From IMG/VR virus record IMGVR_UViG_3300032311_001250, positions 1 to 64,000 of that record: a stretch of DNA of 64,000 bases, one strand, 5' to 3'. The translations under genes were made by a program, and so were the position numbers. Below the pieces are notes generated by a model. The model did no database searches and was not told the DNA's origin. It saw only the letters and a list, made by a program, of their open reading frames with translations. Position 1 is the stretch's first letter. Each line of letters opens with the position of its first letter. This stretch comes from a virus. Shown in pieces: positions 1 to 64,000 of the stretch.

Positions 1-186
1 GAAGATGTCGTCGGTCATACGTCGGTTTATAATGTCTTGCATCTCTGCTTTTGTGCAAGAGACGACCCGTCTACCGCCTCGGTAGCCATCTGTATATGGT
101 AGCAGATATTTGCCCCACCAGTCTGGCACGACCTGGCGCCCGTCCGTAAAGTCGACCTCGATGGTCGTGTGGATGGAGGGGGTCAA
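1..186 (-). CDS. Hypothetical protein, 3' truncated by window edge
   Basis: An open frame of 62 codons runs off the left edge without a stop. It reads from a TTG start that overlaps the TGA of the upstream gene (TTGA). A GAGG sequence about 8 nt upstream supports this start and translational coupling. The visible part includes an aromatic stretch (PDWWGKYLLPYTDGYRGG) and a possible helix near the edge. I recognise no family. The start is inferred from the overlap because no ATG fits. Confidence 0.6.
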   Translation of the reverse strand, partial: MTPSIHTTIEVDFTDGRQVVPDWWGKYLLPYTDGYRGGRRVVSCTKAEMQDIINRRMTDDIF

Positions 187-599
187 ATCTCGTCCTCTTC
201 GATTCCGTCCAGCTTGTCCAGCTCCCGGAACGCCTGATCAATGTCAATGTCGTGCTTGCGCTGCTGGGGAACGCTGCGCCGGGCGGCCTTTAGGTCGCTG
301 TAGCAGAACTCGCAGACCGAGTAGCGCTTCTGCCCCTTGGCTCGTGGCACCATAGGTTCCGGGACGGTATTGGAGATCCAGTGATGTGGCCCGGTCATAA
401 TCCCGCAGCAGGCACACTTGGGGTGAGAGCGCTTGATTTTTTGGTATTCCTCTAGGACTGGGGCAATAGTCTTTTGAAGGCGGATGAGGGCCGAGGCAAG
501 CTCCCGGACCTCTCGGCCGCGATCTCGGATCTCAGCGCAAAGCACGCACAGGCCGTGCTCCTCCAGATCCCCGGGTCGATGGTGCTTGTCGTGTTCCAT
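183..599 (-). CDS. Hypothetical Cys-rich protein, 138 aa
   Basis: Small protein with pairs of cysteines (a KCACCG segment, then VCEFC about 45 residues later), which suggests a zinc-binding ribbon or HNH-like scaffold. The HNH catalytic motif itself is not clear. An earlier in-frame ATG exists at 656. I chose 599 because a perfect -10-like TATAGT lies 7 nt upstream and no ribosome site is visible, which suggests a leaderless message. The C-terminus is acidic. Function unknown. Confidence 0.65.
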   Translation of the reverse strand: MEHDKHHRPGDLEEHGLCVLCAEIRDRGREVRELASALIRLQKTIAPVLEEYQKIKRSHPKCACCGIMTGPHHWISNTVPEPMVPRAKGQKRYSVCEFCYSDLKAARRSVPQQRKHDIDIDQAFRELDKLDGIEEDEI

Positions 600-612
600 A
601 GTCAATACTATA
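600..612 (-). promoter_or_regulatory. Probable leaderless promoter (-10 TATAGT)
   Basis: On the minus strand TATAGT (607-612) is followed by 7 nt and then ATG. Transcription would therefore begin at or next to the start codon. No good -35 box is visible. The same arrangement recurs at 41.5, 48.8 and 51.6 kb. Confidence 0.5.
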
Positions 613-702
613 AAGGCTGACAGCAGGCATCTACTGTGGTACGTGCCGCAGAACATCCATGTATTGTCGTCTAGGCAGCTTGTTTGTTAAAAACTTGGGT
701 AA

Positions 703-802
703 GGATTTCCGTTGAAATCCCAGCAGTTTGTGTAAACTGCAAAAGCAGATGAGATAATCGTCTCATTGACGAGATCAGTGATTGCAGGCAAGATCTCGCA
801 AT
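703..802 (+). promoter_or_regulatory. Structured leader with four inverted repeats upstream of the head operon
   Basis: Four stems lie in the 219-bp gap before the protease gene. They are GGATTTC/GAAATCC (703-720, loop CGTT), GCAGTTT/AAACTGC (723-740, loop GTGT), ATGAGA/TCTCAT (749-766), and ATTG-A-CGAGATC paired with GATCTCG-CAAT (765-802, one bulged A). The third and fourth share 765-766, so they are mutually exclusive at the base. The RBS TGGAGG follows at 808-813. I see no coding sequence here. It could be a cis-acting RNA control element, a terminator series, or protein-binding sites. Confidence 0.55.
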
Positions 803-818
803 ACCACTGGAGGTAACT

Positions 819-2924
819 GTGGATTTCAAGGTGTACACCAATGCCCTGAAGGCATATGAGGCGCCAGACGGCGAGCTTTATGTCACGGGGACGACCTCAT
901 CGACGATCCGAGACCTGCACGGCGACGAGATGACGCTGAACGCTATCCGAACGATGGCCGATACCGCCAAGCAGAATATGACGATCTTCCTTAACCATAA
1001 CTACAATGTGCCGGAAGACCTGTTTGGCTCCGTGACAGATGCTCGCGTCGTCAAGCGCTTTGACGCTGAGACCAGCCAGGAGGTCTATGACCTCGATATT
1101 GATGTCCTCGTCTGCAAAGAGGACGAGAACCCGGAGGCCATGCGCGCCTACAAGGCGATCAAGCGTGGCGTCAAGCTTGGCCTTTCCATCGGTGCTCGTG
1201 TTGACCGAGTTTCCAAGAAGAAGGACAACAAGACCGGTGAAGATACCTACGTTATTGATTCCGTCAAGTTGATGGAAGCGTCTGTCGTTGGCATCCCCGC
1301 CAATCAGCGTTCGTACCTCCAGAACGCCGTCAAGAGCCTGAAGGCTGCCGAGAAGGCTGGCGAGCTTACCCTTGAAGAGAAGGCCGCGACTGACCTCGCA
1401 GAAGGCGACTTTGTGTCGTGGTCATCCAGCGGCGGCACGGCCCGTGGTAGAATTGAGCACGTCATGCGCGAGGGCACGCTTGGCGTTCCCGACTCCGAGT
1501 TTAAGATTGAAGCTACCCCAGAAGATCCGGCTGCGCTTATCAGAATTTGGCGAGATGGTTCTGACGGCTGGGCAGAAACCGACAAGCTGGTTGGCCACAA
1601 GTGCTCCACCCTTCGAAAGATCGACTCACTGAAGGGTATTTTCGAATTTGACACCAAGGCTGTCGAGGTAGAGGGTCAGCCGGCCCCAGAGCGCGCCGTG
1701 CTCGTCAACGCGCTTCAAGATCTCCTTGCCGACACCGTGTCGTTCTACCTCAAGGCGCATGGCGCCCATTGGAACGTCGTTGGCGAAGAGTTTGCGCAGT
1801 ATCACGAGCTGTTCGGAGAGATTTATGAGGACGCTCAAGGGGCTATTGACCCAACTGCCGAACTGCTTCGAAAGCTTAACGCCCCGGCGCTTGGCGATAT
1901 TCGTGAGGTTGCCTCTCGTGCAGAGGGTGAGCCCGTCGCCGACGATAATGACGCAGAGAGCCTTGCCGAGGCGGTGTACTCCGCTAACGAGATGGTTCTT
2001 GATTGCATCGCCCATGCCATTGATGAGGCTACCCGCCTCAACATGCAGGGCATTTTGAACTTCCTGGCGGAGCGCCAGGACATGCATCAAAAGTGGTCAT
2101 GGCAGCTTCGCGCTTCTTTGGCCCCCGAAGAGTCTGAGCCGGAACCGGCTGAGACGCCAGAGGCCCCTGAAGCGGGCGATACTGAAGGAGACACTATCGT
2201 GGATACTGAAAAGGCCACGCGGGTCACCGTCACTGTCACGCAGAGCGATGACAAGGAGAAGGTTAAGCCCGCAGAAGAGAACGAGGCCGTTGAGGCCCAG
2301 AGCGCAGAGGCTCCTGCCGATGTCGCTAAGTCTGATACTGAGCCCGTAGCGGAGCCCGTGGTTGAGGAGCCGGCCGTTGAGCCTGCTGCTGAGCCCGTCG
2401 CTGAGCCCGCTGCTGAGGAGCCTGCTGCCGAGGAGCCCGTCAATGCGGGTCACCAGGCCCTGCAGGACCTTGGGGCTGTCCTTGTTCGCGCCAGCGCTGA
2501 TGAGCGCGCGCGAATCATTTCTAAGGTCGCTGAGCTCGTCTCTGATGGCGAGCCCGAGGCCGTTGTTCCCGAGGTTGCAGAGGAGCCCGCTGTGGCACCT
2601 GTGGAGCCAGAGGTCGAGGCACCCGTTGAGGCCCCAGCCCCTGAGGCTGCGGCAGTTGACGAGGTGACTGCTATCGCCAAGTCTGCGCTGGATGCAGCCT
2701 TTGCCGCTCAGCAGGAGGTCGCAGCCGTTAAGGCTCAGCTGACCGAACTGCTTAGCCAGAAGGCCACGGTCGAGGCTGATCTTGCAAAGGCACTTGATGT
2801 CGTCGGGCGACTGATGGATCTCCCATCGGGTCGCAAGTCGTATTCAGTTCCTACAAACAATTCCGGGACGAAGGCCCCTTGGCTTTCGCCCGTCATCCAG
2901 CGCATGCTGGACAGCGAGGAGTAA
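819..2924 (+). CDS. HK97-type prohead protease fused to TUDOR-like and Dps/ferritin-like domains and a scaffold-like tail
   Basis: Residues 1-175 match the S78 prohead protease, with candidate catalytic H60 (FLNHNY) and S123 (GLSIGA) and the typical VGIPAN strand. Residues about 195-283 resemble the DUF2945 TUDOR-like domain (GDFVSWSSSGGTARG). Residues about 292-435 look like a Dps ferritin-like domain: H317, H329, D344 and E348 reproduce the Dps ferroxidase residues with exact spacing (HWN-x10-H-x14-D-x3-E). An acidic Pro-Ala-Glu linker (436-620) and a coiled-coil C-terminus follow, as in a fused scaffold. Start is GTG with RBS TGGAGG. The protease and scaffold roles follow from family and position before the capsid gene. 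Iron or DNA protection by the Dps part is inference. Confidence 0.85.
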   Translation: MDFKVYTNALKAYEAPDGELYVTGTTSSTIRDLHGDEMTLNAIRTMADTAKQNMTIFLNHNYNVPEDLFGSVTDARVVKRFDAETSQEVYDLDIDVLVCKEDENPEAMRAYKAIKRGVKLGLSIGARVDRVSKKKDNKTGEDTYVIDSVKLMEASVVGIPANQRSYLQNAVKSLKAAEKAGELTLEEKAATDLAEGDFVSWSSSGGTARGRIEHVMREGTLGVPDSEFKIEATPEDPAALIRIWRDGSDGWAETDKLVGHKCSTLRKIDSLKGIFEFDTKAVEVEGQPAPERAVLVNALQDLLADTVSFYLKAHGAHWNVVGEEFAQYHELFGEIYEDAQGAIDPTAELLRKLNAPALGDIREVASRAEGEPVADDNDAESLAEAVYSANEMVLDCIAHAIDEATRLNMQGILNFLAERQDMHQKWSWQLRASLAPEESEPEPAETPEAPEAGDTEGDTIVDTEKATRVTVTVTQSDDKEKVKPAEENEAVEAQSAEAPADVAKSDTEPVAEPVVEEPAVEPAAEPVAEPAAEEPAAEEPVNAGHQALQDLGAVLVRASADERARIISKVAELVSDGEPEAVVPEVAEEPAVAPVEPEVEAPVEAPAPEAAAVDEVTAIAKSALDAAFAAQQEVAAVKAQLTELLSQKATVEADLAKALDVVGRLMDLPSGRKSYSVPTNNSGTKAPWLSPVIQRMLDSEE

Positions 2925-2928
2925 AATC

Positions 2929-4158
2929 ATGAGCGAACTCAACGAGAAGTTGCAGGAAGTTGCAAAGGGTCTTGAAACCCTTGGCAATGCTCCGCACCTT
3001 GTCGGCCGTGTTGCCGACGAGTCCATTGATGTCGCCGAGGCCTATGCTACTCAGCGCGAGCTTCGCAAGAAGTTCTCGAAGATGAGCCGCATGGAACTTG
3101 GCGAGGCGCTCGACATCCAGGCCACCCGCGAAGCGGGCAAGCAGGCTTCGTCCGATGTTCTTAACCGCCTTGCGGTTGCGAACCCGAACATTGCCAAGCT
3201 GCTCGATGCCAGCGGCGGCGCGGCGCTTATCCGCCAGGATCTCGAGCCAATCCTTTACGCGATCTTTGTTAAGAAGTTCCCGTTCTTTGAGCGCCTTCGC
3301 AAGGAGCCGGCAAACGGCCTTGTGCATGCGTTCAATCAGCAGACTGCTTACGGCGACGCAGTGTTCCAGACTGAGACCGGCACGGTCACGGACGACGTGA
3401 ACACCTACGCCCGCCAGACGACCAACGTGGCCGTTTTGGCAACCCGCCGTGGTATCACCCTGAAGTCGCAGTTTGCGATTACCCAGGGCGGCGCCCCGGG
3501 GCAGCAGGGCCTTTCGACCGAGCTTGAGGGTGGCGTCACTGCCATCGCCCACAAGCTTCAGAAGACCCTCTTCCAGGGTAACGCCAACACCACTTCCGGT
3601 GCAGGCGCGACCACCGAGCTCGGTGCCTATGATGCGAACGGCTTTGACGGCCTCCGCAAGCTCCTCGGAGCTGCGGCCGGTACTGCCCAGATCGCAAACA
3701 AGGGTACCGCTGCTTACCTGAGCGTCATCAACAACAACGTTGCTGACATCCTCAGCGCTGGTGGTAACCCATCGGCAATCCTTGTGAACCCAGCCGACTA
3801 CGCCGGCTTGGTCAACGAGGTCACGAACCTTGTTCGCTACAACGGCTCAAGCCGCGCGAGCGAGCAGATGGGCCTTGGTCTTGGTTCCGTTGTCACGGCT
3901 GCCGGCGAGCTTCCGCTCCTGGCTGTTCCTGGCGACGCAATCGGGACGTACACCTATAGCTCGACGGCTTACCGCGACATGTATGTCGTGGACGAGTCGG
4001 TCTGGTCGATGCCGTACCTTGGTTCGGACTCGATCACGACGCTCGAGATTCCAGTTGGTGTGAACGGCGCTCTTTCGCGCCTCTACATCATGTACTGCAT
4101 GTACGGTCTTGCCAACAAGACCCCGCAGTTCAACGGGAAGATCCGCGTTTCGATCTAA
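2929..4158 (+). CDS. Major capsid protein (HK97 fold)
   Basis: 409 residues, immediately after the protease gene with RBS GAGGAG. An N-terminal helical, charged region of about 105 residues is likely a delta domain removed by the protease. Then comes the HK97 core (ALIRQDLEPILY, FPFFERLRKEPANG, TETGTVTDDV, TRRGITLKSQFAITQGG), and a C-terminal strand set ending in LYIMYCMYGLANKTPQFNGKI. Size and position fit the family. A strong hairpin terminator follows the stop, giving high capsid expression relative to downstream genes. Confidence 0.92.
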   Translation: MSELNEKLQEVAKGLETLGNAPHLVGRVADESIDVAEAYATQRELRKKFSKMSRMELGEALDIQATREAGKQASSDVLNRLAVANPNIAKLLDASGGAALIRQDLEPILYAIFVKKFPFFERLRKEPANGLVHAFNQQTAYGDAVFQTETGTVTDDVNTYARQTTNVAVLATRRGITLKSQFAITQGGAPGQQGLSTELEGGVTAIAHKLQKTLFQGNANTTSGAGATTELGAYDANGFDGLRKLLGAAAGTAQIANKGTAAYLSVINNNVADILSAGGNPSAILVNPADYAGLVNEVTNLVRYNGSSRASEQMGLGLGSVVTAAGELPLLAVPGDAIGTYTYSSTAYRDMYVVDESVWSMPYLGSDSITTLEIPVGVNGALSRLYIMYCMYGLANKTPQFNGKIRVSI

Positions 4159-4183
4159 GAGACGCAGGTCTCTGAAATGCCTG

Positions 4184-4217
4184 GGGGGCGGGGTGAGTGA
4201 CCCCGCCCCCTTTGCTT
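4184..4217 (+). terminator. Rho-independent terminator after the capsid gene
   Basis: An 11-bp GC-rich stem (GGGGGCGGGGT / ACCCCGCCCCC) closes a 5-nt loop GAGTG and is followed by TTTGCTTT. It sits 25 nt after the capsid stop and should partly end transcription there. Confidence 0.85.
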
Positions 4218-4227
4218 TGAGGTATCT

Positions 4228-4458
4228 ATGGCAAAAAGACGGAAAAACAGAAAAATCCCGTACCACGAAATTATGGCCAAGAAAGCAATTGCTCATGCTA
4301 TTGCACGGAACCCCGAATACCTGGTAGAAATTACCTGGGACGGCGGAAAAACAATTATGCTTTCAGACGACTTGGTAGTCCGATTCGTCAATGGAAAGGC
4401 CAAAATCCCGCTTCGCCTCCTTCCAGAGGTCGAGCAACACGGATGCAAACGCATCTGA
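4228..4458 (+). CDS. Small basic hypothetical protein, 76 aa
   Basis: Lys/Arg-rich N-terminus (MAKRRKNRKIPYHE) followed by a short alpha/beta pattern (EYLVEITWDGGKTIMLSDDLVVRFVNGK). It lies between the capsid terminator and the connector genes, with GAGG upstream of ATG. The position suggests a minor head or decoration protein. No family recognised. Confidence 0.65.
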   Translation: MAKRRKNRKIPYHEIMAKKAIAHAIARNPEYLVEITWDGGKTIMLSDDLVVRFVNGKAKIPLRLLPEVEQHGCKRI

Positions 4459-4475
4459 GATAAGGAGACATTCTC

Positions 4476-4787
4476 ATGGTCGACATTAACGATATCCTGG
4501 GGATCAAGGACGCTAAGCCGGAGCCGGTTGTTGAGATCGAGCCGGTTGTTGCCCCTGAGCCGGTTGTTACACCAGCCGCCCCAGCTAAGGCTGTTGAACC
4601 GGTCAAGGTCGCTGCAGAGGCGGACGAGTTCGAAGTCGCTCCTGGCGTGTGGCAGATCAACGTTCCGGTTACGCAGTCGTTCACCCTTCCTGACGGCACT
4701 TGGGTTCGCCCAACACAGCTGGATGGCGCCACAAAGGCCGCTGTCCCCGCCAAGTGGGTTGACTGGGTCCGCGCACTCAAGGGTTAA
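4476..4787 (+). CDS. Hypothetical head-region protein with EPVV repeats, 103 aa
   Basis: N-terminal half is Pro/Val/Glu/Ala-rich with repeated EPVV units, similar in composition to the linker of the protease-scaffold protein. The C-terminal half is compact (EFEVAPGVWQINVPVTQSFTLPDGTWVRPTQLDGATKA). RBS AAGGAGA. Located where head-tail joining proteins begin. Function unknown. Confidence 0.65.
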   Translation: MVDINDILGIKDAKPEPVVEIEPVVAPEPVVTPAAPAKAVEPVKVAAEADEFEVAPGVWQINVPVTQSFTLPDGTWVRPTQLDGATKAAVPAKWVDWVRALKG

Positions 4788-4827
4788 TCATTTACCGGCA
4801 CTGCCGGGAATAGCAAAGGGCAGATAA

Positions 4828-5760
4828 ATGGCCAGCCTCGTGACTCTTTCTGTACCGGGAATCATCTCCGATATTGCTACGTACAACCGTATCCAGGTTG
4901 GCCGTGCTGATACTGAGGATGACGCCACGGCAAAGTCTGGAACGTGGGAGCTGCTCGGATACGTCCCCCTCGTGGCCAACGTCTCTTCGTACACATATAC
5001 TGACGAAGGGGGGGACGCAACTCACTTTTATGCATACCGCCTGAACCACTCTGGAACAAGCGCCACAGGGTCGTGGAGCAGCAATGCTGTCGGCCGCGTG
5101 GAAGGGTATTTGACTGTTGCAGAGTTCCGAGAGTACGAGATCGGTGACCTCGGCTTGCCGGATGGCACAGAGGTAAGCAATCAAAAGATTCGGGCAATGG
5201 TCAAAATGGCCAGCTCCATGGTCGATTCATACGTCGGATATTCTTTCGACCACAGGCGTTCCGTAGAGCGCCATAAGTGGGACCAGCATACCCGACGCAT
5301 CTATCCGCGCCATAAGAACATTGAGTCGGTTGAGGCGGTTAGAATCTATGTGAGCGCCCAGCAATCTGCTGCGTTTACCGTCAATGATATTTTCATCAAT
5401 GACGACCGTGGCTATGTTGAGATCACCAGCCTGGCCAACGTTACCTACTCGCTCTTCCCGGCCATTGTCGCCCTCGGCATGATCGAGCCGGTGGCAGAGA
5501 TCACCTACACGCACGGCAAGACAAACGTCCCCCAGGACATCAAAGACGCAACGGCGCTTATCGCCGTTGACCTTCTTGCAAAGGACAATGTCGCCAAGCA
5601 GGGCCTGCAGGGCATTAGCCGCCTGCGCGTTGGCGAGATGGAGATCTACGCCGACCAATCCGGAGCTGGTGGCTCAAGGAATCGACGAGATCCGCTGGCC
5701 TCAATCCCGCTTGCCGCTACGCTTATGCTTGATGCCTACATTAGGACATCTATCCGATGA
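4828..5760 (+). CDS. Head-tail connector (gp6-like adaptor) with N-terminal beta-sandwich extension
   Basis: Residues about 95-310 have the helical pattern of head-tail adaptor proteins (YLTVAEFREYEIG, KMASSMVDSYVGYSFD, VPQDIKDATALIAVDLLAKDNV, then a helix ending LMLDAYIRTSIR). Residues 1-92 form a Thr/Ser-rich beta domain resembling an FN3 unit (ATYNRIQVGRADTE, FYAYRLNHSGT). That extension is not usual for the family and could be surface-exposed at the neck. The gene overlaps the next by ATGA. Confidence 0.7.
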   Translation: MASLVTLSVPGIISDIATYNRIQVGRADTEDDATAKSGTWELLGYVPLVANVSSYTYTDEGGDATHFYAYRLNHSGTSATGSWSSNAVGRVEGYLTVAEFREYEIGDLGLPDGTEVSNQKIRAMVKMASSMVDSYVGYSFDHRRSVERHKWDQHTRRIYPRHKNIESVEAVRIYVSAQQSAAFTVNDIFINDDRGYVEITSLANVTYSLFPAIVALGMIEPVAEITYTHGKTNVPQDIKDATALIAVDLLAKDNVAKQGLQGISRLRVGEMEIYADQSGAGGSRNRRDPLASIPLAATLMLDAYIRTSIR

Positions 5761-6086
5761 GTCTTCCTGGCTTTATCAGCACAATCACGCTCAAGCGCCA
5801 AGGGTCACTGACCCAGGACGCTATCGGAGCTCCGGTCATCGTGGAATCGGAAATTTGGACCAAGCGTGGACACTATCAGCAAGTATATGGTAACGATCAG
5901 CCGAACCAGACTGGACGAAGCTCAAAGAGCATGTTCAAGTTCTGGTTGCCGTATCTCGACGACGCCGACCGACCGGCAATCAACGATACGCTGGTTACCG
6001 GCGGCAAAGAATTTACCGTTGCATCGATCAACGAGGAGTCCCTCAAGCACCACCTTTTGGTGGAGGCTTGGATTGTCGAGCGGTAA
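5757..6086 (+). CDS. Head closure / head-tail joining protein
   Basis: 109 residues of mostly beta character (GFISTITLKRQG, VESEIWTKRGHYQQVYG, ADRPAINDTLVTGGKEFTVASI, LLVEAWIVER). This size, fold pattern and position between the adaptor and the gp10-like gene fit the stopper (head closure) family. Translationally coupled to the upstream gene through ATGA. Assignment rests mainly on synteny. Confidence 0.6.
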   Translation: MSLPGFISTITLKRQGSLTQDAIGAPVIVESEIWTKRGHYQQVYGNDQPNQTGRSSKSMFKFWLPYLDDADRPAINDTLVTGGKEFTVASINEESLKHHLLVEAWIVER

Positions 6087-6797
6087 ATGGCTCGCGGCTC
6101 TGTAAGTTTCAATATCTCCGTTGCCCAGCAGCAGCTCAAGGCTGTGGAAAATACCCTTAAGCAGGCACAACAGCAGATCGACCCAACGTTTGTTCAGGCC
6201 GCAACGCAGCTTGTTCAGTCTGAAGTGTATGGGGGACCACAGAGCCTTGCGGGCCTAGCCTCGCAGGCGGCCCCAGTAGACACCGGAGCGCTGGCCCATG
6301 GTCTTGAGGGGCCATACAACAGCGAGGCATTCCCCAAGCGACGACGATCTCAGAGCGTTTTTTCTGTTACCCCGGCCGGTAAGGGGAAGGTTGCCGCGAT
6401 CATGGTCAATTACGGTACAGACCCGCAGCAGGGGAGCTCGAATGGCGGCGAACATCCATACGTTGGATACGTAAAGCAGGACTTTCTCGGAGCGGCAATG
6501 CGCTCATTCCGCTCTCGTCTCAACGTAATTGGCAATGCGCTCTCCCAGGCAATCGCCTACGAAGTCACGCAGTCCCTCCGCTCTGCTGCGCAAGGAGCAG
6601 CAAGCTATGCTGCCGGGAAGTTGAAGCTCAGCCCCAAGGCCATCGCCGCACTAGCCGCAAAATTTGGTGCGGCACCTGTGGGCACAGCAAGCGGTCGTGG
6701 CTTTAAGTCGCGTAAGCTTGCATCGCTAAGCCAAGCGCATTACAAGAAAATCATGCGCCAGCGTCGGTACAAGCTTCGCAAAGCCGGACTAGCCTAA
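6087..6797 (+). CDS. HK97 gp10-like neck/tail completion protein
   Basis: Contains the family hallmark AAPVDTGALAHGL, followed by a beta region and NYGTDPQQG...HPYVGYVKQ. Helices precede it (QQQLKAVENTLKQAQQQID). The C-terminus is long and strongly basic (FKSRKLASLSQAHYKKIMRQRRYKLRKAG), which is beyond the typical length and may contact DNA. Starts right after the upstream stop. Its 3' end overlaps the convergent phosphoesterase gene by 9 bp. Confidence 0.7.
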   Translation: MARGSVSFNISVAQQQLKAVENTLKQAQQQIDPTFVQAATQLVQSEVYGGPQSLAGLASQAAPVDTGALAHGLEGPYNSEAFPKRRRSQSVFSVTPAGKGKVAAIMVNYGTDPQQGSSNGGEHPYVGYVKQDFLGAAMRSFRSRLNVIGNALSQAIAYEVTQSLRSAAQGAASYAAGKLKLSPKAIAALAAKFGAAPVGTASGRGFKSRKLASLSQAHYKKIMRQRRYKLRKAGLA

Positions 6798-8066
6798 ACG
6801 GATCAGGTACTCCGCTGTTACGCCGCTCTCATGCTGAAACAACAACCACTGGCACGGTTCACCAGCAGAAGCAAGCTGCTCCTGAGCGTACGTGTTTGAA
6901 CTTTCCGTAGATCCCCCGCTCCAGTGCGTAATGCCGTTCAGATACATCCGCGTTGGGGTGTGGAAGTGACCGGCAGCGCTGTAATCAAACCGCGCAACGG
7001 TCATATTCCATCCCTGCAGCTTCTTGCCGAACCCATACCAGGGGAAACCGGCAAAGCCGCCGGACACCTGATCGCCATGGAACAAGAACCACGTCTTACC
7101 CTTAACGACATCGGTTGCAAACCACGCACGTTCGCCGGCAGAGATAGTCTCTACCCACTCAACGTTCTTCTGCTCCTTCAACGCCATCGAGGCAATGCGG
7201 TACATCATGGCGTCGGCGTTGGATTCCGGGTGGAACGTGCCGCGACGACCAAGGCGGCCATGATTGCCAATGACGCCAACGACCCGCACCTTCTCGAAGA
7301 CGGATGCCAGGCGGCGAACAAGGTTAGCAAGGATCTCGCCACCATGGAAAATCTGATTGTACAGCGAGGCATCAATGAGGTGCGCCTGACCAGGGAAAAT
7401 GTCTTCCCCTTCAACCAGGTCGCCCAGCAGATACACGCGGAGCTCCTTGACCGGATGCGCCGCACGCTGGATTTCAACGAGGCGCTCTACCTTATCGGAA
7501 AGTGACTTGATGCGCTCTGCGGCGACATCGGAATTGTACGTCGGCGTAATCTTTCCGAGCTGCCAATCCGAAAGCAGCAGAATGGCCGTCTCATCGTCGG
7601 CCTTGCGCTTGTCTGCCTTTGCTGGAGCAACCGGTGCAATGTTCATTGCTGCCGAAGCCTCTCGCGCTGCCTGATAGACAGCCTCGACAAGCTCGTTTCG
7701 GTCTCGCTCCTTATCTTCCAGTTTCTTGAGTGCCTTGCGGTGGGCGGACTTGAGCCGCTCAATCTCACCGATTGCCTCGTATGAGGCAACTTCTTTTTCG
7801 GCAACTTCCTTCACGACTTCCACCTTTCCGCGAACAGACGCAATGGCCTCTCGCAATGTTCCTGGGATAATCTCCGGAGAACGGCCGTTGAAGGCCCTTC
7901 GGTCGATAAACGACTTTTCTCCCCGGAGTAGCTTGTTCCTCATAATGTTATACCCATTGATCGAACGATCTGGGTATGCCTTGCTGAACTCGCTGTACTC
8001 CATGTTCAGAGCGTCCTGCTTTTCCGCAGCGGACCACGGCCGCAGGTACTGATACTGTCCTGGCAT
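6789..8066 (-). CDS. Calcineurin-like metallophosphoesterase
   Basis: 425 residues. The N-terminal 160 are helical, with an HTH-like segment (SEFSKAYPDRSINGYNIMRNKLLRG) and a coiled coil. The catalytic part carries the metallophosphatase motifs: D167-W-Q169, G215-D216, G267-N268-H269, H330-G-D332 and G366-H367-F-H369. The usual first-motif His is replaced by Gln. It should hydrolyse a phosphoester, perhaps on nucleic acid. It is transcribed against the surrounding structural operon from its own upstream region, together with the 46-residue gene at 8,090, like a moron inserted in the late operon. Confidence 0.8.
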   Translation of the reverse strand: MPGQYQYLRPWSAAEKQDALNMEYSEFSKAYPDRSINGYNIMRNKLLRGEKSFIDRRAFNGRSPEIIPGTLREAIASVRGKVEVVKEVAEKEVASYEAIGEIERLKSAHRKALKKLEDKERDRNELVEAVYQAAREASAAMNIAPVAPAKADKRKADDETAILLLSDWQLGKITPTYNSDVAAERIKSLSDKVERLVEIQRAAHPVKELRVYLLGDLVEGEDIFPGQAHLIDASLYNQIFHGGEILANLVRRLASVFEKVRVVGVIGNHGRLGRRGTFHPESNADAMMYRIASMALKEQKNVEWVETISAGERAWFATDVVKGKTWFLFHGDQVSGGFAGFPWYGFGKKLQGWNMTVARFDYSAAGHFHTPTRMYLNGITHWSGGSTESSNTYAQEQLASAGEPCQWLLFQHESGVTAEYLIRLG

Positions 8067-8089
8067 TTAACCTCCGGGGAGACTAATCC

Positions 8090-8230
8090 CTACTTCTTGC
8101 CTGAAGCAGGCTTCTTGGCTGCCGCCTTTGCGGCAGGCTTTGCGGCTGGCTTGGCAGCCTTCTTAGGAGCAGCCTTCTGCGCCTTTAACGGCTTTGCCGT
8201 CTTTTTCGAGAACAGATCCTTCAAACCCAT
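8090..8230 (-). CDS. Histone H1-like Lys/Ala/Pro-rich peptide, 46 aa
   Basis: Short protein starting MGLKDLFSKK, followed by repeating AAPKKAAKPAAKPAAKAAAKK. An excellent RBS (AGAAGGAG, 6 nt spacing) precedes the ATG. It lies 23 nt upstream of the phosphoesterase and in the same direction, so the two form a two-gene unit. Composition is that of H1-like nucleic-acid-binding tails. A role in coating or recruiting DNA or RNA for the phosphoesterase is inference. Confidence 0.65.
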   Translation of the reverse strand: MGLKDLFSKKTAKPLKAQKAAPKKAAKPAAKPAAKAAAKKPASGKK

Positions 8231-8242
8231 GTTACAACTCCT

Positions 8243-8262
8243 TCTGGCCATTTTCGGCCAGA
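8243..8262 (-). promoter_or_regulatory. Leader hairpin upstream of the phosphoesterase unit
   Basis: A perfect 7-bp stem TCTGGCC/GGCCAGA with a 6-nt loop lies directly upstream of the RBS of the H1-like gene. A TATAGT sequence lies just beyond it (8,266-8,271 on the minus strand). This fits a short minus-strand leader with a 5' hairpin. It lacks a U-run and is unlikely to be a terminator. Confidence 0.45.
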
Positions 8263-8328
8263 GGGACTATATCACACTTTGAACCACATATCCACAACAT
8301 CGTGTAGTCGCAGAAGAATTTATGGTAG

Positions 8329-8760
8329 ATGATGGACATGTCAAGAAGTACAATCTTGGGCATGTATGGCATCTACGAAGCCTTTTTCTCCGCGTTGAGC
8401 TCCGATACCCAGCTTCAGACGCTGCTGGGCGGTACTGCCACGGATAAAAAGGTCTACCCCGTTTACCACCCCGGAAAGTCCAGTTTGCCCTCCATCCGCG
8501 TGGCCATTTATGGCGGCGGAAGCGATGTGGCCCTGGGCGTTGACCGCCCCATTGTGGACGTGCTGATCGTGAGTAAAAACGGGGCCGCAGAGATGAATAC
8601 TATTGGCAACCGCGTGGATGTGGTGCTTAATAGGAAACGCCTCTCGGGGCCGAACGGGACAGTCTTGCATTTGTCGCATAAGGTGACAGAGCAGGACATC
8701 TACGACGACACGAGTCTGGAATACCGGCGAGTGATCCGGTATAGCGTCATCAAGACATAG
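8329..8760 (+). CDS. Tail terminator/completion protein
   Basis: 143 residues, before the tail-tube genes. Pattern of the gpU/DUF3168-like tail completion proteins: helical start (YEAFFSALSSDTQLQTLLGG), then strands (KKVYPVYHPGKSSLPSIRVAIYGGG, RPIVDVLIVSKNG, VLHLSHKVTEQDIYDD) ending in YRRVIRYSVIKT. Three nearby ATG codons (8,329, 8,332 and 8,341) compete, and the RBS is weak (AGAAG). The residue numbering of the N-terminus is therefore uncertain. Confidence 0.6.
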   Translation: MMDMSRSTILGMYGIYEAFFSALSSDTQLQTLLGGTATDKKVYPVYHPGKSSLPSIRVAIYGGGSDVALGVDRPIVDVLIVSKNGAAEMNTIGNRVDVVLNRKRLSGPNGTVLHLSHKVTEQDIYDDTSLEYRRVIRYSVIKT

Positions 8761-8771
8761 GAGAAAACACA

Positions 8772-9434
8772 ATGCTTACACTTGGATCCGGTGTAGTCAA
8801 GGTGGCGTTCTGGAAGTCCGGAGCCGTCATCAACGCTGCTGCACCTTACTTTACTACTACCTCCGGATACGGCAACACGGGCGAGCTCGTGACTGTCGGT
8901 GAGATCGGTGGCGATGTCGAGTTCGACATCAACTTCCAGGAGCGAGAGTTCTACGGCCAGTCGAACTTCCCGATTGCTAAGGCGTTCTTCGGCGGCAAGG
9001 CCGATATTCGCGCTCGTGGCGTCGAGATTAACTGGGACAACGTCAAGAACCTCTTCCACGTTTCGCTCGGCGAGGGCACGAACCTCGACTCGACCGCGTA
9101 TGGCTACGCCCATGACGACTTCACCGGTGGTTCCTACTCGGTGAACTTCGATCCAGACGGCGGCCGCCCGAACAGCACCATCAGCAACGTGACGGCTCTC
9201 ATGGGCCTTCCACGCCCGCTGTATGTCAAGTTCGAGCACATCCGCTCGGATGACCCGTCAAAGTCGGTGATCATTCACCTTCCAAAGGCGTATAGCATGC
9301 AGCTCATGATGCCGTTCACCCGTGAAGACATCGCCCGTCAGGACCTTGACTTCTCGGCCGTTGTGGACCGCAATTGCAAGGTTACATCTGGCTCGTCGAG
9401 CACGACCCCTTCGGTCGTCCTCATCGAGGCCTAA
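8772..9434 (+). CDS. Tail tube protein 1
   Basis: 220 residues, RBS AGGAG. Shares with its downstream neighbour the N-terminal LTLGSG strand, the block GEIGGDVEFDINFQEREFYGQ, SNFPIAKAFFGGK, and the RSDDPSKSV and PFTREDIARQDLDF segments. A tail-tube identity is supported by length, all-beta character and position before the tail chaperones. It lacks the inserted Ig-like domain of the second copy. Confidence 0.7.
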   Translation: MLTLGSGVVKVAFWKSGAVINAAAPYFTTTSGYGNTGELVTVGEIGGDVEFDINFQEREFYGQSNFPIAKAFFGGKADIRARGVEINWDNVKNLFHVSLGEGTNLDSTAYGYAHDDFTGGSYSVNFDPDGGRPNSTISNVTALMGLPRPLYVKFEHIRSDDPSKSVIIHLPKAYSMQLMMPFTREDIARQDLDFSAVVDRNCKVTSGSSSTTPSVVLIEA

Positions 9435-9457
9435 TAGCAGATTAGGGGGTCACGAAC

Positions 9458-10321
9458 ATGTTCACTCTCGGAAGTGGTCGTCTGAAGCTCGGTACGTGGC
9501 TCAACGGCGGCCTGTATACACAGGTGTCCGGCGTGTCCGTGACCCCCTCTACTGCTAGTGGTTCCGTTCCGGCTGGCACGTACTATGTGCGTGTCGCCGG
9601 GAAGAACTCCGCTGGCGTTGCAACGCCTTCGGAGACGTATATCGTCGTCCTGAGCGCAACCGGTAAGCTTGATGTGTCCTGGACCGCCCTTACTGGCGCA
9701 ACCTCCGGATACGACGTCTACGTCGGCACGGTCGACGGCTACGACTGGAAGCAGGGCTCAGTGAGCTCTGGCACAACGACACTCAGCGTTACTTCACTGG
9801 CCGATCCGGCCGGTGCCGACCTCGCCCGCTACAAAGGACTACTTGACATCGGTGAAATTGGTGGAGACGTTGAGTTTGACATTACGTTCCAGGAACGTGA
9901 ATTCTTTGGCCAATATAACTTCCCGATTGCCAAGGCTCACTTCGGTGGCAAGTCAAACATTCGCGTTCGCGGCATTGAGCTTGACCCAATGCGTTTCCAG
10001 CGAATCTTTAGCGTTACCGGTGGAAGCAATGCAAGCACAAGCATTTATCCTGGTACTCTAAATTACAAGGAAACCATTAACTTCGGCACTGCTGCTGTCA
10101 ATCCTCTTGACCTGTCAATGCTCCGCAACCGCCCGGTTCGCGCCGTTTTTACTCATACCCGCTCTGACGACCCGTCGAAGACGGTGGCGATCACGGCCTA
10201 CAAGGCGTGCATTTACCAGCACAACATCCCATTCACGCGCGAGGACATCATCAAGGTTGATCTTGAGCTCAACCTGCAGTATGATTCCAGCACGGCGCAG
10301 ATTGTGTCGATTGCAGCCTAA
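9458..10321 (+). CDS. Tail tube protein 2 with inserted Ig/FN3-like domain
   Basis: Paralogue of the preceding gene, 287 residues. The shared tube sequence is interrupted after residue about 22 by an extra beta-sandwich (residues about 25-118: VSGVSVTPSTASGSVPAGTYYVRVAG, ATSGYDVYVGTVDGY). It then resumes with GEIGGDVEFDITFQEREFFGQ. Synonymous sites differ widely between the copies, so the duplication is old. The inserted domain would decorate the outside of the tail and may bind host surface sugars, as proposed for Ig-like domains in other phages. Confidence 0.72.
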   Translation: MFTLGSGRLKLGTWLNGGLYTQVSGVSVTPSTASGSVPAGTYYVRVAGKNSAGVATPSETYIVVLSATGKLDVSWTALTGATSGYDVYVGTVDGYDWKQGSVSSGTTTLSVTSLADPAGADLARYKGLLDIGEIGGDVEFDITFQEREFFGQYNFPIAKAHFGGKSNIRVRGIELDPMRFQRIFSVTGGSNASTSIYPGTLNYKETINFGTAAVNPLDLSMLRNRPVRAVFTHTRSDDPSKTVAITAYKACIYQHNIPFTREDIIKVDLELNLQYDSSTAQIVSIAA

Positions 10322-10367
10322 TTAACAGGTTGTAGCTGGTAGGCCCCACAGGGGGCAAGGAGTTCAC

Positions 10368-10655
10368 ATGGCGAACCTTAATGAGGTGCGCGCTGCGCGC
10401 GTACTCAACCTCAATGATCTCGCTGACATTGAGGAGAAGTTTGGTGGCCTTGACAAGGTTGACCTGACACGTTTCACTGTCCTTCGCTACATTCTTTGGC
10501 TTGTCCTTCGTAAGGATGATCCCAAGGTCGATGAGCGCGCGGTTGGCGAGCGATTCTCGCTTGACACCATGCGCGAAGAGATCGATAAGGTGCTCCGTTC
10601 AAGCGGCCTCATTGGCAACGGTGAAGAGGGCATCGAGGGAAAAGCGGAGGCGTAA
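10368..10655 (+). CDS. Tail assembly chaperone, short form (gpG-like)
   Basis: 95 residues, mostly helical (LNDLADIEEKFGGLDKVD, RYILWLVLRKDDPKVDERAVGE, TMREEIDKVLRSSGLI), with position directly before the tape measure. A GC-rich hairpin (GCCCC/GGGGC, 10,343-10,356) lies just upstream of RBS AAGGAG. The last codons hold a slippery heptamer that would send a fraction of ribosomes into the next frame. Family function: keeps the tape measure soluble during tail assembly. Confidence 0.75.
   Translation: MANLNEVRAARVLNLNDLADIEEKFGGLDKVDLTRFTVLRYILWLVLRKDDPKVDERAVGERFSLDTMREEIDKVLRSSGLIGNGEEGIEGKAEA
10637..10643 (+). promoter_or_regulatory. Programmed -1 frameshift site GGGAAAA
   Basis: The heptamer is in the correct phase (G GGA AAA) of the gpG-like frame, 9 nt before its stop codon. 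22 nt downstream is a perfect stem GATCGAC/GTCGATC (10,666-10,684, loop TGGGG) that could stimulate slippage, though it is further away than usual. The family normally uses this mechanism. Confidence 0.75.
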
Positions 10656-10942
10656 GCTGGTCTGAGATCGACTGGGGGTCGATCATGGCGTCTTACGCAG
10701 ATGCCTTTGGTTATACCCCAAGCGATTTCATGCAACTCACGCTACCCCAGCTAAACGCATTCGCAAGATACATCGAACAGCGTGATAAGGAGATGAAGGA
10801 GGGTTCGTCCTCATCTTCATCTTCGAAGAGCTCTAAGAACCGAGCGAAGTTTGCCGAAGGTAGCAAGGGAATGAGCAACATCGGCTCACTTGAGCAGATG
10901 ATTTCCGTGTTCGGCAGGCCCGGTGGGCAGTCCGGCGGATGA
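10643..10942 (+). CDS. Tail assembly chaperone, -1 frameshift extension (gpT-like part)
   Basis: This frame is open from 10,625 and is -1 relative to the gpG-like gene. Slippage at 10,637-10,643 joins 92 residues of the short form to 99 residues from here, giving a fusion of 191 aa. The junction reads SWSEIDWGSIMASYADAFGY and then TPSDFMQLTLPQLNAFARYI, a typical gpT-like motif. A Ser-rich linker and a C-terminus SNIGSLEQMISVFGRPGG follow. An internal ATG at 10,685 has no convincing RBS, which favours expression by frameshift. Confidence 0.75.
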   Translation, partial: SGGVSWSEIDWGSIMASYADAFGYTPSDFMQLTLPQLNAFARYIEQRDKEMKEGSSSSSSSKSSKNRAKFAEGSKGMSNIGSLEQMISVFGRPGGQSGG

Positions 10943-10955
10943 GTGGGGGTTTTGA

Positions 10956-13900
10956 GTGGCTGAGGGTCAGGGCGGGAATGTCGCAAGCGTAGGTCTATCT
11001 CTAGACTCGTCTGCGTTTAATTCTGGCGTAGCCCGCGCCCTTGCAGACATTTCCCGACTCCTCACCGGACTGCGCGAGCTTCAGGCTGCCAGCCAGAAAA
11101 CCAACCTCGGCCAACTCGGCGCTACTGGACGATCCGGAGCGGCTTCTGGCGCTTTTACCCCCGCAACATTTGCACGCGATATTCGTCGCCTTGCTATTCC
11201 GGCAATCCGTCAGCTTGATCGCGCCGCCTCCACGTCTCCGCTACTTACCGGAAGAATGGCTCGCGGTGCCGGGTTTGACCCTGCTGCCATGGCAGCGGCA
11301 ATCAATCGCCAGACAATTCCCGCAATCCAACGCCTCAACCGAACTATGGGGAGCTTCCGCGACTCCGACTTCATGAAGGAGTTTGAGGCTGGTCGAGCCG
11401 CCAGGGAGCGCGCTCACCGAGCAATGCTGGAGCGTGAGTCCAGGATTACGCAGGAAATTGCCAAGGGAACCACTAAGCGATTGGAGCGCGAGCAGGCGCG
11501 CATGATCCAGGCGCAGCAGGCTGAAAACCGCCGAGCGGCAGATCCAAACACCCAAGGCTCTCGACAGCTTCGTGCCGCAATTGAAATGCGCCGTCAACTT
11601 GCGGAGCAAAAGCGTTACGTTGAGGCGCACCCAACCCCAACGCAGACCCGCTATGCCGGAGGCGGAAGGGGCGGTGGCAGCCGTGAGGGTCGATGGGGTG
11701 ACGTTGCCGACCTGAAAGGCATTCCAAAGGACTGGCGCAAAGTCCTTATGCAGCTTGAGCAGCAGGGGTGGAGGATTGAGCCACGAAGTGGGGGCCATCC
11801 AGTTGCATACCCGACAAGCAAGCAATATAAGCCCATTACGTTCCCGAGCACGCCATCAGACCATCGTGACCTTCTAAACTTTATCTCGAAGGCACGACGA
11901 TCTGGCGGGGTTATCAATGGTCGTGGGTACCGAGATGAGGCCGGTCCATTTGTTGAGCGACAGCGTGGATTCTATGAAGACCCGTCAACCAAGAAACCGA
12001 CGCTTCGCGCCAACTATCGAATGGCTGCCCTTGAGGAACTTGTAACCTCTAACCTACCGAGCTATCCGCCGGTCATGCAACCGCGCCCTCGCGGCGTGTC
12101 TGGTGTCTCTGCGGCCGATCCTAACTCCCGGCAGCAAATTGAAAGAATGATCAAGGGCTTTGAGCGCGGCAAAGTGTTTGCCCCAAGCGCTAACCTTGAG
12201 GAAGGCCTCATTGCCACCGTGGCAAATGCTGCTGGACAGCAGTTCGTCGCATCCGGTAATGCCCGAACCATGGCGCTTCAAGCCATTGCAAAGCAAGGAA
12301 CTCCGCTTCGCAACGCCATTAGCGGCTTTAGCATGGAGTACCTAAAATCAAATCCAACAGAGTTTGGCCAGGGCGAGGTTGCCGCACTTAAAAAGGCTGG
12401 AGCATCTATTGCAAGGTCCGGCAAAACGCCAGTGCTCATCCGCGAGATTGCCGGTGGCGTAGAAGGCCTTGCTCCGCAGCGCCTTGGCCAGCTCGGTCTG
12501 CAACTCAATGCTCGAACCGGTCTTTCTGAGAGCGAGATCGCCATTGCTGCGTCGCGCATGCTTTCTAAGGTCCCGGCAGAGGTGCTTGCCGGAGATCCTC
12601 GTAAGATTGTCGCCGCAGGAAAGGGGCCAGCATATGAGGCCCTAAAGAGCGCCCTTTCTTCGGAAGTGCTCGGTGAGCATGTTATGGGGACAAGGTACAA
12701 GGGTGCCAGCGGTGGTGTTGCATTTAAGGGCATGATGGAGCAGATGCTGTATGCACGCGCGTACGGCAATAACCCGGCAACCGCCCAAATGCTCACCGCA
12801 GCGTTCTCCGGAGAGCCCTCAGAGATGAGTTCCTCTGTCAGGGCTGCACTTGGTCGTAGCCTTGGACCACAACTACGTCTCCGCGAACGAATCAATGCTG
12901 GAGAAGTTCCGGCAGGCATGGATCCAATCTTCAACTCGCTTCCTGGAGCATTGCAACTTATGCAAAGGGCACTCGGGACCGGCGGGCAGGGGCCAGGGTG
13001 GATTACCAACCCAGAAACACTTCGTGGAAACCCTGCCGGAGCGTTGCGTGCATTGCTTTCGCAGAAAACTATGTTTGGAGATCCGACTACAGCAATTGAG
13101 CGTCGTCTTGCCGCAAACATGCTTGCTGTCGGGCCTCAGGGTTTGTCTCCGTTCCTTTCCTCACTCGGCATGTACGGCTCCCGGGCAGAAGGTGCCCAGA
13201 TGGGCATGTTCGGCGCGTCTGAGGGTGGCCTGCTGCAAGCAACTAGCAACCCACGTCAGGCTATTGCACTGGCCCAGAAGGCAGCCGCACAATACCAAGA
13301 AGCACTAAAGACCGATCCGGCCCTGAAGGGCACCGGAAAGGCGGCCGTTACCGCCAGAGAGGCAGTGCTAACCTCCATTGTTGAGGGCGTCTATTCTGGC
13401 ATGCCTGCTCAAGCTGCGGCTGTGGCGCAGAAGGTGGCAACAAGCAGCCCACAGGCTGCTGCTGTCGGCCAAGAAATTGTGCAGGGGACCGCTGCGGCTG
13501 TCACTCAGGCTGCGGTAAATCCAAAGAGGAAGAAATTCACGTTTAAGCTTTCCGAGGAGGAGCAGGCTGCGTTCCTCAGTAAGCTTCGTGGACCAGTGGT
13601 TGCCCCCGCCTCACAGGGCGGCGGATATCAAATGTTCCCACCAGAAGAGCCAAGAACTGGGCTGCGCAGGCCAAATGCCCAGCGCATGACAGAGCTTGGT
13701 GGATACGGTATTTCTCCACGGGAAATCGGTGTTGCTGAGGGCAGCGTAAAGGCCCGTGCTGGTGGGTATCTGCCGTATAGCGAGTCTAGCCCACAGCGGC
13801 AAATGCAATACAACAATCGGCTTACACGCGGCTATGCAACGTTGATGGGTGAAATCGAGGGTCACCTCGCTCAACCAGGACCAAAGTCTACCGCCGCGCT

Positions 13901-16900
13901 TGCAGCAAAAATTCCAGAGGTTGAACGTCTATACAAGGTTGCTATGGAGCGTGGCGGCCTTGGCATGGACCCAATGAACGCCCATGCAGAAGTGGTTGCC
14001 AAGGCTCGAGCAATCCTTGGACCCGTAGCCATCCCGCAGTCAGAGCCCCAGCGGCCACCAATTGTTACCGCAACGCCGGTACCGACGACACCCGAAGGAA
14101 TTCCTTACATCAAGGTTCCAACTAGCGGAGAGTTGACTGAGGCCCAGATAAAAGCTGTCCAGGAGGGCCGAGCAAAGCTCTTAATGCCGCCTCCTCCACC
14201 TCGGCAAAAGACCGGAAGGAGCATTGGCGGTCCTATCCCGCCAACCAATGAGGGTTTGGCATCGCTCCTTGGCATTGGTCCGGCGCTGCAACTTGGTGCC
14301 GGATATCGTCCGTATCCTGGCGATCCAATGCTTGCCGCCCTTACGCGCGCTCAAGTAGAGCGACGCGCCCTCGCTCTGTCTCGTGGGCAGGTTGAGGGTC
14401 CCCTTATCGGGGCAAATCGTGGCGGCCTTGATCCGGTAACCGGTGCGTTTACTGTCAATCCGAAGATTCCAGAAGTCACCAGGATGCAAGGCGGAATGCT
14501 TCGTGCGCTTCTTACTAGCGAATCGCTGAGCGCAGCTGAAAAGGCACGACAGATCTCCCTTCTCAGCGGAAGCATTCCCGGCATGCGAGGGGTTCCAACG
14601 AGTATCCCAGAGGGCCAGTGGCAGAAGCTTGGGAGCGGGTCATATCGCGGACCAAAAGACCTCAAGCCAGTGTACGAGTCGCTCAAGCCGCTTATTGAGC
14701 AGTATGGTGCCGCTCGAACTATGGGCTACGTTGAACTTGCCAGGGGCTCTTCGCAAGGTTACGGGTATTGGGATCCAAAGAATAAAGGCCTGAATCTTTC
14801 TGGGCTTGAGGGACGAAGCTCTGGTGCAATCATGCGAACGTTGGTGCACGAGCTTGCGCATGGATCATTTGGCGAGGCAATGAGGACCGGCTACAAGCAG
14901 CCTGGTCAGGTTCAGATTTATGGCCCCAAGGGTGAAAGCATGGGCATGGCGCCGCATGGCGCTGCCTCTGCGCTTCTTGCCGGAGAGCCAACGAGAGTCG
15001 GCCACCTTGATCCAAAGTTCTACGAGATGCAGGCAAGGATTCTTAAGTCCGAGGGCGGGCTTTTCTCATCGTTGCTGTTCCATAACTTTGCGCAGGGTGG
15101 GTCGCTCCCAGGTGGGCTTGGGTTGCAGGGCACAGGCCCAGAATATGGTATTGGAAAGCTCGCCGCTCAACTGACTCCACAGCTAGAAAAACTTGCCTCG
15201 CCTCAGCAGCTTCTAGCCGCTCAGGCATTTACAAAGACTATGAACACCTTGGTAGGTGGTATTGAAGGATTTGCTAAGGGCAGGGGCAACCTCGAGCAGA
15301 CCAGCAACGGCATCGCAAAGGCGTTCAGAACGCTTGGAGAATCGTCCTCTGAATTCAAGCCAGAGTTTTTGCTCGGCGGTGCCGCCCGGCTATCCAACTT
15401 CATCCGGCAAAATGGCCAAGAAGGCCTGGCAAAGATGGCCCCAGAGCAGTTGCGTGCAGGAATCGTCAACTCCATCCTGTCTACCACGACCGGCGCACTC
15501 GGTCCGGGTCGGTTGCTGGGGCCAATGTCGCAGGTCAGTGGTGTTCATGGGCAGATCTCAGAGTTCCTCAAAAATGCCAGCGAAATGGAGAAGGGCTACC
15601 TGGCCATGGCGATCAACCCGCAGGCCTTTGTTAAGGAGCCCGGGGCAAAGCCATTCTACCAGCGTGGAGATGTAGATCATCTACAGAAGGCTCAGGAAAT
15701 CCTCTCAAACGTTGCGCAGGAGGCAGAACGCGCTGCAAGCGTCATCCCAGCAGCAACAAATGTTGCCGTTACGCGACGTGCCGGAATGCAGCTTCCTGTT
15801 ATCAATCGAGGACGCATGCTTCCGGCAGAACACTCGGTTGTTGTTTCCGGGCAGCGCTATGGGGCCGGTGGTGGTCAGTTTGTAGAAACAACTAATAGCG
15901 CCGGAGAGACTGTTCGGCAATTTGTTCCTGCTCAGCGCCTCCCAGAGGTAACCCCTGTACAGGGACCTATGTCTGGCTCCGGAGCCCTTGTCGTCTACGA
16001 CCCCCGCGTTGCTGCTCAATACGAGCAGAATAATCCACGCTTTGCCGGAAGGCCATATGGCGGTCGAGCAGAGACTCAACGCTTTACTCCGAATGCTGCT
16101 CTTCTCAACGAGGCATACATGCGCACGCTCAGCTACGGAGGACAGGGCTTCTTCGGTCGTGTAGGGTACGAGCGCCTGACAATGCCGGCACAAGAAATTG
16201 CAAGCCGGTACGCCGGATTCCGTGGCGCTGTTGGTCAGGCCGCATACAACAGCCCCCTCAGCCCAATTGGCGGCATGATGAGCCAGTTCCGACAGGCAAC
16301 AGGAACATATGCCGAGGCCGAAATGGGAAAGCAGCAGCTTCGCGCGGCGGCCCGCCAGCAATATCAAGGTCAAGTTGCCCAGGCTGATGCATTTGCCAAT
16401 GCCCAGACTCGATTGAATCGTGTTCTCGGTACTGGCACCGTAAACTTCCGAGAGCTTGGCAAGGTAATGAGCGAGGTCGGAAACGGCTTTACTTCTGGAG
16501 CTCTTTCTTCGCTGAGGTTCGCTGCAAACCTTGCCATTGGACAGCAGGCAGTGTTTGCGTTCGTCGGAATGATCAACCACCTCCGTGGCGGTATTATCGA
16601 GTTCAACGCAAAACTTGAGGCCGCTGCCGTAGGGTTTAACACACTCTTCCGAAACGCTGGATATACCGTCGAAGATGCGAGCGAGAAGACCAAGGCATTC
16701 ATTGGCGTTCTTCGTGACTTTGCCAACGTAACAAACTTCCGATTCGGCGACCTTGAGACCGCAGCCCTCCGCATGAAGGCATTCGGTTTCGAGGTGGATA
16801 ACGTTACCGCTGCCGCAAAGAACCAGATGCCAATCCTTGAGGAAATTCCTAATCCGTGGGCAAAACTGACCGGAGAGGCTAAGAGCTTCCGTGGCGCCCT

Positions 16901-19900
16901 CGTCAACATCGGCGATGCAGTTGCGGCACTCGGCGCAGAAGACGATAAACTCCGCCGTGTCACGTACGCCCTTGGCCAGATGAACTCAGCTGGTCGTGTC
17001 TATCAAAACGACATGATGCAGCTGGCAAACGCTGGTATTGCCGGATATGACATTCTTGCTAAGGCAGTTAAGAAGCAACTCGAGAATGACCCAGAGCTCA
17101 TGCGCGCAAATAAGGCCATCTATAACAAGTTGCTAAACCCAAGAACTGCCGTAGAGGAGATCCGCAAACTTGCCCGCGTTGGACGACTCGTTGGACCAGA
17201 GGCCGTGCAGGCCATTCTCCAGGGCCTTGGGCAGCAGTACGGCGGCGGCATGAAGGCGTTCTCCCGTACCTTCCAAGGAGCCATGACAACTCTTGCGGAT
17301 ACGTCGCAATCCCTTATTGCTACCGCGTTCAAGCCACTCTTCGATGTCACCCGAGATCTTGTCGTTCAGCTTGCCGACGCCTTCCAAACATCTGAGTGGA
17401 CGGGCAAGGCGGATAATGCCGCCAAGGTCATTCAGAAGGTTGCGGAAGCGCTCAGGTCAATGATCCCTGGAACGGCAGACACGATTATGAAGGTCCTTGG
17501 TAGCTTCTTTGAAACCTTTGCAAAACTTGGAAGCTCCCTTGGCAGTACCACAAATGGCTTGGGTAGCTTTGTTAATAACTTTGCTGCAGGAGTAAAGACC
17601 ATTGGAGATCTTCTTCAAAACAGCGTGATCCGCAACCTTTTGGTGGCCGGCGTTACCGCAAAACTCGTTATGGGAACAATTGCTTCCAACCCTCTCCTGG
17701 CAACCATTGGACTCATTGTGTCTTCCATTGGGGCAATCAGTAAGGCTATTGAGACAAACGCCTTTGGCTTTGGCGACCTTGCGGCAAAGGTGCAACCTGA
17801 ATTTGACAAGATCCTTGCAAATATCAGCGGAAACTTCATCCCGGGAGTAACGAGCGGCCTCTCCGACGGCCTGGGCGCGTTCTTTGCCATCATGGGGGCC
17901 TTCATCCGCGCAGTCACTCCGCTATTGGTCGCAATCCTGGACATCATTAGTAACGTTGGGTCTGCTATCAAGCCATTTGCCAGCGTTCTTGGCGTTGCGC
18001 TTGCGGCATTTGTTGGCAAGAAAGTCCTGATCGACGGCATGGCTGCCGCCATGGGTAAGTTTGCCGCCGCAACTGGCGCTGCCGTCGGCAGGGTCACATC
18101 GCTTAAGGAAAAGATGGCGCTGTATCAGGCGTTTGGAACCACCGGAAGGTACTACGGTGGCGACAAGCTAATGGCGATGCAAACTATGCAGCTGGCCAAT
18201 GGTCAAAGTCGAGCAGTTCTTGCCCCTGCCGAGCAGGGTGGAATTGGTATCGGCGGACCGACTGCCGTTCGCGCAGCCCTTGCCCTGGCGAATCAATTTG
18301 CCCTCCTGCAGACCGGAGCCCCACTCCAGACTGCCGGAGTCGTTCCGCCGCAAACGGTCCTTGACAAAAAGACCGGCCGCCAGGTCGCCAACCCAATGTA
18401 TCAACAGTTCCTTAATACCGCCGCATTTAATCCGCAGACAACTCTGGCCCAGTATCAAGCAATTCGCGGCGCACGAAAAGAAGAAATTATGCAGGAGTTG
18501 GCAATTCGAAGGAACAAGTCGCTGACCCCAGAACAGCGCCAGGCTGCTCTAGCAAATGTGTCAACTGCCGGACGCCAGGCATATCGACAATTCCGTGCAG
18601 ATACCGGAGGAGCTGGTTCTTCAAGCATGAAGGCCCTTGAGGCGTCATTTGCCTCAATGAGCCAGGGGATGATTGCCCAGCTCGGTCAGTTTATGGCCAA
18701 GATTCGATCCACTGGCCTCAGCTTGGAAACACTAAAGACTATTGCCAAGGCGGTTGGATCCCGACTTGCTGGCATGGCAACTGCTGCCATGGGCATGGGC
18801 ATGCTCTTTAGCGCTATCGGCGGAGCTTTGAATGTTAAGGAGCTTCAAGCAGTTGGAGATACGCTCACAACGATTGGGTTTGCAACAACAGGTTTGACCA
18901 TGATGTTTAACGCCTTGACTGTAGCTGTTGGCGCTGCCGCGCTGCCGCTTATGGCGCTTATGCTTGCAATTGGCGGCCTTATCGCGTTCATCAGTGCCAG
19001 CACAACTACCGAGCAGGATAAGAAAGGCGCAAAGCAAGTAAGCGAGATTATGGATCTCCGTGATCAGATGGTTGCAATGTACGGAGAGGAAGAGGCAAAG
19101 CGCAGGTTCCCGGACTACTTCCCAGAAAATCTTACGTTGCCGGAGAAAAAGTTGCGCATGGCCCTTCCCGGTGAAACCCCAGACTCTTATGATTGGATTA
19201 ACAATATCGCATTGAAACTTGATTATGACCCAAAGGATCTTGCCGCTGTCCGAAGTCAGTTCGGATTTACCGATGAGGATTTTGCAAAGACAAAAGCCTA
19301 TTTTGAGATGATGAATACCGATACCGGTCGAATTCTCTCCTTGTTCCAGGAAGGAAAAACGGCCGAGCAGATTGCTGAGATTACCGGTCTACCAATTGAT
19401 CGAATCAAGTTGCAGCTAAAGGAATTCTACGAGACAACTGGTTCTGACAATAAGGACTTTATTGCCAAGGTGCTTAGCGATAGCCTTGATGCAACCGGCG
19501 CTGCCCTGAAAGAAGCGCAGGAGGCTTACGAAAAGGCAATGGAGCCGTTCCAGAAGAACCTTAGCCGCCTGACTTCTCGAACCCAGGAAGTCATGCAGGC
19601 GCTCTTTGAGAGCGAGAAGAAGGCCCTGGAAGATGAGAAGAAGGCTGCGCTAGAAAATACGTTGGTAATGTACAACGGCGAGCAGGTCCGACTTGGCGTG
19701 CTGCAGCAGCAATATGATGCCATGAAGCTTCAGCGCGAAGAAATGGACCGCATGGCCGAACTTGAGAAACAGCGCACAGCTGCCGCAGAGGCCGCGCTCA
19801 ATATCTTTGACGCCAGTGTTGATCCGCTTGAGCGAGCTCGAGCGGCTCGAGAGTCCGCTCGAGATCTTTTCAATCAAGTTGGAACGTCAAGGCTTGACGA

Positions 19901-21560
19901 GATGCAGCGGGCGATTACCGCCGGCCAGGGGAATGTCGCCTATACAGAAACCGAGGCATTCTACAACGAGAAGATGGATGCCCTACAAAAGGATCAGGCC
20001 GAGCGAATGCGCACGGTCCAGGAGCAAATCGACGACTTGATGCAGAAGATCAAGGAAGGCAAGATTGGGACCGCCGCCGCACAGCAGCAGTTCAAGGATA
20101 TCTTTGCGCAAGCCGGTCTTGACCTCGACGTTGCCCAGACACAAGGGTACTCGTTTATGTCAGCCTTTGGCGATGGCTTCATGGATGCGATGAACACAAA
20201 TATTAAGGGCGTATTCTCCAAGCTGCCTGGACTTATCATGAAGGCGTTGGAAATGGTCAAGCAGGACAAGCTGTATCAGCAGGCCCTTGACGCCTATAAC
20301 GCCATCGTCACGATGGGTGACAAGATTACTGGCAAGGAATACAAGTCTAAGTATCTGCAGCCGCGCCTTGCTGGTTTGAACACTCTCTACAAAGATGCCG
20401 TTAAGTACCTTACCAGTGGCGAGGGCGTAAAGGCTGCCGGTGGCCTTGATAAGGCGCAAGCCATGATGGCCACACTGCTCAAGAAGAAGATCGAACTGGA
20501 AAACATGATCTCGGCAACTAGCGATACGGCTGTTATTGACAAGTCACTTGCATTGGCTGGAGACTCCTCATATCGCAGTGACATTATGGGTATCCAGTTG
20601 CCCGGCATGGGAAATCGCTCGCTTGTCGACTACCTCAGGCTTTACATGGGCTACGCTTCTCGTGACCGCGATAATTACATGAACAATCCGTATCTTGCCG
20701 GTGGCGCGGCTGGCGGTACAATCACGACTGCCGGTCAGTTCATGGTGGGCGAGCGCGGGCCGGAGATGATTGAAGTTGGGCCAAACGGCATTCGCGTCGT
20801 CCCAAACCACAAGCTTCCGTCCTGGCTGCGCTCGTCTGCCGGGGCTCTTGGCGCTGTCAATATGGGTCTGGGTGGCTATGCCTTTGGCACTGGTTCGGGC
20901 GACTCCGGAATGCGTGGACTGAAGTTTGACCCTAAACACATTAACCCGGAACACATTAGAAAATATGGCAACGTGTCAATGGCCGGAACCTGGCAGTCTG
21001 CCCTTGGCATGCTATTGATGCGTGCCGGGGCACCTATTGCCGCCCTTGCGTCAAGGGCCGGTAACGGACTTACTCGTGGAATGGAGTGGATGATTGGACC
21101 AGGACCACTTGGCAAGATGGCCGATAAGATTGTATCACTTGGCAGTAGCATCAATAATATTGATCCAGAAAATCTTGGACCAAAAATGAAGTTAATTAGC
21201 ACGCTCATGAAACCGCAAATGGACATGATGGCATTTGCGCAAGACGTTGGGTATACCAAGTATATGTCTACTGATTTCTTGAAAACTATGGCAGCTGCTG
21301 GTGGCACAATCGGCCTCACCGGGTTAGAAGCACAAGGCTTGATGGGTGCCCCTGGGTTCCTCATGAATCTTCTCAATGGTGGCCCACGATCAGTAACGCC
21401 ACCAAACGTGCATGCACACCCATCTCGATCACCAATTAGTGGTACAGTGAACATTCACAACCCGCAACTCAACTCTGCGGCCGACATTGACCGACTCGCC
21501 GAGCGCGTTGCGGAGGCTCAAGTGCGAGCACTTCGAAACTCCGGCTATGTAAAGAGGTAA
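10956..21560 (+). CDS. Tape measure protein, 3,534 aa, with HicA-like and HELAH zincin-like domains
   Basis: The protein sets tail length. At about 1.5 angstrom per residue it predicts a tail near 0.5 micrometre, less if globular inserts are excluded. Parts in order: helical N-terminus with many QxR-rich segments (1-230); a HicA-like dsRBD-fold domain (about 250-317: QQGWRIEPRSGGHP, then TFPSTPSDHRDLL); Pro/Ala-rich regions; a domain with the zinc-protease motif H1298-E-L-A-H1302; the conserved tape-measure domain (about 1,830-2,095, including LAIGQQAVFAFVGMI and RMKAFGF); hydrophobic segments (about 2,230-2,350 and 2,600-2,690); coiled coil (about 2,850-3,030); and a GERGPEMIEVGPNG motif near 3,264, typical of tape-measure C-termini. 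Start is GTG with a GGGGG RBS. Confidence 0.92.
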   Translation: MAEGQGGNVASVGLSLDSSAFNSGVARALADISRLLTGLRELQAASQKTNLGQLGATGRSGAASGAFTPATFARDIRRLAIPAIRQLDRAASTSPLLTGRMARGAGFDPAAMAAAINRQTIPAIQRLNRTMGSFRDSDFMKEFEAGRAARERAHRAMLERESRITQEIAKGTTKRLEREQARMIQAQQAENRRAADPNTQGSRQLRAAIEMRRQLAEQKRYVEAHPTPTQTRYAGGGRGGGSREGRWGDVADLKGIPKDWRKVLMQLEQQGWRIEPRSGGHPVAYPTSKQYKPITFPSTPSDHRDLLNFISKARRSGGVINGRGYRDEAGPFVERQRGFYEDPSTKKPTLRANYRMAALEELVTSNLPSYPPVMQPRPRGVSGVSAADPNSRQQIERMIKGFERGKVFAPSANLEEGLIATVANAAGQQFVASGNARTMALQAIAKQGTPLRNAISGFSMEYLKSNPTEFGQGEVAALKKAGASIARSGKTPVLIREIAGGVEGLAPQRLGQLGLQLNARTGLSESEIAIAASRMLSKVPAEVLAGDPRKIVAAGKGPAYEALKSALSSEVLGEHVMGTRYKGASGGVAFKGMMEQMLYARAYGNNPATAQMLTAAFSGEPSEMSSSVRAALGRSLGPQLRLRERINAGEVPAGMDPIFNSLPGALQLMQRALGTGGQGPGWITNPETLRGNPAGALRALLSQKTMFGDPTTAIERRLAANMLAVGPQGLSPFLSSLGMYGSRAEGAQMGMFGASEGGLLQATSNPRQAIALAQKAAAQYQEALKTDPALKGTGKAAVTAREAVLTSIVEGVYSGMPAQAAAVAQKVATSSPQAAAVGQEIVQGTAAAVTQAAVNPKRKKFTFKLSEEEQAAFLSKLRGPVVAPASQGGGYQMFPPEEPRTGLRRPNAQRMTELGGYGISPREIGVAEGSVKARAGGYLPYSESSPQRQMQYNNRLTRGYATLMGEIEGHLAQPGPKSTAALAAKIPEVERLYKVAMERGGLGMDPMNAHAEVVAKARAILGPVAIPQSEPQRPPIVTATPVPTTPEGIPYIKVPTSGELTEAQIKAVQEGRAKLLMPPPPPRQKTGRSIGGPIPPTNEGLASLLGIGPALQLGAGYRPYPGDPMLAALTRAQVERRALALSRGQVEGPLIGANRGGLDPVTGAFTVNPKIPEVTRMQGGMLRALLTSESLSAAEKARQISLLSGSIPGMRGVPTSIPEGQWQKLGSGSYRGPKDLKPVYESLKPLIEQYGAARTMGYVELARGSSQGYGYWDPKNKGLNLSGLEGRSSGAIMRTLVHELAHGSFGEAMRTGYKQPGQVQIYGPKGESMGMAPHGAASALLAGEPTRVGHLDPKFYEMQARILKSEGGLFSSLLFHNFAQGGSLPGGLGLQGTGPEYGIGKLAAQLTPQLEKLASPQQLLAAQAFTKTMNTLVGGIEGFAKGRGNLEQTSNGIAKAFRTLGESSSEFKPEFLLGGAARLSNFIRQNGQEGLAKMAPEQLRAGIVNSILSTTTGALGPGRLLGPMSQVSGVHGQISEFLKNASEMEKGYLAMAINPQAFVKEPGAKPFYQRGDVDHLQKAQEILSNVAQEAERAASVIPAATNVAVTRRAGMQLPVINRGRMLPAEHSVVVSGQRYGAGGGQFVETTNSAGETVRQFVPAQRLPEVTPVQGPMSGSGALVVYDPRVAAQYEQNNPRFAGRPYGGRAETQRFTPNAALLNEAYMRTLSYGGQGFFGRVGYERLTMPAQEIASRYAGFRGAVGQAAYNSPLSPIGGMMSQFRQATGTYAEAEMGKQQLRAAARQQYQGQVAQADAFANAQTRLNRVLGTGTVNFRELGKVMSEVGNGFTSGALSSLRFAANLAIGQQAVFAFVGMINHLRGGIIEFNAKLEAAAVGFNTLFRNAGYTVEDASEKTKAFIGVLRDFANVTNFRFGDLETAALRMKAFGFEVDNVTAAAKNQMPILEEIPNPWAKLTGEAKSFRGALVNIGDAVAALGAEDDKLRRVTYALGQMNSAGRVYQNDMMQLANAGIAGYDILAKAVKKQLENDPELMRANKAIYNKLLNPRTAVEEIRKLARVGRLVGPEAVQAILQGLGQQYGGGMKAFSRTFQGAMTTLADTSQSLIATAFKPLFDVTRDLVVQLADAFQTSEWTGKADNAAKVIQKVAEALRSMIPGTADTIMKVLGSFFETFAKLGSSLGSTTNGLGSFVNNFAAGVKTIGDLLQNSVIRNLLVAGVTAKLVMGTIASNPLLATIGLIVSSIGAISKAIETNAFGFGDLAAKVQPEFDKILANISGNFIPGVTSGLSDGLGAFFAIMGAFIRAVTPLLVAILDIISNVGSAIKPFASVLGVALAAFVGKKVLIDGMAAAMGKFAAATGAAVGRVTSLKEKMALYQAFGTTGRYYGGDKLMAMQTMQLANGQSRAVLAPAEQGGIGIGGPTAVRAALALANQFALLQTGAPLQTAGVVPPQTVLDKKTGRQVANPMYQQFLNTAAFNPQTTLAQYQAIRGARKEEIMQELAIRRNKSLTPEQRQAALANVSTAGRQAYRQFRADTGGAGSSSMKALEASFASMSQGMIAQLGQFMAKIRSTGLSLETLKTIAKAVGSRLAGMATAAMGMGMLFSAIGGALNVKELQAVGDTLTTIGFATTGLTMMFNALTVAVGAAALPLMALMLAIGGLIAFISASTTTEQDKKGAKQVSEIMDLRDQMVAMYGEEEAKRRFPDYFPENLTLPEKKLRMALPGETPDSYDWINNIALKLDYDPKDLAAVRSQFGFTDEDFAKTKAYFEMMNTDTGRILSLFQEGKTAEQIAEITGLPIDRIKLQLKEFYETTGSDNKDFIAKVLSDSLDATGAALKEAQEAYEKAMEPFQKNLSRLTSRTQEVMQALFESEKKALEDEKKAALENTLVMYNGEQVRLGVLQQQYDAMKLQREEMDRMAELEKQRTAAAEAALNIFDASVDPLERARAARESARDLFNQVGTSRLDEMQRAITAGQGNVAYTETEAFYNEKMDALQKDQAERMRTVQEQIDDLMQKIKEGKIGTAAAQQQFKDIFAQAGLDLDVAQTQGYSFMSAFGDGFMDAMNTNIKGVFSKLPGLIMKALEMVKQDKLYQQALDAYNAIVTMGDKITGKEYKSKYLQPRLAGLNTLYKDAVKYLTSGEGVKAAGGLDKAQAMMATLLKKKIELENMISATSDTAVIDKSLALAGDSSYRSDIMGIQLPGMGNRSLVDYLRLYMGYASRDRDNYMNNPYLAGGAAGGTITTAGQFMVGERGPEMIEVGPNGIRVVPNHKLPSWLRSSAGALGAVNMGLGGYAFGTGSGDSGMRGLKFDPKHINPEHIRKYGNVSMAGTWQSALGMLLMRAGAPIAALASRAGNGLTRGMEWMIGPGPLGKMADKIVSLGSSINNIDPENLGPKMKLISTLMKPQMDMMAFAQDVGYTKYMSTDFLKTMAAAGGTIGLTGLEAQGLMGAPGFLMNLLNGGPRSVTPPNVHAHPSRSPISGTVNIHNPQLNSAADIDRLAERVAEAQVRALRNSGYVKR

Positions 21561-21563
21561 CTA

Positions 21564-24500
21564 ATGGCCAGCTATACTGGAACAATCACTGTCAAGATTC
21601 AACCAAAGCTGCTCGACTATACCTCGCTGTCCGATTTCGTTGATATCACTAACCGCGTGATCTTTTCCGAGGGAGGAGATTCGTCGTTTACGTTCACGCA
21701 GAGCTCTGAGGGGTCACAGGCAGGTGCTTCGTTCTCCCTGTTCACCATGTTCCCCATCTCAACAACGAAGTGGTCATCGTATACCGGAGCAACAGACTTG
21801 ATCAAGGCGCAAGCTGCGCTTAATGACCCTACCTTTGACTTCGAAGTGCCGGCTAGGTCTGAGGTGCAAATCTACGAGAACGGCAGCCTGATCTTCGGCG
21901 GCATCGTGACCGAAGTGTCTCGGGAGCGAACGGGTGGATCCATCACCACGCGCATTACCTGCCAAGACTATACTGCGCTCCTTGACGAGGTGGTAATTGA
22001 CCGGTACAAGGCCCCCTACGACGTAAAGGACTACCAGATCATCAAGGGCGGCTACGCCACCGACCCCGAAAAGAACGGCCTGTCGGTCATCAAGCTCGTT
22101 GATGGTGGCTCCGGCAGCACCCGAGAAATCACCGTTTCCCTGGAAGATGCGCACGACATGATTGTTGGGCAGCAGTTCACCATTGACCGATCTAGCTCAT
22201 ACAACGGGACATGGACTGTTTCTTCAATTCTTTCTGAGGTGTCAATTAAGGCAACAAAGTCTGGAACCGCTCCATATACCGCAGGCGATGAGACATCCGC
22301 CCGGCTAACGCCATATACGGCATCGATTTTTTCAGACATCCGAACGACCGATGCCTACAGCGGCCTATCGTTTAGCCTTGGAATCAATGCAACTAGTAGC
22401 TATGTCGAAGAGAATCTTAACGATACGCGCTTTAGCCCCATTTCGTATTTGCCGGACTCATCGTACCCAGATAAACTCGGGGCAAAGTTGTATCTGCCAT
22501 TTTCCGATTACAAAGTTAGCAACTATCGATTCTCTGCCGACCCCAAGGCGGCTGATCTTACCAATGAGCTGCGTCTCTTTGGTTTGCAAAGCACTATTAA
22601 TGAGCGAAACCTTGTCACCTCTATCAGTTCCTATAACACGACGAGCAATTATGTTGACGTCACAACTCTTGGTTCACACAACATTATCAGCGGCGAATAC
22701 GTCAGCGTTGTCAACCCGCTTCTTGATTCTGGAAAGACTTCTTTTTCATCGAGCTTCCAGGCAGATCGACAAAGTTCATCGGTGGTTCGCATGGCATCAC
22801 CTACTGATCCGGCGATTGACGTAAAGAAATACGCAATCACTGCGGCAAGTGGGGACGGAACATATATTACCTATACCTGCACAAATACATTTCTTCCTGG
22901 AGATGTGGTGGGAATCAGCGGGATTACGGAAACTAGCACCGCCGGATACGGCTCGCTTAACATTGTTTCCACCGTAGTGGAAGAAGCCACATCAACAACG
23001 TTCAAGATTAAAAACCCAGGAAATCAGACTGCCACCAGCTTTACAGGGGCCTATGCCTACACGACCTATATCCAACTGGCCAAGGATCGAGTGCAAAACC
23101 TTTATTCCGACTCTAAGGTGTATCAAATCCTTGCGGCAAACCGAGAAGGAAACGTTTCGCAAATTTGGTACAATTCAACCACACCGCAGTATGCAGTAAA
23201 TGAGTGCGTATTCATTGAGGGGCTTCCTGATTTTGACGCTCGCGTTATTGTTTCTGAGACGTCCGGTACCACCCCCGATGCTTTCACCGGAAGTCCATGG
23301 AGGATTTACAAATACGGTAGGTATAACAACGTCGGAGTAGTCGGCGTCGCTAAGAACAAAAGCCCCTATGTTCCTGGATACAAGAATGGAAATTACCTTT
23401 CCTCCGGGCACCCGTTTATTGTTGGGGCATCAATCGTTATCTCCGGACTAACCGGATCAGCTGCAACTGTCAACGGAACATTTACTATTACGAGGGTAAA
23501 AGGAAATTTGGTGTTCTTTAACAGTTCTGGAGGCAACACGGGGTCTTCCACAACCTATGTTAAAGATGTTTCCAGCAAGTCAGCCAGGCTTGCCAGCTCT
23601 ATCGTTTACAGCACCGGTGGTGTTTCTTGGATTAAATTTACCGATAGCCGGGCTGACGCAGAAAAAACACCAGAATCTATGCCTAAAACAGCGGCAATCC
23701 GTCAGTTTAATTTTGCCTGGCCAGCGATCTCTGGTGGTCGCTCGGCCGGAACCCCTAGCGCTTCCTTTATCACGGCCCCAGAAGATACGCTTTCGTACAT
23801 TGGCGGCAGGCAAGCTGTAAAGTTCACCTCATCGTCATACAGCGGCATTTCTTCAAGGATTAAGTCAGAAATTTCTTTTGTGGAAATTGCATCTAATGTG
23901 GTCACTATTACCACAAAAGCTGCTCATCGCTTCAGGGTTGGTCAGTTTGTTGTAGTGCAGGCGGCGACAAAAACTACCGTTCAGGGCGGCTATATCATTA
24001 CCGATGTCCCAACCCCAACAACGTTTACATATAGCCTTACTACTTCAAACTATTCAAAAACGGCGGATAGTGGTCCAACGTTTGTCATGGATACCGGTTT
24101 TGCCGCTCTATCAAAATCGTTCAGCGCAATCATTATGGTGCAGCCTAGCTCATTCCCGTCTTCTGGTAACTACAAGACCATTTGGCATCATGGCTCAATT
24201 GCGACGAGTCAGCGACGAGAGCTTATGATTGACTCTACCGGCCAGATTGTGTTTAGTACCGTTCATGGAACTTACTACAATACCGGCCTTACGCTTACCG
24301 CCGACGTTCCGGCATTGATCTACGTGTCCCTTGATTCCTCAACCGGAACCACTAACTTGGTCATTTCCAAGAATGACGAAACCGTGTACACGGCAAGTGC
24401 AACAAACTATGGAGGAACAACAAACGTAGATGGTGAGCCAAGGGCAAATCTCACTGTTGGCTACGGCTGGACAGATTCCAGCGCTGCCACCAGGTTCTAT

Positions 24501-26684
24501 GACGGCTTGATCGGCGACATGATTGTCATTGACCGTGTTCTTACCTCAACAGAACGTTCTCAGCTAATTTCTTGGATGGCGCATACCTTTACCCTTGCTG
24601 GATCGCTTTTGTCTAGCACCTCTACGTATAAACTTCTTGCCGACAATCCCGGGAAGGCCGAGGTTTCTAAGGTCAAAGAGCCATTTAACGGCATGACGCT
24701 ACGCCAGGCAATGGACTATATCTCGAAGAAAACTGGATGCCAGTATTGGGTTGACGCCAATAAGTACCTGCACTATATCAAGCGAGAGGTCCAAAACTTG
24801 GTAGAGAACCCAACTTTTGAAGATCAATTCGGCAATGCAAGCCTGACCGACTGGGATTTTGACGCAGGGTTCACTGTCTCCTCGAGGACAGAGGGGCCAT
24901 ACGGCTATGGATATGCCGCAACGGCCTCTGGAACCGCAGAGCTAATTGCTCGCTCAAAGTTTTTTACTGTTACCTCAGGAGAGAAGTATTTCGCTTCGGC
25001 AATGATGAAGACAAGCAATAAGTCGAAGTCCCGACTGGAAGTTCGCTTCTATAACTCTAGCGATGTGCAGGTAGGGGGAGAAAAGGAGATTGGGTCGGCA
25101 GTATCCACTAACAATTCTTGGGAAAAGATGTGGGGCATGGTTGCCGTTCCGGGAACTCCTGGCATCGTAAAAGCTGCGTTGATTTACCATCATACTTCGC
25201 ACAGCAGCACCTATACGGACTACTACGCTAATCCGCTTGTCGTGAAGCTTACCGGAGACTTTGGGTTTGCTGACTACGGCACCGCACCAGGTTCAACGGT
25301 AGAGATGCTGTTTGATACATCCCTAAACGCAATTATGCCACTCAAGACGTTTGAGGCGCCATCCAACATCTCTCAACACGGCAGCATGGCAAACCGTGTC
25401 TACATTTATGCTAAGCCGCTTGCAACGAATGCTACGGGTGATCTGATCTCGGCAAATGTCGTTACCGGACAAGTGCTGAAGTACACGTTTGACTATGTCC
25501 AGGGCGTCTGGAATACACATGGAAAAATCATTGAATCTTCAACCGTCAACAAGGATATTGAGACCGCTGAGGATGCGGCGTTGGCCGCAAGCGCAATCTT
25601 TAGCGATTCCGGCAAGACTATTGAATCTTACGACTTTGACCATCCAAACTCTGCCTCCGATGGACGACTGACTGTTGGAACCGTTATTCCATACTTCTGG
25701 AGCGAAGTCGGCGTTATTGAGCCGCTTGTAGTCAAGTCACAAACAACTAAATTCATTGGCGGAGAGGCCTACTACTCCGTGCAACTTGCCGGAGAGCCGG
25801 CACTGCAACGAAACGCAATTGTGCTTGTGCAGCGAGAAAACCTTACGGTCAATCTTGGCCCTGGCCAGCTTGCTTTGACTCGACCAACTAAGGTCAAAAA
25901 TATTGTTGTCAACTCTATTGATGTTGACGGAAAATCTCAGACAGTTGACTTGAACGCCAAGATTCAATGGAGCTTTGATACGACTGATCCAAGGAACAAG
26001 TTAGTAAAAAGGTTTGAAATTGAGCGACGTTCACAGGATTTGAACAAAAACATTCTTGGTAAAAAGGCACTTGCAAGTGGCACTGCTCTTTCTCGCGGGT
26101 CGGCTGTTGTTGGCGCAGAGTCTAGCTGCTATGTAAAGCTTGTTGGCTCTAACTCTATTAGCGCAGAGGACATCATCACTATTGCCAACTGGGTAAACCC
26201 AGCAAAAAAGAATTTGGCCGCCAATCCTACGCTTAACGGGAGCTGGGTTGTTGATCATGTGTCTTATAGCAAGACAAGTAAGGCAACAACCGTATACTTC
26301 AATATGTATGCATCGGAAACCTCGCCAATCGCAGCCTACAGCGCAGCAAAGGGTTCTGTCCCAACCAAATTTACTGTCAGCTGGTATGAGACTGTCAAGG
26401 CTGGTGTAACCGGGAACAAGTGGGCAGCGCTAGATACCGTTCTAATTGGGTCAACAAGCTACACGGATAGCAAGAGCGACTATAAGCACCGCTACCAGTA
26501 TAGAATCCGTGCTGTTGCAGAAACTGAAGATGGTGGTAAACTGTATGGCGATTGGTCATACGTTCCGGCAACGGCCATCAGCAGCCTGGCAGATACAGCA
26601 TGGCTGTATATCAATCGCAGCCTTGACCTTTCCTCTGATGGCGGAGCTGGGGCAGATGCGGTATTAACGGAGGCCACCACATGA
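21564..26684 (+). CDS. Large tail-tip/baseplate protein with beta-barrel repeats, LamG-like and carbohydrate-binding domains, 1,706 aa
   Basis: Starts 3 nt after the tape measure stop, the place of distal-tail and hub proteins. The N-terminus (residues 1-330) fits the tail-hub type (YENGSLIFGGIVTEVSRERTGG, ITCQDYTALLDEVVID). Several about 60-residue units of the pattern H..-GD.V.v.g..-ng.y.i..v..-TTF follow (about 350-880). Then come a LamG/ConA-like domain (about 840-1,015), a hub-like segment (VKEPFNGMTLRQAMDYISKKTGCQYW), a CBM-like domain starting NLVENPTFE (about 1,080-1,230) and C-terminal FN3-like units. Probably adhesion plus baseplate function. Confidence 0.72.
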   Translation: MASYTGTITVKIQPKLLDYTSLSDFVDITNRVIFSEGGDSSFTFTQSSEGSQAGASFSLFTMFPISTTKWSSYTGATDLIKAQAALNDPTFDFEVPARSEVQIYENGSLIFGGIVTEVSRERTGGSITTRITCQDYTALLDEVVIDRYKAPYDVKDYQIIKGGYATDPEKNGLSVIKLVDGGSGSTREITVSLEDAHDMIVGQQFTIDRSSSYNGTWTVSSILSEVSIKATKSGTAPYTAGDETSARLTPYTASIFSDIRTTDAYSGLSFSLGINATSSYVEENLNDTRFSPISYLPDSSYPDKLGAKLYLPFSDYKVSNYRFSADPKAADLTNELRLFGLQSTINERNLVTSISSYNTTSNYVDVTTLGSHNIISGEYVSVVNPLLDSGKTSFSSSFQADRQSSSVVRMASPTDPAIDVKKYAITAASGDGTYITYTCTNTFLPGDVVGISGITETSTAGYGSLNIVSTVVEEATSTTFKIKNPGNQTATSFTGAYAYTTYIQLAKDRVQNLYSDSKVYQILAANREGNVSQIWYNSTTPQYAVNECVFIEGLPDFDARVIVSETSGTTPDAFTGSPWRIYKYGRYNNVGVVGVAKNKSPYVPGYKNGNYLSSGHPFIVGASIVISGLTGSAATVNGTFTITRVKGNLVFFNSSGGNTGSSTTYVKDVSSKSARLASSIVYSTGGVSWIKFTDSRADAEKTPESMPKTAAIRQFNFAWPAISGGRSAGTPSASFITAPEDTLSYIGGRQAVKFTSSSYSGISSRIKSEISFVEIASNVVTITTKAAHRFRVGQFVVVQAATKTTVQGGYIITDVPTPTTFTYSLTTSNYSKTADSGPTFVMDTGFAALSKSFSAIIMVQPSSFPSSGNYKTIWHHGSIATSQRRELMIDSTGQIVFSTVHGTYYNTGLTLTADVPALIYVSLDSSTGTTNLVISKNDETVYTASATNYGGTTNVDGEPRANLTVGYGWTDSSAATRFYDGLIGDMIVIDRVLTSTERSQLISWMAHTFTLAGSLLSSTSTYKLLADNPGKAEVSKVKEPFNGMTLRQAMDYISKKTGCQYWVDANKYLHYIKREVQNLVENPTFEDQFGNASLTDWDFDAGFTVSSRTEGPYGYGYAATASGTAELIARSKFFTVTSGEKYFASAMMKTSNKSKSRLEVRFYNSSDVQVGGEKEIGSAVSTNNSWEKMWGMVAVPGTPGIVKAALIYHHTSHSSTYTDYYANPLVVKLTGDFGFADYGTAPGSTVEMLFDTSLNAIMPLKTFEAPSNISQHGSMANRVYIYAKPLATNATGDLISANVVTGQVLKYTFDYVQGVWNTHGKIIESSTVNKDIETAEDAALAASAIFSDSGKTIESYDFDHPNSASDGRLTVGTVIPYFWSEVGVIEPLVVKSQTTKFIGGEAYYSVQLAGEPALQRNAIVLVQRENLTVNLGPGQLALTRPTKVKNIVVNSIDVDGKSQTVDLNAKIQWSFDTTDPRNKLVKRFEIERRSQDLNKNILGKKALASGTALSRGSAVVGAESSCYVKLVGSNSISAEDIITIANWVNPAKKNLAANPTLNGSWVVDHVSYSKTSKATTVYFNMYASETSPIAAYSAAKGSVPTKFTVSWYETVKAGVTGNKWAALDTVLIGSTSYTDSKSDYKHRYQYRIRAVAETEDGGKLYGDWSYVPATAISSLADTAWLYINRSLDLSSDGGAGADAVLTEATT

Positions 26685-28297
26685 GTGTTGAAAGCCTAAA
26701 AACTCCATCTATCACCACGCAGAGCGGCTCAACGTTTTCTCCTGTAGAAATCACCGCAGACGGGATTGCGCTGCTGAACGCCGCAGATGAGCGACGGTCA
26801 GATGGAGAGCTGATTCCGGCTGGATCTGAGGCAGTACTTTCCGTCAGCCGAGAGGGCGGCAGCAGCATCAATGCCAGCTATATTAAATCCGGCGTTATCG
26901 ACGCAAACCTTATGCGGGCTGGCCTTATTCAGACGGTGCCATCCTGGAACACTAAGTGGTACGGGGCGCCGGCAGACCATGCTGCGGTTCAAATGGGGTT
27001 CACCGGCGGTTCTATCGCCGCAACGGCCGTTTCAACCAGCAGCGGAACGGTTAGCCTCACGCTTCCAAGCGGGCACGGACTTATCACCGGCGACTACGTT
27101 CGAGTTTCTGGCTTGTACTTCACCACCGGGACGCTTCTTGGGGGAGTTGGCCTTAACCTCCCGACAAATGGACCGGTTGACTATGCCTCTGCTACCGTAT
27201 CAACAAACACGCTGACCTATAGCAAGTCTGATATTACCAGCGGCCTTACGGCCTCTACTGCCTCAACAGTCTATGTTGGCAAAGCATTTTCGATTAGCAG
27301 CATTTCCCGTGTTTATGACGACCCAGATAACCCGGCGGAGCTCAGCACAGTCACCGTAACGACAAGTGTTGCTCATGGATTTTCTGCCGGAGATTACGTT
27401 GAAATCACTGGAACCATTGAAACTCTTGACGGTGTCGCGTACATTACCGATGCCCCAAGCAGTACAACTTTTGTCTTTAAGCAGCGGTTTGGTGAAAATA
27501 TTGAGTTTGATGGAACCCTTGGTTTGACACTGCCAACTCTTGGCGCCCCAGCTGCAGTTAAGGTTCTTAAGGCATATACACAGAACTCCGACGGATCCAT
27601 CCACATTACCTCCGGAACAGTTGACTCTACGCTCATCGTCGGCGAGATTGCAGCGACTGAAATCACGATTGGCTCCGGTGAGTCCGTAGTCCGAGTCGGC
27701 AGCTACCCAGATGCTATCTCCCCGGAGTTCCAGGGTATCTGGGGTGGGGCAAGCAATCCAGATAATGCTGAATTCAAAGCAAGCGTAGCTGGCGAGCTTT
27801 ACGCAGCAAATGCCACGTTCCCCAACGCAGATATCGACGGCCTAGAAGTCACCTCGCTGAAGATGGCCGGGTCAATCTCGCTTGGCGCCGACCCTAACGG
27901 AAACATCGATGCGATCCGCGTGTATGACCGGACGTATGTTCCAGCTCGAGAGATTGCGCGGTGGGATACAAGTGGTATTCAAGTTTCCGACACTGGACTA
28001 TCAACCTCTCGGCGGATTTCTATTAGTGGCTCACAAATCACCCTTATTGACGCAGACGGAAATAGCATTGTTGCCATGAGCCCAGATGGAGTTAATGCAT
28101 CATCTATTACCAGCGGCGCGCTTCCTGGCGGATCAAACCTAATCCCCAACTCGTCATTTGAGCTGTCTCCGTTCCCTTCATCTGGTCTGACCTATATCCA
28201 GGCCACTGCAACCGGTACGGCTGTTAACGGCGACACACCTAGCATCAACGGATCAACTCCGTTTAGTGCATCTATGTCTATGTATACGTATAGCTAG
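26681..28297 (+). CDS. Tail-tip/fibre protein with beta-barrel repeats and truncated CBM start, 538 aa
   Basis: Overlaps the upstream gene by ATGA. It carries two copies of the GHGL..GDYV / AHGF..GDYVEITG repeat (about 105-195 and 200-275). A fibre-like beta region follows (IRVYDRTYVPAREIARWDTSGI, RRISISGSQITLIDADGNSI). The C-terminus begins a carbohydrate-binding-type domain (GSNLIPNSSFELSPFPSSG) but stops about 50 residues later, well short of the normal 140-150. It may have lost its C-terminal part. Confidence 0.65.
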   Translation: MSVESLKTPSITTQSGSTFSPVEITADGIALLNAADERRSDGELIPAGSEAVLSVSREGGSSINASYIKSGVIDANLMRAGLIQTVPSWNTKWYGAPADHAAVQMGFTGGSIAATAVSTSSGTVSLTLPSGHGLITGDYVRVSGLYFTTGTLLGGVGLNLPTNGPVDYASATVSTNTLTYSKSDITSGLTASTASTVYVGKAFSISSISRVYDDPDNPAELSTVTVTTSVAHGFSAGDYVEITGTIETLDGVAYITDAPSSTTFVFKQRFGENIEFDGTLGLTLPTLGAPAAVKVLKAYTQNSDGSIHITSGTVDSTLIVGEIAATEITIGSGESVVRVGSYPDAISPEFQGIWGGASNPDNAEFKASVAGELYAANATFPNADIDGLEVTSLKMAGSISLGADPNGNIDAIRVYDRTYVPAREIARWDTSGIQVSDTGLSTSRRISISGSQITLIDADGNSIVAMSPDGVNASSITSGALPGGSNLIPNSSFELSPFPSSGLTYIQATATGTAVNGDTPSINGSTPFSASMSMYTYS

Positions 28298-28308
28298 GAG
28301 ATAATCTG

Positions 28309-31300
28309 ATGGCAACAAAGCGCATTTACGTCACCAAAGATGCAAGCGTAGCTCTCCGCGATGGGACTGACTCTCTTGGCCAGGGGGCTGGAGACAACCT
28401 TGTTGTTGGGTATGGAACATGGCTCTATCGTAGCTTACTGTATTTCCCTGTTGACTTTACCGACATGACGGCGATTAGCTCCGCCACAATTACGTTGTTT
28501 GCCTATAGCCGGTCTGGGCAGACCAATGCTAACTGGGAATACGGCTCCGGTATGAGGATTAAGCGCCTGACCTCATCTTGGTCCGAGGGGACCAAGGGGG
28601 CAGACGGTATTTGGTGGAACAATAACGCAGTTGCTTGGGCCAACCAACCAAGCGCAACAACGAGCAACCAGGTTACAGATACATCAACGGTTGGAAATTC
28701 TCGCCCATCGCATGGAAAGGCATACACCTTCACGATTACGGATATCGTAAAGCAGTGGGCGCCATCTACAACAGTAACAGGCGGTGGAGATCAGACTAAT
28801 CACGGCATTCGATTGGAGATGGTCAATGAGACCAGCACAAGCCCTGACAGCATCGAGTTCTGCTCCCGCGAGGATAACTCGATCAACGGCGGGACCTCCT
28901 ATGACGCATATATTGACATTACCTACACGGCGGCGGTCTCTGTTACAAATCCCATCAATGCTGCGTCAGCGCCAACTTCCTCTAAAATTGCAACCATCGT
29001 CAATCTTGATGATGCGAACAACTGGACTGGTGCAACAAAGCTGGCAAGGCCGCAGCTTTCCTGGACATTTACCCCGTCAACGTCAACTCCTGCGGCTCAA
29101 GATGAATGGCGCGTTCGGATCTACAGCGCCTCGAGCGCTGGCAATACCATCTTTGACTCTGGCTGGGTAACCGATGGCTCGCATGCTGCGGATACATCTG
29201 TTGACATCCCTCTGAATATTTCTTCTTCTGGCGCCCCACATATGCCTGGCGGTTTGACCGCTACCGTTAGCAACGTCACCTGGTCATCTAACACGGCGAC
29301 CTATACCACCTCAGCGGCACACGGTCTTGATACCGGGATGTACGTCAACGTTACTGGGCTTAATGAGTCGCAGTTGAACATCTCTAACGCTGAAATTACC
29401 GTCACTGGATCTACCACATTCACAGCGACAGCTAGCTACCCAGGAGCAATCACTGGGACAAGCGGAACGGTTTCAACAATCTGGGCATCCGGGTATAAAG
29501 GACTGGTTAATAACACAAACTATTGGTGGACCATTCAAACCCGAGATGTAAACGGCCTTGAGGCAAGCGAATCGAGCCGAACACAATTTAAAGTACTCTT
29601 TTCTAATCAGCAACTTCAGTACGCATACCCAGGCGGAACAGCCTCAACTTTTGTTCATAACATTGGGTCAACTCCGGCTGGAACTTCAGTTGAGCGCCTG
29701 TACGGAACAACAAACACGACCGGTGCGACTCCGTCAACGTGGTATTCCTCGCTTTCTGAGGCGCTGACAAATCGAGGCAGTAACGCATATATTGTCGTTG
29801 CGGTTCGCATGGGCGTGCTCAATAACAGCAATACAGCAATTTCTGACCCAACAGTCTCTGGCCTTTCACTGTCTTATGTGGCTGCTGTGGCCCGAACTCC
29901 AGACAAGTGGGCAACAAGTTCTGCAAATATTACTGCTGGGCTTTCTGACGAGATTCGTCGGTTTGGTACCCAAGCAGCCAAGATTACGGCAGTAACTGCC
30001 GCCACGCATTCAATTAAGGCCTATCGGGCTTCATCTGGCGACGGCGTCGGGGTTGTTCCGAATACAAACTACACGTTCTCTTTCTATGTGTATGCGGGCA
30101 GTGTCTCTGGAACGATTACTGGAAAGGTATACGCTGGAAGCACTCTTCTTGCTACATCTGATGTTCACACGGCTTTCGATACCGACAATGAGGGCTGGCG
30201 ACGCATGTACGTCAGTTTCCATTCCGGAGGAAATACGTCAGTTGAGCCATATATTTATATTGATGCCACTGCGACCAACACGTCGTTCTATGTCGATGGC
30301 TCCATGCTTGAAGAGGGAACTGTTATCCGCTCGTACACTCCTGGCCTCGTCAACTCCCCCGCGCTAGTTGAAGGCGGAGGCATCCAGGTTGATGCAAGCA
30401 AGGGTGGAACGTTCCGACTACGTGGATCTGCTGGTTTACCACGAGATGTAATTCAACTTGGTTCTAACGGCCTTGATTTTGGAACAACAAGCCCTGTTTC
30501 TATTTATCAAACTGCAGATGGCAGCAATTCTCTAACCGTTTCTGGCGCGCTTTCTGCTACTAGCACTGTGTCGGGCGCAACACTTTCTGCAACTGGGGCT
30601 GTTTCTGGCGCAACACTTTCTGCAACTGGGACATTGACACTTGGCTCCTCAATTATCCATCAAGCGACAGACAACGTTCAAGAGTTCATAATTGCTGAAG
30701 CAGTATCACTGGCTGGACGTACAGCAAGCTTAGCTACCATAACCACTACATATGATCATCAGCTTCTTTCTGGTCAGCTTGTTACCGTAGCCTTAACGTC
30801 TGGACCAACCGGATATGCCGCGCTTAATGGGTCTTGGACTATTGCGGTAACTGGTACAACAACGTTTACCTATACGACTGGCACGAGCGGCACGATCACC
30901 TCTGGCGCGGCAGTCGGGACCGTTACAACAGTTGCTGCTGGTGTACAGCCACATGGACTTTATATTCCGACTGCCAAAGCCGTTGTGTTTGAGGGAACAA
31001 CAGATAATGTGCTGGAAACGTTCCTTGTTGCTGCTGAAGCAACCACCACAGACAAAACTATTACGCTTCCAGATGCCACTGGAACAGTTCAATTAACTGG
31101 GCAAACAATCACTCTTGGAACTGACTTAACTGGTAGCGTAACCCTGGCAAATGGCGCAATGACACTCAACGCTTCAGTTACCGACAATAGTCATAACCAC
31201 ACAAGTTCTACTATTTCTGGACTTGTACTTGGAACTGACGTTAGCGGAACGTATGTAGCCGGAATTACTGCCGGCACCGGAGTCTCTATTTCCGGAACTG

Positions 31301-31866
31301 CTGGTGCTGGATGGTCTCCAATTGTCTCTATTGGTCAGGCAGTCGCAACGACATCAAACGTCACGTTTGCCAACCTGTCAGCAACCGGAACAGTAACATT
31401 TACTACCCCAGGCACTGTGACGCTCGGAACGGTGGTGGGTGATAACGTCCGAATTACAAACTTGTATCAGACAACAACCATTACTAACTCATTTAACCCA
31501 CGCATGTATAACGGTTCTGGCGCATTCCCTTGGCGCTTCTTCTACGATACGTCGTCCGAGCGATTCAAAACCAACATTGTCTATATGGAAGACACCGACG
31601 CCATTCTTGACGTGAACCCGGTCTCCTACCACGACAAAGCCGACTACGAAGCAAACGGCGAGGAATCACCGCGACAATATGGTTTCCTTGCGGAGGATAT
31701 GGCCTCAAATCCAGAAGGTATTTCGTTCGTGGTGCATAACGGAGCGGATGCTGAAACAATTCAATATGAACGCCTTGTTGTGCCGTTGTTCTCGGCTATG
31801 CGCAAGCTTCGCTCGCGGATTGACGAGCTTGAAGCCAGGCTCGCAGAACTCGAAACCGGTGCCTAG
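28309..31866 (+). CDS. Tail fibre/spike with DNRLRE, FN3, CBM and S74 chaperone domains, 1,185 aa
   Basis: RBS GGAGA. Residues 1-205 match the DNRLRE/disaggregatase-related module (RIYVTKDASVALRDG, YRSLLYFPVDF, THGIRLEMVNETS-like ending). Then an FN3-like unit (about 210-310), a beta-barrel repeat (about 315-390), a CBM-like domain (about 530-690), a fibre shaft, a second barrel repeat (about 800-880), and more shaft. The C-terminus is a peptidase S74 intramolecular chaperone with S1082 and K1087 (SSERFKTNIV), ending in a coiled coil. S74 domains trimerise fibres and cut themselves off at that Ser-Lys dyad. Confidence 0.8.
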   Translation: MATKRIYVTKDASVALRDGTDSLGQGAGDNLVVGYGTWLYRSLLYFPVDFTDMTAISSATITLFAYSRSGQTNANWEYGSGMRIKRLTSSWSEGTKGADGIWWNNNAVAWANQPSATTSNQVTDTSTVGNSRPSHGKAYTFTITDIVKQWAPSTTVTGGGDQTNHGIRLEMVNETSTSPDSIEFCSREDNSINGGTSYDAYIDITYTAAVSVTNPINAASAPTSSKIATIVNLDDANNWTGATKLARPQLSWTFTPSTSTPAAQDEWRVRIYSASSAGNTIFDSGWVTDGSHAADTSVDIPLNISSSGAPHMPGGLTATVSNVTWSSNTATYTTSAAHGLDTGMYVNVTGLNESQLNISNAEITVTGSTTFTATASYPGAITGTSGTVSTIWASGYKGLVNNTNYWWTIQTRDVNGLEASESSRTQFKVLFSNQQLQYAYPGGTASTFVHNIGSTPAGTSVERLYGTTNTTGATPSTWYSSLSEALTNRGSNAYIVVAVRMGVLNNSNTAISDPTVSGLSLSYVAAVARTPDKWATSSANITAGLSDEIRRFGTQAAKITAVTAATHSIKAYRASSGDGVGVVPNTNYTFSFYVYAGSVSGTITGKVYAGSTLLATSDVHTAFDTDNEGWRRMYVSFHSGGNTSVEPYIYIDATATNTSFYVDGSMLEEGTVIRSYTPGLVNSPALVEGGGIQVDASKGGTFRLRGSAGLPRDVIQLGSNGLDFGTTSPVSIYQTADGSNSLTVSGALSATSTVSGATLSATGAVSGATLSATGTLTLGSSIIHQATDNVQEFIIAEAVSLAGRTASLATITTTYDHQLLSGQLVTVALTSGPTGYAALNGSWTIAVTGTTTFTYTTGTSGTITSGAAVGTVTTVAAGVQPHGLYIPTAKAVVFEGTTDNVLETFLVAAEATTTDKTITLPDATGTVQLTGQTITLGTDLTGSVTLANGAMTLNASVTDNSHNHTSSTISGLVLGTDVSGTYVAGITAGTGVSISGTAGAGWSPIVSIGQAVATTSNVTFANLSATGTVTFTTPGTVTLGTVVGDNVRITNLYQTTTITNSFNPRMYNGSGAFPWRFFYDTSSERFKTNIVYMEDTDAILDVNPVSYHDKADYEANGEESPRQYGFLAEDMASNPEGISFVVHNGADAETIQYERLVVPLFSAMRKLRSRIDELEARLAELETGA
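30574..30630 (+). repeat. 33-bp tandem repeat in the fibre shaft
   Basis: Two 24-bp identical blocks (30,574-30,597 and 30,607-30,630) at a 33-bp offset encode the 11-residue unit GATLSATG(A/T)(V/L)(S/T). A third, diverged unit precedes them. The identity indicates a recent slippage duplication lengthening the shaft. Confidence 0.7.
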
Positions 31867-31923
31867 ATCGAATGTTTACCGTATCCTTTCATTGCCGTAA
31901 AGGCATAACAAAGGGGGTATTCC

Positions 31924-32667
31924 ATGCGATACAAGGTAAAGTCCCAGCTCTATTCTGACGCTGAGGCAATTAAACAGGGAATCTTGGACGATTGTGGCCC
32001 GTCCTCTATGGCCGCAGCCGTGTCATGGGTGTTTCAGTACACCCCAGGTCACGATTTCAGCGCTTCCGACGGGGTTGCCGCTAAGGCAAAGGCAACCGGA
32101 AAGGTTGAGAAGCAGGGTGTTTCCGATAACGGTTCGTCACTTGGTGACCTTATCAAGACTGCCCGAGTTCTTGGGGCCGAAGCTCGGTTTGCCAAGAGCT
32201 GGGAGGATGTTGTGGCTTCTGCAAAAGCCGGATCGGCACTTGGCGTCTGGGTTCAGCAGCCAGTGGGTTTCCCGCCTGAGGTAGAGATCAGCGCTTGGCA
32301 TCGAAAGTGGGCCAAGTGGTGGGGCAAGGGTGGCGGCGGCTACAAGAAGGACCCAAAGCACCTTGGTGAGGGGTACGGCCACATGACCTCTGCAGCTTGG
32401 TGTGAGGATCATGGATGGCAGTGGGCATGCCCAACCCGAGAGGGCAAGGGAGCTGAGGAGTTTGGTGTTCAGGTAACTGAGGCCCAGCTTAAGGCCATTG
32501 CCGACAGCAAGCGTGTAAGTGGTTCTCACAAGGCGCCACCGCATGCGCATGTTATTATTATCTCAGCGCCAAAAGGCTGGGTTGCGCCTAAGCCTGCGGC
32601 AGCGCCGGTAGCCCCTGTGGCTCCTGCACCCGCTAAGCCGGCCAAGTGCCCAACTTGCGGTAAGTAA
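31924..32667 (+). CDS. Endolysin, papain-like (C39-type) peptidase
   Basis: 247 residues just before the holin. Candidate catalytic C24 lies in DDCGPSSMAAAVSW and H153 in GYGHMTSAAW, with D162 nearby. GVSDNGSSLGDLIKTARVLG follows the family pattern of N-terminal peptidase modules of actinophage lysins. After a Pro-Ala linker the protein ends CPTCGK, a half zinc-knuckle. No cell-wall-binding domain of a known type is seen. RBS AAAGGGGG. Cuts peptidoglycan stem peptides by family analogy. Confidence 0.75.
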   Translation: MRYKVKSQLYSDAEAIKQGILDDCGPSSMAAAVSWVFQYTPGHDFSASDGVAAKAKATGKVEKQGVSDNGSSLGDLIKTARVLGAEARFAKSWEDVVASAKAGSALGVWVQQPVGFPPEVEISAWHRKWAKWWGKGGGGYKKDPKHLGEGYGHMTSAAWCEDHGWQWACPTREGKGAEEFGVQVTEAQLKAIADSKRVSGSHKAPPHAHVIIISAPKGWVAPKPAAAPVAPVAPAPAKPAKCPTCGK

Positions 32668-32681
32668 TAGAAGGAGAAAAC

Positions 32682-33095
32682 ATGAGCGCCATTAAGAACG
32701 CGGTTCTTTGGATCATGGCTAACACGGGTATCGATGAGATGCTCTTGGAGGCCGCACGCGCCTTTATCGCAACGTCAATCGCCGTTGCGCTCGGTCTCGG
32801 CATCCCGCTGCTTGATATTTCAGGCAACGACTTCCGAACCGTGATCTCCGCCGGACTGGCCGCCTGCTTGCAGGTAGTCGTCCGCGCCCTGAACCCTGAG
32901 GATGCCAAGTTCGGCGTCGGCAAGGCGAAGGTCGCTAAGGCTGAGGAGAAGGCAGCTGCCGAGAGCACGGCTCACATTACCGGCAGCGCAATCGACACGG
33001 ATGGAGACGGAATTGCAGATGAGCTCGCTGGCAGCCTTGCCAACGAGGGTCATGCTGAGTTCCAGGATCTTGAGGACGACGGCCACAAGGGCTGA
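32682..33095 (+). CDS. Holin with C-terminal EF-hand-like loop
   Basis: 137 residues, two predicted membrane helices (about 26-45 and 53-70). Then comes a charged Lys/Ala/Glu tail holding DTDGDGIADEL (105-115), the calcium-loop consensus seen in EF-hand, dockerin and thrombospondin-3 repeats. It lies 15 nt after the endolysin stop with RBS AGGAG. Holin role from position and topology. Calcium binding is inferred. Confidence 0.65.
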   Translation: MSAIKNAVLWIMANTGIDEMLLEAARAFIATSIAVALGLGIPLLDISGNDFRTVISAGLAACLQVVVRALNPEDAKFGVGKAKVAKAEEKAAAESTAHITGSAIDTDGDGIADELAGSLANEGHAEFQDLEDDGHKG

Positions 33096-33112
33096 TCGTA
33101 ATCGGGTACAAT

Positions 33113-33152
33113 AAAAAAGAGGAGGGGTCCCGCGAGGCCCCTCCTCTTTTTT
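33113..33152. terminator. Bidirectional terminator between convergent operons
   Basis: A 15-bp stem (33,113-33,127 with 33,138-33,152) is A-rich on one flank and U-rich on the other. It can end both the late + operon and the minus-strand operon. The loop TCCCGCGAGG can add a few inner pairs. Confidence 0.9.
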
Positions 33153-33167
33153 ATGCCCTGCGGGCGA

Positions 33168-33344
33168 TTAGTCGTCTTCGCGCCAGCGAAGTGGTCCGGT
33201 AATAAGCCAGGCCCCAGTAAGAGCAAGCAGGATCGAGCCCACCACGTCGCGGGTCTCACCCTCCGGAAGTACAGCCCAGGCGATGGCCAAACCAAAGATT
33301 GTCCATCCACCTGCAATAATGTCGTTTACAGCGTTTTTAATCAT
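33168..33344 (-). CDS. Small two-helix membrane protein, 58 aa
   Basis: Sequence [20 protein letters not shown] then [21 protein letters not shown] and a second hydrophobic helix ([14 protein letters not shown]), ending RWREDD. The ATG overlaps the TGA of the upstream secreted-protein gene (ATGA). Its location beside endolysin and holin genes suggests a holin partner or antiholin. No family recognised. Confidence 0.6.
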
Positions 33345-34825
33345 TTACGGATTCTCCTTGGCTTATCTCCACCGCCAGACGACGTTGGGCCGCCCCCACC
33401 GGTCGTTCGAGCAGTGCTTGCCGCGCTTGCAGCAGCTGCTGCAGCTTGGGCTACTTGTGTCACCACAACGGCTGCAACCACGACTGGAGCAGCTTTTTCC
33501 TTTTCCTCCGGCGAGAGGTCCTTGCCGAGATTGGTAATTGCAGTGACGGCTTTACCAACGTTTTCTACACTATCACCGAGTGTTTCGGCAATAGCTGCGG
33601 CAGCTTCTCCAATAGCCTCTGTCACAGCTCCCACAGCAGCGCCCGGATCAATTGGTCCAGGTGTGTCAGTAGGTACAGGGTTGGGATCAACAGAAGGGGT
33701 CGGAGATTCCGTAGGGGTGGCCGTTGGCTCGGGCGTCGGATCGGGTGTGGCAGACGGGGTCGGTTCATGTGTTACCTCCGGGCTAGGGCTGGGACGGGGC
33801 GTCGGAGACGGCGTCACAGAAGGCTCTGGCGTGGGGCTAGGAGCCACGCTAGGGCTTGGCGTTGGTGGTTCTGGTGTCGGAGTAGGGGTGGGGCTTGGCG
33901 TGGGCTCTGGGGTTGGCGTTGGAGTTGGCTCAGGTGTAGGGCTTGGGGTTGGCGGTGGCGGTGCTGGAACAAACACGGAAACGGCTACTGAGGCTGGTGA
34001 GTAAACGCTTAGGGTGTCATTGTCAGCCCTGACCCAGAACGTATACGTCTGATCTAGGCCGCCAGTAATAATAAAAACGTCGTTGTTAATGCCCATGTTG
34101 GTTTCGCCGGAAGCAGCGCCCCAGCCCACGAGATCCCCAGTGGTCCAGAACACCCCGTACCGCTCAATGTCGGTTCCGCTTGCCTCTGGGGCATTCCACG
34201 TGAGGTAGACGTTCCCATTGCTATAAACAGTAACCATTAAACCGGTTGGCGCGTTTAGGTATGGGTCAGGCACGGGCGTTGGGGTTGGCTCAGGAGTTGG
34301 CGTAGGCGTTGGCTCAGGAGTTGGTGTGGGAGTAGGCGTCGGAGTAGGCGGTGGCGTTGGTGTCCACGTAGCTGATGGCGTTCCTGGGGCAAGCTCGGCC
34401 GCAAAGTTGCTGATCAAATAGTAGTGATTGCCACCAAAGCGGTCAGCCGTTGGGTCACCGCAGCAGACGCCAGCTCGGACTCGATAATCGCCAGCGGGCA
34501 GGGAAATGCGAATCGTTGAAGCAAGTGAGTATCCGCCAGTGTGCTCCGTAAAGGAGTCGTCGTTGGCGGCAAGAAGCAACCCATTGCCATCATAGAGCCA
34601 AAGCATGGAGTCGACCGTTCCAGGGCACCAAGGAGATGTGGTGTTATCGCACAGGTCCGTCCAAAGGTGAAGTTCGCCCTGCTCCGGCAGATTAATCCAG
34701 AAATCCTGTGTGCGATTAACGTAATTGTTTTGGCTTCCAGAAACCGGTCCGGCAACAACACCATATACAAGCGTTGCAAAAATAAGCCAAAGGGTTGCGG
34801 CAATAGTGGCAAGCTTAGTACTCAT
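33341..34825 (-). CDS. Secreted Pro/Thr-rich protein with PPC-like and FN3 domains, 494 aa
   Basis: N-terminal hydrophobic segment (1-26) reads as a signal peptide or anchor. A PPC-like beta domain follows (about 30-147: [38 protein letters not shown]). Next are a PTPTPEP spacer, one FN3 domain (about 196-290: [20 protein letters not shown]), a second long PTP/PEP/PSP spacer, and an Ala-rich helical end with a hydrophobic stretch (about 450-475). It sits in a three-gene ATGA-coupled unit with two membrane proteins next to lysis. Possible cell-surface or superinfection-related product. Function not known. Confidence 0.65.
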
Positions 34826-35007
34826 TTGCCCTGCCCTGCCATCCAGGCGACAAAACTACTGATGCCTGTAAGGCCAAGAATGCCAATAATGAATTTTGCA
34901 AGTCGGTAGGCACCACGAGTCTCTGCCATCTCAACACGCATGGCAGCAATTTCTCCCTCGATCTTGTCGAGGCGTTCAAGGATTTTGTCGACCTGGCTGG
35001 ACGTCAC
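34822..35007 (-). CDS. XhlA-like small membrane protein, 61 aa
   Basis: Coiled coil ([20 protein letters not shown]) followed by one membrane helix ([20 protein letters not shown]): the layout of haemolysin XhlA-type holin accessories. GTG start with a GGGG element upstream. The stop overlaps the next gene by ATGA. With the holin at 32,682 and the 58-residue protein it makes three candidate lysis membrane proteins. Confidence 0.65.
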
Positions 35008-35089
35008 ATCGGCACCCCATCATGCTATGCGCAAGTAAAATTGACAGGTGCAATATATGTGATGAAAGCTTAACGTTCAATAAATAAAA

Positions 35090-35119
35090 AGTCTGCCGGC
35101 AAAAACCGACAGACTCTTT
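35090..35119. terminator. Hairpin terminator
   Basis: AGTCTG-C-CGG / CCG-A-CAGACT with loop CAAAAA and one C/A mismatch, flanked by A-run and CTTT. It probably ends the minus-strand gene at 35,140 before the next unit. Confidence 0.7.
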
Positions 35120-35139
35120 AATACAAAACGATGAACTAA

Positions 35140-35316
35140 TTAATCGCTGATGCTTTTGAAGCTTACCGTTGTTGCTGGATAAACGTGCGCTTCCGGCTTT
35201 GTAAGCTCTGCAACTTGCTTTTGCAGCTGCTCAATCTGCGCGCGCAAGATATCGTTTTCAAGCGTAAGCGCGCCAATCTTGTAGATAAGCTGCTCAGTTG
35301 TTACTCGCTGTTCCAT
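35140..35316 (-). CDS. Coiled-coil peptide, 58 aa
   Basis: MEQRVTTEQLIYKIGALTLE continues into a leucine-zipper-like heptad run (LRAQIEQLQKQVAELTK) and a short tail. RBS AAAGGAG with 5 nt spacing. Last gene of the minus tail-fibre operon. A tail accessory or structural role is possible. No family recognised. Confidence 0.65.
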   Translation of the reverse strand: MEQRVTTEQLIYKIGALTLENDILRAQIEQLQKQVAELTKPEAHVYPATTVSFKSISD

Positions 35317-35318
35317 AA

Positions 35319-35483
35319 TTACTCCTTTGGCCTTGCTGTGACGTCTTCAATGACGTTCTGACACTGCCCGCAGTGTACCACAAAATCAATACCATCCTCT
35401 CGCTCGTATACGTTTGGAATGCCGCTTGCTGCGCACCCGTTCGTTTGGCAAATTGCAGTAATAATAAAAACAGTTTCGCTCAT
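35319..35483 (-). CDS. Zinc-ribbon-like protein, 54 aa
   Basis: Four cysteines (C12-x4-C17 and C38-x2-C41) around a beta core (FIITAICQTNGC, DFVVHCGQCQNVI) suggest one bound zinc. RBS GGAG 5 nt upstream. Encoded between the fibre gene and the coiled-coil peptide. Function unknown. Confidence 0.65.
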   Translation of the reverse strand: MSETVFIITAICQTNGCAASGIPNVYEREDGIDFVVHCGQCQNVIEDVTARPKE

Positions 35484-35492
35484 GGCTTCTCC

Positions 35493-36425
35493 TTATGTTA
35501 GCGGTACGGCGTTCAAACGGCCGTAATATGTGCTCACGGTAACGTTTGTAGTCGTTTGGGTGCGAACGCCCACCTTGCACACAACGGCGCTTGTGCCAAC
35601 AGATGTATAGACATCCATTCCGCTGACACTAGTTGAGTAGTTAATTCCGCTTTCAATGTTTACTGTTCGGACGTAAAAAAGGTTTGCGCCGTCAACGAAT
35701 ACTTGATAGATCATATATTGGTCAGTGTTTGTATTTGTTACGCATGCGGCGTTATAAGTGATTAGCCAGCGCTGGCCAACATAGTTTGGCGTAAAGGTTA
35801 CTGTGTGCCCGGAAATATCAGAGTACCCCGTGCCAACCCCCGTGGTATCAACTACGCTTCCGCCGTTGCTATAGCGTTGAGCCGTCATGCCGCTTTTAAT
35901 ATAACCCGGGACGGTAAGGTCTCCGTCGTTATCAAGAGTGAAAAGATTTGTTGTGTAGGCGTTGTTGATAATCTCAATTGCCCCAGAGGAGTTGAGCCTA
36001 AAGAACTTCTTTGGATTCGTTGCAGATCCATAAGTATTCTTAACATCAAGGAATCCGTGATAGCCAACACCGCCGCGCTGGTTATACCCAACGGCGTTAA
36101 TGCTCGCGGTATCGGTGGCTGTGGTGGTGTCTCCGCCTGTGGCAGTAACCTGACTAAAAGATGGCGTGCTTGAAGTAGCGATAGACTGAGGCAAACTTAG
36201 TGTCACTGCGCCGGTGCTAGCGCTGGCTGTTACCTGATCTGTAGTTCCCGTGATTGATGCTACGCCTTGATGCGCATGGTCCGACGCAGAGGCGGTTGCT
36301 GCTGATCCGGACGTCGCCGTTGAAGAAACTGCAGCTGGGGTTGAGCCGCCAATAGACGCGTTGGTTCCGGTTCCAGTTGCCGGAACCCATGCAGAGCCAT
36401 TCCAAACGTTTACTTGCTTACCCAT
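35493..36425 (-). CDS. Tail fibre / receptor-binding protein, 310 aa
   Basis: Begins MGKQVNVWNGSAWVPATG, an N-terminal adaptor pattern, followed by Ser/Thr/Ala-rich shaft (VSSTATSGSAATASASDHAHQG, SITGTTDQVTASAS). A globular C-terminal beta region follows (NYVGQRWLITYNAACVTNTN, NLFYVRTVNIESGINYSTSVSGMDV). Last fibre gene of a four-gene minus cluster. The C-terminal globule is the likely receptor-contacting part by analogy. Confidence 0.65.
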   Translation of the reverse strand: MGKQVNVWNGSAWVPATGTGTNASIGGSTPAAVSSTATSGSAATASASDHAHQGVASITGTTDQVTASASTGAVTLSLPQSIATSSTPSFSQVTATGGDTTTATDTASINAVGYNQRGGVGYHGFLDVKNTYGSATNPKKFFRLNSSGAIEIINNAYTTNLFTLDNDGDLTVPGYIKSGMTAQRYSNGGSVVDTTGVGTGYSDISGHTVTFTPNYVGQRWLITYNAACVTNTNTDQYMIYQVFVDGANLFYVRTVNIESGINYSTSVSGMDVYTSVGTSAVVCKVGVRTQTTTNVTVSTYYGRLNAVPLT

Positions 36426-36426
36426 G

Positions 36427-38019
36427 CTACCTCCCTACAACCATCCAGGAAAACTGCGTGGCCGTAGTGTTTGAGCGAAGAATATAAATACTAAATCCAG
36501 TCAACGTAGTTCCTGAAAACGTTGGATCTTCGTAGGCCCACCAACTAATGTTGGAGCTTTTTGCTTCTGGGGTAACCAGAATGGAAAAGTCAGCAATTGT
36601 TGCCGTTGTCGCTTGCGAAGATTGCACGGAGAGACCCGTAACTGCGTACGAGGTGACAGTGTTTGCTACGGGAGTAATGCTTACTCGTCCAGAAGCGATA
36701 TTTGAAGAAGTAAGCATTCCGCGACTGCTAACTGACGCAAGAACTGTTCCCGAGCTGTTCTGCCAATCTTGCAGGTTAGCCGTTTGACTTGCCGCCGCCT
36801 TGACAATCAATCCTTTATTGGACGCAGAATTAACAGTGACCTGTTGCGGCGCCACGGTGAACGTATTGGCTGCAGCTTTTAGCGCTGCTGCATCGTATGC
36901 TGTCTTAACGCTATTTGCCGTTGCGGCAGCAGTTGTGCTGCTTGAAGAAACTGAGTCGACAAGCGCAACGTCAGGAGTTGTTGTGGAGCTATCAATCCAT
37001 ACATCACCCGAATTTGGCGAGGTCGGTGCCGTTCCGGCATACGTCACTTTTGCTTTTCCGGTAACAGCGCTTGGGACTGCTCCGGACAGTTTTGAAGCGT
37101 CGAGCGTGCTGGCGGTGGTAACAACATCAACACCCTCTACCGCAAGGGTTCCTGCTGCTGATCGAGAGAGGGTAGTATCGCTGGCATGACCAAGCTGAAT
37201 CGTACCAACACCAATTACAGCAGATGTTGATACCACAAACACGCCGAGGTTGTCAGATTTTAGCGGTACGGTTGCGGTGTCAATGGCAATGATAGGAGTT
37301 GAGGCATTACCAGTCCCGCCAGTTACCGTAACCCCTGTCCCTCCAGATACGGTTGCTGCGAAGTTTCCGCTGGTGATGTTTGCTGTTGAGTGGGAGTGGC
37401 CAGAAAGACTTACTGCTGTGCCACCCTGTGAGAGTGTTCCAGATGTTACGTTAAGACCGGTTGTAGCAACAGTTGCTCTCTCTGTTCCTCCAATATCAAA
37501 TGACAACGTGTCGTCAGAGGTAATGTAGTTTTTTCCTGCTTGCCCAACAAGTTCTAGCTCAGCAAATCCCGCCCCGCCAGCACTAACTCCAACTGTTACG
37601 CTCGCTGGACCAACTACTTCAAGTTGATGGGATGGTGCGTTGGTTCCAATACCAAACTTACCAGCGGGAGTAATACGCGCTCGTTCTGCACCACCTGTGC
37701 CAAACACAAGAGCACCGTTGGTCTCTGCGTTCCACAAATATCCGACATCGGTATCTGCCATAAGCAGGTACATACCGTCTTCGGCTCCAGACCCAGATGT
37801 GGTGTTCAAAAGTTGAACTTTGGAATTTGCCTTATTAATTTGGAGGTTATTTGTAAACGATCCAGTAGCCCCAGTCGCCGCAAGGTCTACCCAGGCGCCG
37901 TTGATGCGCGCATACACCTTGTTGTCGGTGGTGTCGTAATAAGCGTCACCGTTTACTGGCGACGACGGGGCCGTTGCCAGTGTTGGAAGGGTAATAGTAT
38001 TGCCTACAAACTTTGTCAT
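36427..38019 (-). CDS. Tail fibre protein, 530 aa
   Basis: N-terminus includes APSSPVNGDAYYDTTDNKVY and NGAWVDLA, the adaptor unit shared with the next fibre. A low-complexity shaft holds repeated segments (SQGGTAVSLSGHSHSTANI, GVTVTGGTGNASTPIIAID, PLKSDNLGVFV). C-terminal end is compact beta (SWWAYEDPTFSGTTLTGFSIYILRS). Typical of trimeric phage fibres. Paralogous to the gene at 38,029. Confidence 0.68.
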   Translation of the reverse strand: MTKFVGNTITLPTLATAPSSPVNGDAYYDTTDNKVYARINGAWVDLAATGATGSFTNNLQINKANSKVQLLNTTSGSGAEDGMYLLMADTDVGYLWNAETNGALVFGTGGAERARITPAGKFGIGTNAPSHQLEVVGPASVTVGVSAGGAGFAELELVGQAGKNYITSDDTLSFDIGGTERATVATTGLNVTSGTLSQGGTAVSLSGHSHSTANITSGNFAATVSGGTGVTVTGGTGNASTPIIAIDTATVPLKSDNLGVFVVSTSAVIGVGTIQLGHASDTTLSRSAAGTLAVEGVDVVTTASTLDASKLSGAVPSAVTGKAKVTYAGTAPTSPNSGDVWIDSSTTTPDVALVDSVSSSSTTAAATANSVKTAYDAAALKAAANTFTVAPQQVTVNSASNKGLIVKAAASQTANLQDWQNSSGTVLASVSSRGMLTSSNIASGRVSITPVANTVTSYAVTGLSVQSSQATTATIADFSILVTPEAKSSNISWWAYEDPTFSGTTLTGFSIYILRSNTTATQFSWMVVGR

Positions 38020-38028
38020 AGGCGTATC

Positions 38029-39996
38029 TTACCCGATAACGACGACTCTGTACGTCCCCGCAAGGCTAATTGTGACCGTCAGGGTATTTGTCGTGGCCGT
38101 TACAATGTCACAGAAAACCTGGGCATCTGTTGAGTCATAAACAGAAACGACAACTGCCTTTGTCCCAAGGAGGTGGGTGACCGTCTTGGCCTCACCGGCA
38201 GTCCAGGTGGCGCTGGTGTTGTAGCGAAGCGCGCCGCCGCGGGTCGAGTCAATTGCCGTACCCTGCCACGTACCAGCAGAGATCGTGCCAACGGTCGTGA
38301 TGCTGTCGTCACCGCTGTATGTTCCGCCAGCCACTGCCGCTAGTGTCGCGTTGTATGCCTGCACGTTTGAGCCAATTGCAAGCCCAAGGTTAGTTCTTGC
38401 CGTCGCAGCATCACTTGCGCCCGTACCGCCATCGGCAACTGCAATATCGGTGCCATTCCAAACGCCAGCAACAATTGTTCCAACAGATGTTAGGCTTGAT
38501 CCGATAACTCCGCTGCCAAGCGCGCTTCCGCTAAGAACCGTAGTGCCTGCAACCTTAAAGGTCTTGCCGGTAGCGAGATCAAGGTGCTCGGATGATGTCC
38601 ACGAGTCAGTTGCGTCAACCCAGTTAAGTGTCTTGTCCGTTGTGCCCTTCAGGGTAATACCGCCGCCGTCAGCAGTTGTATCGGTTGGGCTTGCAACAGA
38701 GCCAAGCTCGATGTTCTTGTCGTCAACGGTAAGCGTCGTCGAATTGAGCGTCGTGGTTGTTCCGTTAACCGTAAGGTCGCCAGAAAGCACAAGGCTTGTA
38801 CCAGTTGCTGCGCCAATGTTTGGCGTGACCAGGGTTGGTGTATTGGCAAAGACCAGCGCACCAGTGCCCGTCTCGTCAGAGATGACACCAGCAAGTTCGC
38901 TGGACGATGTTGCAGCAAACGCGCTAAGCTTGTTATTGGTAAGCGCAATCGTACCGCTTGCATCAGGTAGGGCAATGGTGCGATCCGCTGTTGGATCTGT
39001 TGCTTCAAGTCGTGTTTCGTAGGCGTCGTCTGTTGCTCCTTCAAACTCAATCCCATGAGTAACCGGAAGACGAATTCCGTGAATAACTGGCGTGCTGGCA
39101 GTAGCGGTAAGCGTTACTCCGTCAAGAGTTGCGCTTGTCCCAAATACCAATGCCCCAGTTCCGGTTTCTCCAGTAACCGCGCTTGCAAGGTTTGCCGACG
39201 TTGGCGTGGCAAGGAAGGTGGCAACGCCAGTGCCAAGTCCAGAAACACCTGTGCCAATTGGGAGGCCAGTGGCATTTGTGAGGACACCGCTTGCCGGAGT
39301 GCCAAGTGCAGGAGTAATGAGGGTTGGGCTATTTGCAAAAACCAACGCGCCAGTGCCAGTTTCGTCAGAAATTACCCCGGCAAGCTCAGAAGAGGATGTT
39401 GCAGCAAATACGCTAAGCTTGTTTCCGGTCAGTGCAACCGTACCAGTTGTGGCCGGAAGCGTAATGACGGTGCCGGTTCCGGCAATAGCGGTAGGGATAA
39501 TTTGAGCGCTGCCAGAGGTAGATCCAGGAAGGGTGATGCTCGAAATGCCGGTAAGGGCAAGGTTTGCAGAGGCGCGATTAAGAGCAACGCTCGTCGTACC
39601 AATGTAATGCACATCTGACGGATTGGCCTTAGCAGCGGCTGTGTCGTAGGCAGTCTTTACGCTGTTTGGTGTAGCAGCGGTGCTTGTACTGGTGCTACTT
39701 GTTGAATCCGTGAGCTGAACGGCGCCCTTCTGGGTAGTCGAGGCATCCTGAATGCTGATGGTTGGCGTATTCCCGCCAGTAGATGCAAGCGGGCTAGAGG
39801 CGCTAACAGAAGTGACGGTGCCGCCGCCAGTTGCGAGTGTAACCCAGGCAGCTCCGTCATAGACCTTGATAGCATCAGAAACGGTATTGTAATAAATCTG
39901 GCCCTGAACCGGAGAGGCAGGATCGGTGGCAAGGTTCTGGATTGCCGCGTTTTGCAGCTCATTTTTCTGGAGGTCTAGGTTGGTTAGAAACTTCAC
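38029..39996 (-). CDS. Tail fibre protein with internal repeats, 655 aa
   Basis: Opens MKFLTNLDLQKNELQNAAIQ, then the adaptor SPVQGQIYYNTVSDAIKVYDG. The shaft repeats the unit KLS.FAATSSSELAGVISDE-TGTGALVFAN-PTL.TP twice, plus GETGTGALVFGTSATLDGV. Further shaft motifs are TTTTLNSTTLTVDDKNIELG and ADGGTGASDAATARTNLGLA, common in fibres of many phages. The C-terminal strand set ends SLAGTYRVVVIG. Confidence 0.7.
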   Translation of the reverse strand: MKFLTNLDLQKNELQNAAIQNLATDPASPVQGQIYYNTVSDAIKVYDGAAWVTLATGGGTVTSVSASSPLASTGGNTPTISIQDASTTQKGAVQLTDSTSSTSTSTAATPNSVKTAYDTAAAKANPSDVHYIGTTSVALNRASANLALTGISSITLPGSTSGSAQIIPTAIAGTGTVITLPATTGTVALTGNKLSVFAATSSSELAGVISDETGTGALVFANSPTLITPALGTPASGVLTNATGLPIGTGVSGLGTGVATFLATPTSANLASAVTGETGTGALVFGTSATLDGVTLTATASTPVIHGIRLPVTHGIEFEGATDDAYETRLEATDPTADRTIALPDASGTIALTNNKLSAFAATSSSELAGVISDETGTGALVFANTPTLVTPNIGAATGTSLVLSGDLTVNGTTTTLNSTTLTVDDKNIELGSVASPTDTTADGGGITLKGTTDKTLNWVDATDSWTSSEHLDLATGKTFKVAGTTVLSGSALGSGVIGSSLTSVGTIVAGVWNGTDIAVADGGTGASDAATARTNLGLAIGSNVQAYNATLAAVAGGTYSGDDSITTVGTISAGTWQGTAIDSTRGGALRYNTSATWTAGEAKTVTHLLGTKAVVVSVYDSTDAQVFCDIVTATTNTLTVTISLAGTYRVVVIG

Positions 39997-40006
39997 GTTT
40001 TCCCCC

Positions 40007-40459
40007 TCAGTTCAGGTAGGCTTTTCCGCCGAAGGCGGCAACAAACGTCAACCGCAGGCTATTATTGTCAAGATACTCAATGTTGCCGTAGACCACACTA
40101 CCCGCAGAATCTACAACCATTACGGAGGGAAAACAGTTCAAGTTGTGCGTAATTGTCCAAGTGGCAGATGAGGTATTCTGATTATGCGTGTAGGTTGTAT
40201 GAGATGCTCCAGTTCCCTGCGGGCCCTGCGGTCCGGTTGCGCCCTGTGGTCCTTGCGGGCCCTGCGGGCCGTTTGATCCGACAAAACCATCATCGCCTTT
40301 ATCGCCTTTTGGTCCCTGCAGCCCAACAGAGGCCACGGTTACGCTATTGGTGGTTTGGCTGGCTGTAATGGTGTTGGCGGATGGAGAGACGGTAACCGTG
40401 TTATCCGCCTCTTCGGTGACCGTTAGATTAATGTCGACAATATTTACATCAGGGCTCAT
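40007..40459 (-). CDS. Collagen-like tail protein, 150 aa
   Basis: Contains about 14 Gly-X-Y triplets (GPKGDKGDDGFVGSNGPQG onward), which form a collagen-type triple helix. A C-terminal beta cap follows (TWTITHNLNCFPSVMVVDSAG, RLTFVAAFGGKAYLN). Trimeric rod linking tail parts. Overlaps the upstream gene by ATGA-type coupling (40,456-40,459). Confidence 0.75.
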   Translation of the reverse strand: MSPDVNIVDINLTVTEEADNTVTVSPSANTITASQTTNSVTVASVGLQGPKGDKGDDGFVGSNGPQGPQGPQGATGPQGPQGTGASHTTYTHNQNTSSATWTITHNLNCFPSVMVVDSAGSVVYGNIEYLDNNSLRLTFVAAFGGKAYLN

Positions 40460-40803
40460 CGGGTAACTTCTCCGGTGACAATGAAGTCTCCGGAGATCAG
40501 CTTCGTAACGACGCCAGCACCAGAGACGAGCTCAAGATCGTAAACATAATTTCCGGCAGCAACAACTGTCAAAGCTGCCGCAGGAATAGCAATGGCAACT
40601 GTCCCAGCTGCTCCGCCAAGCGTAATCCCGCTTGCACTGGTCAGGGTTATAACGGCATCTGCGGACCCGGCTGATCGTCGCACCTGCATCCGGGCTGAAT
40701 ATCCCGTAATATTAATAGCCGTTCCGGAGGAATTGGCGTATGTGAGCGTGGCGGTATAGTCTGTGCCCTGCTCAGCGGCGATATCATATGTCGATGCGGC
40801 CAT
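40456..40803 (-). CDS. Ig-like baseplate/fibre-associated protein, 115 aa
   Basis: All-beta protein: DIAAEQGTDYTATLTYANSSG, GYSARMQVRRSAGSADAVIT, YVYDLELVSGAGVVTKLISG, ending VTGEVTR. This matches a frequent small phage protein encoded beside fibres (upper-baseplate or Ig-like module). It is first of the fibre operon. The exact role is inferred. Confidence 0.6.
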   Translation of the reverse strand: MAASTYDIAAEQGTDYTATLTYANSSGTAINITGYSARMQVRRSAGSADAVITLTSASGITLGGAAGTVAIAIPAAALTVVAAGNYVYDLELVSGAGVVTKLISGDFIVTGEVTR

Positions 40804-40892
40804 ATTGGGCTCCCTTGCTATCAGGCATCTAGGGGATGCTCTGTCCTGTGAATCCTATGGTTTCCCCATCTAGCCGACAAGATTGACCAGTT

Positions 40893-41234
40893 CTACCCGT
40901 TGAGATCGACTCTAAGCTTGCGGAGCGACGCCGCTGCGGCCTCAAAGGCCCTAACTTGCAAATCAATAGCCTCTGAAAGCTTTTTGGTTGCCACGGTAAC
41001 GGTAACCATTGCCTCGGCCTCTTCTTGATCAATAGCCATGAGCCTAGACTTAATCTTGTTATACGCTCGACTTCGCATAGGAACTCCTGCGGCTGCATAG
41101 CAGCGCATAGTCTCCGGCGTAAGGCCAAAATCTGGCGAAGCGACGCGACACGCCTCCGTTACGCTGCGATACTCTGGGTAGTCTTTGGCAAGGAGTCGCT
41201 GCAGATCTCCGCCGGTAATTCTTGTTCGGTTCAT
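40893..41234 (-). CDS. Hypothetical DNA-binding-like protein, 113 aa
   Basis: Start at 41,234 (MNRTRITGGD) is set by RBS GAGGTG 5 nt upstream; a longer frame to 41,288 has none. The sequence has a helical middle (VTEACRVASPDFGLTPETMRCYAAAG) that could be a helix-turn-helix, then Ala-rich helices. Located between fibre genes and the divergent terminase promoter. Confidence 0.6.
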   Translation of the reverse strand: MNRTRITGGDLQRLLAKDYPEYRSVTEACRVASPDFGLTPETMRCYAAAGVPMRSRAYNKIKSRLMAIDQEEAEAMVTVTVATKKLSEAIDLQVRAFEAAAASLRKLRVDLNG

Positions 41235-41241
41235 CTGCACC

Positions 41242-41493
41242 TCAGTAGTAGTCTGAGCATGAGGCAAAGTAGCCACATGAGCATACAAGCTTGCACTTTT
41301 GATCAGAAAGTTCCTGCCCGCAATTCAGGCATGTCCTGACAAGAGCTTCTTGCTGGCCACAATTGTAGCAAGTTTCCCTGGAGAGTGCGTGCTTTTGGCA
41401 CGACCATTGGGCCTGTTTGCACTTTGCACATGCCTGTGTCAAGAATAGATTTTCTGTTTGTGCGCAGAAGTAGCAACGGATGCTGTGTGGCAT
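41242..41493 (-). CDS. Cys-rich double zinc-ribbon protein, 83 aa
   Basis: Eleven cysteines plus histidine in CxxC-type pairs (CYFC, CAKC, CYNCG, CLNCG, CSCG) suggest two or three zinc sites. No RBS precedes ATG 41,493. Instead TATACT lies 7 nt upstream, so a leaderless message is likely. Transcribed away from the terminase genes. Confidence 0.65.
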   Translation of the reverse strand: MPHSIRCYFCAQTENLFLTQACAKCKQAQWSCQKHALSRETCYNCGQQEALVRTCLNCGQELSDQKCKLVCSCGYFASCSDYY

Positions 41494-41501
41494 GCGGGTC
41501 A

Positions 41502-41508
41502 GTATACT
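41502..41508. promoter_or_regulatory. Palindromic -10 element shared by divergent leaderless genes
   Basis: AGTATACT (41,501-41,508) is self-complementary, giving TATACT on both strands. It lies 6 nt before the + ATG (41,515) and 7 nt before the minus ATG (41,493). Both transcripts would start at or near their start codons. No ribosome site is visible on either side. Confidence 0.55.
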
Positions 41509-41514
41509 ATCTTT

Positions 41515-42033
41515 ATGGCAAAGCGTGGGCGCGTAGGCGCCGAGCAGCTTACTGCTCTACGGGAAAAGATCAAGGGACTGCACCTTCAGGGCGTCCCTTT
41601 GCCGGAAATCGCCACGGCATTGCAGCTATCGCCGGAAACTGTCCGCAAGCATATTTACGTCATCCGTAAGCAGTGGTCGGAAGAAGGCCCTGACGCCGCC
41701 CAGTCCAGGATGGAGCTTCTTCAGCGTGTCAACCTAATTGGGAAGATGGCAGCTGCTGGCGCTGCACGAGCTCGTGGATCAAAAGAAGAGGCGACGTTTC
41801 TAAAACTCCAGCTTGAGGTGGTTGATCGCCTTGCCAAGTTAACCGGCGCGTACATGGGCGAAGGAATCCAGAGCATTAAAAACACCACAAATATGGCCAT
41901 TCAGATCAACCAGGCCACGCATGAAATTGATAATCTGCCTCCGGAAGAGCTGGCCAAGAGGTTGCAGATGTGGGCGGATGAGGTTACGGAGAATCTACGG
42001 GTGATTGATGGAACAGCAGAAGAGCGTAAATAG
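41515..42033 (+). CDS. terS: Terminase small subunit
   Basis: 172 residues directly before the large subunit. An N-terminal HTH (LHLQGVPLPEIATALQLSPE then TVRKHIYVIRKQW) would bind packaging-site DNA. A helical oligomerisation segment follows (RVNLIGKMAAAGAARARGSKEEATFLKLQ) and an acidic C-terminus (DNLPPEELAKRLQMWADEV) probably contacts the large subunit. Start at 41,515 follows the -10 box. Upstream in-frame ATG at 41,458 is not supported. Confidence 0.75.
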   Translation: MAKRGRVGAEQLTALREKIKGLHLQGVPLPEIATALQLSPETVRKHIYVIRKQWSEEGPDAAQSRMELLQRVNLIGKMAAAGAARARGSKEEATFLKLQLEVVDRLAKLTGAYMGEGIQSIKNTTNMAIQINQATHEIDNLPPEELAKRLQMWADEVTENLRVIDGTAEERK

Positions 42034-43435
42034 CAGCTACCGGGATTGGCTTCGGGTCAAGGCCCAGACATCCGATGCGGCATTTGCCGAATACGTTAGC
42101 GGCTTGGTGTTTCCGCGACATCTTCGTGAGATGGAGCAATTCTTGGACAAAAACGACCGTGGGCTTGTGCTCATGCCCCGTGGACACGCCAAGACAACGC
42201 AGTTGATCCATCGGGCCGCCCGAATGATTGGCCTGACCAAAGGGAAAGTAAGGATTGGCGTGCTAACTGCCGTTATGTCTGATGCCCTTGCGCGTTCTCG
42301 AGCCATCAAGGCCCTCATTGAGTCGCCCTTCTTTGCCGAGGTATTTCCCTGGGCACAAGATGGCGTCATTGGCTCAAAGTGGACCGATGAGGTCTGGACG
42401 GTGAAGGGGGCCAACCTTGGAAAGGACTCCACTTGCTTTGCCGATGGTCTTGGTTCGATCAAACCTGGTGCCCGTCTTGACATTCTTTTTGCGGACGACA
42501 TGGTTGGACTGAAGGAAAATGCCACGTCCGGGCAAAGGCAAAAGGCAAGCGAGACTTATTGGCAGGTTGTTGACCCAATGCTTGTCCCCAAGGCAAAACG
42601 CTGGTACATCGGCACGCGATGGCACGAGGATGACTTTTACGCAGAGCTGATTAATAAAGGTGTCCAACACTATCAGCGACGGGCCCTAGAAGATGACAAG
42701 GTGCTTTGGCCAGAAATGTATACGGTTGCCGATATGGAGCAGAAGAAACAGGAGCTCGGCACGCCGATCTTCATGCTGCAGTTTCAAAACGATGTGACCT
42801 CCATGGGCGGCAATATCTTCCGGTACGACTATTTCCAGCGTGTTGATCGTGTGCCGGAAGGCGCTCGTAGGATTGGCGTCGACCTTGCTTCTTCCTCGAG
42901 CGAAAGAAGCGACTACACCGCTGCCGTAGAGATTCTGGAAGACTCTGAGCACAACCTATACATTGTGGGTGCTTGGAGGGCTCGACTCCAAGAGGGACAC
43001 CGGGCCTGGCTTACCGGAATTAACAACGATGGCAGCATCAATGAGGAGCGCGGACCCCGGATGCTTTGGCCCCAGCGACTCGTCGGCCTCAAGGGGCTAG
43101 ACCCAGAGCTCGATGACGTGCGATTCTTCGAGTCTATGAACATCGAGGCCGTTCAGCACCAAAGTACGTTTGTGCGAGAAATCCTGTCGACAACAAGCTT
43201 GCCTGCTCGCGCCGTTCGACCGGACAAAGACAAGGTGTCAAGAAGCCGGGCGCTGGCCGCCAGGTACGAGGCAGGAAAAGTGTTTCACGTGAATAATGCC
43301 CCAGGGATTTCCGACCTGGAGTCCGAGATGCTGGCATTTCCCAATGGTCAGCATGATGACATGGTAGATGCCTTGGTGTATGCCTCAGACCTTGGGGGAT
43401 CTGGTTTTTACTTTACCTCAGCCAAGAGGTATTAG
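42008..43435 (+). CDS. terL: Terminase large subunit
   Basis: 475 residues. Walker A PRGHAKTT (57-64), Walker B ending D163-D164 (LDILFADD), and the RNase H-like nuclease with D292 (GVDLAS), D302 and the C-terminal cluster HDDMVDA (449-455). ATP-driven packaging motor and genome cutter. Overlaps the small subunit by about 26 nt. Unusually, it is about 40 kb downstream of the capsid genes and no portal gene adjoins it. Confidence 0.93.
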   Translation: MEQQKSVNSSYRDWLRVKAQTSDAAFAEYVSGLVFPRHLREMEQFLDKNDRGLVLMPRGHAKTTQLIHRAARMIGLTKGKVRIGVLTAVMSDALARSRAIKALIESPFFAEVFPWAQDGVIGSKWTDEVWTVKGANLGKDSTCFADGLGSIKPGARLDILFADDMVGLKENATSGQRQKASETYWQVVDPMLVPKAKRWYIGTRWHEDDFYAELINKGVQHYQRRALEDDKVLWPEMYTVADMEQKKQELGTPIFMLQFQNDVTSMGGNIFRYDYFQRVDRVPEGARRIGVDLASSSSERSDYTAAVEILEDSEHNLYIVGAWRARLQEGHRAWLTGINNDGSINEERGPRMLWPQRLVGLKGLDPELDDVRFFESMNIEAVQHQSTFVREILSTTSLPARAVRPDKDKVSRSRALAARYEAGKVFHVNNAPGISDLESEMLAFPNGQHDDMVDALVYASDLGGSGFYFTSAKRY

Positions 43436-44421
43436 TAGTCGGTGCACCAAATCCAATCGCAGAAATCAGGTGTCCCAAGGTCTTCACTCGTATAAAGCTG
43501 AAGTAGCGACGATGTCGTATTGGGCCTACGTGCGATGTCAATGCTGTCTGAGGTATAGGACATCATCTCGTAAAATCCTTCCTCTGTAGTTCCCTCAATA
43601 TGTTCTGCAAAGGCGATGATGGCCCCAGAAACAAAAGGCGCAGCAAAAGATGTTCCGCTTGAAATCTGCGGACCGGAAAAACCAAACGGTTCAACCTGGG
43701 CCCCCGGGGCGTAGAGCGCGACACACTCCCCAAAGTTTGAGCTGGTCCACGGCAAGTCATAGATTGTGCTTGCTGCGACGGTTACGGCAAGGTCTTCTGT
43801 GCAGCCGAGCCTGGCTGGCGAGTACCTGATTGAGTCTCGGCGGTCGTTTCCGGCAGCGATGACTACCGGAATCCCGAGATTTGTTAGCGCACGGACTGCG
43901 TTGTCAATTGCAGTTGAAATCTTTCCGCCAAAACTGAGGTTAACAACGCTCCTGGCCGGATCTGCGTTCTGCGCAATCCAATTAAGTCCGGCAATGATTT
44001 TTGAGTTCACGCCCCGGCCGGTACAGGCAAGCACCCTCACGGAAACAACTGCTGCCTTTTGGGCAATCCCAACCCCGGCGCCGGCAACAAGCGAAGCAAC
44101 TCGTGTTCCGTGGCCGCTTCCGCAGTCCTCAAATGTACCGCCGACAAATGACTTTCCGGTAACCCCGCCAGGAAACTCTTCGGTGTCCTCAACGCCAGTA
44201 TCTACAACGTATACCGTATATCCAAAACCAACGTTTTCTCCGTCCCACGAGTATCCATCGGTAATCCTTCCGCCGATCCAGAAATCTTCTGGTTCGACAA
44301 TGCGGTCCAATGCCCAATCGGTCGCCTCCATATACCCTTCTGCTGCTGTGCCAAACGATGGGAACAGAAAAGAGGCAGAGGCGATGATTGAAAGGATCAG
44401 GCGCACGAATTGCACCCGCAA
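43432..44421 (-). CDS. Secreted subtilisin-family (S8) serine protease
   Basis: 329 residues. Signal peptide about 1-27 (VRLILSIIASASFLFPSFGTAA). Catalytic triad D74 (YVVDTGV), H104 (GSGHGTRVAS) and S258 (SSGTSFAAP), with oxyanion N192 (AAGN). Proteinase-K-like layout (SVRVLACTGRGVNSKIIAGL, VVNLSFGG). The mature part follows the signal peptide immediately, so the usual I9 pro-domain is missing. Converges on the terminase gene (4-bp overlap). An exported protease on a phage could process surface or fibre proteins or attack host surface layers; that is inference. Confidence 0.85.
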   Translation of the reverse strand: MRVQFVRLILSIIASASFLFPSFGTAAEGYMEATDWALDRIVEPEDFWIGGRITDGYSWDGENVGFGYTVYVVDTGVEDTEEFPGGVTGKSFVGGTFEDCGSGHGTRVASLVAGAGVGIAQKAAVVSVRVLACTGRGVNSKIIAGLNWIAQNADPARSVVNLSFGGKISTAIDNAVRALTNLGIPVVIAAGNDRRDSIRYSPARLGCTEDLAVTVAASTIYDLPWTSSNFGECVALYAPGAQVEPFGFSGPQISSGTSFAAPFVSGAIIAFAEHIEGTTEEGFYEMMSYTSDSIDIARRPNTTSSLLQLYTSEDLGTPDFCDWIWCTDY

Positions 44422-44735
44422 ATAGTTACCGGAGAAAAATTAACGCGCTCATCAAAAGTTGCAAATACCGGCATACCGGGCTGCAGGTACGCGCCTTCTA
44501 CATTGAAGGAGATGTACTCATCGGCCTCAAGGTATGGGTCAAATCCATCCTCCTGATCCTGGTCGCGGCTTTGCTCCTGCTCAATAATTTCTTGCGCCAT
44601 CTTTTTAACCATCTTGTCTCGGTCGTAAATTGCAACCACTTTTTGCCCATCAGATCCAAGAAAAATGTTGCCGTGACCAACCAGGCAGTCATCCCATCCG
44701 TCCGCATAGAGAACGTCGTCAATCTTTTCGATCAT
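44397..44735 (-). CDS. Hypothetical acidic protein, 112 aa
   Basis: Starts with RBS GAGGTAG. Contains a beta region (VLYADGWDDCLVGHGNIFLG, KVVAIYDRDKMVKKMAQEII), an acidic QEQSRDQDQEDG stretch, and a C-terminal CGCNSC. Overlaps the subtilisin gene start by 25 nt and is probably co-transcribed with it. No family recognised. Confidence 0.65.
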   Translation of the reverse strand: MIEKIDDVLYADGWDDCLVGHGNIFLGSDGQKVVAIYDRDKMVKKMAQEIIEQEQSRDQDQEDGFDPYLEADEYISFNVEGAYLQPGMPVFATFDERVNFSPVTICGCNSCA

Positions 44736-44737
44736 GC

Positions 44738-45097
44738 TTAGCTACCTCGCAGTTCAAACAAACTCTTTTTACGGCACTGAACGCAGTAATTGTTCGAGTG
44801 CTTGGGCGAGAGGGTATTCGACTCCATCCTGCCCGACTCAATTACGTTCTGACACTTTGTGCATACCCACCCGGTAAGAGTGGAGATCTTCACCGTGCTC
44901 AGCTTATATTCCACAAGCGGCGTTGCGTCATTGCTCATTCGCTGTGCAATGACATTTCCCTCGTTGCGCAGCTCGTTGATGAGTGCGGACCATCGAGGAA
45001 GTCCGAGCTGCGACGACAACAACTTTTGACTGACCCACGTATCTGCGTGCTTCAGCAGGAATTCCTTCAGGCGCTTCTTATCTTGCGGGTCAGACAC
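44738..45097 (-). CDS. Winged-helix plus zinc-ribbon protein, 119 aa
   Basis: Helical N-terminus (KKRLKEFLLKHADTWVSQKLL, GLPRWSALINELRNEGNVIA) reads as a winged helix. A ribbon with C-x2-C (WVCTKCQNVIESG) and a second C-x2-C (YCVQCRK) follows. The GTG start at 45,097 is chosen because GGAGG lies 6 nt upstream and the upstream gene stops inside it. A longer frame to 45,139 has no such site. Likely transcriptional regulator. Confidence 0.6.
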   Translation of the reverse strand: MSDPQDKKRLKEFLLKHADTWVSQKLLSSQLGLPRWSALINELRNEGNVIAQRMSNDATPLVEYKLSTVKISTLTGWVCTKCQNVIESGRMESNTLSPKHSNNYCVQCRKKSLFELRGS

Positions 45098-45374
45098 GCT
45101 TGCCTCCATATGCAATAACCATCTGATTGGCCCATGCATAAGCCTGCATCTCGCACTCCTCGATGTTGGTGTGGCTTGTTGTAATTTGTTTCATATCTTC
45201 TCCGAGAATCATACCGGCATGCATCATGAGCTTTCCGGTCTTCTTGTTTTTTGCAATCACGCAAAATCCGCTGTGCTTTTCCTGGTTGCGCTTTGCCCCA
45301 ATAACCTTGGCCATAAGGCCAACGAAGTCGTCAAGCTCATTAGTCGCCTGTTGGATGTCGCGCTGGCTAACCAT
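45090..45374 (-). CDS. Hypothetical protein, 94 aa
   Basis: Helix-rich start (QQATNELDDFVGLMAKVIG), then strands (SGFCVIAKNKKTGKLMMHAG). Overlaps neighbours on both sides by a few bases, so it is part of one polycistron from 46,332 to 43,432. No family recognised. Confidence 0.6.
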   Translation of the reverse strand: MVSQRDIQQATNELDDFVGLMAKVIGAKRNQEKHSGFCVIAKNKKTGKLMMHAGMILGEDMKQITTSHTNIEECEMQAYAWANQMVIAYGGKRV

Positions 45375-45552
45375 TATCTACCTCATCAATTGATTTACGG
45401 GCCGCTTCTACTGCGGAAAACCAATCCTCGTTGAATCCGCTGGAAACCATCTGACGCCTTTCTCGGTCAAACACCGACCAGATGTTTACGCCACTTTCGC
45501 GGTCGCGTTCAAGGACAAGAAAGAACCGATCCGGAAAACTCAGGTCGCTCAC
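45367..45552 (-). CDS. Hypothetical protein, 61 aa
   Basis: GTG start overlapping the preceding stop (GTGA). Beta-rich first half (RFFLVLERDRESGVNIWSVF) followed by a helix (DWFSAVEAARKSIDEV). Coupled translation. Function unknown. Confidence 0.6.
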   Translation of the reverse strand: MSDLSFPDRFFLVLERDRESGVNIWSVFDRERRQMVSSGFNEDWFSAVEAARKSIDEVDNG

Positions 45553-45986
45553 TTTTCACCCCTATTTCTTGGCGGATACTTGGAAAAAGGAGCAAGTGGG
45601 CATCCAGTGCTGTCCCAGCACGTTCCGCCCTCTTCAACCGTTTCCCCAGCACAACTGGCGCACATCTTATCGATAGATCGCTCGTACATCAAGAGGTCGC
45701 GCTTATACTCCTGGGCCACCTCACTTGTGGACTGCAAAATTGTTGATTGCGAAAGCTTGTATGCGCGTTCCGGATGACGTTCGTTGAGCATGACCAAAAA
45801 GTCGCTGCAAAACTTTGTGGCTGGTGGTCGCTCGCCCATGATGTAGCCAACAATAGTTCGCGCGGTAATTGTCCCAAGATCCTGAGCACAGGCCTGTGCT
45901 CGATCTCGTGGAGTGAGCTCCGGATACAAGACTGCAAGTTCCTCGCTCAGCTCCTCCTTGGTGAGGATGACTTCCCTAATTGGCAT
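45549..45986 (-). CDS. Hypothetical protein with HTH-like start and Cys cluster, 145 aa
   Basis: An N-terminal helical segment (LTKEELSEELAVLYPELTPR, TITARTIVGYIMGERPPATK) resembles a phage HTH regulator. The C-terminal half has MCASCAGE, TCWDSTGCPLAPF, a possible metal site. Overlaps the DUF1599 gene by 11 nt. Regulatory role is a guess. Confidence 0.6.
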   Translation of the reverse strand: MPIREVILTKEELSEELAVLYPELTPRDRAQACAQDLGTITARTIVGYIMGERPPATKFCSDFLVMLNERHPERAYKLSQSTILQSTSEVAQEYKRDLLMYERSIDKMCASCAGETVEEGGTCWDSTGCPLAPFSKYPPRNRGEK

Positions 45987-46332
45987 TAATCTCGAGCTCC
46001 TCCGTCAGTGGCTTTCCCCATACATTCCTTCGCAGTGCTACAGCAATCAGTGCGTAGTTTGCGATGTCGAGTAGCGTATCTTCCAGCGACTCGTCGCTCG
46101 CACCGTCGATTGGGTCAAGGATGACCTTGCCATCAACAACGCGGCCCTGCATGAACTTCAACGCGCGGGAAATCTTGTCGAATGAGATTCTGCTGATGAC
46201 GCCATGCACGCCAAGGTTTTCGATGTTGCTGTTCCCGTACCGGCGCTGCTTTTGTACCAGCAGCTCAAATGCCTCGCTGTAAATTTTTTCAAACTCTGCT
46301 TCAAAGCTTCCTGCTGGAAAATTGTTCTTCAC
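45976..46332 (-). CDS. DUF1599 (nucleotide-modification-associated domain 1) protein
   Basis: 118 residues with the family signature: EKIYSEAFELLVQKQRRYGN, GVHGVISRISFDKISRALKF, DTLLDIANYALIAVALRRN. MazG-like all-alpha fold, proposed to act on modified nucleotides. GTG start with RBS AAGGAGGTAG. It lies directly before a sugar epimerase and glycosyltransferases, which hints at base or surface modification. Confidence 0.75.
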   Translation of the reverse strand: MKNNFPAGSFEAEFEKIYSEAFELLVQKQRRYGNSNIENLGVHGVISRISFDKISRALKFMQGRVVDGKVILDPIDGASDESLEDTLLDIANYALIAVALRRNVWGKPLTEELEINAN

Positions 46333-46333
46333 C

Positions 46334-47209
46334 CTACCTCCTTGCGCTTAACGCGCGCTTCACTCCTGTCTCAAGATCAATCTTCGGCGTGTACACCTGC
46401 AGCATAGCAGAGATGTCCGCGACTCTCCAGTTGACGCCTTCGGGCTTATCAGTTAAAAATTGAAACTTAGGAAAATACCCCTCGGCCTTGGCAACCATCT
46501 CCCCAAGTTGCTGAAAGCTTGTGGCATGACCTGTGCCAATGTTGAGCGGCCCACGATAATCCTGCTTCACCGCCGCATCAACACAACCAACGACGTCACT
46601 GATGTGCACGAAGTCGCGGGTTTGCGTGCCGTCACCCCAGATCACGAACGGATTTTCGCGGTTTCGTCCTCGCTCGATGAACGATGGGAACGGATAGTCC
46701 AGCGCCTGATCCTCGCCGTACCCAGAGAATGGGCGGAAGATATGCGTCCGAACACCCTCGGCTTCGGCAAACTTGGCCAGATACTCACCGGTGAGCTTAG
46801 ACCAGCCATAGGTGAGGTCTGGGTTGCGGATGTCGTCCAGGTTGATGTCGGCTTCGGTAAGCTTCTTGTGCGACTGCTTAGTTTGCAGGTGCACTGGGTA
46901 GGCCGCCGATGAGGAGAAATACACCACACGGGGCTGCTTGGTCCTAATCGCCCACTGCCACATTTCTGCGTCAATAGACAAGTCTACGGCGACGGAGAGC
47001 GGGTTGCCTTCGATCTTTGCTCGACCACCCACCACAGCGGCGAGATGAATCACCAGGTCAAACTGGGTGTGATTGGCCATCTGGAAGAACTTGCGAACAT
47101 CCATACTATCGACGATATCTACGCCAAGAATCTGATGCCCCTGCTGTTCATAGAACTTATGAAAGTGCCGCCCCACAAACCCCTTGTGGCCGGTGATCAA
47201 GATGTTCAC
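46334..47209 (-). CDS. NAD-dependent sugar epimerase/dehydratase (extended SDR)
   Basis: 291 residues. NAD-binding G7-x2-G10-x2-G13 (GHKGFVG), S99-S101 and catalytic Y134-x3-K138 (YGWSK), plus the C-terminal substrate segments (GDGTQTRDFVHISDVVGCVD, LNIGTGHATSFQQL). Would epimerise or reduce a nucleotide-sugar that the adjoining glycosyltransferases use. GTG start with GGAGGAG RBS. Specificity (fucose, rhamnose or glucose type) cannot be read. Confidence 0.82.
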   Translation of the reverse strand: MNILITGHKGFVGRHFHKFYEQQGHQILGVDIVDSMDVRKFFQMANHTQFDLVIHLAAVVGGRAKIEGNPLSVAVDLSIDAEMWQWAIRTKQPRVVYFSSSAAYPVHLQTKQSHKKLTEADINLDDIRNPDLTYGWSKLTGEYLAKFAEAEGVRTHIFRPFSGYGEDQALDYPFPSFIERGRNRENPFVIWGDGTQTRDFVHISDVVGCVDAAVKQDYRGPLNIGTGHATSFQQLGEMVAKAEGYFPKFQFLTDKPEGVNWRVADISAMLQVYTPKIDLETGVKRALSARR

Positions 47210-47952
47210 TAGTACTCCTCCAACAAATCAAGGTCGTATTCAAAACGACCGCTTCCACCATTCAGCACCGAAAGGCCTTCGTCTGTTGGGTACCGAAAGA
47301 AATCATTTTCGTCCAGCGCCGCTCCGACATGATTGGCAGGGTTCCTGAGTTTTGTCGGAAACCGCTTTCTAACGCTTGGACGTTTCAGTTCGGTTTCAAA
47401 GTAGCTATCATGCATCATGCAGCTTCGCAGAATCTTTTCCGCCAATTTGTCTTGAACAAACAGTTCGTCTGCACCGTATGCTGGTTGCTCTCCGCGCTCC
47501 TGAATAAACATGCCCATCAGCGTCGACATGTTGCGCACCTTATCTGCCCATCCGCTCCACATGCCGGCAGGAACGAGCTGCTTGTGATTTGGGTGATCTT
47601 TCATAACGTGAAAGTCAAGCTCGCTCTCCATCCACTCATCATGCGCCTGGCGCTCCCGCACGGTCAGTCGAGCATCTACATCCCGGACCAGCACGATATC
47701 GACCTCTGGGTCGGCGAAAGCCAGAAAACGCCAGGCCGAAGAGAACCACCGGTTGTTTTGCGGGGACTTCTTAATCTCTACGTTTTGGTGCAGCTCAAGC
47801 GTATCGACAAGCCACTGCGGCACGTCCTCGGAAACGTAGAATCGCACGGTGTACTCAGGGTAGATCTTCTCGGCCAGAGCGACATTCTTGAGCGCTCCGA
47901 CCAGGTACTTCTGGTCTGATCCATACAGGCTGTACGAGATGACTTGTTTCAT
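47209..47952 (-). CDS. Glycosyltransferase (GT-A type), 247 aa
   Basis: N-terminal Rossmann-like start (MKQVISYSLYGSDQKYLVGA) with the metal-binding DxD at D91-V-D93 (VLVRDVDAR). A conserved ADELFVQDKL region and C-terminal acidic tail follow. Overlaps the epimerase gene by one base. Transfers a sugar to an unknown acceptor, possibly capsid protein, tail protein or DNA. Confidence 0.68.
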   Translation of the reverse strand: MKQVISYSLYGSDQKYLVGALKNVALAEKIYPEYTVRFYVSEDVPQWLVDTLELHQNVEIKKSPQNNRWFSSAWRFLAFADPEVDIVLVRDVDARLTVRERQAHDEWMESELDFHVMKDHPNHKQLVPAGMWSGWADKVRNMSTLMGMFIQERGEQPAYGADELFVQDKLAEKILRSCMMHDSYFETELKRPSVRKRFPTKLRNPANHVGAALDENDFFRYPTDEGLSVLNGGSGRFEYDLDLLEEY

Positions 47953-48620
47953 CCTTCGAGGTCGACGTTCTGAATCTTTCCGAGATCTGAGAAGAGCCTC
48001 TCCGTCAGATATTTGTGGTAGGCCTCGGAATCCTTCATGAAAACCTCTGGCGCATTCACCTCGATGTAGCCGGCGTCGCGCTCCGCCTTGCCGTTGATGA
48101 AGTGCATATGCTCAATGATGCAGTCGGCATCATAAAAGGCGTTGCCGAGCCCTTTGCCAATCGTCAGCCAGAAATTGTCCATGTACATGTGTACAAGCTC
48201 GGGCGGAGCCATATAGCCGATTGCGCGGACAATTGACGACGAGAGCAGCACCGCAGTTGGGAGGCGCTCGCCCTGCAAAAGATCGTTCCCCCAGGCCACG
48301 CCTGGGTTTGAACCAATGCCAAGCATCAACCTGGTATCCCACCCCTTGGTGCGCGGCCGGTGATCATCGCCCATAAACGAAAGGAACTCGTACTTGTCGG
48401 CATATTGATTTGCGATCAGGTTGAGCGTGCCGCACATGCGCAGACGTGGGTTGACTACCGACTTTGCTCGCACTTCAGCGGAATAGTCGCTGGTATCGTC
48501 ATCGTCCAGCCCAAAGATAATGTCGGAGTCTTCTGCTGTGCTGTTGAACTCATGCAAAAGCTCCAGGGCCTTTTCCGGCCGGTTTCTCGTAGGAACGATA
48601 AGCAGATTCTTTTTAGTCAT
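47949..48620 (-). CDS. Glycosyltransferase family 2-like, 223 aa
   Basis: Starts KKNLLIVPTRNRPEKALELL, a GT2 signature, then FGLDDDDTSDYSAEVRA and SFMGDDHRPRTKGWD (two acidic nucleotide-sugar sites), and an MYMDNFWLTIGKGLG segment. Overlaps the next gene by ATGA. Part of the same minus operon as the epimerase. Confidence 0.75.
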   Translation of the reverse strand: MTKKNLLIVPTRNRPEKALELLHEFNSTAEDSDIIFGLDDDDTSDYSAEVRAKSVVNPRLRMCGTLNLIANQYADKYEFLSFMGDDHRPRTKGWDTRLMLGIGSNPGVAWGNDLLQGERLPTAVLLSSSIVRAIGYMAPPELVHMYMDNFWLTIGKGLGNAFYDADCIIEHMHFINGKAERDAGYIEVNAPEVFMKDSEAYHKYLTERLFSDLGKIQNVDLEG

Positions 48621-48834
48621 GCTGAACCTTCACTTTCTGGTCAATCAACCATTGCGCTTCTCGCTCATCCAGGCGAACAAACTCGCCGGTGTCGTAGGTC
48701 TTGGGGAACTGCACCGCATACGGCTCAACGTCGCCTGGCCACCGTGGGGCATAGACAAGAGACACGGCAAAGGAGGATGACCATAGGTACCAAATTGCCG
48801 CAGCTCGAGGGCTAGGCGGTACGTTCATTTCCAT
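48613..48834 (-). CDS. Hypothetical protein, 73 aa, first gene of the glycosylation operon
   Basis: Sequence has PSPRAAAIWYLWSSSFAVSL and a C-terminal FVRLDEREAQWLIDQKVKVQ. No RBS; ATG lies 7 nt after TATAGT, so the message is probably leaderless. No family recognised. The first-gene position could make it an operon marker or an early regulator. Confidence 0.6.
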   Translation of the reverse strand: MEMNVPPSPRAAAIWYLWSSSFAVSLVYAPRWPGDVEPYAVQFPKTYDTGEFVRLDEREAQWLIDQKVKVQHD

Positions 48835-48847
48835 GGGTAGGACTATA
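48835..48847 (-). promoter_or_regulatory. Probable leaderless promoter of the glycosylation operon
   Basis: Minus-strand TGG-TATAGT (extended -10 TGn) at 48,842-48,850 then 7 nt then ATG. Would drive the unit from 48,834 to at least 45,976. A -35 box is not clear. Confidence 0.5.
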
Positions 48848-48874
48848 CCACACAGTTTGTAGATTTGTGTGAGA

Positions 48875-48902
48875 TTGACCTTGCCGGTAACAATCTAATA
48901 CT
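48875..48902 (+). promoter_or_regulatory. Sigma70-type promoter for structured RNA
   Basis: TTGACC at 48,875-48,880 with candidate -10 sequences TAATAC (spacer 15) or AATACT (spacer 16). Transcription would begin near 48,908, at the left edge of the GC-rich structured segment. Confidence 0.5.
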
Positions 48903-48907
48903 TTAGT

Positions 48908-49062
48908 CATGCGTCACCTTCCGAACGTGGCGCGGCGCGCTGTGGCGTTACACCGCAGCTGAGGCGGGGGGTTAAGACCCGTCGGAGGGTTACGCCGGGT
49001 GGCCAAGGCACGTCGACGGACGAGCTGCCGGGCCAGCGGTGGCCCCCCGCCAACATTGGAGG
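48908..49062 (+). ncRNA. GC-rich structured leader RNA of unknown class (riboswitch-like)
   Basis: About 155 nt, much richer in GC than its surroundings. Stems read by eye: GCTGTGG/CCGCAGC (48,939-48,959, loop of 7); GGCGGGGGG (48,963-48,971) with CCCCCCGCC (49,042-49,050); inside it GACCC/GGGTT, and TGGCC/GGCCA enclosing GGCA-CGTC/GACG-TGCC. An outer pairing CCGA...TTGG and TGGC...GCCA would reach the first bases of the downstream RBS TTGGAGGG. I cannot match it to a known riboswitch, ribozyme or tRNA. It may be a regulatory leader of the following genes or a free RNA. Confidence 0.55.
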
Positions 49063-49066
49063 GAAC

Positions 49067-49258
49067 ATGGCACCTAAAGGAAAAACTGCGGTTAGCAAGG
49101 AGAAAAAGGCTCCGGTTATGACTGCGCGAAAGTGCACTGCATGCGGCCAAACGATGCGTTCTGATCAAATTTCTACTGTGCTGACGGTTTCCATTGCCGA
49201 CAGTGGCGCGGCAGCAAAGCGATTTTCTCACCGCCACAAGACTTGCCCGGTGAAATGA
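49067..49258 (+). CDS. Small zinc-knuckle protein, 63 aa
   Basis: Basic N-terminus (APKGKTAVSKEKKAPV), CTACGQTMRSDQ with C23 and C26, and C-terminal HRHKTC giving further ligands. RBS GGAGGG sits against the structured leader, so its translation may be controlled by it. Function unknown. Confidence 0.6.
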   Translation: MAPKGKTAVSKEKKAPVMTARKCTACGQTMRSDQISTVLTVSIADSGAAAKRFSHRHKTCPVK

Positions 49259-49422
49259 TGGGCGATTATCCTCTGGAGTTTTTGGACTGGGAACAGCCAC
49301 AAGGCTGTACAGAGGAGTGTTCGTTTAGCCTTGTCGAAACTGTATGCACCAGTTGCTCTACCTTGTTCATGATCTGTGAAATCCATGAATCTAGCGTAGA
49401 GGAGTGCTCGGACTGTGCCTAA
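49255..49422 (+). CDS. Small Cys-rich protein, 55 aa
   Basis: ATG overlaps the preceding TGA (ATGA). Eight potential ligands: C18, C22, C31-x2-C34, C41, H44 and C51-x2-C54, consistent with a two-zinc ribbon. Short, acidic. It fits between two overlapping genes, which supports it as real despite its length. Confidence 0.6.
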   Translation: MMGDYPLEFLDWEQPQGCTEECSFSLVETVCTSCSTLFMICEIHESSVEECSDCA

Positions 49423-49861
49423 TGTCAAACATCAAAGGAACCAGGAAATCGGCGAGCTGTTTCTCGATGGCTACACGGCAAACGAAATCGGCCGGATGTT
49501 CGGTATCAGCAAGCAGCGCGTCTCGTTCATCCTGCACAACCTGGGTATCCGGGCTGAAGAGGAGTTCACAACTGTCATCCTTCCTGAGCCATACGTGGTT
49601 GTCCTTGACTTTGGCGACCCGGCGTCTCACACGCTCCAGGGCCTGATTGAGCTGGGCTTTATTCCAAAGCCTGACGAAGTAGTTGCGTGCACAAAAGAAA
49701 CTGCGCACAACACCCTGAGGTCATTTTCAAAGCTTGAACACGTTCTGGCGTACGTGCCGGTTGTTGAGGACGAAAATCTCCCCGGACGAGAGATCAGGTC
49801 AAACTGGCTGGTATATGCCTACCCGCTAAAAGAGGCTAGGCTTTCTTCTTTGCAGATTTAG
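49415..49861 (+). CDS. HTH protein, sigma-region-4-like N-terminus, 148 aa
   Basis: GTG start overlaps the previous gene; GAGGAG lies about 10 nt upstream. Residues 8-46 (NQEIGELFLDGYTANEIGRM, FGISKQRVSFILHNLGI) form a clear helix-turn-helix like sigma region 4 or resolvase-type HTH. The rest is a mixed alpha/beta domain (PYVVVLDFGDPASHTLQGLI). Likely transcription regulator. Its 3' end overlaps the convergent glycosyltransferase gene. Confidence 0.65.
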   Translation: MPNVKHQRNQEIGELFLDGYTANEIGRMFGISKQRVSFILHNLGIRAEEEFTTVILPEPYVVVLDFGDPASHTLQGLIELGFIPKPDEVVACTKETAHNTLRSFSKLEHVLAYVPVVEDENLPGREIRSNWLVYAYPLKEARLSSLQI

Positions 49862-50600
49862 ACGCCTTGTTGGCGACACTGGCATTGAAGACGAAATTTA
49901 CAAATCCGGTGTGCAGGGTTGCTGCGTCAACTTTCATGCGCAGTGGAACGCCACATGCTCGTGCCAGCTGGCAGAACGATACATCTTCACCGGAGTATCC
50001 GTTTTCCTGGTCGTCCCACTCGTACTTAAAGAACTCGGTGACCTTCCTGCCGGCTGTGCAGTAGTACTTTCGCACATCGGTCTTGTTAATGGTGTCAAGT
50101 GCCCCACGGGATACCAGCATCATGCCGGTGCCAATCCAGTCAACCTTCACCAGGCCGTTGTCATCCGGTCGGACAATATCGCTTGTGATTGAAAAGTTTG
50201 CATCTCCAAGAAGCGCCACGATAGATTCTGCCGGAGCGTCTGGATAGTCGCGCATGAACTGAACGGCACGATCCCACTTCGGAAACTTTTTTGAGCAGGG
50301 GAAGCCAATAATTCCGTCGCCAAGCTGTGGAAGTGCGTTCACTACATCCTCTGGTCGGAACGAGATGTCAGAGTCAACCAGCAAAGCCACATCGGCATCA
50401 CTTTTGAGGAAGTCGTCCATAAGCTGGTTCCTGGCGTTAAACAAGATTGAGTTGCCGGTCATAAAAGTGCTTCGAAGATGGACGCGCTGCATGTACAACG
50501 CATTCTTGAGCGCCATTAGTGACTGAACAAACTCAACGCTGACCTTTCCGTCAAGCGAAGGTGTCAGCAGCATAACTGCCGGATGTTTGACGCCCGACAT
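49836..50600 (-). CDS. Glycosyltransferase-like protein (GT-A, DxD), 254 aa
   Basis: Paralogue of the gene at 50,806. Shared blocks: FMTGNSILFNARNQL, LLVDSDISFRPEDVV with D76 and D78, an IGTGMMLVSRGALD segment, and NGYSGEDVSFCQLAR. Ends in a Lys-rich tail. The acceptor is unknown. Widely found in phage genomes near sugar genes. Confidence 0.72.
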   Translation of the reverse strand: MSGVKHPAVMLLTPSLDGKVSVEFVQSLMALKNALYMQRVHLRSTFMTGNSILFNARNQLMDDFLKSDADVALLVDSDISFRPEDVVNALPQLGDGIIGFPCSKKFPKWDRAVQFMRDYPDAPAESIVALLGDANFSITSDIVRPDDNGLVKVDWIGTGMMLVSRGALDTINKTDVRKYYCTAGRKVTEFFKYEWDDQENGYSGEDVSFCQLARACGVPLRMKVDAATLHTGFVNFVFNASVANKASKSAKKKA

Positions 50601-50806
50601 TAGTTGACCTTCTTTCCAAAGATCGGTGCCTTTTCTACGTCAATCTTTTCCTGCTCTTGCTTTAGGACTGACAGCAGTTGCGCAAAGTCATTCATGCCAT
50701 TCTGCCAACCCTCGTGCTTGGCATCCGAAATTTTTCCGGACATCAATGATCCGCCAACTCCAACGCCAAGAAGCAACCCAATTGCAAACGCGATGATGAT
50801 TTCCAT
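50600..50806 (-). CDS. Small membrane protein, 68 aa
   Basis: One N-terminal membrane helix (IIIAFAIGLLLGVGVGGSLM) followed by a soluble amphipathic stretch (HEGWQNGMNDFAQLLSVLKQ). Overlaps both flanking glycosyltransferases by one base, so the three are one operon. It might anchor the transferases. Confidence 0.65.
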   Translation of the reverse strand: MEIIIAFAIGLLLGVGVGGSLMSGKISDAKHEGWQNGMNDFAQLLSVLKQEQEKIDVEKAPIFGKKVN

Positions 50807-51621
50807 TACTCCTCCGATGCAAGCGCTTTGAGCGCAGCAAGATCATACCGCAAGTTCACTTGCCCTGCGTGTGTTGAGCGACCATCGACCTTGACGTGGA
50901 TCTTTCCGCCCATAGCGCGGATGTCGTCGCAGAACGTGTAGTCCTCTCCGATGAAATGATTGTCCCGACGGCCGTATCGGAAATACTCAACGGTTCGATG
51001 CGTCACGCCGCGAACATCCTCCATGTACCAGCGGTCCGGATAGGCCTTCTGATATTTCTCGAATGTTCGCCGAGCAATAATCATGGCGCCGGTTCCAGCG
51101 TGCGTTGCCTCCATGATACCGAACTCCTCGTCTTCTTTGCTGGGGGCCGGAGCATTTTTGTCCAGAATAAAGTTTGGCATGCCAATGACCGACTCGATTG
51201 CATGCGCCGGAACCTCCGGGTGTTTGCGCATCATCCCGACGCTTCGATCCCAGTCGATAGCTCGCTTCAAGCATGGAATGGCAACCACATCCTTGTTGGC
51301 AACCAGGGCCACCATTACGTCCTCCCAACGCACCGAAATATCAGCGTCCAGAAACAGCATGTGCGTCGCCTTAGTGCTGGTCATGAACTGGGCTACGCAG
51401 CGGTTCCTGGCCGCCACTAACATTGAGTTTCCCACCACAAACGACCAGGAAAACGGGATGCCAACCGACAGGCAGGCCTGCTGAATCCCCAAAAGTGAGT
51501 GCACGTATCCATGATTTACGTTGCCGTCAATGATGGGCGTGATCGCAAAAAGGGAGATCGGCGACTCTTGGGGGGCAAGCTTCACCTGGGGTTGCTGCTG
51601 ACGGAACTTCTTCTTGGCCAT
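50806..51621 (-). CDS. Glycosyltransferase-like protein (GT-A, DxD), 271 aa
   Basis: Basic N-tail, then ISLFAITPIIDGNVNHGYVH, VVGNSMLVAARNRCVAQFM, LFLDADISVRWEDV with D92 and D94, THAGTGAMIIARRTFEKY and FIGEDYTFCDDIRAMG. Related to the 49,836 product. Start at 51,621 chosen because TATGAT lies 6 nt upstream; a GTG at 51,636 would overlap that box. Confidence 0.72.
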   Translation of the reverse strand: MAKKKFRQQQPQVKLAPQESPISLFAITPIIDGNVNHGYVHSLLGIQQACLSVGIPFSWSFVVGNSMLVAARNRCVAQFMTSTKATHMLFLDADISVRWEDVMVALVANKDVVAIPCLKRAIDWDRSVGMMRKHPEVPAHAIESVIGMPNFILDKNAPAPSKEDEEFGIMEATHAGTGAMIIARRTFEKYQKAYPDRWYMEDVRGVTHRTVEYFRYGRRDNHFIGEDYTFCDDIRAMGGKIHVKVDGRSTHAGQVNLRYDLAALKALASEE

Positions 51622-51633
51622 GCCGGGATCATA
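51622..51633 (-). promoter_or_regulatory. Probable leaderless promoter (-10 TATGAT)
   Basis: Minus-strand TATGAT (51,628-51,633), 6 nt, then ATG of the glycosyltransferase. A 12-bp palindrome CGAAAATTTTCG (51,636-51,647) lies immediately upstream and may be an operator. Confidence 0.45.
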
Positions 51634-51665
51634 CACGAAAATTTTCGGCGTGCCAACCCGATTTT

Positions 51666-51742
51666 GGGGGAAGGGGGGGAGAACCTTTAAGGAGAGGGGG
51701 GGATGGGGGGAATCAGGGCTCCGGGCGGCGAGGGTTCCGGGG
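51666..51742 (+). repeat. G-tract cluster 1 (G-quadruplex-prone)
   Basis: Eight G-runs of 5, 7, 7, 6, 3, 3, 3 and 4. From 51,696 onward the loops are 2-6 nt, satisfying the standard G3+N1-7 rule. Part of the 300-bp gap 51,634-51,932 between divergent genes, with no coding sequence seen. Confidence 0.6.
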
Positions 51743-51772
51743 TATGAGTATGTTGTTAATACTTCTGTTTAG

Positions 51773-51807
51773 AAAATTGGGGCGATTTCGTGCTTAAAAT
51801 TGGGGCG
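51773..51807 (+). repeat. 12-bp direct repeat pair AAAATTGGGGCG
   Basis: Two exact copies at 51,773-51,784 and 51,796-51,807, 23 bp apart (about two helical turns). They lie between the two G-tract clusters and could bind a dimeric regulator. Confidence 0.55.
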
Positions 51808-51873
51808 CTGCGCAGAAACACAAAGCAGTTGGCACTCCAGATTTTGGTGTGCTAGGATGCGCAGTCCAGACCT

Positions 51874-51922
51874 GGGGGGGGATGGATGGGGATGACGGGC
51901 GACGGGGGCAGGGTATACGGGG
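51874..51922 (+). repeat. G-tract cluster 2 in the 5' leader of the next gene
   Basis: G-runs of 8, 4, 3, 5, 3 and 4 with loops of 2-6 nt end 11 nt before the start codon at 51,933. If transcribed, the leader RNA could fold a G-quadruplex close to the ribosome site GTAGGAG. Confidence 0.6.
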
Positions 51923-51932
51923 TAGGAGTTTG

Positions 51933-52289
51933 ATGGACTCAAAAGAGCTGAAACTGGTGAGCCAAAAGGCCGAGTGTCTCCACTCATCGGCACTCATCCA
52001 AACACCAGACGGGTTGAAGTCGTATGGTCTTCCGGTTGACACCGATGATTGCATGCAATGCGCATGGCGAGATTTTGAGCAGTCGGTCGGCAAGCGGGTT
52101 GAGCTCCCTTCGATGCAGATCTTCTGGTGGAATTACAGCGACGACAAGGAACCACATTGGGTTGCCGAAATCATGCCGCTCGACTTGCTCCCGGATGTTG
52201 CGTCAATTGTTGGACGCGGGGAAACGCCCGGTAAAGCCATCCGAGATATGTCTCGTCAGCTCAGGACTTTTTTGAGTCAGCACCAATAA
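51933..52289 (+). CDS. Hypothetical protein, 118 aa
   Basis: Start at 51,933 (MDSKELKLVSQKAECLHSSA) is set by RBS GTAGGAG. Longer frames run through the G-rich leader. A compact alpha/beta sequence follows (QIFWWNYSDDKEPHWVAEIM, GETPGKAIRDMSRQLRTFL). Converges with the FmdB-like gene (29-bp overlap). No family recognised. Confidence 0.65.
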   Translation: MDSKELKLVSQKAECLHSSALIQTPDGLKSYGLPVDTDDCMQCAWRDFEQSVGKRVELPSMQIFWWNYSDDKEPHWVAEIMPLDLLPDVASIVGRGETPGKAIRDMSRQLRTFLSQHQ

Positions 52290-52482
52290 CGACGTGCGTC
52301 TCCTGAGGAATCTTCTCCTGGAATGCCCAGCCTGATCCTTTGTAGGTAATCTTTGGTGCGTTGAAGACAACGCGCATCTCGCCGTTGCATACCAGGCACA
52401 ACTCCTTCGAGTCGTCGCTCATCTTGCGAACGGTCTCACGAACGATGTCGCATTTTTCACACTTGTAGTCGTACGTTGGCAT
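52261..52482 (-). CDS. FmdB-type zinc-ribbon protein, 73 aa
   Basis: MPTYDYKCEKCDIVRETVRK and CLVCNGEMRVVFNAPKITYK reproduce the FmdB/CxxC-CxxC putative regulatory domain, including the terminal GSGWAF segment. Binds zinc. RBS AAAGGAG. A leader hairpin lies upstream. Confidence 0.8.
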   Translation of the reverse strand: MPTYDYKCEKCDIVRETVRKMSDDSKELCLVCNGEMRVVFNAPKITYKGSGWAFQEKIPQETHVVIGADSKKS

Positions 52483-52503
52483 GATTCTCCTTTGGTGGAG
52501 CCG

Positions 52504-52522
52504 GGCGGGAGTTTCACCCGCC
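52504..52522 (-). promoter_or_regulatory. Leader hairpin of the FmdB-like gene
   Basis: Perfect GGCGGG/CCCGCC stem with 7-nt loop, located 16 nt upstream of the RBS on the minus strand. Upstream are two CCAAGGGT repeats and two -10-like boxes (TATAAT, TATAGT near 52,570-52,587). The spacer 52,483-52,580 has no gene. Confidence 0.5.
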
Positions 52523-52580
52523 GTTACCCTTGGGCATGATGACCCTTGGCGTGTACGCGGCCCCGGCAGACTATATCAGA

Positions 52581-52940
52581 TTATAGGCCGAGAGTTACCT
52601 CTCCGGGTACTGCGTTATCCCTTCGCGCCTGGTCTTCCTGGACCTTCCATCGCTTGGCAATCTTTCGAACCGCCCACGACGAGCGGAGAAGGCTCCTAGC
52701 GCGTTCTCGCTGCATGTTGGCCCACGATTCCAGCTCTTCTGAGCTTGTGGCGATATACACGCCGGCAGGGCTGTCAGAGGCAGAGCAGATCGGCTGCTCC
52801 CAGACGTTTCGGAGCTCTTCGACGGCAAGCTGAATTGCCCTGCTATTCCATCGGGTAGTCTTGGCCAGCTCTTTGTAGGTAATAGCGTTTTCTCGACCAA
52901 CACGAATCTGCGAAAGTAAATAAATTAACTCTGGACCCAT
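52581..52940 (-). CDS. Winged-helix DNA-binding protein, 119 aa
   Basis: PELIYLLSQIRVGRENAITY, KELAKTTRWNSRAIQLAVEEL form a winged helix-turn-helix typical of phage regulators; a basic C-terminal helical region follows (RSLLRSSWAVRKIAKRWKVQ). RBS AGGAGG. Probably binds DNA. Confidence 0.68.
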   Translation of the reverse strand: MGPELIYLLSQIRVGRENAITYKELAKTTRWNSRAIQLAVEELRNVWEQPICSASDSPAGVYIATSSEELESWANMQRERARSLLRSSWAVRKIAKRWKVQEDQARRDNAVPGEVTLGL

Positions 52941-52948
52941 AATTCCTC

Positions 52949-53710
52949 CTACGGCAAAAACCGCACTTCAATAGTATTCTTCCAGCCCTTAACATTCTGA
53001 CCATTACGGCCGTTTTTATAGGCCCCCAGGGCTGCCCATACCTGTGGTGACAAGTCTACCAGAGACCAGGCAGAGGCCGGTCCATCCGGGTGGCGCTGAC
53101 GGCAGTCGCAGTAGTCAACGACCCACACCTCAACCGATTTATGAGTGACGAGTGAGGTGATTAGCAACTTGTGGGTTGGGATTTGATGCCAAAGAGGCAT
53201 CTGTTCGGCAATCCTCTTGCGAAGGGCCGGGCCAATGGCGGCGTACATGTTGTCAACGTACTCAAGGCCATTCCACGGCCGGACCAGCTTGCTCCAACTG
53301 CCCATGTCGCGGTAGTAGCAGCCCCACTCGGGATGACTCTTGCACTTACTCTTGCTGAGGTACTTGTTTTCCGGGTCAACTGATACCCACGTCTTCGGGT
53401 GGTCATACCACGACTTGGCGTGGTTATAAGCGTCGTAGGTTGTGCCAAAGCCAATCATTTTGTGAGCAGGGGCCCAATAGGCGCGGTCAAACGTCACGTC
53501 AACATTGGGGGTTTTTGGGTAATCATAGGACTGGATACCCGGAGCAGTAGCCGTCTCTACGCAAGGCGCGGGGGCGACGAGGAGTGCTCCCGCTACGGCC
53601 AGCGCAACGAGCACTGTCCACAATCGTCGGTGAGCTCTGCGTGCCGGTAGCTTCATGCGAGCCTCCTCCGGGTACGGTAGCAGCGCGCTAGACACGTGTC
53701 CACTAGACAT
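52949..53710 (-). CDS. Secreted double-psi-barrel (RlpA-like) protein, two possible starts
   Basis: A signal peptide (RRLWTVLVALAVAGALLVAP) leads into a secreted domain. Its C-terminal part (VEVWVVDYCDCRQRHP, then WSLVDLSPQVWAALGAY) carries the DPBB pattern DYCxC ... DLS.-.-.AL. Two in-frame starts have strong ribosome sites: ATG 53,710 (GAGGAGG) and ATG 53,656 (GGAGGAGG). The longer form adds 18 residues before the signal core. DPBB proteins act on or bind cell-wall glycans; this one may modify the host envelope. Confidence 0.65.
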   Translation of the reverse strand: MSSGHVSSALLPYPEEARMKLPARRAHRRLWTVLVALAVAGALLVAPAPCVETATAPGIQSYDYPKTPNVDVTFDRAYWAPAHKMIGFGTTYDAYNHAKSWYDHPKTWVSVDPENKYLSKSKCKSHPEWGCYYRDMGSWSKLVRPWNGLEYVDNMYAAIGPALRKRIAEQMPLWHQIPTHKLLITSLVTHKSVEVWVVDYCDCRQRHPDGPASAWSLVDLSPQVWAALGAYKNGRNGQNVKGWKNTIEVRFLP

Positions 53711-53741
53711 TTAACTACCTCCTCGCCAGCATTGCCGGCGC

Positions 53742-53781
53742 TTGTTTCCAAGACGAGTATACGCTATCCTCACTAGTGAGG
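53742..53781 (+). promoter_or_regulatory. Promoter with overlapping palindromic operator
   Basis: TTGTTT (53,742-53,747), 17 bp, TATCCT (53,765-53,770). The perfect 14-bp palindrome CCTCACTAGTGAGG (53,768-53,781) covers the end of the -10 and the likely start point, as expected for a repressor site. A second palindrome GACACGTGTC lies at 53,691-53,700, inside the divergent gene. Confidence 0.55.
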
Positions 53782-53819
53782 CCATTGCCTACCACGAGCA
53801 TATCATATCAGGGGGAACC

Positions 53820-54278
53820 ATGCCAGAAATCAGCACAGAAAATATCGACGATCTGATCCTTCACCCGGATAATCCTCGTGAGGGGGATATTGGTGCGATT
53901 GTTACAAGCATCAAGAAGAACGGGTGGTTTGGCACGGTCGTAGCTCAGAAATCAACCGGCTATATTCTTGCAGGGAACCATCGCGTGCAGGCCGCTCGAA
54001 TCTGCGGCATCAAAGAGGTCCCGGTATTCTGGGTGGACTGCGACGATGAGCGTGCAAAGGCAATCCTTCTTGCGGATAACAAGACAGCGGAGCTGGCAAG
54101 CTGGAACGATGATACCTTGCTTGCGCTACTTCAGGAGGCAGATGCCGGGAACTACCTTCTCGACACAGCATTCGATCAGGACGATATTCAGAAGCTTCTA
54201 GCCAAGCTTAATAGCGCAGATGGCGACGACGGGGACGTGTGCCCAACATGCGGCTCGAAGCGAAAGAAGGGCCGATGA
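53820..54278 (+). CDS. ParB-like nuclease-domain protein, 152 aa
   Basis: Start set by RBS AGGGGG. ParB N-terminal fold: DLILHPDNPREGDIGAIVTS, GYILAGNHRVQAARICGIKE, VPVFWVDCDDERAKAILLAD, KTAELASWNDDTLLALL. C-terminus CPTCGSKRKKGR is a half zinc knuckle. Phage ParB-like proteins often pair with a DNA methylase; here the next gene is a metalloprotease-like protein instead. Confidence 0.82.
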   Translation: MPEISTENIDDLILHPDNPREGDIGAIVTSIKKNGWFGTVVAQKSTGYILAGNHRVQAARICGIKEVPVFWVDCDDERAKAILLADNKTAELASWNDDTLLALLQEADAGNYLLDTAFDQDDIQKLLAKLNSADGDDGDVCPTCGSKRKKGR

Positions 54279-54279
54279 G

Positions 54280-54717
54280 GTGGCATGGTATGAGGATCTT
54301 CCATTCGAGCTGGTCATTCCTGTCCAGATGCCTAAGCGTGACCTTACCCGCTGGCGCAAATCGCTGACGGTTGTTGCGGCAATTGCAGAATCGCGGAAGA
54401 TTGACCTGACGGTTGTCCGGCTGCACTACCACAACCCACCGAAGAGCCGATCAAGCTATGGCGATCATCATCCCATGGGTGAGGCAGAGACGGATTTTGG
54501 CGAAATTACCCTTTGCGCCAACGATGTAGATACTGCGGTGCACGAGCTTGCGCACATCATCACTAAGGAAAACCACACAAGAAAGTGGGCGGAGACATAT
54601 ATCAAGCTTGCAACGGAGTATATGCCGATTGGCGTTGCAAAGCGCGCGCTTCGGCACGCATCAAAATTTTATAAGACGGTGCAGAAGCAGTCAATCAGCC
54701 TTGGGTTGATCGACTGA
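54280..54717 (+). CDS. Zinc metalloprotease-like protein (HELAH), 145 aa
   Basis: GTG start 1 nt after the ParB stop; AGAAGG lies upstream. Contains VDTAVHELAHIITKENHTRK with the HExxH zinc motif and a downstream helix (WAETYIKLATEYMP), similar in layout to SprT-like or minimal gluzincin domains. Could be a peptidase acting on a phage or host protein. Its 3' end overlaps a convergent gene. Confidence 0.65.
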   Translation: MAWYEDLPFELVIPVQMPKRDLTRWRKSLTVVAAIAESRKIDLTVVRLHYHNPPKSRSSYGDHHPMGEAETDFGEITLCANDVDTAVHELAHIITKENHTRKWAETYIKLATEYMPIGVAKRALRHASKFYKTVQKQSISLGLID

Positions 54718-54912
54718 CGAGTTGCCCCAGTCCCCATACCGCCTCTTACGGTCTTTCTTAGGCGGACTTGGTTGATCAACAACGGCGCCAATGCATTCGT
54801 GGCAGATGTACTTCTGCCGGCCAGGTTCGTCCGGCCCATACTCCCAAATGCGGCCAATGCGACCACAGTGGTTGCAAACGCCAAGCGGCCTGATCGGGCG
54901 GCCGTACTTCAC
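54691..54912 (-). CDS. Zinc-ribbon protein, 73 aa
   Basis: GTG start 2 nt after the upstream stop. VCNHCGRIGRIWEYGP with C13-x2-C16 and YICHECIGAVV with C37-x2-C40 make a single zinc ribbon; the C-terminus is basic (KKDRKRRYGDW). Reading the frame further upstream would enter the previous gene. Last gene of a long minus operon. Confidence 0.62.
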   Translation of the reverse strand: MKYGRPIRPLGVCNHCGRIGRIWEYGPDEPGRQKYICHECIGAVVDQPSPPKKDRKRRYGDWGNSSVDQPKAD

Positions 54913-54913
54913 G

Positions 54914-55369
54914 CTAGGCAGGATCGTCCTCCGTATGGCCTTCCCACAGTACGTCCCATCGCCACATATTGTGACCAATGCGATAGAGGCCGCAGCAGCT
55001 GCTTGCGTCCACTCGGACGACAGCAGTCTCCGGGTTTTTGTCACTTGGGTCGATGAGGTAGACCGCAGGGAGAAGTACATCAAACGAGATAATTGGCGAG
55101 TTTGGCCAGGCGCTCTTCAGTCGTCCATCCAGGAAAAGCTTGAGCCGTTCTACCTCGGAAATTGGAAAGGCCGGATTGACGTATTCCTCCTTGCCGAGCT
55201 CGTCAACGATGTGCCGTCCAATCATAGGAATCCAGTCGCCATCCGGGATGGTGAAAAGCGCCTCTTCGCTGCGCTCCGGGTCACACAGACCACAACGCAA
55301 AAAATCCATTCCCTGCTCAGTAACACGCCTCTCCTGCTCGTCTACGTAAAATGTGGTGATGCTAGACAT
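54914..55369 (-). CDS. Hypothetical protein with CCGxYxIG C-terminal motif, 151 aa
   Basis: Start at 55,369 (MSSITTFYVDEQERRV) is set by RBS AGGAGGT; a longer frame has none. CGLCDPERSEEALFTIPDGD suggests a Cys site. The C-terminal SSCCGLYRIGHNMWRWDV resembles CCGRYDIGSMNWTW of the 57,779 product, so the two share a domain. No known family. Confidence 0.62.
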   Translation of the reverse strand: MSSITTFYVDEQERRVTEQGMDFLRCGLCDPERSEEALFTIPDGDWIPMIGRHIVDELGKEEYVNPAFPISEVERLKLFLDGRLKSAWPNSPIISFDVLLPAVYLIDPSDKNPETAVVRVDASSCCGLYRIGHNMWRWDVLWEGHTEDDPA

Positions 55370-55670
55370 GGGTACCTCCTGTCTTATCCGTGCCGTTATC
55401 AAGGCCGGCAATATACGCCCAAACTAGGTTATAAAACTCCCGCTTGCTTTTAGCCGAGAGCTTCAGAACCGTACGATGACCGCCACGGTCGTTGACGGTC
55501 TGGACAAGCTGCAGGCCGCTACCGTTGTTCCATGTGTGGTAGTAGCCGACCTGCGAAACTTGCTTTCCGTCAATAGTGCTCCACAACTTGGACCCAGGCT
55601 CAAACCCACAGCGCCGATTTAGCGCGTCGACCCCGTCCTGGATGTCCTTCTTTGTGTAGGTGTAGCTCAC
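55362..55670 (-). CDS. Hypothetical phage protein, 102 aa
   Basis: GTG start overlaps the preceding TGA (GTGA). Helix KKDIQDGVDALNRRCGFE then beta YYHTWNNGSGLQLVQTVNDR and a helix REFYNLVWAYIAGL. Overlaps the next gene by 8 nt. No family recognised. Confidence 0.62.
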   Translation of the reverse strand: MSYTYTKKDIQDGVDALNRRCGFEPGSKLWSTIDGKQVSQVGYYHTWNNGSGLQLVQTVNDRGGHRTVLKLSAKSKREFYNLVWAYIAGLDNGTDKTGGTHV

Positions 55671-55789
55671 TTCTTCTTCCCGGTCTTTGCGTAGCGAGTC
55701 GCAGCGTTGCTGCGAAGATGCCGGCGATACTCGGTAATGCCGGTGACCAAGATGGCGAGGAACGCGATCCCAAAGAAAATTGTACCCAT
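55667..55789 (-). CDS. Single-pass membrane peptide, 40 aa
   Basis: MGTIFFGIAFLAILVTGITE followed by a basic tail (YRRHLRSNAATRYAKTGKKK). RBS AAGGAG at 5 nt. GTGA overlap with the next gene. Basic cytoplasmic tail after one helix, N-out or signal-anchor topology likely. Confidence 0.6.
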   Translation of the reverse strand: MGTIFFGIAFLAILVTGITEYRRHLRSNAATRYAKTGKKK

Positions 55790-55800
55790 GATTACTCCTT

Positions 55801-55890
55801 CTACAATACGCCGACCGCGCTGGCCAGCAACCAGATTAACCCACCGACCAATGCGGTGATAATCAGATCATACACCCTACCAGTCCTCAT
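55801..55890 (-). CDS. Membrane micropeptide, 29 aa
   Basis: MRTGRVYDLIITALVGGLIW then LLASAVGVL: one membrane helix with a basic N-terminus. RBS GGAGG 6 nt upstream, inside the 3' end of the Cys-rich gene it overlaps. Small but well-formed. Confidence 0.5.
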   Translation of the reverse strand: MRTGRVYDLIITALVGGLIWLLASAVGVL

Positions 55891-56089
55891 CGCACCCTCC
55901 GGCGCACCAGTCGCTGCCGCACCCGGGGCAAAGACCCTGCTCTTGGGCGGATTGCTGCAGCTCATACACATTAGATTTAACCTCGTCAAGGAACCCGTTG
56001 CAGCATTCGCAAGCAGAATATTGCGTCGCCTGGGCGCTGTCTTCGCAGTCAACGTGAATATGCCCGTCAATATGGCCGCTATGCGCCAT
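55877..56089 (-). CDS. Cys/His-rich protein, 70 aa
   Basis: His-rich start (MAHSGHIDGHIHVDCEDSAQ), CECCNGF, and C-terminal CPGCGSDWCAGGCDEDW: up to nine cysteines for zinc binding. Overlaps genes on both sides. Function unknown. Confidence 0.6.
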   Translation of the reverse strand: MAHSGHIDGHIHVDCEDSAQATQYSACECCNGFLDEVKSNVYELQQSAQEQGLCPGCGSDWCAGGCDEDW

Positions 56090-56441
56090 GGATTTCCGCC
56101 GTGAATGTCTTTGGCTTCAGCTTGGCCGCCCGGCAAACTACGTACCCGGTGGGCTCCATTGCGCTTTCATGAAGTTCAAGGATGCCCTGATCGAGGAGGG
56201 CCTGAACAAACGGCTCATTTTCGCTCCAATGCTTGAGCCAGAACCAGCCACGCGGCGGCTGCGTATCAAGATCGACGCTTAGCCGACAGTACGGTTCATG
56301 CGTCACTGCAACCTCGCCGATGCACTTGCTTCCAACCTGATGCAAGACGATACGGTCTCCGTTGAACTCCACGGTTCGAAATGCCTCCGGTGGCAGCTCA
56401 GAAATCTTTTCCATCATACCCCACATATCAGATGCCCTCAT
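56079..56441 (-). CDS. Hypothetical protein, 120 aa
   Basis: Start is uncertain among ATG 56,441, 56,426, 56,417 and 56,414; I use the first, which overlaps the upstream stop. Body: PPEAFRTVEFNGDRIVLHQV, GEVAVTHEPYCRLSVDLDTQ, WFWLKHWSENEPFVQALLDQ, ending in a basic strand. Looks like a small alpha/beta domain. No family recognised. Confidence 0.58.
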   Translation of the reverse strand: MRASDMWGMMEKISELPPEAFRTVEFNGDRIVLHQVGSKCIGEVAVTHEPYCRLSVDLDTQPPRGWFWLKHWSENEPFVQALLDQGILELHESAMEPTGYVVCRAAKLKPKTFTAEIHGA

Positions 56442-56718
56442 GCTCACAGCAATTCCCCGCAGAGCATCCAACGCACGCGCACACATCGCACGCATCGAAT
56501 ACCGGGGGCTCAACCGGGTGCGGCTCCTCCACAAAGGCCAAGCTCATCACCCTTCTCCATTCGTGATGATCCGAGTTAAAGCAACTAAAGCCATCAGAGT
56601 TGCCGCACTCGCACGGAGCATTTGAGGAAAACCATAACGCGCTGCTCGGGCTTAACAGCCCAAGACGATACCGCTGCCAGGCCTGCTCGAGCGACCAGCG
56701 CATGTCGTCTCCGATCAT
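56428..56718 (-). CDS. Cys-rich protein with CACxGCxxxxCCEH motif, 96 aa
   Basis: Two cysteine clusters: CECGNSDGFSCFNSDHHEW and CDVCACVGCSAGNCCEHE. The second recurs nearly unchanged in the product of 57,211 (CQLCACAGCLSDKCCEHLE). N-terminus is helical (RWSLEQAWQRYRLGLLSP). Likely zinc-binding. Role unknown. Confidence 0.62.
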   Translation of the reverse strand: MIGDDMRWSLEQAWQRYRLGLLSPSSALWFSSNAPCECGNSDGFSCFNSDHHEWRRVMSLAFVEEPHPVEPPVFDACDVCACVGCSAGNCCEHEGI

Positions 56719-56879
56719 TGAATATTCCTCCCGACATCTACGTACAAAGCGACAAGACCAAAGAGTAGGAACAAGCCAGATAGCACGATGTTAAGGGGGT
56801 CCTTGGCGACAACGCCAGCCCACATCAAAAACGCTCCGCCTCCGATAATGACGAGATCCTCCGCAAACTCAAGCTTCAT
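56715..56879 (-). CDS. Two-helix membrane protein, 54 aa
   Basis: Start at 56,879 (MKLEFAEDLVIIGGGAFLMW) is set by AGGAGG; an upstream in-frame ATG at 56,909 lies within the previous gene. Second helix IVLSGLFLLFGLVALYVDV. Overlaps the next gene by 4 nt. Confidence 0.6.
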   Translation of the reverse strand: MKLEFAEDLVIIGGGAFLMWAGVVAKDPLNIVLSGLFLLFGLVALYVDVGRNIQ

Positions 56880-57195
56880 GTAACGCCTCCTGAATGTAAT
56901 GCTTGGCAATCTCGTGCCATTCTACCTTAGGTAGATAGCTGCTGTAAATGGCATCAGCAGCCGGACCGCGCAAGTCGTCCTGGTTTAAATGGCCCAGATA
57001 CATTTCTTCGCAATACGTCTGTAGCCATTCTGCCAGCGAGCAGGTAGCTCCGGCGATGTCCATTTCCGTTTCGCCCGTAAAATCTTCAAGCTCTCGGTTT
57101 GCCTGACTCAAAATGCTCTCGTCATTGCTTTCTCCAATCCAGAGCGCCATGTTCCAAGTTTCCCAGTTTACCCAGCCGTTGTATTCACTGCACAT
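56869..57195 (-). CDS. DUF7249-like phage protein, 108 aa
   Basis: Begins YNGWVNWETWNMALWIGESN, the hallmark of a widespread small-protein family in phages and bacteria, then an acidic helical body (LAEWLQTYCEEMYLGHLNQD, EIAKHYIQEALHEA). No biochemical role is known to me. Overlaps the next gene by 11 nt. Confidence 0.7.
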   Translation of the reverse strand: MCSEYNGWVNWETWNMALWIGESNDESILSQANRELEDFTGETEMDIAGATCSLAEWLQTYCEEMYLGHLNQDDLRGPAADAIYSSYLPKVEWHEIAKHYIQEALHEA

Positions 57196-57210
57196 GGTTA
57201 TCCTTCCCGC

Positions 57211-57768
57211 CTAGAACGGCAGATCTGTCCAGCTGCTGACCTTGTGGCCGCAGCACTCCGGAACCTTTGCAAAGTCGCCAATGCTTCGCTTATTCTTGAG
57301 CTCGACCATCATGCGCTCGCAGCAGAGGCTGCACTTGCATGACCTGCACAGGTAATCGTCGTTAGCAATCAGGCGATCCCAGTGCGCGACCTCCATTGAC
57401 GCCGCAGCTCCAAGCACCTCAATAAATGCCTTGTCTTCCGGGAGTACGCCGACATGGTCACGCCGCAGGAATACGGTGCATGACTGGCTAATGGCCTGTA
57501 GGCGCTGCTCAAGTGCTTTGATGATTTTATTGCGATATTCGATCTCGTTGCGCAGATCATCGATCTGGTAGCGTGCAGGCTTGCCGTGCGCACTGTTCCA
57601 GTATTCAAGATGCTCGCAGCACTTGTCTGACAAGCATCCGGCACACGCGCACAGCTGGCACGCATCCAGGGAAATCTTTGGAACCTTGGCAAGGTACTCA
57701 TCTCCCACTTCTTCGTCGTACCGAACGACCTCAATGTACTCAACTTTTGACTTCTTCTTGACCATCAT
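57211..57768 (-). CDS. Cys-rich protein with coiled coil and CACxGCxxxxCCEH motif, 185 aa
   Basis: RBS AAGGAG serves ATG 57,768 or 57,765. The N-terminus is basic (MMVKKKSKVEYIEV). Then CQLCACAGCLSDKCCEHLEY, a coiled coil (IDDLRNEIEYRNKIIKALEQ), another cluster CRSCKCSLCCERM and a final CCGHK. Several zinc sites likely, and it shares its first cluster with the 56,428 product. Confidence 0.62.
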   Translation of the reverse strand: MMVKKKSKVEYIEVVRYDEEVGDEYLAKVPKISLDACQLCACAGCLSDKCCEHLEYWNSAHGKPARYQIDDLRNEIEYRNKIIKALEQRLQAISQSCTVFLRRDHVGVLPEDKAFIEVLGAAASMEVAHWDRLIANDDYLCRSCKCSLCCERMMVELKNKRSIGDFAKVPECCGHKVSSWTDLPF

Positions 57769-57778
57769 TACTCCTTCT

Positions 57779-58192
57779 TTATCCTTCAAGCGGCAGCGTT
57801 GCCGTGAACTGCGGATCGTCGCCAAGCTCTGGCATATCTTCAACCCATGTCCAGTTCATTGAGCCAATATCATAGCGCCCACAGCACGGGGTTGCGGGAA
57901 TCTCCACAAGATCATCGTCAAACGAACGACCACCGCCACTCATGACAAACACATCATCACGGGCGTTATATGAGGCGAACTCCACTGCGTCGCCCTTGTC
58001 GTTGTGCTCGGCTGCGAGCAGGTGCGTATCCGCCGCAACGCGCAGGGCGGTCTGGAAATCAAAGGCCGGGCAGACCCAGCCGTTCCAGCGGTAATCGGTG
58101 CGGATGCGTGCGGTATACACGCCCATTGTGCCCTCGCCGAGGGTCACCTTAATCTCCGTGCTCGTTGCCGGATCGCAATGCTTGCAGCTCAT
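57779..58192 (-). CDS. Hypothetical protein with CCGxYxIG motif, 137 aa
   Basis: Starts MSCKHCDPATSTEIKVTLGE; beta-rich middle (GVYTARIRTDYRWNGWVCPA). Ends TPCCGRYDIGSMNWTWVED, related to the C-terminus of the 54,914 product. First gene of its unit, with its own TTGACA promoter and leader hairpin at 58,213-58,264. Start has RBS TAGGAGG. Confidence 0.6.
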   Translation of the reverse strand: MSCKHCDPATSTEIKVTLGEGTMGVYTARIRTDYRWNGWVCPAFDFQTALRVAADTHLLAAEHNDKGDAVEFASYNARDDVFVMSGGGRSFDDDLVEIPATPCCGRYDIGSMNWTWVEDMPELGDDPQFTATLPLEG

Positions 58193-58212
58193 TTACTGCC
58201 TCCTACTACTAG

Positions 58213-58264
58213 GCGGGACATCCCCGCTAACTGCATCTTAAGGTATGGGGTATTAGGTTGTCAA
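58213..58264 (-). promoter_or_regulatory. Promoter plus leader hairpin
   Basis: Minus-strand TTGACA (58,259-58,264), 18 bp, TAAGAT (58,235-58,240). The leader then folds GCGGG/CCCGC (58,213-58,227) before TAGTAGTAGGAGG. Same plan as the cassettes near 60.4 and 61.3-63.9 kb. Confidence 0.6.
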
Positions 58265-58500
58265 ATCTTCCGCTTAAGCTCTTTGGCCATTTCGGTCACC
58301 GGATCGGGGTTGATCGGCCGAAGGAACTTAAACCGGGCAGCTTGCTCTAGCCGGTCGTCCAGAATCTCATCCAGGGAACGGCGCTCAGTGGCGGCTGCCG
58401 CCTGTTCGCACTCTGGGCTGCAGCACTTGCTTTCTGGCTGCTCATCCATGGTCTTACCGCAATAGAAACACCACGGGCGAAAGCATTCAGTCACGTTCAT
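58261..58500 (-). CDS. Zinc-finger protein, 79 aa
   Basis: CFRPWCFYCGKTMDEQPESK then CCSPECEQAAAATER: CxxC ... CCxxxC ligands followed by a helical tail (DEILDDRLEQAARFKFL). ATG sits directly after the LexA-like gene's stop, with no spacer. Its end reaches into the promoter of the next unit. Confidence 0.62.
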   Translation of the reverse strand: MNVTECFRPWCFYCGKTMDEQPESKCCSPECEQAAAATERRSLDEILDDRLEQAARFKFLRPINPDPVTEMAKELKRKI

Positions 58501-58728
58501 CTATCGGATTCTCCTAATTTTCCAGCTGCGCGTGCCGTACGGACGGCGCATAATCCACCCATCATGCTCGAGCTTATTGACAGCACGCTGCACCGTACTC
58601 CGGCCGCAGTTCAGGATTTCGGTCATTTCCTGGAACGTCGGGGATCGATTCCAGGTATCCATGTATTCCCGCATGGCAATAAGCACCTCATCCGGGGTTG
58701 GGGCGCCCTCGGGTCGATTAGCCTTCAT
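58501..58728 (-). CDS. LexA-type winged-helix DNA-binding protein, 75 aa
   Basis: PTPDEVLIAMREYMDTWNRS, PTFQEMTEILNCGRSTVQRA, VNKLEHDGWIMRRPYGTRSW match the LexA N-terminal DNA-binding domain without the protease domain. A small repressor-like protein. Overlaps the sigma-like gene by ATGA. It could recognise operators in the control region nearby. Confidence 0.75.
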   Translation of the reverse strand: MKANRPEGAPTPDEVLIAMREYMDTWNRSPTFQEMTEILNCGRSTVQRAVNKLEHDGWIMRRPYGTRSWKIRRIR

Positions 58729-59126
58729 CCTGCCACCGAATACGCGCGCATCTTGCGCATCCTGCTTGGGTGCCGGAGTGTCGTCAGGGCGGCGTTTTCG
58801 ATCTGGCGCACACGCTCTCGGCTCAGGTTGTACTTTTGTCCAACCTCTTCCATCGTCATTGGGCGGTTCAGGCCAATCCCGTAGCGCATAGAGAGGATGT
58901 CCCGGTCGCGTTCAGGCAGACTTTCGAGCATTTCGTGGATTAACCTTACCATATCGGATGTCAAACTCAGCTCTTCCGGAGATGGCTCCGGTGACTCAAT
59001 GAGATCCCCCAAGGTTGCTTCGTTGTCTTCCCCATAGGTTTTATCCAAGGACGACAGCGTGACCATATCGAGCATCGCTCTCATTTCCCGCACATCGTCG
59101 GCGGTAATGACCTTCTTTTTTGTCAT
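58725..59126 (-). CDS. Sigma-70 region 4 protein lacking region 2, 133 aa
   Basis: Start 59,126 set by RBS AAAGGAG. Residues 58-126 are a clear sigma region 4 (HEMLESLPERDRDILSMRYG, TMEEVGQKYNLSRERVRQIE, LTTLRHPSRMRKM). Residues 35-55 resemble the end of region 3. Region 2, needed for -10 recognition and melting, is absent. Known relatives in function would be T4 gp33-like co-activators or appropriators; whether this one redirects RNA polymerase is inference. Confidence 0.78.
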   Translation of the reverse strand: MTKKKVITADDVREMRAMLDMVTLSSLDKTYGEDNEATLGDLIESPEPSPEELSLTSDMVRLIHEMLESLPERDRDILSMRYGIGLNRPMTMEEVGQKYNLSRERVRQIENAALTTLRHPSRMRKMRAYSVAG

Positions 59127-59326
59127 CGTCGCTTCTCCTTTCCTACTGTGTGCCACCGCTCTCGCTGGTAGGCTTTTCGCCGCTCAATTGCCTCCGAACT
59201 TCGGAGCTTTTTCCAATAGGGCTTTTCTTTTTCGCAGGCAATACACCGATCAGCCTCCGGAGTCTCATAAAACTCCGTATCCGGCGGCCACTGCTCGTTG
59301 CACCCCTTGCAGGTTTTTAGATTCAT
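59123..59326 (-). CDS. Zinc-ribbon protein, 67 aa
   Basis: Start at 59,326 (MNLKTCKGCNEQWPPDTEFY) with GGAG upstream; ATGA overlaps with both neighbours. Ligands C6-x2-C9 and C28-x2-C31 (RCIACEKE), then a basic tail (RRKAYQRERWHTVGKEKRR). This layout is common in phage HNH-adjacent zinc fingers. Confidence 0.65.
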   Translation of the reverse strand: MNLKTCKGCNEQWPPDTEFYETPEADRCIACEKEKPYWKKLRSSEAIERRKAYQRERWHTVGKEKRR

Positions 59327-59724
59327 CAGAACTCCCCACACGTCAGAGGCAGCTTGTCCAGTGTTTCTTTCCAGCGCCGCTCGACTCCCGCAATGTCGGC
59401 GGGGTTGGTGGCGAGCCACGGCCAGTCGGAGATCACGATAGCACGAGCTTTATTGGCACAGGGACTATCGGGGGCTCGGTCAAGCTCCGTCTGAAACTTC
59501 TCGATCTTCCCCTGCAAGTCCATGTACCAGTGCCAGTCGGGCTTCCACTCAATGGCCGGCCCCATGATGTACATACTCTCGTGCCAGTAGAAGACCTCGG
59601 AGTAAAGCTCCGTCAACTGGCTAGAGAATCGGGATGAGTCCGTCCCCTTGGCGGGGGTGTTGATCAGGATGGCTGCGGTGACTCCAAACCAGAGGCCCAA
59701 AAAAGCGGCAATCTTTAAAGCCAT
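59326..59724 (-). CDS. Exported or membrane-anchored protein, 132 aa
   Basis: N-terminal hydrophobic helix (LKIAAFLGLWFGVTAAILIN) serves as signal or anchor. A helical extracytoplasmic part follows (FSSQLTELYSEVFYWHESMY, WHWYMDLQGKIEKFQTELDR) with two Cys. TGA overlaps the next ATG. No family recognised. Confidence 0.62.
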   Translation of the reverse strand: MALKIAAFLGLWFGVTAAILINTPAKGTDSSRFSSQLTELYSEVFYWHESMYIMGPAIEWKPDWHWYMDLQGKIEKFQTELDRAPDSPCANKARAIVISDWPWLATNPADIAGVERRWKETLDKLPLTCGEF

Positions 59725-59726
59725 AC

Positions 59727-59945
59727 TTATAACCCCTCTGGGGATGCCTTCCGACTTTCCCCTACTTTCTTGCCGGTCTGAGTTTCATACTTACCCTTGG
59801 CTTTTTGCATGCACTCCTTGCAGAGTCGGCTCCACCATCGATGTTCATTGATGTAATACCCAACGGAGTTTCCTCGGCACTCGTTACACGCATAGTACTT
59901 CAGGCTAGGCCGCCACATGATATAGGGCTCAATAGGCGCGCTCAT
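59727..59945 (-). CDS. Zinc-finger protein, 72 aa
   Basis: Start at 59,945 (MSAPIEPYIMWRPSLKYYAC) chosen by ATGA overlap with the upstream gene. CNECRG and CKECMQKAKGKYETQTGKK give a two-knuckle ribbon. Ends just before the exported-protein start. Confidence 0.6.
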   Translation of the reverse strand: MSAPIEPYIMWRPSLKYYACNECRGNSVGYYINEHRWWSRLCKECMQKAKGKYETQTGKKVGESRKASPEGL

Positions 59946-60121
59946 CCGGGCATCCCGGCATACTTGCGGCGGTATACCTTTCGTCGCGCCTCTACGCACG
60001 GATCGCATAGTGGCACCGCACCGCCATCATCAAGCCAGACGGCGCGAGCCTTATCGTCGCAGTCGCGGCACTTCAGATCTGTCGTTGGGGTTTCGTCCTT
60101 GCGGATCACCATCGGCTCCAT
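59942..60121 (-). CDS. Zinc-finger protein, 59 aa
   Basis: ATG 60,121 overlaps the upstream TAA (TAATG). CRDCDDKARAVWLDDGGAVP and LCDPCVEARRKVYRRKYAGM form one ribbon with a basic end. A GTG nine bases upstream is a second possible start. Confidence 0.6.
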   Translation of the reverse strand: MEPMVIRKDETPTTDLKCRDCDDKARAVWLDDGGAVPLCDPCVEARRKVYRRKYAGMPG

Positions 60122-60333
60122 TAGCGGCACCCGACGGCTACGGCCTCACCGGCAATGTCAATGCCATTTGGGGCAGGGTCGGGATAGACGGCAACATCAA
60201 CGCCGCACTTGGTGCAGATCGCAACGCTATGGGCGTTCCACCCGGTGCCGATGAGATGGGTGAACTTTCCGAGCTGGTGGCCGCGCATCTTGGCGGCCTT
60301 GCGTGCCTGCTTCCTAAGGTTTCGTGTTTTCAT
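60121..60333 (-). CDS. Small zinc-binding phage protein, 70 aa
   Basis: Basic N-terminus (KTRNLRKQARKAAKMRGHQL), then GTGWNAHSVAICTKCGVDVA with C-x2-C and a final Cys. First gene of a long minus operon. RBS AGGAGG, preceded by a strong leader hairpin and a TTGACA promoter. Confidence 0.65.
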   Translation of the reverse strand: MKTRNLRKQARKAAKMRGHQLGKFTHLIGTGWNAHSVAICTKCGVDVAVYPDPAPNGIDIAGEAVAVGCR

Positions 60334-60351
60334 CTTAACCTCCTACTATGG

Positions 60352-60389
60352 TGCCGGGAGGCGGGGTAGGAGTCCCACCTCAACCGGCA
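60352..60389 (-). promoter_or_regulatory. Leader hairpin before 60,333
   Basis: TGCCGG/CCGGCA (60,352-60,357 with 60,384-60,389) encloses GAGG/CCTC and GGG/CCC. It ends about 10 nt before the RBS. The element resembles the leader at 52.5 kb in sequence order (GTCATC, GGTG, ACTCC, CCCGCC, CCGGC, GGAG). Confidence 0.55.
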
Positions 60390-60507
60390 TAGATGACACC
60401 ACCGGGTTATGGCGAACCGTCCTACTTCCGAAAGCAGAAGAACCACACAAGCTTTCGCTTACTCTTCTTTTCCCGGTTGATAGGTGTTCCCCGGTGATGC
60501 CAAGAGG

Positions 60508-60537
60508 AGCCTAGCAGGCCTGATATTTGTCTGTCAA
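60508..60537 (-). promoter_or_regulatory. Sigma70-type promoter of the minus operon
   Basis: TTGACA (60,532-60,537), 18 bp, TAGGCT (60,508-60,513). It would yield a leader of about 165 nt before ATG 60,333. The region 60,390-60,500 shows no supportable gene. Confidence 0.5.
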
Positions 60538-60545
60538 ATTTCAGG

Positions 60546-60665
60546 TCAACGCCGTTTATTCTTGCGGCTTTCCTTGATCTCATACCGTGCTTGTTCAATG
60601 ATGATGAGCACCCCAATAGCAATCGCCACCGCCCATGCCCAATCTCCATAGCTCATGTGATTCAT
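60546..60665 (-). CDS. Single-pass membrane peptide, 39 aa
   Basis: Sequence MNHMSYGDWAWAVAIAIGVL, then IIIEQARYEIKESRKNKRR: one membrane helix and a basic cytoplasmic tail. RBS GGAGGGAG 8 nt upstream. It lies between the non-coding control region and the operon promoter. Confidence 0.55.
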   Translation of the reverse strand: MNHMSYGDWAWAVAIAIGVLIIIEQARYEIKESRKNKRR

Positions 60666-60740
60666 TGTTCATCTCCCTCCGGTCGATTACTGTATCACGT
60701 GGTTATTACATTTTGGCACTAAGGACTTCTACGCCAGTGA

Positions 60741-60809
60741 GCCTCGGGCTCGGCCCGAAAACGCCGAAGGCGGTTGAGCCGTGAGGCGAGGGTCACGGTG
60801 CCGTGAGGC
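60741..60809. other. Structured GC-rich element in the control region
   Basis: GCCTC-g-GGCTC pairs with GAGCC-gt-GAGGC (60,741-60,787), with an inner hairpin CGCC-GAA-GGCG (60,762-60,772). Direct repeats GCCGTGAGGC stand at 60,778-60,787 and 60,800-60,809. Part of the 600-bp gap 60,666-61,270 that has no supportable gene. Confidence 0.5.
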
Positions 60810-60933
60810 AGGCGCCGTACAAGCTCCATAGGGATAGAGAACGACTAAGAGAACGTAGTAGGGAACAACGCCTTCATTCATGGCTAATTCTTCCTGTGCT
60901 GGGGACTACTTGCTCCTGCCTGTGCTATGACCA

Positions 60934-61197
60934 GTTATTCCCTGCGCTGGTACTTTGTTTGAGGTTGTGGCGTGTGGGTGGTGGTTTGGTGTCTGAAACG
61001 GGAAGATGATATTTGGCTGGTGGATTTGGGTGGTTGCCACGGCGGGGGGTTATTCCAGGCCGTTTATGCCCCTCTTCACAACCATCATATCTAAGGTTAT
61101 TCCAGCCCTTTTCCGCACGAGTTATTCCCCCAGCTCCAGTTATTCCGGGGTTATTCCAGGGTTATTCCGGAGTTATTACGGAGTTATTCAGGAATAA
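60934..61197 (+). repeat. GTTATTCC iteron array with 11-bp period (origin or control candidate)
   Basis: Seven exact GTTATTCC copies start at 60,934, 61,049, 61,096, 61,121, 61,139, 61,150 and 61,161. Variants follow at 61,172 (GTTATTAC) and 61,183 (GTTATTCA), and an inverted GGAATAA at 61,191. The last five direct copies are exactly 11 bp apart, one helical turn, so bound proteins would stack on one face. Such iterons are typical of replication initiator or master-regulator sites. Confidence 0.7.
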
Positions 61198-61201
61198 TTA
61201 C

Positions 61202-61260
61202 GGCTTCTTAACCAAATCGACCCACAGGCAACGCGCTGGGCAGATTAAGGCTTCTTAACC
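61202..61260 (+). repeat. 12-bp direct repeats GGCTTCTTAACC
   Basis: Exact copies at 61,202-61,213 and 61,249-61,260. The second ends 10 bp before the TTGACA of the next promoter, so it could be an operator. Confidence 0.55.
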
Positions 61261-61270
61261 TTCGCTGGGT

Positions 61271-61320
61271 TTGACAGCTGGCTCTCTATCCCCTATGGTG
61301 GTACTGCCCTCTTTGGGGTA
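61271..61320 (+). promoter_or_regulatory. Promoter plus leader hairpin for the + early genes
   Basis: TTGACA (61,271-61,276), 17 bp, TATGGT (61,294-61,299). The leader folds TGCCCT/GGGGTA (61,305-61,320, loop CTTT) before GTAGTAGGAGG. Good consensus and the first of four such cassettes. Confidence 0.65.
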
Positions 61321-61339
61321 TGTAGTAGGAGGTACCGGT

Positions 61340-61591
61340 ATGGCAACAGGCCAGAAGTACGAGAACGGAATGCTCGAGGGGTTCTTGGCCGCTCGGGGTG
61401 CCTATGCGTTTATGCAGGCACAGCAGACCCAGAATCCAGAGGCGATGCGGAGCTACCTTGATGCGTGCATTGCCTATGGGGATGCGCTCAGGATTTATCA
61501 GGCAGAAGGCGATGGCCCCGAGGTGCAGCGGCTTACCGGTGTCGGTATGGACGCGACCGACAAGGCGCACGAGCTTGAGAAGGCCTCATGA
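61340..61591 (+). CDS. Hypothetical helical protein, 83 aa
   Basis: Start at 61,340 (MATGQKYENGMLEGFLAARG) set by AGGAGG. All-alpha pattern (AYAFMQAQQTQNPEAMRSYL, LRIYQAEGDGPEVQRLTG). First gene right of the iteron array. No family recognised. Confidence 0.62.
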   Translation: MATGQKYENGMLEGFLAARGAYAFMQAQQTQNPEAMRSYLDACIAYGDALRIYQAEGDGPEVQRLTGVGMDATDKAHELEKAS

Positions 61592-61908
61592 GCAACTTTA
61601 AGACCTATCTCCATAAGGGGTGCTCGGGGAAGTCCCGGGCGTCGAATGAATGGTGGGATGGCATCTACTTCTATGGGCTGCTTGAGGTCGTCTGCTCGAT
61701 TATGGGCGAAGGCGACAAGACGCAGATTGGCGTCGTCCAGAACCCGGAGGAGTACGCCTATCCGGAGATTACCGAGATTCGCTGCCACGACTGCGGTGAG
61801 AGCGTCCGGAAGGTCAGTATGCCGGCCTTGAAGCTTGAGACCCGCATCGGCCACGACCCAGAGTCGTATGGTCTGGTATACTGCGAATCTACCATTCAGC
61901 AGCCGTAG
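61588..61908 (+). CDS. Hypothetical protein with CHDCGE site, 106 aa
   Basis: ATGA overlap with the previous gene. NEWWDGIYFYGLLEVVCSIM, then EITEIRCHDCGESVRKVSMP, a single CxxC with further Cys at CSGK and YCEST. Alpha/beta. No family recognised. Confidence 0.6.
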   Translation: MSNFKTYLHKGCSGKSRASNEWWDGIYFYGLLEVVCSIMGEGDKTQIGVVQNPEEYAYPEITEIRCHDCGESVRKVSMPALKLETRIGHDPESYGLVYCESTIQQP

Positions 61909-61923
61909 TAGTTAGGAGGGTTT

Positions 61924-61980
61924 ATGGATAGCTTGTGGTTTTGGGTTATTTTCTTCCTCGTTTGCGGAGCCATCTTTTAA
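61924..61980 (+). CDS. Membrane micropeptide, 18 aa
   Basis: MDSLWFWVIFFLVCGAIF is a single hydrophobic helix. A full RBS TTAGGAGG precedes it and its TAA overlaps the next ATG (TAATG). Coupling and the clean frame support translation despite the length. Either a true peptide or a device coupling the next gene. Confidence 0.5.
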   Translation: MDSLWFWVIFFLVCGAIF

Positions 61981-62249
61981 TGAAGGCGTGGGCAGTTCAG
62001 GCGTATCAGTACGATGCGGCCGTTCACTGCGTTGGATGCGCCAAGTCCCGGTTCGGCGAGGAGCTTGATTCATCGGCCGTGGATTCGGAGGGTAATCCCC
62101 CGTTCCCCATCTTTGCGTCAGATGACTTCTGCCCCTGCGGGGAGTGGTGCCTTTCTTGTGGCGCGGTTATTAGCGAGCCGTACAAGCATGAGCCGGGGAT
62201 GTGCTCTCGTGGCTTCGACAACTGCCGTCTGGTGGTTGTGAATGAGTGA
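61980..62249 (+). CDS. Cys-rich zinc-ribbon protein, 89 aa
   Basis: Start at 61,980 (MKAWAVQAYQYDAAVHCVGC) by TAATG coupling. CVGCAKSRFGEELDSSAVDS, then DDFCPCGEWCLSCGAVISEP and a final Cys: up to nine ligands. Function unknown. Confidence 0.62.
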   Translation: MKAWAVQAYQYDAAVHCVGCAKSRFGEELDSSAVDSEGNPPFPIFASDDFCPCGEWCLSCGAVISEPYKHEPGMCSRGFDNCRLVVVNE

Positions 62250-62472
62250 GATGAGCGAACAGGAGATCCGGGAGAACTTTCAGATTATTTCGATTACGGT
62301 CAAGTGGACGGCGGAGGATATCCGTCGGCGCAGGCCGAACTGGTCAATCGAGGAGTGCGAACACTTCATCGACAGCTCCTATCCGGAGATTGCCGCTGAA
62401 GCGCAGGAGGCCGGCGACCGGATGATCGATTCAGTATTGGAGGCAATGGGAGATGAGCCGGAAACGAACTAG
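62242..62472 (+). CDS. Hypothetical acidic protein, 76 aa
   Basis: MSEMSEQEIRENFQIISITV, WTAEDIRRRRPNWSIEECEH, then an acidic helix (EAAAEAQEAGDRMIDSVLEA-like). Overlaps the previous gene by 8 nt and the next by 20. A common small phage fold of the 'W-x-I-x-E-x-F' type is possible. Confidence 0.6.
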   Translation: MSEMSEQEIRENFQIISITVKWTAEDIRRRRPNWSIEECEHFIDSSYPEIAAEAQEAGDRMIDSVLEAMGDEPETN

Positions 62473-62653
62473 CTCGTGGGAGTCAGGCAAGTGGCCAACC
62501 TGCCCGAATAACATCAGGCACACACTTGTACCAGATCCGAACGGCGCGTGGGTATGCGAGGAGTGTAAGGCCGCCCACAAGCCCAGGAGCAAGACACCAT
62601 TCCGGTTCGCCTTTGCGCTTGACAAGATGACATCAGAAGGAGATACTCAGTAG
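62453..62653 (+). CDS. Zinc-knuckle protein, 66 aa
   Basis: KWPTCPNNIRHTLVPDPNGA, WVCEECKAAHKPRSKTPFRF: a C ... H ... CxxC pattern with basic flanks. Overlaps the previous gene; RBS GGGAG lies inside it. The promoter of the next gene overlaps its 3' end. Confidence 0.6.
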   Translation: MSRKRTSSWESGKWPTCPNNIRHTLVPDPNGAWVCEECKAAHKPRSKTPFRFAFALDKMTSEGDTQ

Positions 62654-62668
62654 TACGGCAGTTGCCGT
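62619..62668 (+). promoter_or_regulatory. Promoter plus ACGGC/GCCGT leader hairpin
   Basis: TTGACA (62,619-62,624), 17 bp, GATACT (62,642-62,647). Hairpin ACGGC-AGTT-GCCGT at 62,655-62,668, then GTGTAGGAGG. The same hairpin recurs at 62,993. Confidence 0.65.
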
Positions 62669-62686
62669 GTAGTGTAGGAGGAAATT

Positions 62687-62956
62687 ATGGCAGTCGATCA
62701 TGACGCACTGGTGAAGGAGCGCGAGAAGCTTCTGCCAGAGGATCGGGAAGTTCATTACATCATCAGTGAGATGCTTGAGCCGCTGCGCGGCGCGCGGATT
62801 ATTGGTGGCCGGGTTGAGGAAAGCGACGATTATTTCCCACCATTCCCGGTTCTTATTATTGAGGACATTCACGGCGACAAGTTCGAGGTGATTGTCTCGG
62901 CGGACGACGAGATGAACGGCGGCGGTCGTCTTATCTTTCAGGTCGCCGATAGGTGA
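62687..62956 (+). CDS. Hypothetical protein, 89 aa
   Basis: Helical start (HDALVKEREKLLPEDREVHY) then strands (GARIIGGRVEESDDYFPPFP, VLIIEDIHGDKFEVIVSADD). Monocistronic cassette with its own promoter and leader hairpin. No family recognised. Confidence 0.62.
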   Translation: MAVDHDALVKEREKLLPEDREVHYIISEMLEPLRGARIIGGRVEESDDYFPPFPVLIIEDIHGDKFEVIVSADDEMNGGGRLIFQVADR

Positions 62957-63006
62957 TTGACAAGTTGCGACCGACCATTTAGTATCGTTAGCACGGCAGT
63001 TGCCGT
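62957..63006 (+). promoter_or_regulatory. Promoter plus ACGGC/GCCGT leader hairpin (second copy)
   Basis: TTGACA (62,957-62,962), 17 bp, TAGTAT (62,980-62,985). The hairpin ACGGC-AGTT-GCCGT at 62,993-63,006 is identical to the previous cassette, then TGTAGGAGG. Confidence 0.7.
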
Positions 63007-63024
63007 ATTGTTGTAGGAGGCAGT

Positions 63025-63591
63025 ATGGATAAGTTCAGGACACGAATCGAGCAGGACACAGCCGACGGCTACGATGTCCTTGGCGACCGCGCAGGTCAGT
63101 TCTATACCGGAGAGAAGGCCGCAAACTACGGCTTCCCGTGGGATGTCAAGCTTCCGGTCAATGACGAGAATGTCGCCACTTTCGCGCCACCGGCAGACGC
63201 GGTGTATGTCAGCAAGGTCTACGGATTCTCACACTCTGGCATGAGCATCAGTCTTACGCCGTTCACGGATAAGTGGGATTCCGCGCAGATTGGGTTCTAT
63301 GTGATTGAGAAGGATCAGGCGAAGTTCTGGCTCGGTGATTCGTATACCGAGGAGGAGCTTGCGGCGAAGGCCGAGGCCGAGATTAGCGTCGTAGACTCCG
63401 TGCTTCGTGGCGAGGTCTATTGCGTCATCTTGGAGAAGTCCGTCGATTGCGGCACAGCAGGACACGAGAACACTTGGGAGGTAGAGGAGTCGTTGGGCGG
63501 CATCATTGGCTACGACCAAGCAGAAGCCGAGGCCGACGCAATGATTCGCTACAAGAAGGGCATCGTGGACTATGAGGGGGAGCGAGTATGA
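63025..63591 (+). CDS. Hypothetical phage protein, 188 aa
   Basis: Starts MDKFRTRIEQDTADGYDVLG, a pattern seen in small phage proteins of unknown role. Body includes FSHSGMSISLTPFTDKWDSA, QIGFYVIEKDQAKFWLGDSY and a C-terminal WEVEESLGGIIGYDQAEAEA. The sequence is more polar than neighbours. Overlaps the next gene by ATGA. Confidence 0.65.
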   Translation: MDKFRTRIEQDTADGYDVLGDRAGQFYTGEKAANYGFPWDVKLPVNDENVATFAPPADAVYVSKVYGFSHSGMSISLTPFTDKWDSAQIGFYVIEKDQAKFWLGDSYTEEELAAKAEAEISVVDSVLRGEVYCVILEKSVDCGTAGHENTWEVEESLGGIIGYDQAEAEADAMIRYKKGIVDYEGERV

Positions 63592-63839
63592 GCGGTCAGA
63601 TGGATAAGTGTATTGCGTGTGGCGCAGTGGTGTTCTACGACGACGAGAAGCTCGTCGGTACTTGGAACGGCATGCCATTCGACCGGTTTGATGTGCTTGA
63701 GCCGGAGCATTATGCCGAGGGTGTACCAGAAGGGTATCTGGTGTATTGCTTGGACTGCGCTCCGTGCGAGTGTGGCGACCACGAGCGGTTCGCCCCCCAC
63801 CGAGCTTCGGAGATTGACAAGGGGAACGCAGGGGTATAG
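63588..63839 (+). CDS. Zinc-ribbon protein, 83 aa
   Basis: CIACGAVVFYDDEKLVGTWN near the N-terminus and YCLDCAPCECGDHERFAPHR at the C-terminal side: two CxxC pairs plus His. ATGA overlap. The next promoter overlaps its 3' end. Confidence 0.62.
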   Translation: MSGQMDKCIACGAVVFYDDEKLVGTWNGMPFDRFDVLEPEHYAEGVPEGYLVYCLDCAPCECGDHERFAPHRASEIDKGNAGV

Positions 63840-63861
63840 TATTGTCGTGCTCCACTTGGAG
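63814..63861 (+). promoter_or_regulatory. Promoter plus leader hairpin
   Basis: TTGACA (63,814-63,819), 17 bp, TAGTAT (63,837-63,842), identical in boxes and spacing to the one at 62,957. Hairpin CTCC-ACTT-GGAG (63,850-63,861) and GTGTAGGAGG follow. Confidence 0.68.
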
Positions 63862-63882
63862 TGAGGAAGTGTAGGAGGAAGT

Positions 63883-64000
63883 ATGCCAAACTGGTGTGTG
63901 AATCAGGTAGACATTAGCGGTGATGAGGCGGAGATTGTCCGGCTCATTGCGTTGGTGAAGGGTAGCGATAGCGACTTCGACTTCGCCAAGATTGTGCCGC
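63883..64000 (+). CDS. Api92-like/DUF1281-type protein, partial at right edge
   Basis: Begins MPNWCVNQVDISGDEAEIVR and continues to DFDFAKIVP at the edge. The MPNWC-N-x-I-G opening and the F-x-F-x-K-I-x-P motif mark this ferredoxin-fold family, frequent in phages and plasmids. Role unknown. RBS AGGAGG. The C-terminus is outside the window. Confidence 0.8.
   Translation, partial: MPNWCVNQVDISGDEAEIVRLIALVKGSDSDFDFAKIVP

What the first reader, a model, noticed from the sequence alone, without database searches (positions are those of the whole stretch)
60934..61197. GTTATTCC iterons with exact 11-bp period: candidate origin or master switch
Seven exact, two near and one inverted copy lie in the only large non-coding gap, exactly where transcription diverges. 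Five are phased at 11 bp. The motif is not a DnaA box (TTATNCACA), so a phage-encoded binder is expected.
Basis: partly seen in the sequence, partly recalled or inferred. Interest (0 to 1): 0.75.

Follow-up and report, generated by a model that had tools for sequence, protein, structure and literature searches.

The report
Repeat array upstream of phage promoter
An uncultured tailed phage and its relatives keep a one-directional cluster of short GTTATT repeats just upstream of their main early gene switch, next to a previously undescribed folded DNA or RNA element; the repeats are real and conserved, but whether they control early gene expression, start DNA replication, or both is not yet shown.

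Summary
In detail: seven exact GTTATTCC copies, two near copies and one inverted copy lie at 60934-61198, five of them at exactly 11 bp. Shuffles never reproduce the cluster. The array is old: GTTAT[T/G] clusters of 5-12 copies, almost always on the same strand, occupy the same place in nine genomes sampled from a family of uncultured siphophage contigs. The 11-bp phase is not conserved (spacings of 9, 13 and about 15 bp are common in relatives), so phasing is not the essential property.

The array belongs to a larger early control region. To its right are two GTTAAG-N4-CTTAAC palindromes, a conserved TTGACA-17-TATGGT promoter, and the first gene of the rightward early operon. The palindrome recurs 11-12 bp upstream of other rightward early promoters. 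To its left is an ~83-nt element that folds on the + strand, with 11 compensated base pairs and no Rfam match.

Best reading: an upstream regulatory array for the rightward early promoter, bound by a phage protein. A three-HTH protein from the same operon is the leading candidate. An origin of replication remains a serious rival. The GC-skew minimum is there, but skew follows gene strand. Excisionase-type (Cox/Apl) operators are unlikely, since no integrase was found.

The parts
60666..61339 (.). Non-coding region between the leftward and the rightward early genes
   Evidence: Sequence and ORFs; alignment with relatives
60732..60814 (+). Folded element on the + strand: three-way junction (helices P0, P1+P2, P5) with further hairpins inside P2; loops GAA and GTGA; one copy per genome
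   Evidence: 80-98% identical in divergent relatives; 11 base pairs with changes on both sides and 98.4% of cells paired; single hits with its covariance model; not in Rfam
60702..60709 (+). Outlying near copy GTTATTAC, kept in the closest relatives
60934..60941 (+). GTTATTCC copy 1 (outlying)
60946..61035 (+). G+T-rich tract (81% G+T on the + strand); a similar tract is the most G+T-rich 90 bp of relative G001
   Evidence: alignment
61049..61056 (+). GTTATTCC copy 2
61096..61103 (+). GTTATTCC copy 3
61121..61128 (+). GTTATTCC copy 4
61139..61190 (+). Five copies at exact 11-bp spacing: 61139, 61150, 61161 (GTTATTCC), 61172 (GTTATTAC), 61183 (GTTATTCA)
61191..61198 (-). Inverted near copy (ATTATTCC)
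61197..61212 (.). Palindrome-like site ATTACG-N4-CTTAAC (2 mismatches to GTTAAG-N4-CTTAAC)
   Evidence: perfect in G009 and G036
61244..61259 (.). Palindrome ATTAAG-N4-CTTAAC (1 mismatch), 11 bp upstream of the -35 hexamer and 47 bp from the first site
61271..61299 (+). Rightward early promoter TTGACA-17-TATGGT, conserved in all array-bearing relatives aligned
61327..61332 (+). Ribosome-binding site AGGAGG of the first rightward gene
   Evidence: Sequence; conserved
61340..61591 (+). First gene of the rightward early operon (83 aa, no known family)
58501..58728 (-). 75-aa winged-HTH protein; considered as binder, but no match in two array-bearing relatives (G009, G015)
58725..59126 (-). Sigma-70 region-4 protein; patchy in relatives

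Best explanation
The array is a conserved upstream regulatory block of the phage's main rightward early promoter. Several copies of an asymmetric GTTAT[T] site on one strand collect molecules of a phage-encoded DNA-binding protein near the promoter at 61271-61299 and so set early transcription. The two GTTAAG-N4-CTTAAC palindromes form a second class of site for a dimeric regulator. Because that palindrome sits 11-12 bp upstream of the -35 hexamer at several promoters and does not overlap the core promoter, I infer that it acts as an activator or modulator site. The leading candidate binder is a three-HTH protein made by the same operon (record 65465-65917, just outside the window). Shown: the array, its conservation, its position, the promoter, the recurrence of the palindrome, and the co-occurrence of the three-HTH gene. 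Inferred: who binds, and what binding does.
For: The array lies in the same place, with nearly all copies on one strand, in nine genomes sampled, down to relatives with no detectable homologue of the gene at 61340. The rightward promoter TTGAC[A/G]-17-TA[T/G]G[G/A]T or a close variant is conserved in all eleven aligned loci. The palindrome has expectation about 0.12 per genome at up to 1 mismatch. In nine of the ten cases with a TTGAC hexamer close downstream it ends exactly 11-12 bp before that hexamer, including a second promoter inside the early operon in G009, G033, G035 and G036. The three-HTH gene is found in every array genome whose record reaches that far. Its recognition-helix residues R28, Q29, R30, Q33, Q131 and N134 are invariant over nine homologues. 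Its model has nine helices in three HTH units (pLDDT 80.5), and it matches a D5-like transcriptional regulator family at 1.3e-7. No integrase or resolvase was found in seven records, so an early control region of a lytic phage fits better than an excision site.
Against: The GTTAT array is a single cluster per genome, unlike the palindrome, and a unique cluster is what an origin would show. The array ends about 80 bp upstream of the -35 in this genome. No binding or expression data exist. The three-HTH protein could instead bind the palindromes or something else. The folded element and the G+T-rich tract are not explained by promoter control alone.
Confidence: 0.45

Rival explanations
1. The array is the iteron set of the phage's theta replication origin. 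A phage initiator binds GTTATT iterons, and the DnaC-like loader brings in host helicase. The folded + strand element nearby could serve as a single-strand initiation or primase site. Early transcription from the adjacent promoter may activate the origin.
For: Same-strand repeats in a single unique cluster. It is the only such non-coding cluster, low-complexity runs aside, in the complete 85.6-kb relative, and no iteron-like family occurs in the DnaC/SSB region. The cumulative GC-skew minimum falls within about 2 kb of the array in most array-bearing records compared. A unique, strongly conserved element that folds on one strand lies 0.2-2 kb to the left. A DnaC-like loader and SSB are present in relatives.
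Against: Spacing is not constant even between close relatives, whereas that of origin iterons usually is. Replication genes are about 20 kb away in G001. Third-position skew follows gene strand. No DnaA box near the window array. No strong AT-rich unwinding region beyond the array itself.
Confidence: 0.35
2. Recombination-directionality-factor operators of the P2 Cox / 186 Apl type: direct repeats one helical turn apart between divergent early promoters.
For: Five copies one turn apart between divergent transcription units; 186 has seven Apl sites at 10-11 bp between pR and pL (PMC7498355). A 75-aa winged-HTH gene lies near.
Against: Relatives use spacings of 9, 13 and about 15 bp, which do not keep one face of the helix. 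No tyrosine integrase or serine recombinase in seven records including the complete G001. The winged-HTH gene has no match in array-bearing G009 and G015.
Confidence: 0.05
3. The array works as RNA: GUUAUU repeats in a rightward leader or non-coding transcript that starts left of the folded element, acting as a protein-binding leader or sponge.
For: Strict strand orientation, lack of phase constraint, and a covarying element on the same strand.
Against: No conserved rightward promoter left of the array was found. The conserved promoter is to the right of the array, so the array would not be in its transcript.
Confidence: 0.08
4. The repeats are a slippage-driven tandem expansion without a dedicated function.
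For: Unit length differs between lineages and copies are gained and lost.
Against: The same GTTAT core recurs in the same place and on the same strand in relatives whose surrounding sequence no longer aligns.
Confidence: 0.07

Closest known systems
Apl / Cox operators of P2-like phages (186 pR-pL)
   Same: Multiple same-direction repeats about one helical turn apart in the gap between early transcription units (PMC7498355)
   Different: Phasing not conserved in relatives; no integrase; the repeats lie upstream of the rightward promoter and not between face-to-face promoters
Iteron origins of plasmids and temperate phages (plasmid iterons, lambda O sites; from general knowledge)
   Same: Unique cluster of direct repeats on one strand, near an early promoter and the skew minimum
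   Different: Variable spacing, no initiator gene beside it, no DnaA boxes, no clear unwinding element; replication not tested
Mycobacteriophage stoperators
   Same: Asymmetric sites recognised by a phage regulator (PMC9283540, title and abstract)
   Different: Stoperators are scattered across the genome; here one cluster per genome
D5-like DNA-binding regulators (phrog_323) and Cbp1 (PDB 2lvs)
   Same: Multi-HTH architecture resembling the candidate binder
   Different: Weak similarity only (Foldseek E 0.02 to 2lvs); binding to this array not shown

Membership tests
Iteron-type replication origin | Several direct repeats in one orientation | tested here: met
Iteron-type replication origin | Constant repeat spacing within the family | tested here: not met
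   Spacing 9-28 bp among relatives
Iteron-type replication origin | Initiator gene next to the repeats | tested here: not met
   DnaC-like loader, SSB, RusA and exonuclease lie about 20 kb away in G001; no initiator identified
Iteron-type replication origin | AT-rich unwinding element | tested here: inconclusive
   Best 80-bp window 61% AT, 98-99th percentile, coinciding with the array itself
Iteron-type replication origin | Replication starts there | not testable with these tools
   GC skew is confounded by gene strand
DnaA-box cluster | TTATNCACA boxes with at most 1 mismatch in the array | tested here: not met
   None in the window array; 1-3 near matches in some relatives
RDF (Cox/Apl/Xis) operators | Direct repeats one helical turn apart, conserved | tested here: not met
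   Met in the window, not in relatives
RDF (Cox/Apl/Xis) operators | Integrase or att system in the phage | tested here: not met
   PF00589 and PF00239 absent from seven records; the 14-genome control rang in 14 and 10
Early-promoter regulatory region | Conserved promoter with recurring operator-like sites | tested here: met
Early-promoter regulatory region | Regulator binds the array and alters transcription | not testable with these tools
   Needs binding and reporter assays
Known Rfam RNA family (folded element) | Match above gathering score | tested here: not met

The most novel reading that the evidence does not exclude
The whole block at 60732-61340 is a composite phage origin-and-switch of a new type. 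An 83-nt element folds as single-stranded DNA on the + strand, with GNA/GNNA-type hairpin loops (GAA, GTGA) and Watson-Crick-only compensation, and serves as a strand-initiation or protein-docking site. A non-phased GTTAT array and the promoter complete it.
Probability: 0.15. Interest if true: 0.75.

Novelty: new variant of a known kind. Interest (0 to 1): 0.45.

Why it matters
It marks one compact region, conserved in a large uncultured siphophage family, as the likely control centre of infection, and gives testable sites (array, palindrome, promoter, folded element) and a testable protein. The folded element is strongly supported by compensated base changes, is absent from Rfam, and could be a new type of functional DNA or RNA structure in phages.

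Tried and rejected
Near-identity search of known phages: no match; sensitive DNA search gave one chance hit. A pattern scan with CTCCATAGGGATAGAGAA fetched four unrelated contigs (L018-L021) where it lies inside what reads as a coding sequence. L005 and L007 carry two chance copies of the 11-bp unit and are unrelated. The winged-HTH protein as obligate binder: rejected, no match in two array genomes. DnaA boxes: not found in the window array. Excisionase operators: no integrase and no phase conservation. GC skew as proof of an origin: rejected because third-position skew follows gene strand. Search of bacterial genomes for the folded element or a terminase relative: none, so host and lifestyle are not known from genomes. 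A leftward sigma-70 promoter inside the gap, conserved across relatives, was not found. Folding a longer stretch around the element as RNA was not exceptional; only the exact domain on the + strand is.

Full report
OBSERVATION. GTTATTCC occurs at 60934, 61049, 61096, 61121, 61139, 61150 and 61161 on the + strand, with one stray copy at 25683. The window expectation is 1.28 and no shuffle reached eight. GTTATTAC at 61172, GTTATTCA at 61183 and an inverted near copy at 61191-61198 complete the list. The copies from 61139 to 61183 are 11 bp apart. No shuffle of the whole record had more than three GTTATT in 200 bp, against eight here. The array lies between the leftward genes, the nearest of which starts at 60665, and the plus-strand gene at 61340.

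WHAT THE WINDOW IS. The window is the first 64 kb of a 78,442-bp virus record. It is a siphophage: a 3534-aa tape-measure protein at 10956-21560 and a terminase large subunit at 42005-43435. A relative (G001) carries a 123-bp direct repeat at its ends and so represents a complete circular assembly of 85,584 bp. Where they align, the two are about 72-94% identical. G001 shows what our record lacks: a leftward operon with an HTH protein, a PD-(D/E)XK exonuclease, a DnaC-like helicase loader, RusA and SSB. That operon is about 20 kb from the array. No integrase or serine recombinase was found in seven records of the family.

THE ARRAY IS CONSERVED, THE PHASE IS NOT. A terminase search found 153 related stretches, of which 80 were kept. 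In those that reach this region the array is present in the same place: G001, G002, G005, G006, G009, G010, G014, G015, G033-G036, and, more distantly, G023, G025, G044 and G046. Across nine sampled genomes the 69 sites share [A/G]GTTAT[T/g][C]. Between 5 and 12 copies occur per genome, almost always on the + strand (G023 and G044 also use GTTATG). Spacings of 9, 11, 13 and about 15 bp are common. G044 repeats about every 14.5 bp and G009 has 9-bp neighbours. The exact 11-bp phase is therefore a feature of this lineage, probably from recent tandem duplication, and not a requirement. In G025 some GTTATT words lie in signal-peptide-like codons downstream of the start and may be coding coincidences.

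NEIGHBOURING SITES. Alignment of eleven relatives shows a sigma-70-type rightward promoter, TTGACA-17-TATGGT, at 61271-61299 in the window. Upstream are two copies of a palindrome, GTTAAG-N4-CTTAAC, 47 bp apart (61197 and 61244; perfect in G036). This palindrome recurs at further promoters inside the rightward early operon. The distance from its end to TTGAC is 11 or 12 bp in nine of the ten cases that have such a hexamer close downstream. That fixed position, upstream of and not overlapping the core promoter, is what I would expect of an activator or modulator site. This is an inference.

WHO COULD BIND. Three regulators were considered. The 75-aa winged-HTH protein (58501-58728) has no match in array-bearing G009 and G015 and is present in other genomes. 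The sigma region-4 protein (58725-59126) is patchy. The three-HTH protein at record position 65465-65917 is found in every array genome whose record reaches that far. Its recognition-helix residues are invariant over nine homologues. The predicted structure has three three-helix units (pLDDT 80.5, pTM 0.38). It matches a D5-like transcriptional regulator family (1.3e-7). Its best solved-structure match is the CRISPR-repeat-binding protein 2lvs, at a weak E of 0.02. It is the best candidate, but co-occurrence is not binding.

THE FOLDED ELEMENT. The most conserved part of the gap is not the array but 60732-60814. It is 80-98% identical in relatives whose flanks no longer align, occurs once per genome, and is absent from Rfam and, as its core pattern, from a held set of bacterial genomes. 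On 18 distinct sequences, 25 proposed pairs are kept in 98.4% of cells. Eleven pairs have changes on both sides; sliding the partner by 1-3 columns leaves 0-2 such pairs. On the 22 pairs with firm alignment, 394 of 396 cells are Watson-Crick and none is a G-T/G-U wobble in either reading direction. With DNA parameters the predicted fold of the + strand agrees closely with the covarying structure and beats shuffles (z -2.1, -4.0, -2.8 for three members). The minus strand does so less (z -0.7, -1.7, -0.7). RNA parameters also favour the + strand. Its loops, GAA and GTGA, are GNA/GNNA-type, a class known from general knowledge to stabilise DNA hairpins, while GTGA is also a GNRA RNA loop. In several relatives the element sits between leftward genes, just before the next gene's ribosome-binding site (read by eye), so the folded + strand would be antisense to that mRNA. 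I therefore leave open whether it works as single-stranded DNA or as RNA. The structure was derived from these same sequences, so the slid controls lean in its favour.

ORIGIN OR SWITCH. For an origin: a unique one-strand array, the only comparable non-coding cluster in G001 apart from low-complexity runs; the skew minimum nearby; and the folded element. Against: inconstant spacing, distant replication genes, no DnaA boxes, and third-codon-position skew that tracks gene strand. For a switch: the conserved promoter, the operator-like palindromes and a co-occurring multi-HTH protein. I put the regulatory reading at 0.45 and the origin at 0.35; they are not exclusive, since phage origins often overlap early promoters (general knowledge).

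COMPARISON. The window array resembles the 186 Apl operators, seven direct repeats at 10-11 bp between pR and pL (PMC7498355). Membership fails on phase conservation and on the missing integrase. Stoperators are asymmetric sites too, but they are dispersed across the genome (PMC9283540).

LIMITS. All relatives are metagenome contigs. Host, lifestyle, transcription and replication are unknown. Gene calls for short ORFs are approximate, which also limits the skew test. The closest relatives share long identical tracts, so independent evidence of conservation comes mainly from G015, G023, G025 and G044.

Noticed in passing
60732-60814 (+): Strongly covarying folded element, one per genome, not in Rfam; Watson-Crick-only compensation and GAA/GTGA loops; DNA or RNA role unknown.
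   Followed up: yes
L002:8870-9130 (record 68870-69130): A second early promoter with a degenerate palindrome (GTTAAGATACCTTACA) and CTTAY words about 11 bp apart is followed by at least 200 bp of conserved, apparently non-coding leader in seven relatives; candidate non-coding RNA.
   Followed up: partly
60946-61035: G+T-rich + strand tract (81% G+T), present in array-bearing relatives with a similar tract in more distant ones; could be strand-asymmetric or rut-like on the minus strand.
   Followed up: partly
60829-60841 and 61283-61298: The sequence CTCTATCCC(C)TATGG appears on the minus strand left of the array and on the plus strand inside the rightward promoter, as mirrored copies.
   Followed up: no
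60880-60930 (+): Possible 16-codon ORF (MANSSCAGDYLLLPVL) with a leader resembling that of the 61340 gene; reading frame not kept in all relatives.
   Followed up: no
10956-21560: Very large (3534-aa) tape-measure-like protein, implying a very long tail if this reading is right.
   Followed up: no
L002:14400-17710 (record 74.4-77.7 kb): Short intergenic repeats (TTCATCATTCATTC-type) scattered between small genes in the right arm.
   Followed up: no
58725-59126 (-): Phage-encoded sigma-70 region-4 protein adjacent to a winged-HTH gene; patchy in relatives.
   Followed up: partly
53820-54278 (+): ParB N-terminal-domain protein, found in most of the relatives checked.
   Followed up: no
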